Made by a program: the position numbers and the translations under genes
IMG/VR virus record: IMGVR_UViG_3300028595_000028
Span: 1 to 40,293 of that record
Direction: 5' to 3' (one strand)
DNA: 40,293 bases
Source: a virus
Part shown: in pieces, positions 1 through 40,293 of the stretch
How the letters are laid out: every line of letters begins with the position of its first letter
Numbering within the stretch: position 1 is the first letter of the stretch
Notes under the pieces: generated by a model
What the model was told of the DNA's origin: nothing
Databases searched by the model: none
Seen by the model: the letters and a program-made list of their open reading frames with translations, nothing else

Positions 1-1
1 C

Positions 2-403
2 ATGGGACTAAACCTTAATATGGATTTGAATAAGCTACCTCACATATGGCAGACCGTGATAGCCATGTTGTCGGGTGGGGTGCTAATCAGTGTCTCTGTA
101 TTGGGGGTATACTCCCGCATAAGCAAGAACCAAGTGCAGGACAAGGTGGCACAGGAGAGGCTTTATGACGCTGTAGAATCGATTAACGAACGGCAGTCTG
201 ATATAGAGTATGGGTTGGGGGTGATAATGGATTCTATCGAGGCTCAGGGAGGGGCAATACAGGATATGAAGTCTCTCATAAGGGGAGTAGATGGGCGGCT
301 GGTTTACTACATCAAACACCAAGAGGATATGACCACCGAGCAGATACTCGACGCCTTTGAGATCGGGTATGAACAGGGTAAAAAAAAAGAGATGACTCCA
401 TAA
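2..403 (+). CDS. Small membrane-anchored coiled protein, copy 1 (holin-module accessory)
   Basis: This 133-residue protein has one hydrophobic segment at about residues 17-40, then a long charged, probably helical region (about 45-115) and a basic tail. It is about 96% identical in DNA, by eye, to the gene at 39279-39680, with only a few residue changes such as NQVQDKV to NQAQDKM. It is followed by another single-TM gene, and the right-end copy lies just before the two-TM protein and the amidase, so a lysis role (holin partner or regulator) is likely but inferred. The window begins one base before its ATG, so its upstream region is unknown. Confidence 0.75.
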   Translation: MGLNLNMDLNKLPHIWQTVIAMLSGGVLISVSVLGVYSRISKNQVQDKVAQERLYDAVESINERQSDIEYGLGVIMDSIEAQGGAIQDMKSLIRGVDGRLVYYIKHQEDMTTEQILDAFEIGYEQGKKKEMTP

Positions 404-455
404 ATGAACATTGGAGAAACCATGAATTTAATATACTAATAGAGCCTATTAAGCC

Positions 456-698
456 ATGACGAGAGAAGAAGATAAAGCCGTAAAAGTAGACTGCTACGAA
501 CTTGTAAACAAGAGCGTTGAATCCCATATGCGCCCGTTTATTGAAGCGACCATGCACGAACACCAAGTCACCCGACAGAAGGTGGAGAATGTGGAGGCGT
601 TGATTCGCAAGCTAACCTTCAACGTGCATGATGTTGTACAATACTCGGCTATCATCCTGTTGTTTTTTGGGATGCTACTACTAATAACTGGCGGCTAA
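456..698 (+). CDS. Small C-tail-anchored membrane protein, copy 1
   Basis: This 80-residue protein has a soluble, charged N-terminal part (residues 1-55) and a C-terminal hydrophobic helix (about 60-78) ending in TGG. It is nearly identical to the gene at 39733-39975. The 52-base spacer from the preceding gene is also conserved between the copies. The topology suggests a small lysis or holin-regulatory protein, but no family is recognised. After this gene the two copies diverge: here a BppU-like gene follows, whereas at the right end the two-TM gene follows directly. Confidence 0.7.
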   Translation: MTREEDKAVKVDCYELVNKSVESHMRPFIEATMHEHQVTRQKVENVEALIRKLTFNVHDVVQYSAIILLFFGMLLLITGG

Positions 699-749
699 GA
701 AGGGCGGGCATACAAAAGACTTTAGATAACAAAGCAATAATAATAGAAA

Positions 750-1100
750 ATGGCAACAATTAACAACATTAAAGCGCAGGAGAACGACATCTCTCATTAC
801 AGGGGTGACGTTTTCGATGAGGTGTGGACAATCACTAAAGACGATGGTTCGGCTTACGACTTGAGCGGAAAAACTTTGGTACTATCGATCAAACAAAAGA
901 AAACCGACACGACCGCAGCGGAGACACTAACAACCACAGGCGGGGAGATTTCCATAAGCGGGGCAAGTAACAACGTGCTGACCTTTGATAAGGTGGTAGA
1001 GTTAGACGAGCGTGGATATTATTACGATTTGGAAATAGTAGACGATAATTACACTATCAGCTACGGACAATGGAGAGAGATATATGATGTTAATCGTTAG
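750..1100 (+). CDS. BppU N-terminal-like baseplate/fibre adaptor protein
   Basis: A 116-residue beta-rich protein. The sequence around residues 20-50 (GDVFDEVWTITKDDGSAYDL then SGKTLVLSI) fits the BppU N-terminal family, which in lactococcal phages links receptor-binding proteins to the baseplate. A paralogue at 38879-39226 shares the DLSGKTL-x-x-SI and SGASNN motifs but is otherwise well diverged. It lies at the head of the tail-fibre cassette, so it probably contributes to fibre attachment. The spacer before it resembles the spacer that precedes the two-TM gene at the right end, which marks the left edge of the inserted cassette. Confidence 0.75.
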   Translation: MATINNIKAQENDISHYRGDVFDEVWTITKDDGSAYDLSGKTLVLSIKQKKTDTTAAETLTTTGGEISISGASNNVLTFDKVVELDERGYYYDLEIVDDNYTISYGQWREIYDVNR

Positions 1101-1257
1101 GGGAAATACATGGGCTTACCGGGTCGCACGGGGTAACGTATGGACGTTTAACGTAACGATTGGTGAACCGGTTGAGGTGAGTAATTGGATACTCGCTACC
1201 GGATTATGGAACGACTCTAATTTATGGATAGACTCAGAAACTTGGAACGATGGATAA
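1087..1257 (+). CDS. Small Trp-rich tail protein
   Basis: This 56-residue ORF overlaps the end of the BppU-like gene by 14 bases and the fibre gene start (ATG at 1250) by 8 bases. Its C-terminus, ILATGLWNDSNLWIDSETW, matches the end of the protein at 38693-38872 (ILSGGVWDDDNFWIDTEKW). In both places the gene sits beside a BppU-like gene. That conserved pairing supports it being real. Tryptophan/aspartate repeats of this kind occur in phage tail proteins; the function is unknown. Confidence 0.65.
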   Translation: MLIVRGNTWAYRVARGNVWTFNVTIGEPVEVSNWILATGLWNDSNLWIDSETWNDG

Positions 1258-3016
1258 AATACAGAACAACGACACGGGGCTAAGCGTAAGAACTGCGCTG
1301 AACACCTTAATTGCCGACTCAAACCGGCCAACCTTTAACCCGGCTTCGATTACGTTAACCGATAAAGAAACGTACTTCGCAGAGTATACGCAGAGCGGGG
1401 GGATAACCATTGCAACCCCCACGAATAACTTTGGTGTGGGGGCGAGTTTTATGGTGCTGATAACCACGGACGGCAGTGCAATAAACTTTCCTGAATCGTG
1501 GGGCGAGGTAGATAACGACTACGCAACCGACTCAGATACGTATCTTTTAGTGGCGGTTTATAACGGCAATTTCTGGGCGTATTCCGTGAGGCTAATGGAT
1601 GTGACGGTTATTCCCTCTCCACTTATTCAGAGTGGTTCTGTGGCTGCGGATAACACCTATATAGATGTAGTATTCAACACCGGAATCTACGGAGCTGATG
1701 ACGGAAGCACCGAGGCTGCGCTTTCTGATTTTACTGTAACCTTCACGCAAGGAGCTGGAAGTGCTACAGCGTGGACACCTTCAACGGCAACCAAAACAAC
1801 GGGTTCGGCTTTGACCGGAGGTGAAACAACGGTAAGGATAAACGGCACGGCAACCGGAACGCCGGACGGTAATGAGACCTTAGAGGTAACCCCGGCAGAC
1901 GGGGCGAGTCTTTACAGTTCAACAGGTGAGGCAATGGCTGCGGATCAAACCACAGGAGCGGAGAGTTTAACAGACCAGACAATCCCCGATTTGAACGCAC
2001 CGACCTTGACCGGGTTAGTGGTTGATTCCGATACCGAGATTACTGCATCGTGGACAGATACGAACACTTCACCGAATGAGGTCACGTTTACGTTAGAACA
2101 CGACACGGTTAATACTTTTGATTCTGGAGATTATACCGAGGTCACAGGAATAGCACAGGACGCAACAAGCTACCAAATAACAGGACTAACCGCAGAGACT
2201 CAATATTACGTAAGGGTTAAGGCGGTAGGCGATGGGGTTAATGCGAACACTTCCGCTTGGAGTTCAATTTTGAACGATACTACTGATTCATCTTTTGGAG
2301 TGGTTTCTGCTGCATATCAATTTTTAGATTTTACCCTTGAAGCCGGGGGTGATGCCTCAAGTGTTAGTAGCGTTATTGACAGAAGCGGTAACGGGAGAAC
2401 AGCGACAACAGCGGCAAGTTCAACAGACCCCGTGATAGATGTCAGAACCATCAACTCACAATCCACAAAAACACTCACATTAAACGGGGGTTCTTATGCT
2501 TTAGACTTGGGATATTTATTTTCAGCTCTTCGCTCTGGCAATAGCGAAATATGGATAGCAATGGAGTGTACCGGATTCACAGCCTCATCAACTCATATTT
2601 TCGGCGTTGATGGAAAACCGGACGGAGATAGTGATGATTTTGTTATCCAATATCTCAACGATGTGAGACCGGCATTTGGGAACGCTACAGACGGTAGGGC
2701 TTCCGGGCAGTTTAATGCCGGAATAGGGGCAGACTTGTCGCACTCTGTTTTTAGATTTGTCTTGGATTACACTTTAAATGTTATTGATTTGTACCTTGAT
2801 GGTGTTAAGAAAACATCTTTAAACATAAGTGCGTTTGATCCAAATAACTACGACAGCAACCTTAACGGATATTTAGGGGCTATAAATGATGGGGTCGGTG
2901 CGCCATCCTACACATTCGGAACACCCGCTAATTTATACGTGACACGGTTTGCAGCGTATAACAGAAAGTTGGATTCTTCAGAGGCTTCTGCTGTTCAATC
3001 TTATATGACGATATGA
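1250..3016 (+). CDS. Tail fibre/adhesin with FN3 and lectin-like domains
   Basis: A 588-residue protein. The first ~25 residues (NNDTGLSVRTALN) resemble the start of the tail spike at 37071 (NGDSGSDIRAFLN), suggesting a shared virion-anchor motif. A beta-rich region follows (about 30-240). A fibronectin type III domain lies at about 245-345, starting at APTLTGLVVDSDTEITASW and containing ITGLTAETQYYVRVKA. A LamG/concanavalin-like domain (about 350-588) includes DRSGNGRTAT. These are typical carbohydrate-binding parts of phage fibres. It is followed, with a 4-base overlap, by an esterase gene. Probable role: binding host surface polysaccharide. Confidence 0.8.
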   Translation: MDKIQNNDTGLSVRTALNTLIADSNRPTFNPASITLTDKETYFAEYTQSGGITIATPTNNFGVGASFMVLITTDGSAINFPESWGEVDNDYATDSDTYLLVAVYNGNFWAYSVRLMDVTVIPSPLIQSGSVAADNTYIDVVFNTGIYGADDGSTEAALSDFTVTFTQGAGSATAWTPSTATKTTGSALTGGETTVRINGTATGTPDGNETLEVTPADGASLYSSTGEAMAADQTTGAESLTDQTIPDLNAPTLTGLVVDSDTEITASWTDTNTSPNEVTFTLEHDTVNTFDSGDYTEVTGIAQDATSYQITGLTAETQYYVRVKAVGDGVNANTSAWSSILNDTTDSSFGVVSAAYQFLDFTLEAGGDASSVSSVIDRSGNGRTATTAASSTDPVIDVRTINSQSTKTLTLNGGSYALDLGYLFSALRSGNSEIWIAMECTGFTASSTHIFGVDGKPDGDSDDFVIQYLNDVRPAFGNATDGRASGQFNAGIGADLSHSVFRFVLDYTLNVIDLYLDGVKKTSLNISAFDPNNYDSNLNGYLGAINDGVGAPSYTFGTPANLYVTRFAAYNRKLDSSEASAVQSYMTI

Positions 3017-3708
3017 TACATTTATTGCTAAATAAAAACAAATTCACTCTTTCGGATTCGACCGTTGTAAACGAGGGCGTTGGTGGAAATAATACTCAGG
3101 ATATTATAAACAGGCAGTTTGATGTTTTACAAAACGATCCAGACCTTACTATTTTAATGGTCGGCACTAACGATATGTTAAATTCCGGTAGCCTTATTTC
3201 ATTGAATGATTATGAAACTAATTTAGGTACTATAGTGGACTATTTCACGGATGGGGAAAGCGATGTTTTATTGATGACCATCCCCCCGTGTATTGAGTCA
3301 TATGTTAACGACAGGCACACATATCCAGACTCGTATCCTTACGATTCATTAACCCTTAATGAGATAATTGAATTATCAAACGAAAAGGTATTTGATGTTA
3401 GCCAGTCTAAAGGGGTCCTATATCTTGATGTTTATTCTTTATTTTATGGAAACGTAAGCCTCGAGCCAGATTCTTTAATAAGGAATCAAGCTAATGCGGG
3501 TACCGAGGATGGCGTTCACCCAACACCAGGCGGATATACGGTAATCGCTAACGAGGTTTATAATTATCTCACCCGAAAGAGGAAAAATTACAATACGATA
3601 GTATGCCTCGGTGATTCCATAACATACGGAGCAAATGTATCGGGTGCGGGAACATCACTACCAACCGCAGAAACTTATCCGGGTCAGTTCAAAAACTTAA
3701 TATCTTGA
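3013..3708 (+). CDS. Circularly permuted SGNH/GDSL hydrolase (carbohydrate esterase)
   Basis: A 231-residue protein with all the SGNH catalytic blocks but in permuted order. Block II is near the N-terminus (GVGGNN, residues 22-27), then block III (VGTNDM, 50-55; Asn53), then block V (DGVHPTPGG, 166-174; Asp166, His169). Block I, which carries the nucleophile and normally lies at the N-terminus, is at the C-terminus (CLGDSITYG, 198-206; Ser202). All expected catalytic residues are present, so an active esterase is plausible. It sits directly after a fibre gene, which suggests deacetylation of host surface glycans during adsorption. The ATG overlaps the fibre stop by 4 bases, and the stop lies just before the next ATG. 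Confidence 0.85.
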   Translation: MIHLLLNKNKFTLSDSTVVNEGVGGNNTQDIINRQFDVLQNDPDLTILMVGTNDMLNSGSLISLNDYETNLGTIVDYFTDGESDVLLMTIPPCIESYVNDRHTYPDSYPYDSLTLNEIIELSNEKVFDVSQSKGVLYLDVYSLFYGNVSLEPDSLIRNQANAGTEDGVHPTPGGYTVIANEVYNYLTRKRKNYNTIVCLGDSITYGANVSGAGTSLPTAETYPGQFKNLIS

Positions 3709-3709
3709 T

Positions 3710-3910
3710 ATGAAAAATAAAACCATTAATTTAATCACGACCGTTTTAGGGATGATCCTGATACTATCAATTATTCCCGCCTGTTTCATCATTGAAAACA
3801 ATTTAGGCGTTATTCTGCCCTTCATGGGCTTTTTCGGGGCGTTTTTGATCTACTTTAAGAACGCCGATGCGATAGCAATGACACAGCGATATCTGGACAA
3901 GTTCAAATAA
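3710..3910 (+). CDS. Two-TM holin-like protein, copy 1
   Basis: A 66-residue protein with two hydrophobic helices (about 8-28 and 32-50) and a short charged C-terminus (RYLDKFK). Its size, topology and position directly before the amidase fit a holin, though no family motif is evident. It is a homologue of 40024-40224. The N-terminal third differs most between copies, and identity rises to 100% toward the amidase. Its stop overlaps an ATG at 3910 (TAATG), the upstream candidate start of the amidase frame. Confidence 0.65.
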   Translation: MKNKTINLITTVLGMILILSIIPACFIIENNLGVILPFMGFFGAFLIYFKNADAIAMTQRYLDKFK

Positions 3911-3934
3911 TGTGTACAGATTTATTCAAAAAAG

Positions 3935-3965
3935 TTTGGAATCTATTTAAAATACGCTATCTTTG
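3935..3965 (+). promoter_or_regulatory. Bacteroidota-type promoter for the lysis genes
   Basis: TTTG (3935-3938), a 19-nt spacer, then TATCTTTG (3958-3965) match the Bacteroidota consensus exactly. The -7 box ends 4 nt before the ATG at 3970, which predicts a transcript starting at or within a few bases of that codon. The same element recurs at 40249-40279. Confidence 0.8.
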
Positions 3966-3969
3966 CCCT

Positions 3970-4494
3970 ATGATTGCATTGGATTACGGACACGGAGTTG
4001 ACACGCCCGGCAAAAGGAGTGGTGATTTACACGAATGGAAATTCAATAGAGATGTTGGTAAGTGGTTAGAAACTGAACTCGGTTCACGGGGTATCCCTTA
4101 CGATGTATTAGTACCCGAAGATGAGGATATAGGACTTAGAACCAGAGTCGAACGAGCGAAGGAATCCGAGGCTAATCTGCTCTTATCGATCCACGGAAAT
4201 GCCTTCAAAGATGAAAAGGTTCACGGGTTGGAGACCTTCTACTATTCCCAAAAAGGGAAACGCTTTGCCGAGATGATTCAAAGGGAGTTAGTCGCTGAGT
4301 TAGGCTGGAAAGACAGGGGCGTTAAGAAAGGGAATTTTTATATTATCAAGAAGACCCCACAAGTGGCGGCTCTTGTTGAGTTGGGTTTTTACACCAACCC
4401 TAAACAAAGAGCAGAGATGTTAAAGCCTGAAGTTCAAAAGCGAATGGCGAAAGCGTTGGCGAACGCAATACAGCAATATTTAGAGCGTGATTGA
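3970..4494 (+). CDS. N-acetylmuramoyl-L-alanine amidase (endolysin, Amidase_3)
   Basis: A zinc-dependent amidase that cleaves the bond between N-acetylmuramic acid and L-alanine in peptidoglycan. From the ATG at 3970 the protein has 174 residues and begins at the first conserved strand (MIALDYGHG). Zinc and catalytic positions are visible: His8 (DYGHG), Glu22 (HEWKFN), His75 (SIHGN) and Glu137 (ALVELGFYTN). The frame stays open upstream to an ATG at 3910 that overlaps the preceding stop, but those 20 extra residues coincide with a promoter and add nothing to the domain, so 3970 is preferred. No signal peptide is seen, which fits release through a holin. Confidence 0.92.
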   Translation: MIALDYGHGVDTPGKRSGDLHEWKFNRDVGKWLETELGSRGIPYDVLVPEDEDIGLRTRVERAKESEANLLLSIHGNAFKDEKVHGLETFYYSQKGKRFAEMIQRELVAELGWKDRGVKKGNFYIIKKTPQVAALVELGFYTNPKQRAEMLKPEVQKRMAKALANAIQQYLERD

Positions 4495-4831
4495 TAAAAC
4501 AATATCCATACCGATTTACGACTTCTTGGTGAGGGTTATTATTTCCGATTCTTACGAAGAGTTTGAGCAGGATGTTTTCGATGCCGGATGGGAGGGTGGT
4601 TGCGAAGGTGCAGGGGCTATTGTATTTCACACCGAAGGGAAGCACTACACGTTAGTAATAAATAGAGAAGATATATCACCCGGCAATATAGCACACGAGG
4701 CCGGGCATATTGTAAATAGCATTTACCATTCAATAAACGCTGAATGGGATCACGAAAACGATGAGCCGTATTGTTATCTATTAGGGTTTGTCGTGGATTG
4801 TATTCATAAGATAATAGATGATGGAAATTAA
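4487..4831 (+). CDS. Small HEAGH zincin-like protein
   Basis: A 114-residue protein with a GTG start overlapping the amidase stop by 8 bases. It contains IAHEAGHIVNS (His70, Glu71, His74), the HExxH zinc site of metallopeptidases, followed by NDEPYCYLLG with an acidic residue that could be the third ligand. The compact size and absence of a signal peptide resemble small phage-encoded proteins of unknown substrate. Its place within the lysis block suggests a role late in infection, but this is inferred. Confidence 0.7.
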   Translation: MIDKTISIPIYDFLVRVIISDSYEEFEQDVFDAGWEGGCEGAGAIVFHTEGKHYTLVINREDISPGNIAHEAGHIVNSIYHSINAEWDHENDEPYCYLLGFVVDCIHKIIDDGN

Positions 4832-4846
4832 CCAAATAACAAAAAA

Positions 4847-5053
4847 ATGAAAGCACTAATTGAATTTTTGAAACTGAAATGGCTACAGGTGTTAGCCTGG
4901 TACAAAGCGAACTTCGCATGGCCCAAATGGTATCTACTTCTCTCCGTGGCCGTTCCCCCGCTTATGGCTGTCACCCTCCTGCCCTTGTGGTTCGGTTGGG
5001 CGTGGTTTATGCTTGGTTTCATAATTTGGGGATATGTCCAAAATAACAAGTAA
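4847..5053 (+). CDS. Small membrane protein, holin-like
   Basis: A 68-residue protein rich in Trp, Leu and Val with an amphipathic N-terminus (1-25) and two hydrophobic segments (about 28-46 and 48-65). It ends in a short polar tail, VQNNK. It lies between the amidase/HEAGH genes and the spanin-like gene, whose ATG at 5034 overlaps its 3' end. This could be a second holin or antiholin beside the 3710 protein. No family is recognised. Confidence 0.6.
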   Translation: MKALIEFLKLKWLQVLAWYKANFAWPKWYLLLSVAVPPLMAVTLLPLWFGWAWFMLGFIIWGYVQNNK

Positions 5054-5555
5054 GGTCGTTCTTTTTTTGTTAGGGTTGGTTGTTGGGGTGGTGGTTTGCA
5101 AGATAACCATCGCCCCTATTCCACCGGAATTTATAGAGGTTCCCGTGGAAGTTCCCGTGCCCTACGAAGTTGTAAAGACCGACACGATAGTTAAGGAGTT
5201 AACGAAGTACGTCTATAGCACGGATACAATTTATACAATTATAACCGAGTTCGACACTATCAAAATCACCGAATACGTTATGGCGTACTTCGATACTCTT
5301 TACTATTCCGATACTATCGCCGTTCCTGAGTTCACCGCTATTATAAACGACACGGTAACGCAGAACCGGATCACTTCACGGAAGTTCTATTACAGGGCTT
5401 CTCCGTCTACCGAGATCGGCCCGTGGTTTGTTGGCATGGACTTAGGCTACCCGTGGAGTTCTGAGGTGGTTTTTGGCTACCAGGACACACGGAGAATCTA
5501 TAAAGTCGGGTTATCTCCCGAAAGCTTTAAAGCTGGATTATATATTAAATTCTAA
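5034..5555 (+). CDS. Spanin-like envelope protein
   Basis: A 173-residue protein with an N-terminal hydrophobic anchor (about residues 7-26), a Pro/Val-rich stretch (FIEVPVEVPVPYEV), and a beta-prone middle with repeated (T/S/F)DT(I/L) units (TDTI twice, FDTI, FDTL, SDTI). The C-terminal ~50 residues look like outer-membrane beta-hairpins and end in a terminal Phe (GLYIKF). Placed last in the lysis block, it could bridge inner and outer membranes as a spanin does, but with a beta-type outer-membrane end. This function is inferred from topology and position only. Confidence 0.5.
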   Translation: MSKITSKVVLFLLGLVVGVVVCKITIAPIPPEFIEVPVEVPVPYEVVKTDTIVKELTKYVYSTDTIYTIITEFDTIKITEYVMAYFDTLYYSDTIAVPEFTAIINDTVTQNRITSRKFYYRASPSTEIGPWFVGMDLGYPWSSEVVFGYQDTRRIYKVGLSPESFKAGLYIKF

Positions 5556-5563
5556 CAAAAAAT

Positions 5564-6502
5564 ATGAGCAACATATCCGAACAACGCCTAAACAGCGTAG
5601 TATCTTATTATGGCCTTTACGGTCGTGAACAGACTTTAGAGAACTTCCAAATAACCAGTGACACCCTTTCAAGGTATCTCAGGAAAGGAAGGAGCGTAGA
5701 GGATGAGCCGGAGTCTGCACCGCCAAGGGTTTTAATATTCGATATCGAAACAGCGCCGACCAGGGCGTATGTTTTCAAGTTGTGGAAAGAGAACATCCCT
5801 ATTGACTTTGTGGAGTCCGCTTGGTTTATGCTCTCTTGGTCGGCTAAGTGGTTATTTGAGGGTGATGTTTATAGCCAGGTTCTAACCTCAGATGAGGCCG
5901 TTCAGGAGGATGATAAAAGAATAATAGACGGCCTGTGGCGGTTTATTGATGAGGCTGATTTCTTGGTGGGGCACAATATCAGAAAGTTTGACGTTCCGAA
6001 GATGAACACCCGCTATATTAAATGGGGATTGAAACCGCCTTCACCTTATCAGCAAATTGATACTCTGTTTGAAGCAAAAAAGAACTTTTACTTAGAGTCC
6101 AACAAATTAGACTATATAGCCCGTTTTTTAGGCGTTCCTGGTAAGCTGAAGCACGAAGGTGCATCTATGTGGGTTAAGTGTCTTAAAGGTGACGAAACGG
6201 CCCTCAAAACGATGGATGAATACAACCGGCAGGACATAGTAACAACAGAGGATGTTTACTTGAAGTTGAGGCCGTGGATAAAGAACCATCCTAATTTAGG
6301 GCTTTACTACTCGGATCAATTCACCCGTTGCCGGGCGTGTGGTTCTGTTGACCTTAATTTCAATACGGGCAAAAGCTACGGAACTTCTTTAAATAAATAC
6401 ACCGCTATACAATGCAACCATTGTGGGCATTGGTCAAGGGCGAGGAGTTCAGAACTTGACAAGGTTAAGAATAAATCATTGTTAGCGAGTGCGCCACGTT
6501 AA
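5564..6502 (+). CDS. DEDD-family 3'-5' exonuclease with C-terminal zinc ribbon
   Basis: A 312-residue protein. The N-terminal ~45 residues look like a small helix-turn-helix. An RNase H-like exonuclease domain follows, with Exo I at FDIETAP (Asp60, Glu62), Exo II at VGHNIRKFDVP (Asp143), and Exo III at EYNRQDIVTTEDVY (Asp224, Tyr220; DEDDy type). The C-terminus has a zinc ribbon, CRACG (256-260) and CNHCG (284-288). Possible roles are processing of DNA ends for recombination, or repair. It comes after the lysis genes and before the terminators, so it is likely the last gene of that transcript. Confidence 0.85.
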   Translation: MSNISEQRLNSVVSYYGLYGREQTLENFQITSDTLSRYLRKGRSVEDEPESAPPRVLIFDIETAPTRAYVFKLWKENIPIDFVESAWFMLSWSAKWLFEGDVYSQVLTSDEAVQEDDKRIIDGLWRFIDEADFLVGHNIRKFDVPKMNTRYIKWGLKPPSPYQQIDTLFEAKKNFYLESNKLDYIARFLGVPGKLKHEGASMWVKCLKGDETALKTMDEYNRQDIVTTEDVYLKLRPWIKNHPNLGLYYSDQFTRCRACGSVDLNFNTGKSYGTSLNKYTAIQCNHCGHWSRARSSELDKVKNKSLLASAPR

Positions 6503-6522
6503 ACTTAACATAAACTTAACAT
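6501..6522 (+). repeat. Tandem 11-bp direct repeat
   Basis: Two perfect copies of AAACTTAACAT lie back to back directly at the end of the exonuclease gene (its stop is within the first copy) and just upstream of a promoter. They could be an operator for a regulator of the promoter at 6530, but no partner protein is known. Confidence 0.45.
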
Positions 6523-6529
6523 GAAATAC

Positions 6530-6560
6530 TTGTAGTGAATCAATAAAAGAACTACATTTG
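6530..6560 (+). promoter_or_regulatory. Bacteroidota-type promoter (possible small RNA)
   Basis: TTG (6530-6532), 20 nt, then a perfect TACATTTG -7 box (6553-6560). No ORF of convincing length follows before the terminator at 6611, so the predicted product is a short RNA of about 75-80 nt. Confidence 0.6.
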
Positions 6561-6565
6561 CTTAT

Positions 6566-6646
6566 TCATATTTTTAAAAGTTAAAAGCCCCTGCTCTAAC
6601 AGGGCAACCCAAGGAGGTGGTTTTCCAGAGCCACCTCCTTTTTGAA
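6566..6646 (+). ncRNA. Candidate small RNA ending at an intrinsic terminator
   Basis: The region between a promoter (6530-6560) and an intrinsic terminator (6611-6643) contains no ORF. It has an A/T-rich 5' part, a small hairpin (CCCTG, 6-nt loop, CAGGG) and then the terminator stem. This is inferred from the promoter-terminator arrangement alone. An mRNA leader with attenuation is the alternative. Confidence 0.4.
6611..6643 (+). terminator. Intrinsic terminator
   Basis: A perfect 10-bp stem, AAGGAGGTGG / CCACCTCCTT, with a 10-nt loop and a short T run. It follows the exonuclease gene and would end the lysis transcript or a small RNA. Confidence 0.85.
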
Positions 6647-6669
6647 TGGACAATAAGGCGATACGATAA

Positions 6670-6679
6670 CGGTTAACCG
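6670..6679. repeat. 10-bp perfect palindrome CGGTTAACCG
   Basis: A perfect inverted repeat between two terminators, with no coding sequence around it. It is a candidate protein-binding site near the early promoter. The remaining sequence of the 6503-6795 gap holds only the promoters, terminators and direct repeat listed separately. Confidence 0.3.
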
Positions 6680-6701
6680 CAACGCAATAGAGCCGCTTCA
6701 G

Positions 6702-6734
6702 AATCCCTCTAATTTAGGTCAGGGGATTTTTTTT
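6702..6734 (+). terminator. Second intrinsic terminator
   Basis: AATCCCT and AGGGGATT pair with one bulge around a 12-nt loop and are followed by an 8-T run. Together with the terminator at 6611 it insulates the early promoter at 6743 from upstream transcription. Confidence 0.75.
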
Positions 6735-6742
6735 ACTTTTTA

Positions 6743-6773
6743 TTTGTTTATTTCAAAAAAGGTGTTATCTTTA
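6743..6773 (+). promoter_or_regulatory. Early-region promoter
   Basis: TTTG (6743-6746), exactly 19 nt, then TATCTTTA (6766-6773), one base off the TAnnTTTG consensus. It lies just after a terminator and 22 nt before the first early ATG at 6796, and probably drives the early genes. Confidence 0.75.
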
Positions 6774-6795
6774 CATCAACATTAACACCAAAACA

Positions 6796-6993
6796 ATGAT
6801 ACCAAACGACAGAGAAGAACTTGAAAAGCTTATCCGCATATTGGATAAGCAAATCAACGCAGCTACCGAAAGGCTGGGCGGTCTATTCGGTGACATTCCC
6901 GAACTCCGCAGAAAGTGGACACACGCACGGGATATTAAAATCAGAGCCAGGAAACGAATTGCAACCAAATTAATAAGAAAAGATTATGAATAA
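6796..6993 (+). CDS. Small helical protein, first early gene
   Basis: A 65-residue, highly charged, helical protein (EELEKLIRILDKQI then RARKRIATKLI). The first half looks coiled-coil and the second half is basic. It is the first gene after the early promoter and has a short A-rich leader without a Shine-Dalgarno. Its stop lies inside the next small gene. No family is recognised. Confidence 0.6.
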   Translation: MIPNDREELEKLIRILDKQINAATERLGGLFGDIPELRRKWTHARDIKIRARKRIATKLIRKDYE

Positions 6994-7162
6994 ATGCAGA
7001 GTATGCGGAGCTGAGACCCGCCAAGTAATTACCCCATGTCTATGTAAGGACTGTGAGCAAAGGATGAAATTCAATACCCTTACCCGAAGATTAGCGGCTA
7101 ATATTGATGCTATTCAGGAAACGATCGCAAGACAAAGAACCTATTTAAATAACGTATTATGA
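6986..7162 (+). CDS. Small zinc-finger-like protein
   Basis: A 58-residue ORF overlapping the previous gene by 8 bases and the next by 4. It begins with a likely zinc site (CRVCG, then CLCKDC), followed by a helix (residues ~28-58). The tight overlaps at both ends and the cysteine pattern support it being translated. Possible nucleic-acid-binding or host-takeover protein; function unknown. Confidence 0.6.
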   Translation: MNKCRVCGAETRQVITPCLCKDCEQRMKFNTLTRRLAANIDAIQETIARQRTYLNNVL

Positions 7163-7320
7163 ACCCAGCAGAAGAAGACGAAAGGTTGTACTGCCCGACC
7201 TGTGATTCTATGGATATAGAATACTATAACGAAGAGTGCTTTTGCAAGTACTGTGAGCGCAGTGGTGAATTGAGAGAGTTCAGGAACAATTACACACCCG
7301 AATACAAAAAAGGAGAATAA
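7159..7320 (+). CDS. Small zinc-ribbon protein
   Basis: A 53-residue acidic protein with CPTC near residue 13 and CFCKYC near residue 30, forming a plausible two-knuckle zinc ribbon. It starts with an ATGA overlap and ends with a TAATG overlap to the next gene, a coupling style repeated across this genome. It follows another cysteine-rich small protein. Function unknown. Confidence 0.6.
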   Translation: MNPAEEDERLYCPTCDSMDIEYYNEECFCKYCERSGELREFRNNYTPEYKKGE

Positions 7321-7586
7321 TGAAAAAACTTGAAAACGAAATCGATCTAAAAGGATTAGGGATGCCGGTTAAAGCTACCCTTATTGAAAGAGCCGAAGAT
7401 AAGGCCATCTATGAAAGAAGCGATGGTTATTTCGAGGTATTCAAAATCAAAGTGTCAAAGGAGTCTGAGGTGTTCGGAAAAAGCTACCCAGTGCGGGAGA
7501 CGTACCCCGGAAATGAGGACTTTGGATACTCTGCCTGGTGCTACCGTTCACTTGATAAGGCAAACGCAAAATACCGCAGTATATGA
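7320..7586 (+). CDS. Hypothetical early protein
   Basis: An 88-residue soluble protein of mixed charge, likely alpha/beta (KAIYERSDGYFEVFKIKVSK). A GGAG lies shortly before the ATG. The start overlaps the preceding stop (TAATG) and the end overlaps the next ORF (ATGA). No family is recognised. Confidence 0.6.
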   Translation: MKKLENEIDLKGLGMPVKATLIERAEDKAIYERSDGYFEVFKIKVSKESEVFGKSYPVRETYPGNEDFGYSAWCYRSLDKANAKYRSI

Positions 7587-7729
7587 CAAAACACAACCAG
7601 GCCGAACGTGAGATAAGATTTTACGAGCCATTAACTCCCGTAATTTGTTGGAGCGAATGTAAATTATATCTATCTTTGTTAGATAGAGCATGGATGACAG
7701 TAGAAACCTTTTACATATCTTTGAACTAA
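7583..7729 (+). CDS. Small early ORF (48 residues)
   Basis: Short ORF that starts with an ATGA overlap and ends with a TAATG overlap to the ATG at 7729. Those two junctions are the main support. It contains a promoter-like sequence (7648-7678), so the region may instead be regulatory with the next gene starting at 7690. No family is recognised. Confidence 0.4.
   Translation: MTKHNQAEREIRFYEPLTPVICWSECKLYLSLLDRAWMTVETFYISLN
7648..7678 (+). promoter_or_regulatory. Possible promoter before the recombination genes
   Basis: TTG (7648-7650), 20 nt, then a perfect TATCTTTG (7671-7678). A second TATCTTTG lies at 7716-7723, ending 5 nt before the ATG at 7729, but without a good -33 box. Confidence 0.5.
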
Positions 7730-7989
7730 TGAATAATTTTTCACCACGGTTTACACCGACACACGAACAACTCGACTCAATCGGATTTGAATCGGATGGG
7801 GCTTCTGGTTGGTATTTAAAGATTCAGGATGAGGTCATAAGTTACTTTGAAGGGCCACGCTCTTGGAGGCTTAATGACTCCCATCTTGATCCGCAAGACT
7901 TCAATGAGATTATCCAACTCGCTTACACACTCAACCGGGGCGAGGACTACATGAACAGAGTTCGGAAATACAATAAAGAGAAAAAATGA
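7729..7989 (+). CDS. Hypothetical protein before the ERF gene
   Basis: An 86-residue soluble protein (FTPTHEQLDSIGFESDGASG, then a C-terminal basic helix, NRVRKYNKEKK). The frame extends upstream in phase to an ATG at 7690 (99 residues). The ATG at 7729 is preferred because it overlaps the previous stop (TAATG) and lies 5 nt after a -7-like box. It ends with an ATGA overlap to the ERF gene, so the two are likely co-translated. Function unknown. Confidence 0.55.
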   Translation: MNNFSPRFTPTHEQLDSIGFESDGASGWYLKIQDEVISYFEGPRSWRLNDSHLDPQDFNEIIQLAYTLNRGEDYMNRVRKYNKEKK

Positions 7990-8588
7990 AAACAAGTGAA
8001 TCAATTAAGAACATTGCCACAGCGATGCAAGTCTTTCACGAGGAGATGAACAGCATCCCTAAAACGGCAGACAACCCCTTTTTCAAGTCTAAGTACGTCC
8101 CATTGGACAAGATACTCACGGCTATTAAAAACCCTCTTAAAAAGGCTAATTTAACCTTTATGCAGTTCCCAACAGGTGAGAACGAACTTGAGACTATTAT
8201 CCTTCACGAGTCTGGCGAGTGGATGAGTTCAGCATTTAAGATGAAACCAGTTAAACAAGACCCACAGGCGTATGGTTCGGTTATCACCTATCAACGTAGA
8301 TACGCCCTGAGTGCTATCCTGGGACTGAACACCGACCCGGATGATGATGGCAACTCTGCGAGTGAGGACGGGTTTATAAGTGCCGACCAGGTGCGCCACC
8401 TTACCGTTCTGCTTTCTAAGACCGGCAAGAGCCAAGAGGAAAAGGATGCAGCGGAAGTTACCTTTCCAAGCTTGAAGCAAAGCCAGTACGATTTGGCGGT
8501 GGCTAAACTACAGATGGATGAGCGTTCACCGGGGGAATCAGAGAACTATTCACAGAAGGAAATTAACCAAATGTTGGATTTAAAATAA
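7986..8588 (+). CDS. erf: ERF-family single-strand annealing recombinase
   Basis: A 200-residue protein of the ERF family (P22 Erf-like), which anneals complementary single strands in phage recombination. Visible motifs are NPFFKSKYVPLDKI (about residues 27-40) and the core QAYGSVITYQRRYALSAILG (about 93-112), followed by an acidic NTDPDDDGN. The C-terminus (about 125-200) is variable and helical. Nearby genes for an SSB-tail protein and a NinG-like nuclease make up a recombination block. Confidence 0.9.
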   Translation: MKTSESIKNIATAMQVFHEEMNSIPKTADNPFFKSKYVPLDKILTAIKNPLKKANLTFMQFPTGENELETIILHESGEWMSSAFKMKPVKQDPQAYGSVITYQRRYALSAILGLNTDPDDDGNSASEDGFISADQVRHLTVLLSKTGKSQEEKDAAEVTFPSLKQSQYDLAVAKLQMDERSPGESENYSQKEINQMLDLK

Positions 8589-8594
8589 ATTGAA

Positions 8595-8804
8595 ATGAAA
8601 GACGTTAATTCGTTAAGAGAAAGGAGTGATCAACTACAAAGAGAGTTGGAGATGGCCGTAGATAATTACCTTGCGGATATAGGGGATGGATTTTATCCGA
8701 TTATTAACATAAATTTCATAGATGTTACCACCAAAGAATCAGATGTAAAGCAATTTGCAACCTCCGTATCTATTCTTGAGTTAAAATTTGAAATGAATAT
8801 ATAA
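8595..8804 (+). CDS. Hypothetical small protein
   Basis: A 69-residue protein with an acidic helical first half (residues 1-30) and a beta-prone second half (YPIININFIDV, then SILELKFEM). It lies 6 nt after the ERF stop with an A-rich leader. No recognised family; it may work with the recombination proteins. Confidence 0.5.
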   Translation: MKDVNSLRERSDQLQRELEMAVDNYLADIGDGFYPIININFIDVTTKESDVKQFATSVSILELKFEMNI

Positions 8805-8824
8805 CCTTTAAACAAATAGAAATT

Positions 8825-9217
8825 ATGATTAAAAGCTACGTGAGCAATCCCGTTAAAATTGCAGAAGACATCAAAGACCTGGTTTTGTCTGGCGATGTTA
8901 ATCCTATTCTGATAAAGGTCATTTATGATGCTTTCAGTGATGCAATGAAGGACGCACAGGTTAAGGACGCTATTTTATCTGAAGCCGATCTACACGGAAA
9001 AGAGTTTGAGATTTCAGGGTTCAAGTTTATGAAGATGAGTAGAACCACTTACGACTTCAAACATGATTCTGTTTGGCAGGAGTTGGAGTCTTTAAAGAAG
9101 TCAAGGGAGTCACTAATGAAACAGGCTATGGAGAATGAAATAGCAGATTCCACCACCGGGGAAATAATCCCCCCGGCAGTTAAAAAAAGTTCTGAGTTTT
9201 TAAAACGAGTAAAATAG
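8825..9217 (+). CDS. Conserved phage protein in the recombination block
   Basis: A 130-residue protein. The sequence MSRTTYDFKHDSVWQELE (about 63-80), followed by a charged helix and TGEIIPPAVKKS (about 114-125), looks familiar from conserved hypothetical proteins next to annealing/SSB genes in other phages; this is from memory and unverified. Its place between ERF and the SSB-tail protein suggests a DNA-metabolism role. Confidence 0.6.
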   Translation: MIKSYVSNPVKIAEDIKDLVLSGDVNPILIKVIYDAFSDAMKDAQVKDAILSEADLHGKEFEISGFKFMKMSRTTYDFKHDSVWQELESLKKSRESLMKQAMENEIADSTTGEIIPPAVKKSSEFLKRVK

Positions 9218-9222
9218 AAATT

Positions 9223-9504
9223 ATGAGCAAGAAACCAATCAAAGTATGGATCAATGTTGACAAGATCAACAAAGAGGGAATTGTCAAAAAGAAAGCCAAC
9301 TATTTGCCTATTGTGATATGGGAGAATGACGAGCCGGATCAGTACGGAAATACTCACGCAATACAACAAGACCTACCAAAAGAATTAAGGGACAAGGGCC
9401 AAAAGGGTGAGTATCTGGGCAATGGCAAACGATGGGAAGAGGGAGAGACTACAACAGAGAGTACAACAACCGAAAAACCACAAGACGATGACTTGCCTTT
9501 CTGA
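9223..9504 (+). CDS. Small protein with SSB-type acidic tip
   Basis: A 93-residue protein. The first ~70 residues are basic/mixed and beta-prone (IKVWINVDKIN). The last part is a flexible Thr/Glu-rich linker ending in DDDLPF, the canonical C-terminal tip of bacterial SSB proteins that recruits replication and repair enzymes. The body is shorter than a normal SSB OB fold (~110 residues), so it may be a reduced SSB or a protein that mimics its tail. Confidence 0.6.
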   Translation: MSKKPIKVWINVDKINKEGIVKKKANYLPIVIWENDEPDQYGNTHAIQQDLPKELRDKGQKGEYLGNGKRWEEGETTTESTTTEKPQDDDLPF

Positions 9505-9564
9505 TGAACCCGACATGGAACTAATCGAAGAACTCGAAGAGTATATTCATAACCTGGAGATGGA

Positions 9565-9978
9565 ATGAGCGTAATAAAAGACATTCAATCGATAGTTACC
9601 TGGTACGGAGATGGGGGATATAAAAAGTCCCTCATTTCCGAACTCCAGGACGCTAAGAGCAAACTGCTCACCCTGCTGATAACATTTGCTGACGAGGTAG
9701 CCGAGGCTAAAAAGGATTCATTAGTCAGTACGGTTTTCCGCAAGGTAGAGCACCACAAGATAAAGAGCCAACTCATAGACGAGGGGCTAACAGTTTCGTC
9801 TTCCGAGAGCAAGGCGATTGAAGAGGTAGCCGAACAGATGAAGCTGGAGGCAGAGCATGAGGCTTTATCTTATTACTACTCACAAGTCCTTAAAACGGGC
9901 TATATGATTGCCGATGACCTTACACAGAGAATATCGGTATTAAGGAGTGAATTTGTAAACAAAAACCACCAGGTTTAA
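9565..9978 (+). CDS. Hypothetical helical protein
   Basis: A 137-residue, strongly helical, charged protein (DEVAEAKKDSLVSTVFRKVE; then AIEEVAEQMKLEAEHEALSY). Helix-rich phage proteins with an ELQDAKSKL-like start sometimes assist recombination or ssDNA handling, but no family is recognised here. It sits between the SSB-tail protein and the NinG-like gene. Confidence 0.6.
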   Translation: MSVIKDIQSIVTWYGDGGYKKSLISELQDAKSKLLTLLITFADEVAEAKKDSLVSTVFRKVEHHKIKSQLIDEGLTVSSSESKAIEEVAEQMKLEAEHEALSYYYSQVLKTGYMIADDLTQRISVLRSEFVNKNHQV

Positions 9979-9988
9979 ACTTTATGTA

Positions 9989-10159
9989 ATGGACAAATTT
10001 GAGACATTAAAAGAAACGCTAAGAATCATAGCGGAAGATGCGGAGTTGGCTTACAGGAACGATCCCGATAGCTTTTTTCTTGAGGGCAGACACCACACGT
10101 TCAAACACGTAATGGAACTAATTGATATTATCGATGGCAAAGACAAAGACACTAAGTAA
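9989..10159 (+). CDS. Small acidic early protein
   Basis: A 56-residue helical protein with a GRHHTFKHVMELIDII segment. It overlaps the start of the NinG-like gene by 26 bases. The pattern SFFLEGRHHTFKHVMEL looks like small early proteins of other phages. Function unknown. Confidence 0.5.
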   Translation: MDKFETLKETLRIIAEDAELAYRNDPDSFFLEGRHHTFKHVMELIDIIDGKDKDTK

Positions 10160-10526
10160 GCTGAAGGGTGATGTGCAAAAAGTATTCAATGCCTACATCC
10201 GGCAACGGGATGAGGGTAAGCCGTGTATTAGTACAGGCCAATACTTTGAGAAAAAAGATTGCGGTCACTTCTTCCCAGCCTCCACACATGACGGACTCCG
10301 CTTTGATGAGGATAACGCTCATGGGGAGAGCATAAGGGCGAACAGGTTTGACGAAGGCCATTTAATAGGCTACAGGGATAACCTACTTGAACGAATAGGC
10401 CAGGAGCGTTTTGATGCGCTATATGAACGTGCTGCGGAGTATAAGAAGAACGGTTATAAGTGGAGTAGATGGGAGTTGGAGGAGATTAAAGAAAAGTACA
10501 AGAAACTCCTAAAAGATGTGCAATAA
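10134..10526 (+). CDS. ninG: NinG/Rap-like recombination nuclease
   Basis: A 130-residue protein resembling lambda NinG (Rap), a Holliday-junction/branched-DNA endonuclease. Features are VFNAYIRQRDEGKPCISTGQ (about residues 17-36), a KKDCGHFFPASTHDGLRFDE metal-site region with Cys/His/His, NAHGE and N(R)F, then GYRDNLLERIGQERFDALYE. One cysteine expected in the usual CISCG pair is Thr (CISTG), so the zinc finger may be altered. The frame also has a TTG four codons upstream; ATG at 10134 is preferred. Confidence 0.85.
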   Translation: MAKTKTLSKLKGDVQKVFNAYIRQRDEGKPCISTGQYFEKKDCGHFFPASTHDGLRFDEDNAHGESIRANRFDEGHLIGYRDNLLERIGQERFDALYERAAEYKKNGYKWSRWELEEIKEKYKKLLKDVQ

Positions 10527-10591
10527 GGTACGATTTTTGTAGTTATTTATATGCTGATTCAAAAAACATGATTTCAATTAACTTATTAAGT

Positions 10592-10668
10592 CCGGCTAAG
10601 GTTTGTAATTGCGAAAGCGTTGCACACGGTTTGTGTTTCCGTGCAGCAAACCTAAGGCCGGCTTTTTT
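10592..10668 (+). terminator. Branched structured RNA ending in a U run (terminator-like)
   Basis: Outer stem CCGGC (10592-10596) with GCCGG (10657-10661), an internal UAA/UAAG loop, then GGTTTG (10600-10605) with CAAACC (10647-10652). Inside are GCGAAAGC (GNRA loop, 10611-10618) and an imperfect hairpin GCACACGG/CCGTGC (10622-10644). Six T residues follow (10663-10668). It would end the ninG transcript. The branching is more elaborate than an ordinary terminator, so it may also be a functional RNA. Confidence 0.65.
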
Positions 10669-10671
10669 GTT

Positions 10672-11349
10672 ATGGGAAGAATTAAAGGTTCAAGAAATGA
10701 AAATTGCAGGGTAATCGTAGCCCCTGGTGATCGGTTTGGCAAATTGACAGTTATAAAAGAAATGCCACCCGATAGACTGCCATGCGGTCAAATAAACAGA
10801 TTATTCCTTTGCAGGTGTGACTGCGGTAATGAAAAACCTGTTAGATTGGTACACCTCAGGCATAACCGGATAAGGTCTTGTGGGTGTTTGTCTGGGGAAA
10901 GCCACGGCATGACTGATAGTAGGCTTTACCGAATATGGAGGGGGATGCACGATAGGTGTAGTGGAACTTCAAACGGAAAGTATTACCACAATAAGGGTAT
11001 AACAATTTGTAAAGAATGGGATGAAAGTTTCACCTGTTTTATGGATTGGGCGGTGTCTAATGGATATTCAGATGAATTGCAGATAGACCGAATAGATGGA
11101 GATGGAAACTATACACCGGATAATTGCAGATGGGTAACTCCGAGAGAAAATAGGCTTAATGCCGGTGGAAAAATAGTTGCATATTACGGAGAAAATTATT
11201 ATTTTACCGAACTTATTGAAAGACTTGACTTATTGCCACATATTTCAGCGATACGCACAAGAATAAAAAGAGGCTACTCTGTAGAAGATGCAATAGACAA
11301 ACCAATAAGAAATGGAAATTACAAAAGAGTAATAAAGGGAGGTAACTAA
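10672..11349 (+). CDS. HNH/AP2-type homing endonuclease-like protein
   Basis: A 225-residue protein. The N-terminal region (15-75) has the GDRFGKLTV motif and a zinc-binding CRCDCG plus SCGCL. The central domain, SHGMTDSRLYRIWRGMHDRC then KGITICKEW, IDRIDGDGNYTPDNCRWVT and PRENRLN (about 78-163), matches phage homing-type endonucleases. A C-terminal DNA-binding-like region follows. The gene lies alone between a terminator and the replication genes, as freestanding homing genes often do. The frame continues upstream, but across the structured RNA, so ATG 10672 is the start. Confidence 0.85.
   Translation: MGRIKGSRNENCRVIVAPGDRFGKLTVIKEMPPDRLPCGQINRLFLCRCDCGNEKPVRLVHLRHNRIRSCGCLSGESHGMTDSRLYRIWRGMHDRCSGTSNGKYYHNKGITICKEWDESFTCFMDWAVSNGYSDELQIDRIDGDGNYTPDNCRWVTPRENRLNAGGKIVAYYGENYYFTELIERLDLLPHISAIRTRIKRGYSVEDAIDKPIRNGNYKRVIKGGN
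11337..11343 (+). promoter_or_regulatory. Shine-Dalgarno of the replication initiator gene
   Basis: GGGAGGT lies 5 nt before the ATG at 11349. It is one of few strong Shine-Dalgarno sites here and is encoded by the last codons of the homing endonuclease gene. Confidence 0.7.
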
Positions 11350-12065
11350 TGGCACTAAGGAATCAACCATATTTACCGTTATATATCCAGGATTATTTAA
11401 CGGATGAGAAGCTAAACGAATGTTCAGCATCCACACAGGGCGTTTATATTAAAATCATGTGTGTTATGCACAAATCTGATGAGTACGGAACAATTTTGCT
11501 GAAGCAAAAAGATAAGCAAAACGAAAGCAAGTGCTTAAATTTTGCCACCAAGTTGTCAAGGCTTTTGCCATTCACCATTGATGAGATTAACGATGCGGTT
11601 TGTGAGTTGGTCGATGAGGGAGTTTTGATCGTTGACGGTGATAAATTGGTGCAAAAGCGTATGGTTAAGGACAATGCGTTAAGTAACGTAAGGAGTGAAA
11701 GCGGGAAGAAGGGTGCTTTTGCTAAAGCAAACGCCAAAGCAAAACCTTCAGCAAAACAGTTGGCAAACTCTGAAAGTGAATATGAAGATGAAATTGAAAG
11801 TGAATTAAATAATGCGTTCGGCATTTTCTGGGAATCCTATCACTCCATAACCACCAAACCAAAAACCGACAAAGAAGCCGCCTTAAAATACTTCTCTAAA
11901 CTCTCACCCGAAGAACGGCAAAAGGCAATTGATCAAATAAAACCCTACGCCGATTCTATTGAAGATAAACGATACTGCAAAAAAGCACGAACCTATTTAG
12001 CAGATAAGAACTTCAATGACGAGTTCGCAGCGGTTCGACCTAAATACAAAAAATTAAATGGATAA
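11349..12065 (+). CDS. Replication initiator/replisome organiser-like protein
   Basis: A 238-residue protein. The N-terminus (YLPLYIQDYLTDEKLNECSA, residues 8-27) and the following winged-helix region (to about 110) match the N-terminal domain of phage replisome organisers. A Lys/Ala-rich linker (about 125-140) and an acidic stretch lead to a C-terminal domain (about 150-238) resembling helicase-loading modules (FWESYHSI, then EAALKYFSKLSPEERQKAID). The gene precedes dnaB and overlaps it by 8 bases, as expected if it brings the helicase to the phage origin. Confidence 0.75.
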   Translation: MALRNQPYLPLYIQDYLTDEKLNECSASTQGVYIKIMCVMHKSDEYGTILLKQKDKQNESKCLNFATKLSRLLPFTIDEINDAVCELVDEGVLIVDGDKLVQKRMVKDNALSNVRSESGKKGAFAKANAKAKPSAKQLANSESEYEDEIESELNNAFGIFWESYHSITTKPKTDKEAALKYFSKLSPEERQKAIDQIKPYADSIEDKRYCKKARTYLADKNFNDEFAAVRPKYKKLNG

Positions 12066-13374
12066 GATACCACCCCACGTAAAGGACTTAGAGGAGGCCG
12101 TACTTGGTTCGCTTCTGTTAGACCCTGATTCCATTGAGCGGGTTAGGTCGATGCTTTCTCCTGAGTGTTTCTATGACCCGGCACATGGTCGGATATATGG
12201 GATAATCGAAGAGATGGAGCGAAGGGATAAGAAGGTCGATATTCTAACGGTCACTCAGGAACTGCAAAGACAAAAGGCGTTGGAGTTTGTCGGAGGGGCT
12301 TCGTTCATTGTTTCACTTACCTCCAGGGTGGGCAGTTCGGCACACATCCAGGAACACGCTGCTATAATTTACGATAAGTTTGTTAAACGTGAGTTAATCA
12401 AGATAGGCAACCGGGCAATTACTCAAGGTTTCGATGAGGGGGTGGACGCTGTGGATGCCTTGAATGATTCACGGGATAGCTTGGATAAAAGGTTAATGCA
12501 CCTTCTTGGTCTTAACTCTTTCGGGGTGGAGATTCAGGAAGCGGCTCAAAAGTCGTTAACCGAATACCACAACCGTGAGAAGATGATTAGAGAGGGTGTT
12601 GCTGTTGGGGTTCGTTCTCCTTTGGGAGACCTGGACAAATTTACAGCAGGATGGCAGCCGGAACAATTAATAGTTTTAGCGGCTCGCCCGGCTATGGGAA
12701 AGACTTCATTCGCAATGGCTTGTTTGATGGAAGCGGCAAAGAACGGTAAAAGCGTAGCGATGTATTCTCTGGAAATGTCCTCAACGAAGTTAACCGATAA
12801 GGTGATATGCTCGCTTGCCGACATTGACCTGACCGACTACAAAAAGGGGAAGTTGATGGATCACCAGAAGGAAGCGGCAGAGCGCAGCCTTGACGTTGTA
12901 AGGTCGTGGAATGTGACCTTTTCCGATGAAATGATGAGCAGCATGGATAAGATACTTGCCTCTGCACAGTCGATTAAAACCCGCAAAGGATTAGATTTGA
13001 TTATCATTGATTACCTTCAGTTGATGGAAGGAAAGGGAGACAGTCGGGAGGCGGTTGTGAGTAAGAACAGCAGGGCGGCTAAGATGATGGCTGTTAAGTT
13101 GGGTTGCCCGGTTATTTTGTTGAGTCAGTTGAACAGGGGCTTAGAGGCCAGGACGGACAAAAGGCCGATGTTGTCAGACCTGAGAGAATCGGGAGCTATC
13201 GAGCAGGACGCAGATATAGTTTTGTTTTTGTACCGGGAACACGTTTATAACGAAAGCGCACCAGACGATAAGGGCGAGCTGATAATAGCTAAACACAGGG
13301 AGGGGCCTACCGGATACGTTGAGTTCAAACACAACAAGAGCATGACTAAATTCGAAAGTAATTTGCCTTTTTAG
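12058..13374 (+). CDS. dnaB: Replicative DNA helicase DnaB
   Basis: A 438-residue ring helicase. The N-terminal DnaB domain (PHVKDLEEAVLGSLLLDPD, about 6-24) leads to a RecA-type motor with Walker A ARPAMGKTS (209-217, Lys215), Walker B IIIDYLQLM (Asp318) and LSQLNRGLE, RPMLSDLRESGAIEQDAD and a KHREGPTG arginine-finger region. The length is close to cellular DnaB. It ends ESNLPF, similar to an SSB tip. It unwinds DNA at the phage fork, probably loaded by the upstream protein. Confidence 0.95.
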   Translation: MDKIPPHVKDLEEAVLGSLLLDPDSIERVRSMLSPECFYDPAHGRIYGIIEEMERRDKKVDILTVTQELQRQKALEFVGGASFIVSLTSRVGSSAHIQEHAAIIYDKFVKRELIKIGNRAITQGFDEGVDAVDALNDSRDSLDKRLMHLLGLNSFGVEIQEAAQKSLTEYHNREKMIREGVAVGVRSPLGDLDKFTAGWQPEQLIVLAARPAMGKTSFAMACLMEAAKNGKSVAMYSLEMSSTKLTDKVICSLADIDLTDYKKGKLMDHQKEAAERSLDVVRSWNVTFSDEMMSSMDKILASAQSIKTRKGLDLIIIDYLQLMEGKGDSREAVVSKNSRAAKMMAVKLGCPVILLSQLNRGLEARTDKRPMLSDLRESGAIEQDADIVLFLYREHVYNESAPDDKGELIIAKHREGPTGYVEFKHNKSMTKFESNLPF

Positions 13375-13383
13375 TCAAAAAGA

Positions 13384-13415
13384 TTTGGAAGTAACATATT
13401 TATTTACTAATATTG
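13384..13415 (+). promoter_or_regulatory. Promoter of the methyltransferase gene
   Basis: TTTG (13384-13387), 20 nt, then TAATATTG (13408-13415), one base off TAnnTTTG. The box ends 4 nt before the ATG at 13420, the same geometry as at the amidase, which suggests a leaderless mRNA. Confidence 0.7.
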
Positions 13416-13419
13416 TGGT

Positions 13420-14064
13420 ATGAAAATACTAAACCTATACGCAGGGATTGGAGGCAATCGCAAACTATGGGAGGGGCATGAGATAACCGCCGTAGAGATG
13501 AACCCTGAAATAGCCAAAGTTTACGCTGATTATTTCCCCGATGATGAGTTAATAATTGGTGATGCTCACCAATACCTTTTGGATCATTACGATGAGTTTG
13601 ATTTTATTTGGAGTTCTCCACCGTGTCAGACTCATAGCCGGATGGTAAAAGCAACACGACACGACATCCGTAAATATCCAGATATGAAACTTTATCAAGA
13701 GATCATTTTTCTGCGGGAGTTTTTCCTTGGTAAGTGGATTGTTGAAAATGTAGTCCCGTATTATACCCCATTGATAACTCCAACTGCAAAACATGGCAGG
13801 CATTTACTTTGGTCAAACTTTTCAGTTCCGAGCGTACCGAAGATCAATTATCCTAATTTCATAAAAGCAGACTCTAAGGAGGAGATAGAAAAGTTTAAGG
13901 ATTGGCTCGGATTTAAATATGATGGGAACATTTATTTAGACGGCAATCATTCCCCCGCACAGGTGTTGAGAAATTGTGTGCATCCAGAAACTGGGCTGCA
14001 TATTCTCAACAGGGCATTGGAAATAAAAAGCCAGGAAGATATTAAACAACCAAAACTATTCTAA
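13420..14064 (+). CDS. DNA (cytosine-5) methyltransferase, compact
   Basis: A 214-residue protein with C5-methylase motifs: SAM site LNLYAGIGGNRK (motif I, 4-15), SSPPCQTHS (motif IV, catalytic Cys69), and WIVENVVPYY (motif VI, ENV 109-111). The C-terminal NHSPAQVLRNCVHPETGLHI matches the closing motifs IX/X. It is much shorter than typical Dcm enzymes (>300 residues), with a reduced target-recognition region. Likely role: methylating phage DNA against host restriction. It has its own promoter, unlike most neighbours. Confidence 0.85.
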   Translation: MKILNLYAGIGGNRKLWEGHEITAVEMNPEIAKVYADYFPDDELIIGDAHQYLLDHYDEFDFIWSSPPCQTHSRMVKATRHDIRKYPDMKLYQEIIFLREFFLGKWIVENVVPYYTPLITPTAKHGRHLLWSNFSVPSVPKINYPNFIKADSKEEIEKFKDWLGFKYDGNIYLDGNHSPAQVLRNCVHPETGLHILNRALEIKSQEDIKQPKLF

Positions 14065-14243
14065 TGAAATGCTCAGGAAAGATAAAGTACAAACAAGGCC
14101 GCAGGATGGTTGAGGCTAAATGCCCCTACAACGAGCTTAGATGTGTTCATTACAGGATAATGGGCAAAGACAGGCGGCCTGTTGAAGTGAAGAGGCCGGG
14201 AGAGTGTGAACATCACGAAATACGAAAAATCTATACAACATGA
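14064..14243 (+). CDS. Small cysteine-rich protein
   Basis: A 59-residue basic protein with four Cys (KCSGK, KCPYNELRCV, GECEHHE) that could bind zinc. It starts on the methylase stop (TAATG) and ends in an ATGA overlap with the next gene. The junctions and cysteine spacing support translation. Function unknown. Confidence 0.6.
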   Translation: MKCSGKIKYKQGRRMVEAKCPYNELRCVHYRIMGKDRRPVEVKRPGECEHHEIRKIYTT

Positions 14244-14482
14244 CAACAGAAGCACAAGCAAAACAACTGCAAGACATTCTAAACGCCAGGTTGCCGGTGA
14301 TAGACCGATGGGAAAAGGTCGAAGTAACGCAGGACGGGGTTAATGGTTTGATCCGGTGGAGCCAACCCAAGAGGGGGAACATTCACGGTTTCGAAACAAA
14401 GGAATTTCCCGTTAAGGATTTCCCCGTATTGATCGAACGGAACGTGGCGAGGTTAGCTAACGAAACAAAGACGTACAAATGA
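14240..14482 (+). CDS. Hypothetical small protein
   Basis: An 80-residue protein with a helical N-terminus (EAQAKQLQDILNARL) and a beta-prone remainder (VNGLIRWSQPKRGNIHGFET). It joins its neighbours by ATGA overlaps at both ends, part of a run of five coupled genes (14064-15067). No family is recognised. Confidence 0.55.
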   Translation: MTTEAQAKQLQDILNARLPVIDRWEKVEVTQDGVNGLIRWSQPKRGNIHGFETKEFPVKDFPVLIERNVARLANETKTYK

Positions 14483-14628
14483 TAGACCGGATCACCATAT
14501 TATTATTGAATCTCTTCGATGAGATAGAACTCTGTTACCGTCAACTCTTCCCCGTGTTCTACGTTAAACGGGGCCGGGATTATAAGCATTTATTTGTATT
14601 AGGAATTCACATAGGAATAAAACAATGA
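14479..14628 (+). CDS. Small hydrophobic/aromatic protein
   Basis: A 49-residue ORF (ITILLLNLFDEIELCYRQL then a Tyr/Arg/Lys-rich region). It has ATGA overlaps at both ends, which strongly suggests translation. The N-terminal hydrophobic helix is too short and acidic for a sure membrane span. Function unknown. Confidence 0.5.
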   Translation: MIDRITILLLNLFDEIELCYRQLFPVFYVKRGRDYKHLFVLGIHIGIKQ

Positions 14629-14828
14629 AAAGTTACAAAGAAGCATTAGAAGAGGCCTTAACCGTTCCGTGGGCCTTAAAGGATGGTTGGATATACACAG
14701 CCGATGAAATCCCCTTCGAGTGGGAGGAACACCCCGTTAGCAGGCGAATAATGATAGCCGGTTGGTTCAATAAGGACCATGCAGAATTCGCCCATCATAT
14801 TATTGACCTTCACAACGACAACCTATGA
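14625..14828 (+). CDS. Hypothetical small protein
   Basis: A 67-residue Trp- and His-rich protein (YKEALEEALTVPWALKDGW, then a C-terminal HAEFAHHIIDLHND helix). It is coupled by ATGA overlaps to both neighbours. No family is recognised. Confidence 0.5.
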   Translation: MKSYKEALEEALTVPWALKDGWIYTADEIPFEWEEHPVSRRIMIAGWFNKDHAEFAHHIIDLHNDNL

Positions 14829-15067
14829 AAGCAAAATTCACAACAACCGACCCCAAAGAGATAAGGTGCCTGGCTAAGTCGCAAGATATAGCGGTAGCCC
14901 TTTGGAACATCGTTTATAACATCCCCAGAGAGGTTGAGAGGATAATGGATGCTTCTGAGGAGTTCGGCAGCGCTGCTACAGCACGAGAGGTTCTTGAGAT
15001 ATACAATCAGACCATCCTTGACGAACTCGACCACCATAATATAATTATAAATGATCTAACGGAGTAG
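14825..15067 (+). CDS. Hypothetical helical protein
   Basis: An 80-residue protein with the segment AKSQDIAVALWNIVYNIPRE (about 17-36), a type seen in small Bacteroidota phage proteins. It is mainly helical and acidic, and the last of the ATGA-coupled run. It is followed by a small hairpin (GCACC/GGTGC, 15080-15095). Function unknown. Confidence 0.5.
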   Translation: MKAKFTTTDPKEIRCLAKSQDIAVALWNIVYNIPREVERIMDASEEFGSAATAREVLEIYNQTILDELDHHNIIINDLTE

Positions 15068-15120
15068 TAATTCACGATAAGCACCATATGCGGTGCAGAT
15101 CAAAAATAAAAACCAAAGAA

Positions 15121-15327
15121 ATGAAAATAACATTAAGACACGCCACATTTGGAATTGAAATGACGGTTACAAGCTATGGGGAAAATGCGAAAATAGTAGA
15201 AGACGTAACCGATTTAGATCACATTGTAAATACAAACTTAATTCAAAACCTTAGAGATGTTGCTGATGAACTTGAGGAGCATAATCGAGTCAACGGATAC
15301 TCTAATAAACCCGTTAATCAAAAATAA
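15121..15327 (+). CDS. Hypothetical small protein
   Basis: A 68-residue protein from the ATG at 15121, chosen because it has the same leader (AATAAAAAC-AAAG-A-ATG) as the next gene; an upstream in-frame ATG at 15088 lies in a hairpin. The N-terminus is beta-prone (KITLRHATFGIEMTVTS) and the C-terminus is a helix with LRDVADELEEHNRVNG. Function unknown. Confidence 0.5.
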   Translation: MKITLRHATFGIEMTVTSYGENAKIVEDVTDLDHIVNTNLIQNLRDVADELEEHNRVNGYSNKPVNQK

Positions 15328-15338
15328 AAACTAAAGCA

Positions 15339-15518
15339 ATGAAAGTAATAAACACATTATCTGATGTTGGCTATCCAACAAGCGGCAAGAAATTAATCGT
15401 AGAGAGTGACGACTCGTTAGTTAACAACAATTCTGTAAAACTCACCATAGGAGATACGTCTATTGCAGTTAGGTCGTATGACCTGTTGAAATCTGTTAAG
15501 AACGCAATGAACGCCTAA
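15339..15518 (+). CDS. Hypothetical small protein
   Basis: A 59-residue ORF with an A-rich leader nearly identical to that of the preceding gene. The product is beta-prone with a C-terminal helix (RSYDLLKSVKNAMNA). It is followed directly by the palindrome at 15521. Function unknown. Confidence 0.5.
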   Translation: MKVINTLSDVGYPTSGKKLIVESDDSLVNNNSVKLTIGDTSIAVRSYDLLKSVKNAMNA

Positions 15519-15549
15519 CCCCTCCGATCGGAGGATAAATAAAAGGATT
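15517..15549 (+). promoter_or_regulatory. GGAGG-sequestering leader hairpin, copy 1
   Basis: AACCCCTCC then GATC and GGAGGATAAA contains a 14-bp perfect palindrome (15521-15534). The GGAGG ends 15 nt before the ATG at 15550. The same design, with the same 15-nt spacing, recurs at 17901-17932, suggesting translational control or an RNA-binding site. Confidence 0.5.
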
Positions 15550-16068
15550 ATGAAAGAACTGGAATCAATCAAAAGAAATTGGCAGCAGCACAACCGAGAT
15601 AACGGGCTAACATGGAACGAGGTTAGTCAGTTGTGCGATGAGATTGCCGGGGTTGTAGCATCCGATATAAAAATGAAGCTTCTATCCGCATACTCAGAAA
15701 ACGAGGCTCTGATCGAAAGGGTGAAGGAATTGGAGCAATCCCGACAAAGTGCGGAATTTATCGAAGAGTTCAAAAAAGCCAACTGTTATCAACAAAGGGT
15801 ACAGACAGGCGAAACCTTTTATAAGGACAGCATAAGATTCAAGCGAACCCCGACTGAGGTTATAGAATGGCTGGAACAATATGCCAAAAGCGGGAACGAA
15901 ACCCCGCCAAAAGAGGGAATGAGCGCAGAGGAGTGGCTTGTTTGCAATTGGCGAAGTCAGTTCAATCCGTTATTGGATAAAGCCAACAGGTCAATGCCAC
16001 AATATTCGTTTGATGATGTAACCGATATGATGGAACAATACGCCCAACACATAAACAAAACACAATGA
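15550..16068 (+). CDS. Hypothetical protein with C-terminal MEQYAQH motif
   Basis: A 172-residue, charged, largely helical protein. Its C-terminus, DDVTDMMEQYAQHIN, closely resembles the C-terminus of the next small protein (VDAMEEYAQHVN). The middle has another similar unit, EVIEWLEQYAKSGNE (~100-114), so this looks like a repeated short helical motif in early phage proteins. Function unknown. Confidence 0.55.
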   Translation: MKELESIKRNWQQHNRDNGLTWNEVSQLCDEIAGVVASDIKMKLLSAYSENEALIERVKELEQSRQSAEFIEEFKKANCYQQRVQTGETFYKDSIRFKRTPTEVIEWLEQYAKSGNETPPKEGMSAEEWLVCNWRSQFNPLLDKANRSMPQYSFDDVTDMMEQYAQHINKTQ

Positions 16069-16235
16069 AAACAGCAGAAGAGATATTGAGAGAATACGTT
16101 GACTTCGAACACGTCAACCAAAGCGAACCAGTTGAACTGCTGCCACTAACAATTGTGGACGCTATGGAGGAATACGCCCAGCACGTAAACCTAATGACCA
16201 CAAACCCCAACAATAACCCAACAAATCGGGGTTAA
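16065..16235 (+). CDS. Small protein with MEEYAQH motif
   Basis: A 56-residue ORF joined to the preceding gene by an ATGA overlap. It shares the (D)xMEEYAQHVN motif with the preceding protein's C-terminus and ends in an Asn/Pro-rich tail. It is probably a partial paralogue. Function unknown. Confidence 0.5.
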   Translation: MKTAEEILREYVDFEHVNQSEPVELLPLTIVDAMEEYAQHVNLMTTNPNNNPTNRG

Positions 16236-16371
16236 TGGTGAATAATACTTACATCCTATGAAAACCGCTTACCATGATCCGCAGCTTGTGAATATCGCAT
16301 ATCGCAATAATTAAACACACAGCTTTAAAAATACTTTCAATTATCAGCATATTTGCTTAATAACTTTAAAC
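16236..16371 (+). promoter_or_regulatory. A/T-rich intergenic region before the DnaA-domain-like gene
   Basis: It holds a tandem 7-bp repeat ATATCGC-ATATCGC (16292-16305), a possible 18-codon ORF (16259-16315) and a -7-like box TAACTTTA (16361-16368) ending 3 nt before the next ATG, with no clear -33 box. It could be a promoter, operator or origin-related segment; the evidence is thin. Confidence 0.3.
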
Positions 16372-16791
16372 ATGATGGACTTTATAACACAAGCGCAGAA
16401 GATAGCCATCTTCGACTACCTGAACGAGGCCGGGCAGATAACCCACAGGGTGATACAGGAAGCCGAGGAACGAACCGAAGCATGGGTAGAGGTGCTAACC
16501 CTTGAAGAGATACTTGAGGCCGTTACGGAGGTTCTATTCGTGCCGGTTAAGGACATTGAATCGCCTTCACGGAATTTCCACATTAACTTTGCCCGTAAAT
16601 GTTACTACTACCTTGCCAGAAACGAGGGGCACACCTATTCCAATGTAGGGGCGAGGGTGAACCGGGATGCTCAGACTGTTAACAAGATGGTGAAAACGGT
16701 AGGGGAATCAATAGCCTCCGGCCCTGCCCAGGATACCTATATGCTGGCAGCTTTAACGAAGATTCAGCAGGTTTTAGCAGAAAAAAAGTAA
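16372..16791 (+). CDS. DnaA domain IV-like DNA-binding protein 1
   Basis: A 139-residue protein. Residues about 45-110 resemble the C-terminal DNA-binding domain of DnaA: LEAVTEVLFVPVKDIESPSR, FARKCYYYLARNEG, then TYSNVGARVNRDAQTV where DnaA has its IG..F.RDHSTV signature. There is no AAA+ domain. It could bind DnaA-box-like sites to control replication or late transcription. An ATG at 16375 is an equal alternative start. A related protein lies at 17933-18334. Confidence 0.65.
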   Translation: MMDFITQAQKIAIFDYLNEAGQITHRVIQEAEERTEAWVEVLTLEEILEAVTEVLFVPVKDIESPSRNFHINFARKCYYYLARNEGHTYSNVGARVNRDAQTVNKMVKTVGESIASGPAQDTYMLAALTKIQQVLAEKK

Positions 16792-16810
16792 AAAAAAGTA
16801 AAAAAAGTTT
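16781..16810 (+). repeat. A-tract repeat before a promoter
   Basis: Three A7-8 tracts separated by GT spacers overlap the end of the DnaA-domain-like gene and lie just upstream of the promoter at 16818. They are in a position to bend DNA or act as an UP-like element. Confidence 0.4.
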
Positions 16811-16817
16811 GTTTTTC

Positions 16818-16848
16818 TTTGGTGGTAATGAAAAAAGTTGTATATTTA
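16818..16848 (+). promoter_or_regulatory. Bacteroidota-type promoter
   Basis: TTTG (16818-16821), exactly 19 nt, then TATATTTA (16841-16848), one base off consensus. It lies 23 nt before the ATG at 16872 and likely drives the small-gene block up to the terminator at 18370. Confidence 0.75.
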
Positions 16849-16871
16849 CATAAACAAAAACACCAAACAAG

Positions 16872-17138
16872 ATGAAAACAGATTACGAAAAACTAATGAA
16901 GGCTCTAAAAGAGGTCAAAAGGGAAAACGCATCAAAAAACTCAACTAAAAAAGAAAAGCCTCAGAATGAATCTTACGAGGATGCTCTTTACACAGAAGAG
17001 GATTGGTTAGAATATTACGAAGAGGCTTCCCGTTCAGAATTAAGAGCCAACCTCCGCAGACTTGGAGATAACTACTTAACAGGTTCAAAAAAGAACGAAA
17101 GATACGCAATAAGGACTTTACTTGGATTAGCCACTTAA
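16872..17138 (+). CDS. Hypothetical charged protein
   Basis: An 88-residue protein: Lys-rich N-terminal half, acidic middle (YTEEDWLEYYEEASRSELRA) and a basic C-terminus (KKNERYAIRTLLGLAT). The first gene after a good promoter. No family is recognised. Confidence 0.55.
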   Translation: MKTDYEKLMKALKEVKRENASKNSTKKEKPQNESYEDALYTEEDWLEYYEEASRSELRANLRRLGDNYLTGSKKNERYAIRTLLGLAT

Positions 17139-17148
17139 AAATAAAAAA

Positions 17149-17358
17149 ATGGATTGGATAGGAAACCTATTAATAATAATCGGGCTGTGGAGTGCCGGAA
17201 ATAAATATAAATATGCCTTCGCGTTTTCGTTTGTTGGGGAGGCGATTTGGACAATATGGGCTATTAATAATCACCTTTGGTCTTTAGCTTTTGTTTGTGC
17301 TGTATTTGCTTTCATTGCAATAAGAAATATTTTTAAATGGAATAAAGAAGCTAAATAG
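17149..17358 (+). CDS. Small membrane protein
   Basis: A 69-residue protein with hydrophobic segments at about 4-16, 22-40 and 44-62, ending in a positive tail (FKWNKEAK). The pattern GNLLIIIGLWSAGNKYKYA followed by SFVGEAIWTIWAI resembles small PnuC-like membrane proteins found in phages, but it is too short to be a transporter. Function unknown; it could affect the host membrane. Confidence 0.6.
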   Translation: MDWIGNLLIIIGLWSAGNKYKYAFAFSFVGEAIWTIWAINNHLWSLAFVCAVFAFIAIRNIFKWNKEAK

Positions 17359-17373
17359 CAACGTTCTTATTAT

Positions 17374-17436
17374 GGGATGAAAGGAGGTGGGGAATGCTTT
17401 AAGGTTTAGTAGGCATATCCCCATCCCTTTTAAAAA
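17374..17436 (+). promoter_or_regulatory. Structured leader with competing stems
   Basis: TGGGGAATGC (17388-17397) pairs with GCAT-A-TCCCCA (17413-17423). GGGATG (17374-17379) can instead pair with CATCCC (17422-17427), which shares two bases with the first stem. GGAGG lies at 17383. A T/A-rich stretch and an ATG at 17444 follow. This resembles a regulatory leader. Confidence 0.4.
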
Positions 17437-17443
17437 AAACAAA

Positions 17444-17602
17444 ATGAAGCTACACGAAGTACCAAATAACACTTGGATAACCTTAAATGGGGAGAAACTT
17501 CTATTCCACCACATCGATGGGATGTATTCTTATTGCACTACCGAGGATAACAGGGTTGTTCATTTGGTTGCCTGGGCAGAGGTTGAACTTGCCTATACGT
17601 GA
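17444..17602 (+). CDS. Hypothetical small protein
   Basis: A 52-residue beta-prone protein (LHEVPNNTWITLNGEKLLFH, then NRVVHLVAWAEVEL). The open frame extends upstream without a good start, through the structured leader, so ATG 17444 is chosen. Function unknown. Confidence 0.5.
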   Translation: MKLHEVPNNTWITLNGEKLLFHHIDGMYSYCTTEDNRVVHLVAWAEVELAYT

Positions 17603-17681
17603 AATAGCCGATAAATTGATTTATAAGTGAAATAACCTGTTGCAAATAAAGCAACACCTGCACGACTAAAGCAATAAGACA
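17603..17681 (+). repeat. Short intergenic repeats and a hairpin
   Basis: It holds near-repeats GTGAAATAGCC and GTGAAATAACC, and a 6-bp hairpin TGTTGC/GCAACA (17638-17656) without a T run. No ORF is seen. Confidence 0.3.
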
Positions 17682-17921
17682 ATGAAAAAGGAATTTAAAA
17701 AGTTTATGAAAGAGATCGGAGCCTGGGAGAAGTTTAAGGACAATCTTCCCCGTGGCTTTAAGCGGCTATCAGAAAACGTGCCTGCTGAAAAGTATATCTC
17801 ATCGTGGTTTCTGTGGTGTGAGACAGATGAGGGATGGCATTATTGGAGTTTAGTCCAGAATCTTTGGGAAAAACACATGGAAGAGAATTGTTTATTTGGT
17901 AACCCCTCCCACGGAGGATAA
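17682..17921 (+). CDS. Hypothetical small protein
   Basis: A 79-residue Trp- and Lys-rich protein (KFMKEIGAWEKFKDNLPRGF, then SWFLWCETDEGWHYWSLVQN). Its last codons overlap the GGAGG hairpin of the following gene. No family is recognised. Confidence 0.5.
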   Translation: MKKEFKKFMKEIGAWEKFKDNLPRGFKRLSENVPAEKYISSWFLWCETDEGWHYWSLVQNLWEKHMEENCLFGNPSHGG

Positions 17922-17932
17922 AGAATAAGATA
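17901..17932 (+). promoter_or_regulatory. GGAGG-sequestering leader hairpin, copy 2
   Basis: AACCCCTCC-CAC-GGAGGATAAA forms a CCTCC/GGAGG stem (17905-17917), with the GGAGG ending 15 nt before the ATG at 17933. It matches the element at 15517-15549 in sequence and spacing. Confidence 0.5.
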
Positions 17933-18334
17933 ATGAAAGCAGCAATTAAATTACTTTTATTCGATTCGCTCGATTTAAAACAAGAGGCTTTAGAGGGCCT
18001 GGAGAGGAAAGCTAAAGAATTAGAAAATATTCTTAATATCCCGGAGAGTTGGGAGATATTAGAAACCGTCTGTGATGAATACTTAATACCGGTTAACAAG
18101 ATACTAATCCGGGACAAGAGCGAACCACTAAGGACCATTCGAATGATTATTATCTTTATTTGCCACGAGGCGGGCTATTCAAGCGAGAATATAGGGATAA
18201 CAGTTAGGCGGTCACGTAATACTATAGACGGAACAATAAGGCGAGTACAGGAGCTTATAGACGATCGTGAGGTGTGCTACGATAAAAAACTACACGCCCA
18301 CATAAATAAAATACGACAAAAGGTTTTTAATTAA
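17933..18334 (+). CDS. DnaA domain IV-like DNA-binding protein 2
   Basis: A 133-residue protein. After a charged helical start (1-40), residues about 42-106 follow the DnaA domain IV pattern: LETVCDEYLIPVNKILIRDK, TIRMIIIFICHEAG, then YSSENIGITVRRSRNTID. There is no ATPase domain. It is a distant relative of the protein at 16372. It is the last gene before a strong terminator and lies just upstream of the packaging genes, so it may switch late transcription or replication. This role is inferred. Confidence 0.6.
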   Translation: MKAAIKLLLFDSLDLKQEALEGLERKAKELENILNIPESWEILETVCDEYLIPVNKILIRDKSEPLRTIRMIIIFICHEAGYSSENIGITVRRSRNTIDGTIRRVQELIDDREVCYDKKLHAHINKIRQKVFN

Positions 18335-18369
18335 ATAAAGGCGTTTTTCATGGTTTGGGTTAGTTTTGG

Positions 18370-18401
18370 CCTCTCCTGTCTTCGGATAGGGGAGGTTTTT
18401 T
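18370..18401 (+). terminator. Intrinsic terminator with UUCG loop
   Basis: CCTCTCCTGTC and GATAGGGGAGG pair around a TTCG tetraloop (18381-18384), followed by six T residues. It ends the early/middle block. Confidence 0.9.
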
Positions 18402-18440
18402 GTTCCCGTAACTTTTCAGTATATAAGATGTTTCGTTTAA

Positions 18441-18469
18441 TTGTATTCCAAAATAATGTTTTATTTTTG
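18441..18469 (+). promoter_or_regulatory. Late-region promoter
   Basis: TTG (18441-18443), 18 nt, then TATTTTTG (18462-18469), a perfect TAnnTTTG box. It ends 9 nt before the ATG at 18479 and lies just after a terminator, so it likely drives the packaging genes. Confidence 0.65.
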
Positions 18470-18478
18470 GAGTAGATT

Positions 18479-18790
18479 ATGAGATACAAACCGATAGGCT
18501 CGTTTTTAAACTCGATACTCCCTAATTGGGTAGCTGGGATATGCCTTGCGCCGTTTGGGATCTACATAAGAGAGGAGTATATAAATAGGGAGAAGATAAG
18601 AAGACACGAGGCGATACACTGGAAGCAGCAGATAGAGCTATTAATACTTCCATTTTACCTAATATACTTCGTAGAGTGGATACTGAAAGGATACAAAGGC
18701 ATCTCCTTTGAGAGGGAAGCCAACCACTGGGAGGATAAAGACATCACTAAAAGAAAGCCATACGGATGGATGAGATTGATCTATCACTAA
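18479..18790 (+). CDS. HEAIH membrane-associated putative zincin
   Basis: A 103-residue protein with RRHEAIHWKQQIELL (His43, Glu44, His47) and a later FEREANHWE that could supply the third zinc ligand. Hydrophobic segments lie at about 13-30 and 50-68. It resembles small phage proteins with a peptidase-like HExxH motif near a membrane helix. Substrate unknown. It is the first gene of the late transcript, before the terminase. Confidence 0.65.
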   Translation: MRYKPIGSFLNSILPNWVAGICLAPFGIYIREEYINREKIRRHEAIHWKQQIELLILPFYLIYFVEWILKGYKGISFEREANHWEDKDITKRKPYGWMRLIYH

Positions 18791-18795
18791 TCGAT

Positions 18796-18870
18796 ATGAC
18801 CGAAGAAGAAAAAGAGCTTCTTAGAGAGTTGCATCAATACTATACGCACGATGTTCGAAAAAGGAAATAA
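18796..18870 (+). CDS. Very small ORF
   Basis: A 24-residue acidic ORF (EEEKELLRELHQYY) between the HEAIH gene and terS, overlapping terS by 20 bases. It has a plausible start and an open frame, but only its position supports it. Confidence 0.3.
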   Translation: MTEEEKELLRELHQYYTHDVRKRK

Positions 18871-19252
18871 AGACGCAGAGAAGTATAACGAGAAAGAGGC
18901 CCATAAGTTACTCGACAGAAGCATCGAATTAGCTAATGAGGTAGAGGATGGAGCTTACAAATTTGACTTCATAGGAGAGGTAGCAAGGGAGTTGGGAACG
19001 TACCACCACATATATAGACATCTAATCAAAAGATTCCCAGAGCTTAAGGGTAAGTTTGAGCTATTAAAGAGCACACTTGAGGCAAATTGTTATTCCAACA
19101 CTAAAAAAGGGAAGATAAGAGAAGCTACCGGAATAGTAAATCTCAAGTCAAATCACAAGTGGACAGATCGCCAGGAAATCAACCAAGAGATAAAGATGCC
19201 GTCCGTTACGATCGTTAAGCATGGAGATAAACCTAACGAAGAAGCAAAGTGA
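18851..19252 (+). CDS. terS: Terminase small subunit
   Basis: A 133-residue helical protein, the DNA-recognition subunit of the packaging motor. It has an N-terminal acidic helical part and a helix-turn-helix-like region (VARELGTYHHIYRHLIKRFP, about 38-57). The conserved ATGIVNLKSNHKWTDRQEIN (about 95-115) matches the phage TerS ending in which a (F/V)NLK-x-(N/K)xxWxD motif precedes a variable tail. It overlaps terL by 32 bases. Confidence 0.75.
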   Translation: MFEKGNKDAEKYNEKEAHKLLDRSIELANEVEDGAYKFDFIGEVARELGTYHHIYRHLIKRFPELKGKFELLKSTLEANCYSNTKKGKIREATGIVNLKSNHKWTDRQEINQEIKMPSVTIVKHGDKPNEEAK

Positions 19253-20501
19253 GGCGTGGGACTACCTGGAAGACTCATCCACTAATTATATTGTTTTTGG
19301 TGGTGCTGCAGGTGGTGCTAAGTCTTATCTCTCTGCTATTTGGCTTTGGTATTTATGCGCTACTTATGATAATGTCCATTGCTTTGTCGGGCGTGAGGAG
19401 CTTAAAAGACTTCGTGAGTCATGGGTAATGACCTGGCACAAGATGATAGCTCAATTTAAACTACCAAAAGCAGACTATAACGCGAAGGACAATTACTTTA
19501 TATTTCCTAATCAATCCAGAATAGACTTACTTGATTTAAGATATATGCCGAGTGACCCTTTGTATGAAAGATACGGATCTGTTGAATACACTTGCGGAGT
19601 AATTGAAGAGGGTGGCGAGGTAGCCTTCGAGGCATTCGACACTTTAAAGAGCAGGATAGGAAGGTATAATAACGCTGAGCACGGGATCACACCGAAGATA
19701 CTTATCACCTGTAATCCCAAAAAGAACTGGCTTTATAATCAATTCTACCTACCTTGGAAAAGGGGGAGCCTATCGGAAGATATGGCATTCATTCAAGCCC
19801 TACCGCATGACAACCCACACTTGCCACCTGATTACATAGAGGGGCTAAAGAAGATCACCGATAAGGCTCGCAAGCAAAGGCTGCTGTACGGGGAGTGGGA
19901 ATACGATGACAGTGACAATTCTCTTATCTCGTTTGATTCTATCCAAGACCTATTTACAAATGTAGTCCAAGGTGGCAAGAGGTATATAACAGCTGATATT
20001 GCGCGCTATGGGGCCGATGCTACGGTTATCGGCTACTGGAATGGGTTAAGACTAGAGGAGATAATTAAAATAGATAAGAGCGATTTAATGCACGTTGTGG
20101 GGGTTATCAATAAGCTACGTGAGGAGAAGGGTGTGGCCCTTTCTAATGTTATTGTGGATGAGCAGGGTGTCGGTGGGGGTGTTAAGGATGCTCTAAAGTG
20201 CAAGGGTTTTATAGCTAACGGGAGGCCTTTCGCCGATGGGAAGAACTTCTCGAATATCAAAAGCCAGTGCTTTTTCAAGTTAGCCGATTATATAAACGAT
20301 GGGAAGATATGGGCGGTAGATAAGTTCCGGGAATCGATCACTCAGGAGCTGGAGATGGTAAAGAGCGACACCATAACCGGAGACGGTAAGCAGAGCGTAT
20401 TAGGAAAGGACAAGGTAAGGGAGCTGCTAGGGAGGAGTCCAGACTTTGCCGATATGATGATGATGCGGATGTATTACGAGTTAAGACCAACATACTTTTA
20501 A
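19221..20501 (+). CDS. terL: Terminase large subunit
   Basis: A 426-residue packaging ATPase and nuclease. Walker A is FGGAAGGAKS (26-35) and the Walker B region is CGVIEEGGEV (125-134). Motif III is LITCNPKKNW (161-170). The C-terminal RNase H-like nuclease has TADIARYGADAT (Asp259, Asp265), VDEQGVGGG (Asp313) and SPDFADMMMMR (last acidic site, about 413-418). It docks on the portal and cuts concatemeric DNA. Confidence 0.95.
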   Translation: MEINLTKKQSEAWDYLEDSSTNYIVFGGAAGGAKSYLSAIWLWYLCATYDNVHCFVGREELKRLRESWVMTWHKMIAQFKLPKADYNAKDNYFIFPNQSRIDLLDLRYMPSDPLYERYGSVEYTCGVIEEGGEVAFEAFDTLKSRIGRYNNAEHGITPKILITCNPKKNWLYNQFYLPWKRGSLSEDMAFIQALPHDNPHLPPDYIEGLKKITDKARKQRLLYGEWEYDDSDNSLISFDSIQDLFTNVVQGGKRYITADIARYGADATVIGYWNGLRLEEIIKIDKSDLMHVVGVINKLREEKGVALSNVIVDEQGVGGGVKDALKCKGFIANGRPFADGKNFSNIKSQCFFKLADYINDGKIWAVDKFRESITQELEMVKSDTITGDGKQSVLGKDKVRELLGRSPDFADMMMMRMYYELRPTYF

Positions 20502-20502
20502 T

Positions 20503-21243
20503 ATGAAAATAGGAATAGCGGTTACTACATTCAACAAGGAGGGTGGTACGAGGCATCACGTACTCGATTACACCCTAAGTAAATTAGCGAAGTACAAAGA
20601 CGACAACCAGGAGATAATCGTGATAGACGATTCTGTAGATGATGGGCCTTTGTCTACTGCCGAGGCGAATAGGAGTATATGCAATAAGTACGGGTTCGAT
20701 TACTTCCTAAACAAAGAACGGAAGGGCATCCCACATTCAAAAAAGGAGGGATTCGAGAGGCTAAGACATTGCGATTATCAGATATGGTTAGACGATGATT
20801 GCTATCCTAAGTTCTACGGGTGGGCAATTCCACTTGTTACGGCGATGGATAACGAGCAGCGTCACCTGCTTTACCTGAAGCAGTGGGCACACATTCGGTA
20901 CGTTTCTAATTGGACTAACGGGCGCGTAGACATATCGGAATACTCAGGGGCTACGGCCTGTCTGATGACGTTTACTAAGGATATTTACGAAGAGATAGAG
21001 AACTTCGCCGAGGGCTTCGGGCTGTATGGGTCGTGGCATCACACCTTGAGTACAAAGATATATAACGATGGGTTGAATCACGTTAAGTACGGAACAGTCC
21101 CAGAGATAGAAACCATAATGGGGTCTTTTGATATTACCGGAATACCTAAAGACTTCGGTGGGTGTTTCGGTCCATCTTTAACCGTAGAAGAGCGCAGGGA
21201 GTCTTTAAAGAGCTATAATGATGGAGAAAGTGTAATACCATGA
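20503..21243 (+). CDS. GT2-family glycosyltransferase (GT-A fold)
   Basis: A 246-residue protein with a GT-A nucleotide-binding start, GIAVTTFNKEGG (3-14), EIIVIDDS (37-44) and the metal-binding WLDDDCYPKF (DxD, about 95-104). A later GSWHH (about 176-180) could supply the metal-binding His seen in many GT2 enzymes. It lies directly before a UDP-galactopyranose mutase gene, so a galactofuranosyltransferase is an attractive guess. The donor is not proved by sequence. It is co-transcribed with virion genes. Confidence 0.8.
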   Translation: MKIGIAVTTFNKEGGTRHHVLDYTLSKLAKYKDDNQEIIVIDDSVDDGPLSTAEANRSICNKYGFDYFLNKERKGIPHSKKEGFERLRHCDYQIWLDDDCYPKFYGWAIPLVTAMDNEQRHLLYLKQWAHIRYVSNWTNGRVDISEYSGATACLMTFTKDIYEEIENFAEGFGLYGSWHHTLSTKIYNDGLNHVKYGTVPEIETIMGSFDITGIPKDFGGCFGPSLTVEERRESLKSYNDGESVIP

Positions 21244-21323
21244 TCGAGTTATTGGTAAGTCTGTTTTTCCTTTGGTTAATCGTTAAGTTATTTGGTGACG
21301 AGAATAGTGGACAGGATTGGTGA
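21240..21323 (+). CDS. Very small membrane peptide
   Basis: A 27-residue ORF with one hydrophobic helix (LLVSLFFLWLIVKLF) and a polar tail. It starts in an ATGA overlap with the GT2 gene and ends in a TGATG overlap with the mutase gene; these two junctions argue for real translation. Function unknown. Confidence 0.5.
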   Translation: MIELLVSLFFLWLIVKLFGDENSGQDW

Positions 21324-22321
21324 TGAATATAAGCTATGATTTAGTGATCGGGGGTTGTGGGTTGTTCGGTGCTACATTAGGACACTTAGCGACTAAGAGG
21401 GGGAAGCGGGTTCTTATTATCGAAAAGGACAAGATAGGTGGGATGTGTGCCGATAATAACAAGCACTCTCTATATGGGGTGCATATATTCCACACCTCAG
21501 ACGCGGCATTATGGAGGTGGGCTAATTCCTTTTCAAGATTTAAGCAGGTGCATTATTCCCCGCTGGTAAGATACAAAGATGAGCTATATTCGTTCCCTAT
21601 TAACCTTTTAACGCTACATCAGATATACGGAATAACATCCAAGGAACAAGCGGAAAAACTAATAAACACAAACGCAGATGGTAGGAACTTCGAAGAGAAG
21701 GCAATCAACGCAATGGGGAGGGATCTCTACGAGAAGTTCTTTTATCACTACACTAAAAAGATGTGGGGGTGTGATCCTTCTCTTATCCCTGGGAGCGTTT
21801 TATCTCGTATTCCTATTAGGCTTGATTATAATACAAGTTATTTCGGGGATAGTTACGTGGGTGTTCCTGAATTTGGGTACAGCCATTGGATACGTGCTAT
21901 CGCTTCTGGGTGTGAAATTGTTTACGGAGACTTCATACAGGAGCATGGAAGATACAATTGCACAAAGGTATTCACAGGATCAGCCGATCTTTACCATTCA
22001 CTTAAATTAGGCGAGCTGCCCTATCGTGGATTGAGGTTTGAGAAGTCGCAAGAGACGCCCTCTATGGCGATTAACTACACAGACGAGAGGGAATATACCC
22101 GCGAGATAAACTACGCGTATTTGGGTGGTGAGGGGACGTTTAGAGAGCACCCCGACGATTCGAGATTCTATCCCGTGCCTTGGGGAAAGGAACTACACCA
22201 AAAGTACTTGGATATTCCCACCGACGTGGTTTTTGCTGGTAGGTTAGGAGATTACAAGTACACGAACATGGATGAAACAATCTTAAACGCTCAGAGGTTA
22301 TGGTCGTTAATTCGCAGTTGA
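21323..22321 (+). CDS. glf: UDP-galactopyranose mutase
   Basis: A 332-residue flavoenzyme that converts UDP-galactopyranose to UDP-galactofuranose. It has the FAD motif VIGGCGLFGATLG (about 9-21), GGMCADN, YGVHIFHTSD, NAMGRDLYEKFFYHYTKKMW, RLDYNTSYFGDSYVGVPEFG, a VFTGSADLYH region and the closing FAGRLGDYKYTNMDETI with the second FAD-contact region. This is near the usual ~370-residue length. The frame extends to a TTG two codons upstream; ATG 21323 is chosen for its TGATG overlap. It probably supplies Galf to the adjacent glycosyltransferases. Confidence 0.93.
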   Translation: MNISYDLVIGGCGLFGATLGHLATKRGKRVLIIEKDKIGGMCADNNKHSLYGVHIFHTSDAALWRWANSFSRFKQVHYSPLVRYKDELYSFPINLLTLHQIYGITSKEQAEKLINTNADGRNFEEKAINAMGRDLYEKFFYHYTKKMWGCDPSLIPGSVLSRIPIRLDYNTSYFGDSYVGVPEFGYSHWIRAIASGCEIVYGDFIQEHGRYNCTKVFTGSADLYHSLKLGELPYRGLRFEKSQETPSMAINYTDEREYTREINYAYLGGEGTFREHPDDSRFYPVPWGKELHQKYLDIPTDVVFAGRLGDYKYTNMDETILNAQRLWSLIRS

Positions 22322-23007
22322 TGGAGTTCGGTAACGAACTGGCTATGGTTATCCCAACAGCTTATTCACTATATAAAGAGGGAAGACTAAAGAAGACTAT
22401 CTCGGGCAGGGGGTCTAGGTGGTTCTATTACTTCTCACCTAACCATGAAGAGGTAGATGAGCCGAGACATTGGGCTAATAGTTACGTGCACGTTAAAGAC
22501 TACGTCAAAGGGCAGTGTCCGCCATACAAGGAGGTTTACAAGAACGACGAGATGGTATTCAGCAGGCCTATTTGTGTGATAGCAAATAAGTACAATAAGG
22601 AATGGAACGGGCCGCCGGTCAATTACTACCCCGTTGATGTTTTACTTAGAATGATAGACGAACTAGACGATTATCAGGTTATCTACAATAGAAAAGTACC
22701 TAATAGGTATAGAGACGATCAGGAGGTGCTGAGCTTGGGTGACCACGAAGCGATACGCTCTGAGTTTCCAGATGTATTGTTCCTGGAGGATTTAGGCGAT
22801 GATTATAACCTTACTCAATTAAAAGTATACGCTAACTGCGACAAGTTCTACTCAGTACAGGGTGGGAACAGTATCCTTGCCTCTTGCTTTGGTGGCGAGA
22901 ATACTATCTACGCGGTAAGAGGTCAAGAGCTAAATACAGGGGTTTACTGGAGACTAGGGGGGCTTTCGGGGTGCAGGATAAAACATTCTTGTACATTTTC
23001 AGTATAG
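22321..23007 (+). CDS. Glycosyltransferase-like protein
   Basis: A 228-residue protein with a TGATG overlap to the mutase; an ATG at 22300 is an alternative start. It contains a Rossmann-like C-terminal half with DDYQVIYNRKVPNRYRDDQE, FLEDLGDDYNLTQLKVYANC and DKFYSVQGGNSILASCFGGE. The GGNS-x(5)-FGG arrangement is like the nucleotide-sugar site of GT-B/fucosyltransferase-type enzymes. Combined with its neighbours, a glycosyltransferase is likely, though the family is not identified. Confidence 0.6.
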   Translation: MEFGNELAMVIPTAYSLYKEGRLKKTISGRGSRWFYYFSPNHEEVDEPRHWANSYVHVKDYVKGQCPPYKEVYKNDEMVFSRPICVIANKYNKEWNGPPVNYYPVDVLLRMIDELDDYQVIYNRKVPNRYRDDQEVLSLGDHEAIRSEFPDVLFLEDLGDDYNLTQLKVYANCDKFYSVQGGNSILASCFGGENTIYAVRGQELNTGVYWRLGGLSGCRIKHSCTFSV

Positions 23008-23025
23008 AAACGATTTGAGGACACC

Positions 23026-23052
23026 GATTGAAGGATATATGTATTATTTTTG
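23026..23052 (+). promoter_or_regulatory. Possible head-gene promoter
   Basis: A perfect -7 box TATTTTTG (23045-23052) has only a TTG at 16 nt upstream, so the -33 part is weak. It lies 36 nt before the ATG at 23089 in an 81-nt gap between the sugar genes and the head genes. Confidence 0.45.
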
Positions 23053-23088
23053 TACCGTTGCTGTTCGACTTATAAACTGTTTTTAATT

Positions 23089-23652
23089 ATGAATGAATTA
23101 GTATTTTCCTGTACTGATGCACTCGATCAACCGACCTTCCCGTCATGTCCTACGGACTATGGGCAGAGGCCGGTAAAGGTGTTGCTGATGAAAGAGGGTG
23201 GGACTATATCTGCCTCTTCAGGAGCTAATCCTACCGCTGCGGAGTTTCAGGCTGCAATCACATCAGGTGAGGTGATTGTAATTGAAGGAATCACTAACGG
23301 GAATGTGGTAGAGAACTCAGCTACTGAGCTTTCAGGGGATGACACTGAGACCGGAGGAACCGAGAAGTTTGATGTTTACCAGCGTCTATCTGGTAGGATT
23401 AAGCGTTTCGATGAAACCGTAAAGAGAGCATTGGAGAAGTATACGAGGTTTTCTAACCTGCGAGCGTGGTACATTACCGATAAGAATTATTGTTTCGGAG
23501 GCACTGAGGGATATTGGGCGAGCCCTGATTTCTCCTATCAGACGTTCGAGGGCGTAGGACAACCTACGTACATTAACTTTATGTTGGATTATCTGATGAG
23601 TGGGGCGGATTACGCTAACTACGACGCAGATTACGACACTCTTGCTAACTGA
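23089..23652 (+). CDS. Putative virion protein upstream of the portal
   Basis: A 187-residue protein from the ATG at 23089; the open frame extends upstream only with a poor start in the promoter. N-terminal half: beta-prone and Thr/Gly-rich (KEGGTISASSGANPTAAEFQ). C-terminal half: IKRFDETVKRALEKYTRFSN, then YWASPDFSYQTFEG. Its place directly before the portal suggests a structural protein. No family is recognised, and it could be a tail tube or decoration protein. Confidence 0.6.
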   Translation: MNELVFSCTDALDQPTFPSCPTDYGQRPVKVLLMKEGGTISASSGANPTAAEFQAAITSGEVIVIEGITNGNVVENSATELSGDDTETGGTEKFDVYQRLSGRIKRFDETVKRALEKYTRFSNLRAWYITDKNYCFGGTEGYWASPDFSYQTFEGVGQPTYINFMLDYLMSGADYANYDADYDTLAN

Positions 23653-25346
23653 TGATCTTAACCGATAGGCACATCAAGGATGTTATGGAGAAGCCCCTTA
23701 ACGGTGATAATATCGCCGTGGGGGCTAAACTCCATAAAAATTACAAGCTCCACGTAACGGGCGAGGGGTACAAGGGGCAATTGAAACAGGTAGCGGGGTA
23801 TGAGTCGGATGAGGACTTTTCGGTACGAAAGCAGCTTACATCACCCTCGACTATTCAGTTAACCAGGGCGATCATTGAAGCCCTGAGCAAGTGGACATCC
23901 ACGCAGGGGACAGTTAAGAATATAGGCTTTAAGCAGGAAAAGGACAAGGAATTTAAGAGGGTATTAGACCAGGCTTGGCGGGGGCAAAGTCTTGATAGGT
24001 TTATGAAAACCTTCTACAAGGAGGCACAGTTTATCGAGAGCGGTTCTTTTATTGTTATTACCAAACCGAAGATAGTAGAAACCTCCGAAGGAAGATACAC
24101 CGAGAAAGAGGGTATCTTAGAGAGGTACGACGGGGGTAATCTTGACCCGTATATTATATTCGTTTCTTTGGATGACGTAACAGACTACCGCGTAACAGGG
24201 GACAAGGTAGAGTATTTAATATGGAAAGTTGGTGATAACCAATACCGATTAATAGATGATTCAAGAGATGCTATAATTACCGAGGGCGGTGAGATTATTA
24301 GTGAGATTCCTAATGAGATAGAATACGTACCGGCTATTCAGGTTTCCGGGTTTACTAAAGACCTAGTAAACGATCAAGTGAAGGCCTCGCCGATTGACCA
24401 CGTTACATCTATGCTTGACAGGTATTTATCTAAGGATAGTGACTTGGTTATCCAGATGGTTAAGCACTTATATCCTAAGTTAGCCATCGTAACTAGCGAG
24501 TGTACTAAATGCGGTGGTGCTGGTCATATATTTGATGAGGACGACACGAAGATAAATTGTAAAGCGTGTGACGGTTCGGGCAAAACCATACCTATATCAC
24601 GGGGCGGGGTGATTGGGTTACCTGAATTTATAGATAGTCAATTGGCTCCTTATCCGGGCGCACCCGCTACATATGTCTCACCAGAGACGGAGACCATCAC
24701 CGTAGCGAGGGACGATCTCGTTCAGCTTGCAAAGGATATTATATTTTCCGCAACGGGAGATAAGAATATAATCACTCAGACGTTCGAGACGGCTACAGAG
24801 GCGGTTCTTAACTTTAAGGGCTTAGAGGATCGGATGGCAGATATTATCGATCAGGTAGAGAACCGAGAGGAGTTTATTGTCGAGACTATCGCTCGAATGC
24901 ACAACGATTACTCCGAGGGGTTTGATTCTGTTAGTGTGAGGTATGGACGTAGGCTAACGATGAGAGAAGAGAACGCTATCCTGCAGGAGATTCAAGATAG
25001 TAAGTCGGCAGGGATGCCCGTTAGCCATATAGAGAACTTACAGAGAGAATTGATATACTCTAAATATAGAAACAATAAAGTAGAGCTAACTAAAAACCTC
25101 TTACTAGCTGACGTCGAGCCTCTGTTGGGGTATACCGTCAGCGAGGTGCTAACCCTACGGGAGTACATCCCGGAGGAGGATATAATTTTAAAGGTGAATT
25201 TCGGCACCCTGGTTGATAAGCTAGATATAGACTTTAACGAGTTTATGCCTGATAGCAAGTGGAAAGATCGGGTTGCTGCTATTCGTGAAAAAATGTTAGA
25301 CAATGTGGATATTAGAACACAAGGGGGAGAGGGTAACGATAACTGA
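23652..25346 (+). CDS. Portal protein with zinc-knuckle insertion
   Basis: A 564-residue protein forming the vertex through which DNA enters the head. It has the size, position (after TerL, before scaffold and capsid) and helical C-terminal half (LVQLAKDIIFSATGDKNI; then VENREEFIVETIARMHNDYS) of portal proteins. Unusually, residues about 284-306 hold CTKCGGAGH and CKACDGSGK, a DnaJ-like CxxCxGxG pair that should bind zinc. It ends with an overlap of 44 bases with the next gene. Confidence 0.85.
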   Translation: MILTDRHIKDVMEKPLNGDNIAVGAKLHKNYKLHVTGEGYKGQLKQVAGYESDEDFSVRKQLTSPSTIQLTRAIIEALSKWTSTQGTVKNIGFKQEKDKEFKRVLDQAWRGQSLDRFMKTFYKEAQFIESGSFIVITKPKIVETSEGRYTEKEGILERYDGGNLDPYIIFVSLDDVTDYRVTGDKVEYLIWKVGDNQYRLIDDSRDAIITEGGEIISEIPNEIEYVPAIQVSGFTKDLVNDQVKASPIDHVTSMLDRYLSKDSDLVIQMVKHLYPKLAIVTSECTKCGGAGHIFDEDDTKINCKACDGSGKTIPISRGGVIGLPEFIDSQLAPYPGAPATYVSPETETITVARDDLVQLAKDIIFSATGDKNIITQTFETATEAVLNFKGLEDRMADIIDQVENREEFIVETIARMHNDYSEGFDSVSVRYGRRLTMREENAILQEIQDSKSAGMPVSHIENLQRELIYSKYRNNKVELTKNLLLADVEPLLGYTVSEVLTLREYIPEEDIILKVNFGTLVDKLDIDFNEFMPDSKWKDRVAAIREKMLDNVDIRTQGGEGNDN

Positions 25347-25635
25347 CGAGAAGTTAGTACCTCACGTTAGAAACCTCTACCCCGATGGAAAACTTTACAA
25401 CGATGAAGATTCAAATCGAGATGTTAGACCAGCAGATGAAGCCGACAGGCCGGAAGATGAAAGTTCAGAAAACGATGTGGCTGAAGATGCAGGAACAGTG
25501 GGGCAAGAGATTAAGGTGGATGGAATGTCTAAAGCCGACCTCGTTAGAGTCGGAATTGAAAGAGGATACGGAAAAACCCAGCTCAACCGAATGAAAAAGG
25601 ATGAGTTGATAAATTTAATAAAAAGTGGAAGATAA
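25303..25635 (+). CDS. Small SAP/Rho-N-like virion-operon protein
   Basis: A 110-residue protein: N-terminal beta part (WILEHKGERVTITDEKLV), a long acidic disordered middle (about 35-70) and a C-terminal helix-extended-helix (MSKADLVRVGIERGYGKTQL, then KKDELINLIKS) of the SAP/Rho-N/LEM-like type that often binds DNA or stabilises complexes. It overlaps portal and scaffold genes. It could be a head-assembly or connector accessory. Confidence 0.6.
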   Translation: MWILEHKGERVTITDEKLVPHVRNLYPDGKLYNDEDSNRDVRPADEADRPEDESSENDVAEDAGTVGQEIKVDGMSKADLVRVGIERGYGKTQLNRMKKDELINLIKSGR

Positions 25636-26542
25636 AGACGTAACTCAGTTAAGTGAGTTGTTAGGCCTCGATAAAGAGGTTGTTGAGGGTTCTGTCAAGG
25701 ATGGGACACTCGGTGAAAGGATTCAGGATTGGAAGAGCAGTCGAAAGATTTACGCGAGTGATGACTTCGAAAAGTTCACGTCTAATCTAAAGACATCTAC
25801 AAAGGACGAGTACTTTAACGAGTTGGTTGATTTAGCTAAGCGTGGTGAAATGCCCACCGAGCTATACAAGCCAATCAAAGGTTCAGCCCTTGAGATGTTT
25901 GAAAAGGATTTAAGTAAAAAGTACAATGTAGCTGATTACTCCAATGCTACTGACTTGGTGGAGAAGATTGTAAAATCTAAGTCGAACGCAACAGACAACC
26001 AACAGGTTCAGGAATTGGAACAGAAGATAGTCGAACTGCAATCAGCTAACAAAGACCTGCTAAGAGCAAAAGAGGAAGCGGATAAGACTTGGGAAACTAA
26101 GTATAAATCTGACAATATCTCTCGTGAGCTTAGCCAGGCGATCAGTGGTCTGCCATTAGACTTCAGTGACAAGTCTGATGACGAGGTTGACAAGGTGCGC
26201 AACAGTACGCACACGATTCTCAGGTCGGTGTTTGATACTACATACGAAACCGACATAGTGGATGGTAAGGTGATCGTTAAGGACAAGGACGGGAACGTCT
26301 TAAAGGACAAAGCGACGCTTGACCCTCTTGGTCTCGACGAGGTACTTACCTCACTGGCTGGAGAGTTAAATATGAAATTAACAAGTCCTGAAACCGGGGG
26401 ACAGGGTGGAAAATCCTCCAAAGGTAAAAACGGTATTAATTCCGAAGAGGACTTTTATGCGGAGTGTGAGCGGTTGGGTGTCCAACCCACATCGGCTGAG
26501 GGTCTATCCCTTTGGAAGCAATACAAGCAAAACAGTAAATAA
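25625..26542 (+). CDS. Scaffolding protein
   Basis: A 305-residue, acidic, helical protein with a GTG start overlapping the preceding stop by 11 bases. A coiled coil lies at about 125-160 (VQELEQKIVELQSANKDLLR). The C-terminal quarter contains a Gly/Ser/Lys linker and EEDFYAECERLGVQPTSAEG, a typical capsid-binding end. It lies directly before the major capsid gene, as expected for an internal scaffold removed during maturation. No protease domain is seen. Confidence 0.8.
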   Translation: MEDKDVTQLSELLGLDKEVVEGSVKDGTLGERIQDWKSSRKIYASDDFEKFTSNLKTSTKDEYFNELVDLAKRGEMPTELYKPIKGSALEMFEKDLSKKYNVADYSNATDLVEKIVKSKSNATDNQQVQELEQKIVELQSANKDLLRAKEEADKTWETKYKSDNISRELSQAISGLPLDFSDKSDDEVDKVRNSTHTILRSVFDTTYETDIVDGKVIVKDKDGNVLKDKATLDPLGLDEVLTSLAGELNMKLTSPETGGQGGKSSKGKNGINSEEDFYAECERLGVQPTSAEGLSLWKQYKQNSK

Positions 26543-26544
26543 TA

Positions 26545-27576
26545 ATGGCTAATTATGCTTCAACGGTTTTGCTCGATGCTTTGAGCGAAATCACCGACAC
26601 GGCTCAGAAGGACTTGCGCGCGCCTCAGTATGGTGCTACTCGTATGTTCAATGACCACAAAAGAGAGGTTATTCTTAACTTCGACCAATTTAAGAACATT
26701 GAAATTAAGTCAGACCTGCAGACTGCAAAGGTTGACTATATCAAGCGTTCTTCACGTTCTACGTCCAGTTCACGTAGTGCTGCTCCTAGCGGTGCGATGG
26801 GTGACTCAGGACGGCAGACGCTTTCTTTCGTAACCTATGCAGATTCCTTCACCATCAGTGATGACAACGTAAGGAACAACCGCTACGAGGCCGCGAAGAT
26901 TCTTGCTGCACAGATTCGCAACGCTAGACTGAATATAGGTGCTGACATCGAGACTGCGATGGTAGCTGCTCTAGAGGCAGGGCGTTCAACTACTCAGGGT
27001 GTTCGTAGCCTGTCCACTTGGGACGGTGTTAATAACATCATGGTAACATCGAACGCTAACGATGCGAACTACTACAACTACATGGAGACTGATCTTAAAG
27101 CTCTGAACTACTTCGGTAGGCTTCAGGAGGTGCACAGCTACAACCTACACGCTCTTGCTATGGAGCAAACGGCGCAAGGTTCAGCTAACAGCACAAACCT
27201 TCAGTTCCAGTACGGAGATATTGACTTCTACAACTCAAGCTCCATCACTAATTCAACTGACCACTTCGGAACATCTTATGTATCTGAGATTGGTGCACTT
27301 GGTTTGGTTGATTGGATTCCCGGTAAGAACCGCACAGGGCTTATGGGACATGCCGACTTTGACTTTATGTCCGTTCCTGATCCCTTCGGAGTATTCGATC
27401 AGTTCGCGGTGGCGGTTTATAAGAAGGTTCAAGATTCTACTTCTGGAGATGCAGACATCGGGGGTACTACCCAGGATGCTGTTTGGATTTATGAGTGGTC
27501 TATTGATGTAGCTCCATTTATTACTCCTATTACGAGCGACAAGGCCGTATATAAGTACGCCCTTTCTAAATCTTAA
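26545..27576 (+). CDS. Major capsid protein
   Basis: A 343-residue protein, in position between scaffold and an intrinsic terminator. Likely HK97-type by gene order, with an N-terminal region (VLLDALSEITDTAQKDLRAP), a long basic/Ser-rich stretch (YIKRSSRSTSSSRSAAPSGA) and an E-loop-like segment. The C-terminal domain has IPGKNRTGLMGHADFDFMSV and DVAPFITPITSDKAVYKYA. No homologue is identified by eye, and the Ser-rich segment might carry modifications. Confidence 0.8.
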   Translation: MANYASTVLLDALSEITDTAQKDLRAPQYGATRMFNDHKREVILNFDQFKNIEIKSDLQTAKVDYIKRSSRSTSSSRSAAPSGAMGDSGRQTLSFVTYADSFTISDDNVRNNRYEAAKILAAQIRNARLNIGADIETAMVAALEAGRSTTQGVRSLSTWDGVNNIMVTSNANDANYYNYMETDLKALNYFGRLQEVHSYNLHALAMEQTAQGSANSTNLQFQYGDIDFYNSSSITNSTDHFGTSYVSEIGALGLVDWIPGKNRTGLMGHADFDFMSVPDPFGVFDQFAVAVYKKVQDSTSGDADIGGTTQDAVWIYEWSIDVAPFITPITSDKAVYKYALSKS

Positions 27577-27583
27577 ATTTAAC

Positions 27584-27607
27584 GGGGAGGTTCGCCTCCC
27601 CTTTTTT
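27584..27607 (+). terminator. Terminator after the capsid gene
   Basis: GGGGAGG, TTCG loop, CCTCCCC, then six T residues: a textbook intrinsic terminator. It likely raises capsid transcript relative to downstream genes by partial termination. Confidence 0.95.
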
Positions 27608-27609
27608 CT

Positions 27610-28638
27610 ATGAAGCTCTTTGTAGTTATGCCGCACAAGTTTGCGGGGTGTGGATATTACAGGCAATATCAGCCAAATGTAAGATTATCCGAGCAGGGGA
27701 TTAACGTCACAATCGGTGCAGGTTTCACGAAGGTCGACAACAATGAAATGACCGATGACGAATTAAGGGAATATGACCTATTTCTTTACCACAAAGGATA
27801 CATTAACTTCCAAGAGTTTCATAGATTAAACAACTTAGGTATTCCGTGGGTGTTGGATTTTGATGATCACTGGCGGCTGGATACCGAACACGTTCTTTAT
27901 AAAAAGTGGAAAGAGAAGGGAACGACCGAGAGTATGATCGAGGCGGCTCGATTAGCTCCTTACTTAAGTGCCTCTACGCCTCTACTTGCCGAGGAGTTAA
28001 GTAAGTTAAATAAAAACGTCTCGGTTTTCGAAAACGCTATGAACCCTCAAGACGTAAGAGGAGAGAGGATGCCGGAGGAGTTCACGTTTGGCTATCTAGG
28101 TGGGCACTGTCACGTTAAAGACGTTGAGTCAATGAGGGGTATCACTAGTATGGTAAGCGACGTTAAAGTGCGTCTATTTGGCTACGACAACGGGCCTGTA
28201 TACAACGGTTACGCAGACGTTCTCTCTAACGGGGGTAAGTTAAAGAAGTTCTCCTGCGTACCTGGGGTAAATATCTGGCAGTATCACGAACTATATAATT
28301 ATCTAGACGTTTCTATAGTTCCTTTAGTGGACAATTCGTTCAACAGGTACAAGAGCGAACTGAAGCTAATCGAGGCGGGGTTCTTTAAAAAAGCAGTAAT
28401 AGCCTCTGATGTTTGGCCCTATAAGTACGTTAAAAATGGATGGCTGAGGGTTAAAAAGAGACAGGACTGGGTTAAGCATATTAAGTACCTAAAGAACAAC
28501 CCAGAGGCAGCTAAAGACTTAGGGGAGGAATTATACGAAGAGGTAAAAGACAAGTATCATCTAGATACCGTAAATAAGAAAAGATTAAAACTATATCAAG
28601 ATGTATCAGCAAAGTTCAATAATATCAGCGGCGTGTGA
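27610..28638 (+). CDS. GT-B glycosyltransferase (group 1-like) in the capsid operon
   Basis: A 342-residue protein with a GT-B fold pattern: an N-terminal Rossmann part (KLFVVMPHKFAGCGYYRQYQ), a middle (VLDFDDHWRLDTEHVLYKKW), a second Rossmann half (FTFGYLGGHCHVKDVESMRG) and the donor-binding NRYKSELKLIEAGFFKKAVI resembling the E-x7-E region of GT4 enzymes. Its ATG is 2 nt after the terminator U run. Its 3' end overlaps the next virion gene by 38 bases. It probably glycosylates a virion protein or the host surface. Confidence 0.85.
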   Translation: MKLFVVMPHKFAGCGYYRQYQPNVRLSEQGINVTIGAGFTKVDNNEMTDDELREYDLFLYHKGYINFQEFHRLNNLGIPWVLDFDDHWRLDTEHVLYKKWKEKGTTESMIEAARLAPYLSASTPLLAEELSKLNKNVSVFENAMNPQDVRGERMPEEFTFGYLGGHCHVKDVESMRGITSMVSDVKVRLFGYDNGPVYNGYADVLSNGGKLKKFSCVPGVNIWQYHELYNYLDVSIVPLVDNSFNRYKSELKLIEAGFFKKAVIASDVWPYKYVKNGWLRVKKRQDWVKHIKYLKNNPEAAKDLGEELYEEVKDKYHLDTVNKKRLKLYQDVSAKFNNISGV

Positions 28639-29710
28639 TCTCGTAGGGTGGAACACATCCACTAACGCAGGGTACACTGGATTAACGGGGTATCTTAAAG
28701 CGGCTGAGTCGGGGTATTACATCGATGACCTGCCCGGGCTATCTCTGGAGGTTGCTGACGTAGCACGAAACGAACGCTCTCTTGACGATTACCTAAAGGC
28801 GGTTAATAGAGCGGCGAGTATTCAAGTGGTGGATTCGTTCGTAAAGAAGATTAAAAAAGACTTAAATTCTAAGGAACTCTTAGGTCACTTAACGATATTT
28901 CAGAACAAAGTAGACCGAGACACCACGATAACAAGAAACAACAGGTTCGTTGGGTATGTTATAACCCCAAGGGAGAGCAAGTCAATAAGAACCACCATAT
29001 CACAGATAGGGTTCTATTCTTCCACAAATCAGACGTTTACGGTTTATCTCTTCGACTCTTCAAGGGAGACCGCTATTCAGAGCAAGCAAGTTACCGTAGT
29101 GGGTAATCAATTGACGTGGACTGACCTGGGTTGGGACGTTGAGTTTGATGAGCTATCAAGAGGAGCAGGAGAGCGGTATCTTTTAGGGTACTTTGAATCT
29201 GAGTTAGCAGGTGACCTTTACGATACTGATTGGACATACGGGGGTCATCAAAGCCAGAAGGTGTTCAGTAAGTATTGTGGAATAGCTCCGGTAAGGTTTC
29301 AAAACGCTACGCTGGACGGAACCGACTCCCCGGATTATTACTACTTAGATGGTGCTGTTAGCTGCAGGATGAGCGGCTTTAACTTCCGAGTGAGATCAAG
29401 GTGTGATATAACCGATGTCTTAGTAGACGAGATCGATATGTTCGCAGAGGCTATCCAGCACCACGTAGCGGTGAGGATACTAAAGGACGCGTTAAGCAAT
29501 CCGAATATAGATAATATAAAAGGAAGCGGTCAGAACCGTCAAGAGTGGAGAGAGCTAATAGCGGAGTATAACGGCAAGCTGCATGGGGGCATTACCGAGG
29601 CAGGTCAGTATGTGGCGGGGATAATCGACAAACTTAGTTTGGATTTAAGCTCAATAGATGCTGTGTGTTTAAAGGCAGAACAGAATAGATTAACAGGTGT
29701 GAAATGGTAA
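28601..29710 (+). CDS. Putative neck/tail virion protein
   Basis: A 369-residue protein. The N-terminal and C-terminal regions (1-90, 270-369) are helical, and the middle (about 105-265) is a beta-sandwich-like module (GYVITPRESKSIRTTISQIG, FTVYLFDSSRETAIQSKQVT). It may be a head-tail connector or tail tube with an inserted beta domain; no family is recognised. No obvious major tail protein is found elsewhere, so it remains a candidate. Confidence 0.55.
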   Translation: MYQQSSIISAACDLVGWNTSTNAGYTGLTGYLKAAESGYYIDDLPGLSLEVADVARNERSLDDYLKAVNRAASIQVVDSFVKKIKKDLNSKELLGHLTIFQNKVDRDTTITRNNRFVGYVITPRESKSIRTTISQIGFYSSTNQTFTVYLFDSSRETAIQSKQVTVVGNQLTWTDLGWDVEFDELSRGAGERYLLGYFESELAGDLYDTDWTYGGHQSQKVFSKYCGIAPVRFQNATLDGTDSPDYYYLDGAVSCRMSGFNFRVRSRCDITDVLVDEIDMFAEAIQHHVAVRILKDALSNPNIDNIKGSGQNRQEWRELIAEYNGKLHGGITEAGQYVAGIIDKLSLDLSSIDAVCLKAEQNRLTGVKW

Positions 29711-30138
29711 CACTTGAGGAGTTTGTAAAACGGTTTAATAACGTAGAGTCATTTTTGAATAAGTGGCACGAGGAGGCTATGATAAAGCACTCTAACGAGA
29801 TCGTAGATATGAACCGCAAGCAAATGCTGCAGGGGATAAACTCCGAGGGTGAGATGATGCAGCAGGGGTACAGTCCAGGCTACGCTAAGTTGAGGAAAAA
29901 GAAGGGGCTTCAGATTGGGTTCGTAGATATGAAGTTCACGGGTAAGTTTCAGGACTCCCTAAAAGGAGTGAAAAACCCTAAAGGATTGGATTTAAAGTCT
30001 AACGTAGACTACGAGAAATATCTAAGAGACGATAAATACGGCACGGCGATAGGCCTTACGGAGGAGAACGCTGATGTAATAGAAGAGAAACTGATTAAAG
30101 AATTAGCACCGAAATTAAAAAAATACTTAGTTAAATGA
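29704..30138 (+). CDS. Head-tail connector/virion morphogenesis protein
   Basis: A 144-residue protein resembling phage virion-morphogenesis or gp10/neck proteins: it contains IVDMNRKQMLQGINSEGEMM, SPGYAKLRKKKG, a FVDMKFTGKFQDSL motif and EENADVIEEKLIKELAPKLK. Members usually join the head and tail or close the tail. It overlaps its neighbours by a few bases at each end. The exact role is uncertain. Confidence 0.65.
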   Translation: MVTLEEFVKRFNNVESFLNKWHEEAMIKHSNEIVDMNRKQMLQGINSEGEMMQQGYSPGYAKLRKKKGLQIGFVDMKFTGKFQDSLKGVKNPKGLDLKSNVDYEKYLRDDKYGTAIGLTEENADVIEEKLIKELAPKLKKYLVK

Positions 30139-30599
30139 AAAAAGTAAAAGGGCTGAAGGTTGCGGAACATGGCGGGGATATAACCTACGAAAGGTTTGTG
30201 TCCTTTAAGATGTTGGCCCCGCAGTTTTGGGAGCGGATGGATTCTCCTCTCTGGATGAGCTATTACGAGGGTATTAAAGACTTCTTCAACAAGGGGGACT
30301 ATTGGTCAGCTATGCGAAAGATAGACGACTACGGCTTCGCTATAAAGAACGCAGAGGCTGGGAACGATGCCTGGGGGATGTGTTTCTCTTTGATTACTTA
30401 CGAAGAGGGTGAGGATCAGAAATCATGCCCTGATGAGTCGGAGATGCGAGCAAAGCTACAGAGGGCTATCGACACGGGGATAACCTGGAAGGAGGTTAGA
30501 GACGCTGTCATGGGTTTTATGAAGGCCTCTCCCGAAGTTTTCACGGATCACATTATAGCGAACGACATTCTAAGTACACAGAGCGAGGAAGGAAGTTAG
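30135..30599 (+). CDS. Tail assembly chaperone G-like protein
   Basis: A 154-residue protein coded directly before the tape measure and starting in an ATGA overlap. It is helical in its second half (RAKLQRAIDTGITWKEVRDA). By position and by the -1 shift site inside it (30512-30518), it is the G part of the G/GT pair that keeps the tape measure ready for tail tube assembly. No sequence family is obvious, as is common for these proteins. Confidence 0.75.
   Translation: MKKVKGLKVAEHGGDITYERFVSFKMLAPQFWERMDSPLWMSYYEGIKDFFNKGDYWSAMRKIDDYGFAIKNAEAGNDAWGMCFSLITYEEGEDQKSCPDESEMRAKLQRAIDTGITWKEVRDAVMGFMKASPEVFTDHIIANDILSTQSEEGS
30512..30518 (+). promoter_or_regulatory. -1 ribosomal frameshift site G GGT TTT
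   Basis: The heptamer GGGTTTT is in phase X XXY YYZ (codons ATG GGT TTT of the G frame). Slippage by -1 enters an open frame running to 30904. The -1 frame has a stop (TAG at 30497) just upstream, so the shift must occur between there and the G stop at 30597. Confidence 0.85.
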
Positions 30600-30904
30600 A
30601 GCTAATTATACAGAAGTACGGAGAGGCCGCACATTTACCAGAAGAGGAGAGAGGCGATTTACTTTTACAGATTGAAAAATTAGAGAAAGACGTTCAGATA
30701 AACCCTGCTGAGGTTCTTTACTCAGACGAAAAAGAGGAGATACTGAGTTACAGGGAAAAGGTGATGGAGATAGATAAAGACCGGTGGGATTATTTGTATT
30801 CGCTGGCGGGTAAGAAAGGAGAAACGATTGATACGTTAAAAACAAAGACAGTAAACGAACTACACCGATTTGCTGAAAGAGTGATAGAAGATGGCAGACA
30901 TTAA
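30512..30904 (+). CDS. T part of the GT tail chaperone (frameshift product)
   Basis: This -1 frame lacks its own start and is read by frameshifting in the G gene, giving a GT protein of about 256 residues (128 from G plus 128 from T). T is helical and charged, with LELIIQKYGEAAHLPEEERG and DRWDYLYSLAGKKGETIDTL. The stop overlaps the tape measure start (30891). The 30600-30890 stretch would otherwise be an unexplained gap without a start codon. Confidence 0.85.
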   Translation, partial: GFYEGLSRSFHGSHYSERHSKYTERGRKLELIIQKYGEAAHLPEEERGDLLLQIEKLEKDVQINPAEVLYSDEKEEILSYREKVMEIDKDRWDYLYSLAGKKGETIDTLKTKTVNELHRFAERVIEDGRH

Positions 30905-33092
30905 TTTAACATTTGGGGACGAGGGTTTAAATGACCTTAAGAAAGACCTGAATCAGATTCTTAAAATCTACCAGAAAATAAAGGCAGAGGTAGATGATAA
31001 GAATATGTCTGAGGAGTCTGCTGCGCTTAAAGCAAAGAAGATATATAGCGAGCAGCTGAAAGTTGAGAACTCGATCAAACGACAAGAGACCGCCGCTGAG
31101 AGGTTAAATACAAAACAGAAAGAGCAGTTAGGCATATTAGGCAAGCTAGAAAAAGAGGCAAGGGATTTTCGCAGCGCTATGAAATCGGCCCAATCTGAAG
31201 CTGAGTTTAAAAAGGCACAAACTGGATTAAGGCAGACTCAAAAGAGGATGCGTGACCTCAAGGACGCCACGAATACGTGGTCAAAGGCCTTGGGTAGTTT
31301 TCAGTTTAAGTTCAATGCTCTTGGGAATATCATGGCTAACGTCTTGAGTGGGGTTTCGAACAGGTTAAACTCCATTATTCGCGAGTTTATATCATTCGAG
31401 AAGATCATTCAAAGCAATCAGGCTACTGCAGATAAATACGATCAAACAATGGCTAAACTCCGTGGTGGGATCGACGCCCTGAGTCGGGCTATTGCCTTAG
31501 GGGACTTTTCGGGTCTGGCAGACGAGATGGAGCGAGGCGCGAGAGCTGCTGAGGATTACGCTATCGCCATGGATGTTTTGGGGGATACTCAAAACGCCCT
31601 CGATATTCAAACGGCTAAATCTAAATTAAGATTCAGAGAACTGAAGGAGGTAATAACCGACACCTCGGTAGAGAACGAAAAGAGGTTAGAGGCCGCCATT
31701 GAGGCTGAGGCCTTGCTTATCGGAATACAGGAAAAGCAAGAGGACATAGCAAAGCAAAGGGTAAAGGCTGAAATTCAAAGAGTTCAGACCACCTTCGGTC
31801 TTACAGAAGAGCAAGCCGGGCTGTATCAAAGGTTCCTGGAGAACTACGGACTTTTAACAGATGCACAGGTTACATCTTTAGAGACATTAGAAGCCAAGGC
31901 GGTTGAAACCATAGACACTGAAAAGGGGATGGCAAGGGCGAGGAGACAAAACATTTTGGCACAAGCCACCGGTGCAAGGATGGGAGACGTTAACCGAGCG
32001 TCTCAGGAGGCAGCCAACGAAACCATAAACGAAGGCCAAAAGGCTTTAGCAGATTATAACAAGGTGTCTAAGGAGCTTTCCGAGACGATAGGCTTTGATG
32101 TTAATCCAATAATGGAGGCGTTAGTTGGCACAAATGATGAACAAAGAAGGGGGATCGTTCAGAGTATTATCGCAATGGCTCAACAGATTGACCAAACCCA
32201 AGCTCTGAGAAATGAAAACAACAGGCTGATAGCTACCATTCAAACGGCTATAGAGGCGCAGGATAACCTTAACAGTAAAAGGGCGGCGGCTATTCAGATC
32301 GATCCTGATGATATTATAGAAGATATTCTAACCGATGCGGACGATATACTCGATAAATACAACAAAAAAACAGAAGAGTCAGCCCTGGAAAGAAACAGGA
32401 GACTAAGGGCTTTATTTAGGGCAAGATTAGATTGGGAAGATAAGGAACAGGAAAAAGCAGAGAAGAAAAAAGGCGAGATATTTGATGAGAGCCTTGCTCA
32501 AGCCCAAACCGCACTACAAGCCTTTTCGTCTATCTTCGAAGCACAGAAGCAAAAGGAACTAAACGCAGCGGGTGACAATGCAGAAGCAAGAGAGAAGATA
32601 GAAAAAGAGTACCTGAAGAAAGAACAGAACTTAGCCGTTGGTGAAGCATTGGTAAACGGGGCGGTAGGTGTTACAAAGGTACTAAGGCAGTACGCAGGTA
32701 ATCCTGTGGCGCAAGCTATATTCACCGCTTTAACAGTAGCGAGCACAGCGGCACAAGTAGCGGCAATAAAGGCTCAGAAGTTCGAAAAAGGCGGTGAGGT
32801 TGGAGGTTACTTGCACTCACAAGGGGGAACGATTATTGAGGCCGAGAGAGGGGAGTATGTTATCAATAGAAAATCAACCGCTAAACATAAGGGCTTAATA
32901 GAGGGCATAAACGAAGACGACCACGTTAAGATACTCTCAGCAATGGGACAGGATAGAAGGATAAACATCCAGACAGATCCATTTACTAAGAAGATTTACG
33001 ACTTGATGCGATCACAGGAGAGCTACGGGGAGACGAACGAGTATTACGTAGTTCAAAAGGGAACGCAAAAGACATTAATCAGAAAGCATTGA
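30891..33092 (+). CDS. Tape measure protein
   Basis: A 733-residue, mostly helical protein. It has long coiled coils (about 10-130, 250-300, 440-560, e.g. ARRQNILAQATGARMGDVNR in between), a hydrophobic helical part near 580-630 (LAVGEALVNGAVGVTKVLRQ, AIFTALTVASTAAQVAAIKA), and the typical Gly-rich end (FEKGGEVGGYLHSQGGTIIE) followed by GEYVINRKST. It determines tail length. The length suggests a moderate siphovirus tail of roughly 100 nm by the usual 1.5 Å per residue rule. Confidence 0.88.
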   Translation: MADINLTFGDEGLNDLKKDLNQILKIYQKIKAEVDDKNMSEESAALKAKKIYSEQLKVENSIKRQETAAERLNTKQKEQLGILGKLEKEARDFRSAMKSAQSEAEFKKAQTGLRQTQKRMRDLKDATNTWSKALGSFQFKFNALGNIMANVLSGVSNRLNSIIREFISFEKIIQSNQATADKYDQTMAKLRGGIDALSRAIALGDFSGLADEMERGARAAEDYAIAMDVLGDTQNALDIQTAKSKLRFRELKEVITDTSVENEKRLEAAIEAEALLIGIQEKQEDIAKQRVKAEIQRVQTTFGLTEEQAGLYQRFLENYGLLTDAQVTSLETLEAKAVETIDTEKGMARARRQNILAQATGARMGDVNRASQEAANETINEGQKALADYNKVSKELSETIGFDVNPIMEALVGTNDEQRRGIVQSIIAMAQQIDQTQALRNENNRLIATIQTAIEAQDNLNSKRAAAIQIDPDDIIEDILTDADDILDKYNKKTEESALERNRRLRALFRARLDWEDKEQEKAEKKKGEIFDESLAQAQTALQAFSSIFEAQKQKELNAAGDNAEAREKIEKEYLKKEQNLAVGEALVNGAVGVTKVLRQYAGNPVAQAIFTALTVASTAAQVAAIKAQKFEKGGEVGGYLHSQGGTIIEAERGEYVINRKSTAKHKGLIEGINEDDHVKILSAMGQDRRINIQTDPFTKKIYDLMRSQESYGETNEYYVVQKGTQKTLIRKH

Positions 33093-34795
33093 AATATACT
33101 TACGAAATATCGTTTAACGGTTCGGACTACTCCACGTTAGTCCCAGGTACTTCTATTCAGATGTCTGGCGAATGGATTGAGGGTACTAAGATATGGCGTG
33201 AGAATATCTCCGAGCTATTAATAACCAAAAGGGAAAACTCTACCGTTTACGGAACTTTAGAATCTTGGTTTACCGACGACACTAAATTCGAGACAAAGAT
33301 ATTCGTTAAGATTCTTAAAAGCGGGGTTCAGGACTCTCTGCATTGGTTCGGCGTTAAGTGGGGAACGATAAACAAGGAAACAAAGACATTTACGGTTCAG
33401 CCCATAGCACACGATTATTGGGGGCAGTATTTCGAAAGCACGAAGGACATAAAAAACAACACCTTAGTCCAGACTGTGAATTATCAATATTTCGACACTA
33501 CCCCACCGTATAGTCACTTGGGCAGGGTGAACAACGCTATAGAGCTTGAAGAGGCCGTTAAGCAGTTCGCTACGAATAAAAGCGGATGGTCAACGAGTGA
33601 TGTTGTGTCTACATTCTTATGGCAAGATACCTACGAGAGCGGGGCTTCAGTGGGGACTGTAAATCAAGTACCGAAAGATTATGTAACCGATGAGGCCTCT
33701 TCTTTGAATAGAGCCGGATTGGTGGCCCTTAGGGGAAAGAGTTTTAGTGATTTATTAGAGTACCTTCTAACCTTGAGAACCTACTGCTTCTTTGATTCAA
33801 ACGATAAACTGAGGTTTGAACACATTAGCTTTTTCATTGATAAGTTAGAGGATAACGCTGTTGATTTTTCGTCTTTAATAAGATCAGACGATGACGAATG
33901 GGGCTATGAAATAGAATCACTACCGACATCTGAGACTATTATACTTTCCAACGATGAGATAGACGACGATGATTTTGGGTCTAACAACATAACCTATTCG
34001 GGGACAAGAAACAGGCCAGACGCTCAGAGTTCAGAGTTTAGGTCTTCACTTAGGACATATTTAGGAACGAGTGCTGTTAATTTATCGGAAGATTTGTATT
34101 TAGTTTCAGCAACCAAGAATACCTCTTATGAGTTCTTTAATAACAACTTATTCAGGTTTGTTTCTGACGGCAACGGTTTAGACCTTCGCTCTATATCGGT
34201 GGGTCAAAACTGTGGTTCGAATGATTTCACTCTTTCTACATCTCTAAGTTATAGCTTGACTGTCTCTGCTGGGACTTTAACAGGTTCTTGGGATATGTAC
34301 TTAGAAACCAGAACCGGTAGTTTGAAGTCGAATAAAATAACAGTTAACTCTACAGGTCTTCAAGGGTTTACCCTGACACCTCTTGCAGGAGTGGCTAATG
34401 ATATTTTTTTAAAGATAGAAGCCAGGACGGCCTCGTCTACCTTTGTTGGGGCCATAGTTTTAGATGCGGGCGCTACGAGTACCATTCAAAATGTAGATGG
34501 ATTTATAGGCGGTACGACAAGGATAAACGGAGCCTTATCGGTTGGGAATATCATCGATAAGTGGTGGAAGCACGATCGGCTATCAAGGTCCGGTACATTT
34601 AACGGCTCGGATTACGATTTTGAGGCTACAAAATACAACTTAAGAAGAAAAGACATAAGAATATACTACTCAGGTGTTATTAATCCATTACACGGCTTTG
34701 ATGACGGTAATAGGATAGGAATGATAGATAAGTGGGAGAGAGATTTAGATACTGATTTTTACACGATTAGTTTACTATACCAAGAAGATGAATAA
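33089..34795 (+). CDS. Tail-tip/baseplate hub-like protein
   Basis: A 568-residue, beta-rich protein with a TTG start (overlapping the tape measure stop by 4 bases) that begins KYTYEISFNGSDYSTLVPGT. The next in-frame ATG is about 25 residues later and would cut a strand, so TTG is preferred. The middle contains SDLLEYLLTLRTYCFFDSND. In siphoviruses the gene after the tape measure codes distal tail or hub proteins, so this is a hub candidate. No named family is recognised. Confidence 0.65.
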   Translation: MKYTYEISFNGSDYSTLVPGTSIQMSGEWIEGTKIWRENISELLITKRENSTVYGTLESWFTDDTKFETKIFVKILKSGVQDSLHWFGVKWGTINKETKTFTVQPIAHDYWGQYFESTKDIKNNTLVQTVNYQYFDTTPPYSHLGRVNNAIELEEAVKQFATNKSGWSTSDVVSTFLWQDTYESGASVGTVNQVPKDYVTDEASSLNRAGLVALRGKSFSDLLEYLLTLRTYCFFDSNDKLRFEHISFFIDKLEDNAVDFSSLIRSDDDEWGYEIESLPTSETIILSNDEIDDDDFGSNNITYSGTRNRPDAQSSEFRSSLRTYLGTSAVNLSEDLYLVSATKNTSYEFFNNNLFRFVSDGNGLDLRSISVGQNCGSNDFTLSTSLSYSLTVSAGTLTGSWDMYLETRTGSLKSNKITVNSTGLQGFTLTPLAGVANDIFLKIEARTASSTFVGAIVLDAGATSTIQNVDGFIGGTTRINGALSVGNIIDKWWKHDRLSRSGTFNGSDYDFEATKYNLRRKDIRIYYSGVINPLHGFDDGNRIGMIDKWERDLDTDFYTISLLYQEDE

Positions 34796-35864
34796 GTTTT
34801 TAGAATTTCACGATAGCTGGACTAAAAGGGAAAGGCAGTACGATAGGGGAACGTGGGAGCCTTTACAGATGGAACAATTCAGATTGTTGCCTTTTCAGAA
34901 GGAGGTTAACGCCGCTTCGGATTATACGCTTTATCAAGTCACCGATTCTGGGGAAACGGATATAACGTCTTATATGAACGGTGTAACGTGGACTTCGGAT
35001 TATATCTTATACGATGGCTCTGTTTTAGATAATGTTTTAGACAGGGGCGTTTGTCACTTTAGGTTAGAGAACGGCTCTGATTATGCTTATTATTCTGATG
35101 ATGTTTGTGTGGGAGATGTTAACGGGTGGCTAAAGGGGTGGAGTGTATCAGCTGGAAGTCCCACTATATCAGGAAAGGATATAACATCGCTTAGTCAACC
35201 AAGCGATGAGGCTAAGAGTAATTATTTTGACGTTGAGAAAGGGGAGACACTTAGGCTAATATATGAAAGAACTTCGGGCTCGTTTGCCCCCTCTGTTTCA
35301 CTATACGACTCGGATGGCAATTTAGTGGCAGGATTGCCATCTTCTTCCGTGGGAAGTGTTAGGGTTCATACCGCAACTATTCCAAAGACCCTCAGGAACG
35401 CTTACTTGCTGTTTAGGGCAGGCTCTGGGTCGGACACAATAACCGCAAAGGGATTCGATCTTTACAAGTCTTACTCGGATAAGATGGTTAAAATCAAAGT
35501 ATCTTCGTCCGTGGACTACGGAGGTGTCTTGTATGGGTCGTGGGAGCAGGAGGTTTACAAAAAGGGAAACGTAAGGCGAAGCCCACGGGTTGAAAGCACT
35601 CAGATAGGCGAGGAGAGAAACGGCGAGGTAATTATAGAGAAAAGAATCTCTGCTGTTCGCTACACCTTCAAGTGTAAAGTAACTGAGCAGGAGTTCGAAG
35701 CGTTCGTCCATGCTTTGAGTGGTGAGTTGGAAATAACCGACCAAACCGGAAGGGTGTTCGACTGTAAGAACGTTGAACTATCAGACCCGACGTGGTATCA
35801 GGGCAACGGAATAATGGAGCTAAGTTTTGTTGATGAGATTAATGTTTACACATTGAATAACTAA
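34788..35864 (+). CDS. Tail-tip protein
   Basis: A 358-residue, beta-rich protein. It has an N-terminal region (NKFLEFHDSWTKRERQYDRG), a beta-sandwich-like middle with VCVGDVNGWLKGWSVSAG and SVSLYDSDGNLVAGLPSSSV (about 105-230), and a C-terminal domain with RYTFKCKVTEQEFEAFVHAL and TGRVFDCKNVELSDPTW. It likely belongs to the tail tip or distal tail complex. No family is certain. Confidence 0.6.
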   Translation: MNKFLEFHDSWTKRERQYDRGTWEPLQMEQFRLLPFQKEVNAASDYTLYQVTDSGETDITSYMNGVTWTSDYILYDGSVLDNVLDRGVCHFRLENGSDYAYYSDDVCVGDVNGWLKGWSVSAGSPTISGKDITSLSQPSDEAKSNYFDVEKGETLRLIYERTSGSFAPSVSLYDSDGNLVAGLPSSSVGSVRVHTATIPKTLRNAYLLFRAGSGSDTITAKGFDLYKSYSDKMVKIKVSSSVDYGGVLYGSWEQEVYKKGNVRRSPRVESTQIGEERNGEVIIEKRISAVRYTFKCKVTEQEFEAFVHALSGELEITDQTGRVFDCKNVELSDPTWYQGNGIMELSFVDEINVYTLNN

Positions 35865-36364
35865 TGAGAGTACCGGAGGAAAAAATAGGCGTTAAGCTGC
35901 ACGATAAGGCGGCAACGGAGATTAACCGAAAGTTAGGAGACTTACCTTGGCTGTGCAATAGGTTCGGGGTGGCTCAGATTTATGAAGACGAGGGCGGCTC
36001 GTTTCCTGGTATAACGGAGAACGATGGCAGCCTGAGTAATTTAAGAATATATCCTGAGAAGTCTGCCGAGGCTTTCAGCTTTCATCTTTACGAAAGCGCA
36101 GAGATATTAGACCCAGAAGAGCCTTATCATTTTGATTTAAGCATGAGCCTTTGTGTATGGGGCAATCTTCAAGAGATAGGTGATAGGGGTTATGATTATT
36201 CAACGGAGTTAATATTAGAAGTTATAGAGAAGCTCTCAGAGTCGGGTGCACAAGTTTTAGGCTACGAGATAGACTTTGATTTTGAGGGGTGGGATTATCA
36301 ATTTCTAATGCGTCCTAATTGGGGTGTTCAGATAGATTACACATACTTAATAACTAAATGCTGA
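35864..36364 (+). CDS. Tail protein
   Basis: A 166-residue alpha/beta protein. The central motif DPEEPYHFDLSMSLCVWGNL and the C-terminal EVIEKLSESGAQVLGYEIDF plus a RPNWGVQIDYTY ending resemble small tail terminator/completion-type folds, but this is a pattern impression only. It lies between the tail-tip and fibre genes. Confidence 0.55.
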   Translation: MRVPEEKIGVKLHDKAATEINRKLGDLPWLCNRFGVAQIYEDEGGSFPGITENDGSLSNLRIYPEKSAEAFSFHLYESAEILDPEEPYHFDLSMSLCVWGNLQEIGDRGYDYSTELILEVIEKLSESGAQVLGYEIDFDFEGWDYQFLMRPNWGVQIDYTYLITKC

Positions 36365-37074
36365 TGGGAACAAGAACGAATATAATCTGGGGCGGTTTAG
36401 CCTTTAGATCAAGACGAAACCGGTACTCCGCTCAGGGTGGTGGGGGGATACCCTCCGTGTTGGATGATGGGAATACGTTTGCATGGTACGACTATATGGA
36501 GAACGTAACAACTTCTGGGTCGGATGTTACCGAGTGGGGGGATAAAACCGGAAACGGGAATAATCTTACAAGTGCATCGCAACCGCCAGAACTTACTGAC
36601 ACTGGGATATTATTTAACGGTACGGATGAGGAATTAAGCTCCGGTGCTAAAACACTGAACCAACCAGAATTTATATATATGGTGTTTAAACAAGTTACAT
36701 GGGCTTTGAATGATTATGTGTTCGATGGCAGGACTACCATTTCTGGCGCATTAACTCAGGATGCCACCTCTGGTGAAATAAAGGCCGCTGCGGGTTCGTT
36801 TTCGGCGGCAAATTCAAATCTGCCGATTAACACATACGGCATAGTTCGGGTATTGTTCAATGGGGCATTGAGTAAATTAGTGGTAAACGACACTACTCCA
36901 ATTACCGGCGATTTTGGTTCTGCGAACATGAGCGGGTTTACACTTGGTAGACGTGGGCAGTCTACCAGATTTTCAAACATCGAGGTGAAGGAGATCATAA
37001 TAAGGAAAACCGCTGACACTGAACCGGACGAAACAGCCATATATAATTATCTGAAAAATAAATACTCACTATGA
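36358..37074 (+). CDS. LamG/lectin-like tail protein
   Basis: A 238-residue protein. After a short basic, Gly-rich start (residues 1-35), it is a concanavalin/LamG-like domain (FAWYDYMENVTTSGSDVTEW then GDKTGNGNNLTS; later SNIEVKEIIIRKTADT). The same kind of domain forms the C-terminus of the 1250 fibre (DRSGNGRT). It probably binds glycans on the host surface. It overlaps the preceding gene by 7 bases and the spike by 4. Confidence 0.7.
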   Translation: MLMGTRTNIIWGGLAFRSRRNRYSAQGGGGIPSVLDDGNTFAWYDYMENVTTSGSDVTEWGDKTGNGNNLTSASQPPELTDTGILFNGTDEELSSGAKTLNQPEFIYMVFKQVTWALNDYVFDGRTTISGALTQDATSGEIKAAAGSFSAANSNLPINTYGIVRVLFNGALSKLVVNDTTPITGDFGSANMSGFTLGRRGQSTRFSNIEVKEIIIRKTADTEPDETAIYNYLKNKYSL

Positions 37075-38693
37075 TAAACAGATCAATATCTAACGGGGAT
37101 TCTGGCTCAGATATTAGAGCTTTTTTAAACAACCACTTGCAGGTCATAGATGTGAAAAATTACGGGGCCGTTGGTGATGGCGAAACGGATGACTACGATG
37201 CTATAATGTCGGCTATTAATTCAAATTCAAATAAATTCGTAAGGATAGGCTCGAATGTATCAGAAGTCTATATTATTAGTAAACCGATAACACCACCATC
37301 GAACACATATTTAATCATTGATGGGACATTAAAAATGGAGGATGGTTACGCTGGAATCCCAATTGCGGAAGATATTTCGGCAGAATCAACAGAGGCAACC
37401 GTTACAGATGCGGGGGATTATTTCAAGGTGGGGCAATGGGTCTCAGTTACCGATGATGATGCTACAGCAACAGAGCGGAGGAAGTGGGGGAACACGGTAA
37501 TCATAACAGACATACAGGGCGACTTAATAACGTTTCAAGATGGATTTAGAGACTCTTACACCGTTTCATCAAACGCAACAATCGGCCACACGCAAAGCAA
37601 TATAGTGATAGATTCGGTAAGCAATGTTAATATTTTCGGTAATGGGTGGATTGATAATAATAAGAGCAATCAGGATTTATGGATTGAGCCGATAAGGGTT
37701 ACAGGTGGACTAATGGAGGAGGTCAGGGCCGGGTGCGGAATTTCCGTTTATGAGTCTGATCGTGTAACGATAGACGGGGTAAATATAAAAGATTCCATGT
37801 TACATAATCTATCGCTGTTTGAGGCCGATCAGTCTGACATAAGGAATTTATACGTAAAAAACAGCGGAGATAAGGGGGTGTTGGTGTTTAATGTTTCAAA
37901 ATCAAAAATACACGATATACGGTCACACGACTCCGGTGAAGACTGTTTCACCATTTACGCAAATAATACGGATTTAGTTGTGAGCAACTTGTTTCTAAAG
38001 GGGGCGGGGAGGAATGGACTTGGGTTATACAATAATGATGATAGTAATATAATAATATCAGACGTAATTGGATATTCCGCTCAGGTTTCCATTACGACAT
38101 CAAAGCAATTCGTAATGTCAAACGTGATGCTCAGGGGGTGTTATTTTGCTTGTAGTGGAACGGAGGATGCCGTATTTTACAACATATGTGTTGACTGTGA
38201 CGGAGAATTGATACCGGGAATGGGTTTTACAAATACAGCGAATGTGGAAGTTTATGGGGGATTTATTAAAAACGGGAAAATTGGATTATCCACATCTGGA
38301 AACACGAACTTATCAATAAGGGGAGTTAATATTTCTTCTAACCAAAAGGCGGTTAACGATTTAGGCACTGATATTAATACAAAAGTCACGAGGTGCCAGT
38401 TTAATGACAACAACAGCAAGGGAACCGGGTTTGATAATATGATATTTGCGGAGTGTAGTGGTGATTTACTCTCATTTAATAGTGGAACTGGGACTATATT
38501 AAACGGCAACACGTATATAGACGTTGCCCACGGGCTGGAGGTTACTCCATCGGCAACAAATATCAACGTATCGCAAGCGGAGTCGCTTGGGTCTGCATCT
38601 AACTTTTGGGTGTCCGATATTGACGATACAACATTTAGAATCAATGTAGACGTAGACCCCGGCAAGGACTTGACATTTAATTGGAAGATATAA
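37071..38693 (+). CDS. Tail spike with pectate lyase-like beta-helix
   Basis: A 540-residue protein. Its N-terminal anchor NGDSGSDIRAFLN resembles that of the 1250 fibre. VKNYGAVGDGETDDYDAIMS (about 24-43) is the start of a pectate-lyase-3 type right-handed beta-helix, which runs to about 470 with repeated (N/D)(I/V) strands. The end DVAHGLEVTPSATNINVSQA, ASNFWVSDIDDTTFRINVD is a phage fibre tip module. It may depolymerise capsule or surface polysaccharide. The catalytic residues are not evident. Confidence 0.8.
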   Translation: MINRSISNGDSGSDIRAFLNNHLQVIDVKNYGAVGDGETDDYDAIMSAINSNSNKFVRIGSNVSEVYIISKPITPPSNTYLIIDGTLKMEDGYAGIPIAEDISAESTEATVTDAGDYFKVGQWVSVTDDDATATERRKWGNTVIITDIQGDLITFQDGFRDSYTVSSNATIGHTQSNIVIDSVSNVNIFGNGWIDNNKSNQDLWIEPIRVTGGLMEEVRAGCGISVYESDRVTIDGVNIKDSMLHNLSLFEADQSDIRNLYVKNSGDKGVLVFNVSKSKIHDIRSHDSGEDCFTIYANNTDLVVSNLFLKGAGRNGLGLYNNDDSNIIISDVIGYSAQVSITTSKQFVMSNVMLRGCYFACSGTEDAVFYNICVDCDGELIPGMGFTNTANVEVYGGFIKNGKIGLSTSGNTNLSIRGVNISSNQKAVNDLGTDINTKVTRCQFNDNNSKGTGFDNMIFAECSGDLLSFNSGTGTILNGNTYIDVAHGLEVTPSATNINVSQAESLGSASNFWVSDIDDTTFRINVDVDPGKDLTFNWKI

Positions 38694-38872
38694 TGCACCT
38701 CATATCAAACACATCATATAGAAATGCGATAGTAGGCTCAGAAAATTATAATCGGATAAATTATTCATGGTCTGGGTTTAATATTGAAGAGGTGGGCGCT
38801 CCTTGGATTTTATCCGGTGGTGTTTGGGATGATGATAATTTTTGGATAGATACTGAAAAATGGAAAGATTAA
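38693..38872 (+). CDS. Small Trp-rich tail protein, paralogue
   Basis: A 59-residue protein starting in a TAATG overlap with the spike; the frame also extends to a TTG at 38681 but the ATG is preferred. Its ending (ILSGGVWDDDNFWIDTEKW) matches the end of the protein at 1087-1257. It precedes a BppU-like gene, while its counterpart follows one. Confidence 0.65.
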   Translation: MHLISNTSYRNAIVGSENYNRINYSWSGFNIEEVGAPWILSGGVWDDDNFWIDTEKWKD

Positions 38873-38878
38873 TAAATT

Positions 38879-39226
38879 ATGGCAACAAACGACATACGAA
38901 GAGCGGCAAGGATTGACATTAAGTACAACATAAGAGAATCCTTTTCATGGTCAGGAACTGTAACTGACTCAAACGGTGACCCGGTTGACCTTTCCGGAAA
39001 GACACTCATTTACTCCATCCGCACAACCGAAGGAGGAACGGCACTAACAACCATTACTGACGGTATAACCGTAAGTGGTGCGAGTAATAACATAGTCACG
39101 ATAAGTGCTGAATCGATCACCGGGATAGTGGGGCGGTCGTATTATCACGACCTTGAAAACACAACCGATAATGAAATGGTTTTCGATGGTAGATTAATAG
39201 CTACTTACGGGGCATATGGTGACTAA
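38879..39226 (+). CDS. BppU N-terminal-like protein, paralogue
   Basis: A 115-residue beta protein with SWSGTVTDSNGDPVDLSGKT, LIYSIRTTEG and SGASNN, like the protein at 750-1100 in layout and length but clearly diverged. It is probably a fibre/baseplate adaptor. It lies upstream of the membrane-protein module, whereas the left-end version lies downstream of it. Confidence 0.7.
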   Translation: MATNDIRRAARIDIKYNIRESFSWSGTVTDSNGDPVDLSGKTLIYSIRTTEGGTALTTITDGITVSGASNNIVTISAESITGIVGRSYYHDLENTTDNEMVFDGRLIATYGAYGD

Positions 39227-39278
39227 CTAAATACGCATTTAACAAATGAACAACAATGAACTAAAAGAACTATAAGAC

Positions 39279-39680
39279 ATGGGGTTAAACCTTAATATGG
39301 ATTTGAATAAACTACCTCACATTTGGCAGACCGTGATAGCTATGTTGTCGGGTGGGGTGCTAATCAGTGTCTCTGTATTGGGGGTATACTCCCGCATAAG
39401 CAAGAACCAAGCGCAGGATAAGATGGCGCAAGAGAGGCTTTATGACGCTGTAGAATCGATTAACGAGCGGCAGTCTGATATAGAGTATGGGTTGGGGGTG
39501 ATAATGGATTCTATTGAATCACAGGGAGGGGCAATACAGGACATGAAGTCTCTCATAAGGGGAGTAGATGGGCGGTTGGTTTACTACATCAAACACCAAG
39601 AGGATATGACCACCGAGCAGATACTCGATGCCTTTGAGATCGGGTACGAACAGGGTAAAAAAAAAGAAATGACTCCATAA
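39279..39680 (+). CDS. Small membrane-anchored coiled protein, copy 2
   Basis: A 133-residue protein nearly identical to the 2-403 product (few residue changes), with the same hydrophobic segment at about 17-40. Here the gene has a visible upstream region of 52 nt, A-rich and without a Shine-Dalgarno. It leads into the copy-2 module that ends directly at the amidase promoter. Confidence 0.75.
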   Translation: MGLNLNMDLNKLPHIWQTVIAMLSGGVLISVSVLGVYSRISKNQAQDKMAQERLYDAVESINERQSDIEYGLGVIMDSIESQGGAIQDMKSLIRGVDGRLVYYIKHQEDMTTEQILDAFEIGYEQGKKKEMTP

Positions 39681-39732
39681 ATGAACATTGGAGAAACCAT
39701 CAATTCAATATACTAATAGAGCCTATTAAGCC

Positions 39733-39975
39733 ATGACCAGAGAAGAAGATAAAGCTATAAAGGTAGACTGCTACGAACTTGTAAACAAGAGCGTTGAATC
39801 CCATATGCGCCCATTTATTGAGGCGACCATGCACGAACACCAAGTCACCCGACAGAAGGTGGAGAATGTGGAGGCGTTGATTCGTAAGCTAACCTTCAAC
39901 GTGCATGATGTTGTGCAATACTCAGCTATCATCCTGTTGTTTTTTGGGATGCTACTGCTAATAACTGGTGGCTAA
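39733..39975 (+). CDS. Small C-tail-anchored membrane protein, copy 2
   Basis: An 80-residue protein, identical but for about one residue to the 456-698 product (V to I in KAVKVD/KAIKVD). A C-terminal membrane helix is present. It is followed after 48 nt by the two-TM gene, without the fibre cassette found at the left end. Confidence 0.7.
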   Translation: MTREEDKAIKVDCYELVNKSVESHMRPFIEATMHEHQVTRQKVENVEALIRKLTFNVHDVVQYSAIILLFFGMLLLITGG

Positions 39976-40023
39976 GAAGGGCGGACATACAAAAGACTTT
40001 AGATAACAAAGGAATAATAATCG

Positions 40024-40224
40024 ATGAAAAAGAAAACGGTAAACACACTCACGACAGTCCTCGGGGTTATTTTGATACTCGCCATCCTTCCGGCCTGTTT
40101 CATCATTGAAACAAATTTAGGCGTTATTCTGCCCTTTATGGGCTTTTTCGGTGCGTTTTTGATCTACTTTAAGAACGCCGATGCAATAGCAATGACACAG
40201 CGATATCTGGACAAGTTCAAATAA
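40024..40224 (+). CDS. Two-TM holin-like protein, copy 2
   Basis: A 66-residue homologue of the 3710-3910 product; the N-terminal 35 residues differ at several sites while the C-terminus (ADAIAMTQRYLDKFK) is identical. Two hydrophobic helices. Its stop is followed by the start of the amidase region, cut by the window end. Confidence 0.65.
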   Translation: MKKKTVNTLTTVLGVILILAILPACFIIETNLGVILPFMGFFGAFLIYFKNADAIAMTQRYLDKFK

Positions 40225-40293
40225 TGTGTACAGATTTATTCAAAAAAGTTTGGAATCTATTTAAAATACGCTATCTTTGCCCTATGATTGCAT
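40186..40293 (+). repeat. 108-bp exact repeat of 3872-3979 at the right end
   Basis: The last 108 bases are identical to 3872-3979 (offset 36314), covering the end of the holin-like gene, the promoter (40249-40279) and the first codons of the amidase. This suggests the contig closes onto its own left part, for a circular unit of 36,314 bp. Confidence 0.8.
40249..40279 (+). promoter_or_regulatory. Copy of the lysis promoter
   Basis: TTTG, 19 nt, TATCTTTG, identical to 3935-3965, again with its ATG 4 nt downstream (40284). It lies in the exact terminal repeat. Confidence 0.75.

Follow-up and report, generated by a model that had tools for sequence, protein, structure and literature searches.

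Gene order at the locus

The window analysed here is an entire IMG/VR contig of 40293 bases. From 18851 onwards the genes run in the order terS-like ORF, terL, a GT2 glycosyltransferase, a 27-aa ORF, a UDP-galactopyranose mutase (UGM), a third enzyme, a minor head protein, portal, a small ORF, a scaffold-like protein, the major capsid protein (MCP), a GT-B glycosyltransferase, an adaptor-like protein and tail genes (Table 1). The stretch from GT2 to the third enzyme forms a cassette with terL on one side and the minor head protein on the other, and the GT-B enzyme lies separately between MCP and adaptor.

terL and GT2 are separated by 1 bp without overlap, and the following junctions are ATGA (GT2 stop/27-aa ORF start), TGATG (27-aa ORF/UGM) and TGATG (UGM/third gene). 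A sequence-only reading of this DNA had described such overlaps between the three enzymes; the couplings exist, but they run through the 27-aa ORF, which that reading had not listed. It had also counted four sugar enzymes among the structural genes, including the GT-B at 27610, and this count agrees with the present assignments (the GT-B by phrog_7162), the third enzyme, and so the total, being probable. Its proposal of co-expression with the capsid gene is only partly right for the GT-B enzyme, as a strong terminator-like hairpin separates MCP from GT-B and may lower GT-B expression.

Table 1 Features of the head operon and its sugar genes in the window
Feature	Coordinates	Strand	Basis
terL, terminase large subunit	19221..20501	+	PF03237 E=2e-5; phrog_2 E=1e-26
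GT2 (GT-A) glycosyltransferase, 246 aa	20503..21243	+	PF00535 E=1.7e-10; phrog_2456 E=7e-24
Putative 27-aa ORF, hydrophobic, single-TM-like, MIELLVSLFFLWLIVKLFGDENSGQDW	21240..21323	+	Sequence; KD19 max 2.16
UGM (UDP-Galp to UDP-Galf), 332 aa, start ATG 21323	21323..22321	+	PF03275 E=3e-32; PDB 1i8t E=1.5e-54
Third enzyme, putative GT-B glycosyltransferase, 228 aa, start ATG 22321	22321..23007	+	Fold and gene neighbourhood
Minor head protein	23089..23652	+	34% to L057 5425-6009; kept just 5' of portal in relatives
Portal	23652..25346	+	phrog_7376 E=1e-40; homologues in Bacteroides/Flavobacterium/Polaribacter phages
Scaffold-like head protein	25625..26542	+	phrog_7970 E=4e-10; 27% to same-slot L057 protein
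MCP	26545..27576	+	phrog_7231 E=3e-37; 25% to annotated Pan5 MCP; 36% to L057 MCP
Intrinsic-terminator-like hairpin, MCP/GT-B gap	27584..27601	+	7 pairs, 6 G-C, then TTTTTT
GT-B glycosyltransferase, 342 aa, MCP/adaptor slot	27610..28638	+	phrog_7162 E=7e-42; 36% homologue, same slot, L057
Head-tail adaptor-like protein	28601..29710	+	phrog_8189; overlaps GT-B end; slot of Pan5 gene annotated 'adaptor'

The portal and the adaptor-like protein match phages of Bacteroides, Flavobacterium, Polaribacter and Croceibacter, the MCP matches Pan5 and phage MD05, and the minor head protein occupies the slot of a gene annotated 'major head/minor capsid protein' in UZM3, tant8-1 and FPSV-S2. The head gene order is identical in Pan5 and the Bacteroidota-phage relatives examined. 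We infer that the host of the window phage belongs to the Bacteroidota.

The contig end partly repeats its beginning: 39278-40021 is a copy of 1-744 (95.3%) and 40024-40293 a copy of 3710-3979 (90%). This imperfect overlap suggests that the genome is near complete, probably circular or circularly permuted, at ~39.3 kb. The overlap joins base 744 to 3710; the copy at the end corresponds to a strain variant without the 745-3709 block, where an fn3-domain protein and GDSL-lipase-like proteins are encoded.

Sugar genes and structural genes agree in GC and GC3, and a recent import, judged by composition, is therefore unsupported. The Bacteroidota promoter motif had no match near the cassette, both matches in the window being elsewhere, and sigma-70-type matches in the cassette region were at chance level only. 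One exact match to the Bacteroidota-type promoter pattern (TTTG-N-TANNTTTG; chance expectation 0.55 per window) lies at 3935-3970, right before ATG 3970, and the same 31 bases occur again at 40249 in the end overlap. The position of the match suggests that the amidase endolysin starts at 3970 and not at 3910. Elsewhere, a C5-cytosine methyltransferase-like ORF (13420-14064) matches its family only over the N-terminal ~80-110 residues, and is either truncated or diverged in the rest.

Sequence and fold of the sugar enzymes

The assignment of the first enzyme to GT2, made earlier from the letters alone, was borne out by PF00535 (41.6 bits versus a cut-off of 23.3), by phrog_2456 and by a DXD-type motif (DDD in WLDDDCYP, near residue 97). 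Its closest phage relatives are mycobacteriophage glycosyltransferases, among them PopTart gp91 (29% over 235 aa). Identity to the GT2 of the related contig L057 is 27%, and the L057 enzyme is 36% identical to PopTart gp91. The match to a GtrB-like PHROG was weak (E=0.036). An AlphaFold model of GT2, built without an alignment, reached a pLDDT of 32 and was discarded.

The UGM had likewise been recognised by family motifs, and the identification holds. PF03275 (GLF) is covered over profile positions 1-203, the FAD-binding GxGxxG is present, and NAD_binding_8 and phrog_9677 (E=6e-71) are matched as well. The homology to PDB 1i8t, which we take to be E. coli GLF, is full-length; the window enzyme differs in its length (332 versus 367 aa) and in being encoded in a head operon. 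The 1i8t alignment shows that both essential arginines, R162 and R260 (E. coli R170 and R278), are kept together with W148, Y173, Y283 and Y313 (W156, Y181, Y311 and Y346), and that D348 in E. coli numbering is replaced by Asn, as it is in two other phage UGMs, those from Lactobacillus phage ATCCB and from Rhodothermus phage RM378. According to work cited in PMC4192007, Ala in place of the arginine equivalent to TcUGM Arg327 abolishes the activity of Klebsiella UGM; we read this arginine as the equivalent of R260. Because the homology is strong and the active-site residues are kept, the protein is likely to be an active mutase.

UGM relatives were present in 87 phage records, and a single-protein scan for close viral relatives found none. 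The other phage UGMs aligned (Aeromonas and Rhizobium T4-like phages, ATCCB, DSL-LC01, RM378) are 26-35% identical and differ in having early, DNA-metabolism or lysis neighbours in the six phages that were checked and whose annotation is informative; the RM378 neighbours carry no annotation. phrog_9677, labelled as of unknown function, spans nearly the whole window UGM and is evidently a UDP-galactopyranose mutase family. At 6031-9086 of ATCCB (L009), thymidylate synthase, an annotated beta-glucosyltransferase and the UGM are adjacent, making this locus a candidate for galactofuranose on DNA bases.

The third enzyme had been called glycosyltransferase-like, a label that was a guess; there is no Pfam or PHROG family match, and the label is now supported by fold and neighbourhood. 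The AlphaFold (AF2) model from a six-sequence alignment had a pTM of 0.79 and a pLDDT of 76. Its top Foldseek matches in the PDB were GT9 heptosyltransferases (WaaC, WaaF) and the autotransporter heptosyltransferase TibC, with probabilities mostly of 0.9-1.0, E values of 1e-3 at best and query TM-scores of 0.4-0.5. The third enzyme is shorter than these nearest folds; as the resemblance is one of GT-B fold without a Pfam sequence match, we do not class it as GT9. Among viral models, a Terrestrivirus protein (BFVD A0A3G4ZQV3) was matched with E=6e-16 and 35% identity.

Viral and bacterial relatives of the third enzyme were reached via a two-sequence alignment with its homologue in viral contig L002, for which a PDB sequence search gave no match. 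Members of the family occur in phages, in Chitinophagaceae, in a Roseomonas MAG and in a giant virus. In viral contigs L002 and L005 the homologue lies directly 3' of a UGM within sugar clusters of ~15 genes, and in L006 a GT2 precedes it, with GT-B enzymes and an epimerase close by. Its occurrence is sporadic in Cnuella's family, the Chitinophagaceae (7/150 genomes), where the neighbours at six loci include polysaccharide flippases, GT11, GT2 and GT-B enzymes. The protein is best read as a glycosyltransferase, and its pairing with a UGM in the window and in L002 and L005 makes it a candidate Galf transferase. It points to a glycosyltransferase family absent from the Pfam and PHROG libraries used. 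Chaperonin-like genes were also seen in these contigs: a GroES-like gene stands among the sugar genes of the L002 (458-13225) and L005 (508-13222) clusters, these two contigs being related to each other, and a GroEL-like gene a few kb 5' of the L006 glycosyltransferases.

Relatives of the separate GT-B enzyme occur in Streptomyces phage KimJongPhill, with a UDP-glucose dehydrogenase and a methyltransferase directly 5' of terS, and in Klebsiella phage 05F01, near DNA polymerase and DNA methyltransferase genes.

Sugar cassettes in related phages

We compared the locus with 95 relatives, 88 from IMG/VR (two MCP-alignment scans and one portal-alignment scan, the latter giving one locus) and seven named phages, nearly all reached via the capsid protein. 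A single-protein scan for close viral MCP relatives found none, and alignment-based scans were needed. Sugar genes near the capsid gene were detected in two of the ~95 relatives, L057 and L023, which are also the two with GT2 Pfam matches; since the loci span up to ~9 kb on each side of MCP and a large share of the contigs is fragmentary, absence gives a lower bound.

The closest relative is L057 (terL 42%, MCP 36%, portal 33%). Its MCP/adaptor slot carries seven genes. They encode a GT2, a further two GT-like proteins, an MptE-like protein, a NodB-type deacetylase, a 303-aa protein (unmatched in Pfam and GNAT-like only on inspection by eye) and a GT-B, which is the last gene before the adaptor as in the window. 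The scaffold/MCP slot of L023 carries five, for a GT2, a hexapeptide transferase, a methyltransferase, a weak GT-B match and a second GT2-like protein. Counting the window phage, three related phages thus carry three distinct sugar sets, spread over three junctions of the same operon.

The sequence-only reading had proposed a search for the same set in related phages. In a protein-level search of all relative loci, the window GT2 and GT-B had homologues in L057 only, but within the loci around MCP a recognised UGM and a third-enzyme homologue were each found in 0 of ~95. Galactofuranose would hence be particular to the window phage and not a group-wide trait, judging from the recognised UGMs.

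The spacing between terL and portal is less than ~150 bp in many relatives. The head-operon insertions of L019, L025, L030-L032, L034-L037, L040, L041, L050 and L054 hold an HNH-like protein, secreted-looking proteins and ORFs of no assigned function, with neither a GT2 nor a phrog_7162 enzyme among them. Two of the secreted-looking proteins are in the MCP/adaptor slot of L030/L031 (9893-11726), and this junction is therefore a general insertion site. The head module of Pan5, a Pseudanabaena phage, and of Bacteroides and Flavobacterium siphoviruses shares the order terL-portal-x-scaffold-MCP-adaptor with the window, whereas no sugar genes are present in the regions read; in Pan5 a cement gene occupies the slot of the window GT-B (position only, no homology).

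Possible targets of the glycan

We lean, by a little, towards the reading that a late, swappable glycosylation cassette decorates a virion protein, in this phage with galactofuranose. The main evidence is that different cassettes recur inside the head operon of relatives, which argues that the sugars have to do with the particle under assembly. The cassette would be expressed late, and UGM, with its strong homology and conserved active site, would turn host UDP-galactopyranose into UDP-galactofuranose. The third enzyme, with its GT9-like GT-B fold, would most likely transfer the Galf, and GT2 and the separate GT-B enzyme may start or extend the glycan. The products would form in the cytoplasm, where the head proteins are also made, and be attached to at least one of MCP, minor head protein and tail proteins, with MCP as a possible acceptor. 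Exchange of cassette genes would vary the glycan among related phages, as in bacterial surface-antigen loci, and the presumed benefit is an altered recognition, stability or surface adsorption of the particle.

Several observations speak against decoration of the virion. The cassettes are rare (three phages counting the window phage), UGM and the third enzyme are confined to the window phage among these relatives, D348 of the UGM is Asn, and a terminator precedes GT-B. Moreover, the UGM genes of other phages are found among early, DNA-metabolism or lysis genes, a setting in which DNA may be what receives the sugars.

The earlier reading had left open whether the virion is decorated or the host surface changed late in infection. 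In the second case the enzymes would alter lipid-linked O-antigen or capsule intermediates, so that progeny do not stick to debris or superinfecting phages are excluded. Galf is mostly a cell-surface sugar, third-enzyme homologues stand in bacterial polysaccharide loci adjoining flippases and GT11 and GT2 genes, and the 27-aa hydrophobic ORF lies within the cassette. However, no flippase, polymerase or priming enzyme was found among the enzymes of the three cassettes (window, L057, L023), no TM-like segment occurs in any of them (KD19 at most 1.6; 2.16 for the 27-aa peptide), and GtrA-type proteins are likewise missing from the window cassette. Gtr-type O-antigen conversion (GtrA flippase, GtrB, GtrC) does not fit a window cassette with no multi-TM protein. 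The late position would also leave little time for remodelling the envelope, and the relatives hold quite different cassettes within the head operon. We consider a host-surface role unlikely. Decoration of the virion is better supported, because cassettes recur in the head operons of two relatives, the enzymes are soluble and come without flippase, polymerase or priming enzyme, and cluster F mycobacteriophages share the GT2 family; the galactofuranose itself is the part that does not extend to the group.

A role in DNA hypermodification, in which sugars put on modified bases of the phage genome block restriction, seems to us quite improbable. Phage-encoded glycosyltransferases frequently act on DNA, the ATCCB UGM adjoins the thymidylate synthase and beta-glucosyltransferase genes mentioned above, the UGM of Aeromonas and Erwinia T4-like phages is beside a middle-transcription activator, and the 05F01 relative of GT-B is near DNA genes. 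Against this, a thymidylate-synthase-type gene (PF00303) is absent from the window and from the loci of the cassette-bearing relatives, of C5-methyltransferases only the truncated-looking one is seen, and the sugar genes lie in head operons, not among replication genes. Passive cargo (a moron), acquired by chance and kept for a non-virion use or decaying, is very unlikely: among relatives, only the window phage was found to have UGM and the third gene, and their phage-like composition gives no age, but the reading frames are intact, catalytic residues are kept, translational coupling is tight, and a homologous GT-B (~36% identity) is retained in the same slot of L057.

Glycosylated virions have been reported in few phages, mostly mycobacteriophages, and the glycans there alter antibody recognition. 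PMC12619734, PMC12363180 and PMC11256854 credit Freeman et al. 2023 with capsid or tail tube glycosylation in mycobacteriophages Che8, Corndog, Myrna and Rita; capsid glycosylation reportedly requires gp110 in Che8 (PMC12363180), and the capsids of Che8 and Rita are reported to bear glycans (PMC11256854). The window likewise carries a set of phage-encoded glycosyltransferases, and its GT2 belongs to the PHROG families (2456/1579) of PopTart gp91, which lies near a Che8 gp110 homologue (phrog_854) in a cluster F phage. The two differ in that the Che8 glycosylation genes are at the right end of the genome and the window cassette is in the head operon, that no UGM was among the mycobacteriophage gene neighbours seen, that lineage and hosts are different, and that an acceptor is reported for the mycobacteriophages, the window system having candidate acceptors. 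We looked for direct homology between the window GT2 and Che8 gp108-110, and between GT-B and gp108, and detected none. Because BLASTP gave no significant match between Che8 gp108-110 and the window GT2, the link is one of family and cassette, not of orthology. On the best reading, mycobacteriophage virion glycosylation is the closest proven system and the window a new variant of it, the novel elements being the Galf pathway, the location in the head operon combined with an exchange of cassettes within this lineage, and the unclassified glycosyltransferase family. We found no report of Galf-decorated virions in the open-access literature, outside which most subscription journals lie.

A wider proposal, which we make tentatively and which could well prove wrong, is that this Bacteroidota siphovirus lineage carries exchangeable 'virion antigen' cassettes in its head operon, and that the window phage coats its capsid with a Galf glycan, using a mutase of its own and a Galf transferase not classified before, as a viral parallel of bacterial O-antigen loci. 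Sugar cassettes that vary from one related phage to another and yet keep to the head operon would suggest that the particle surface itself is under selection, and they would give a testable system in Bacteroidota phages. Galactofuranose is a five-ring sugar that mammals do not make, and a phage-made galactofuranose coat, if true, would bear on how the particles are seen in the body.
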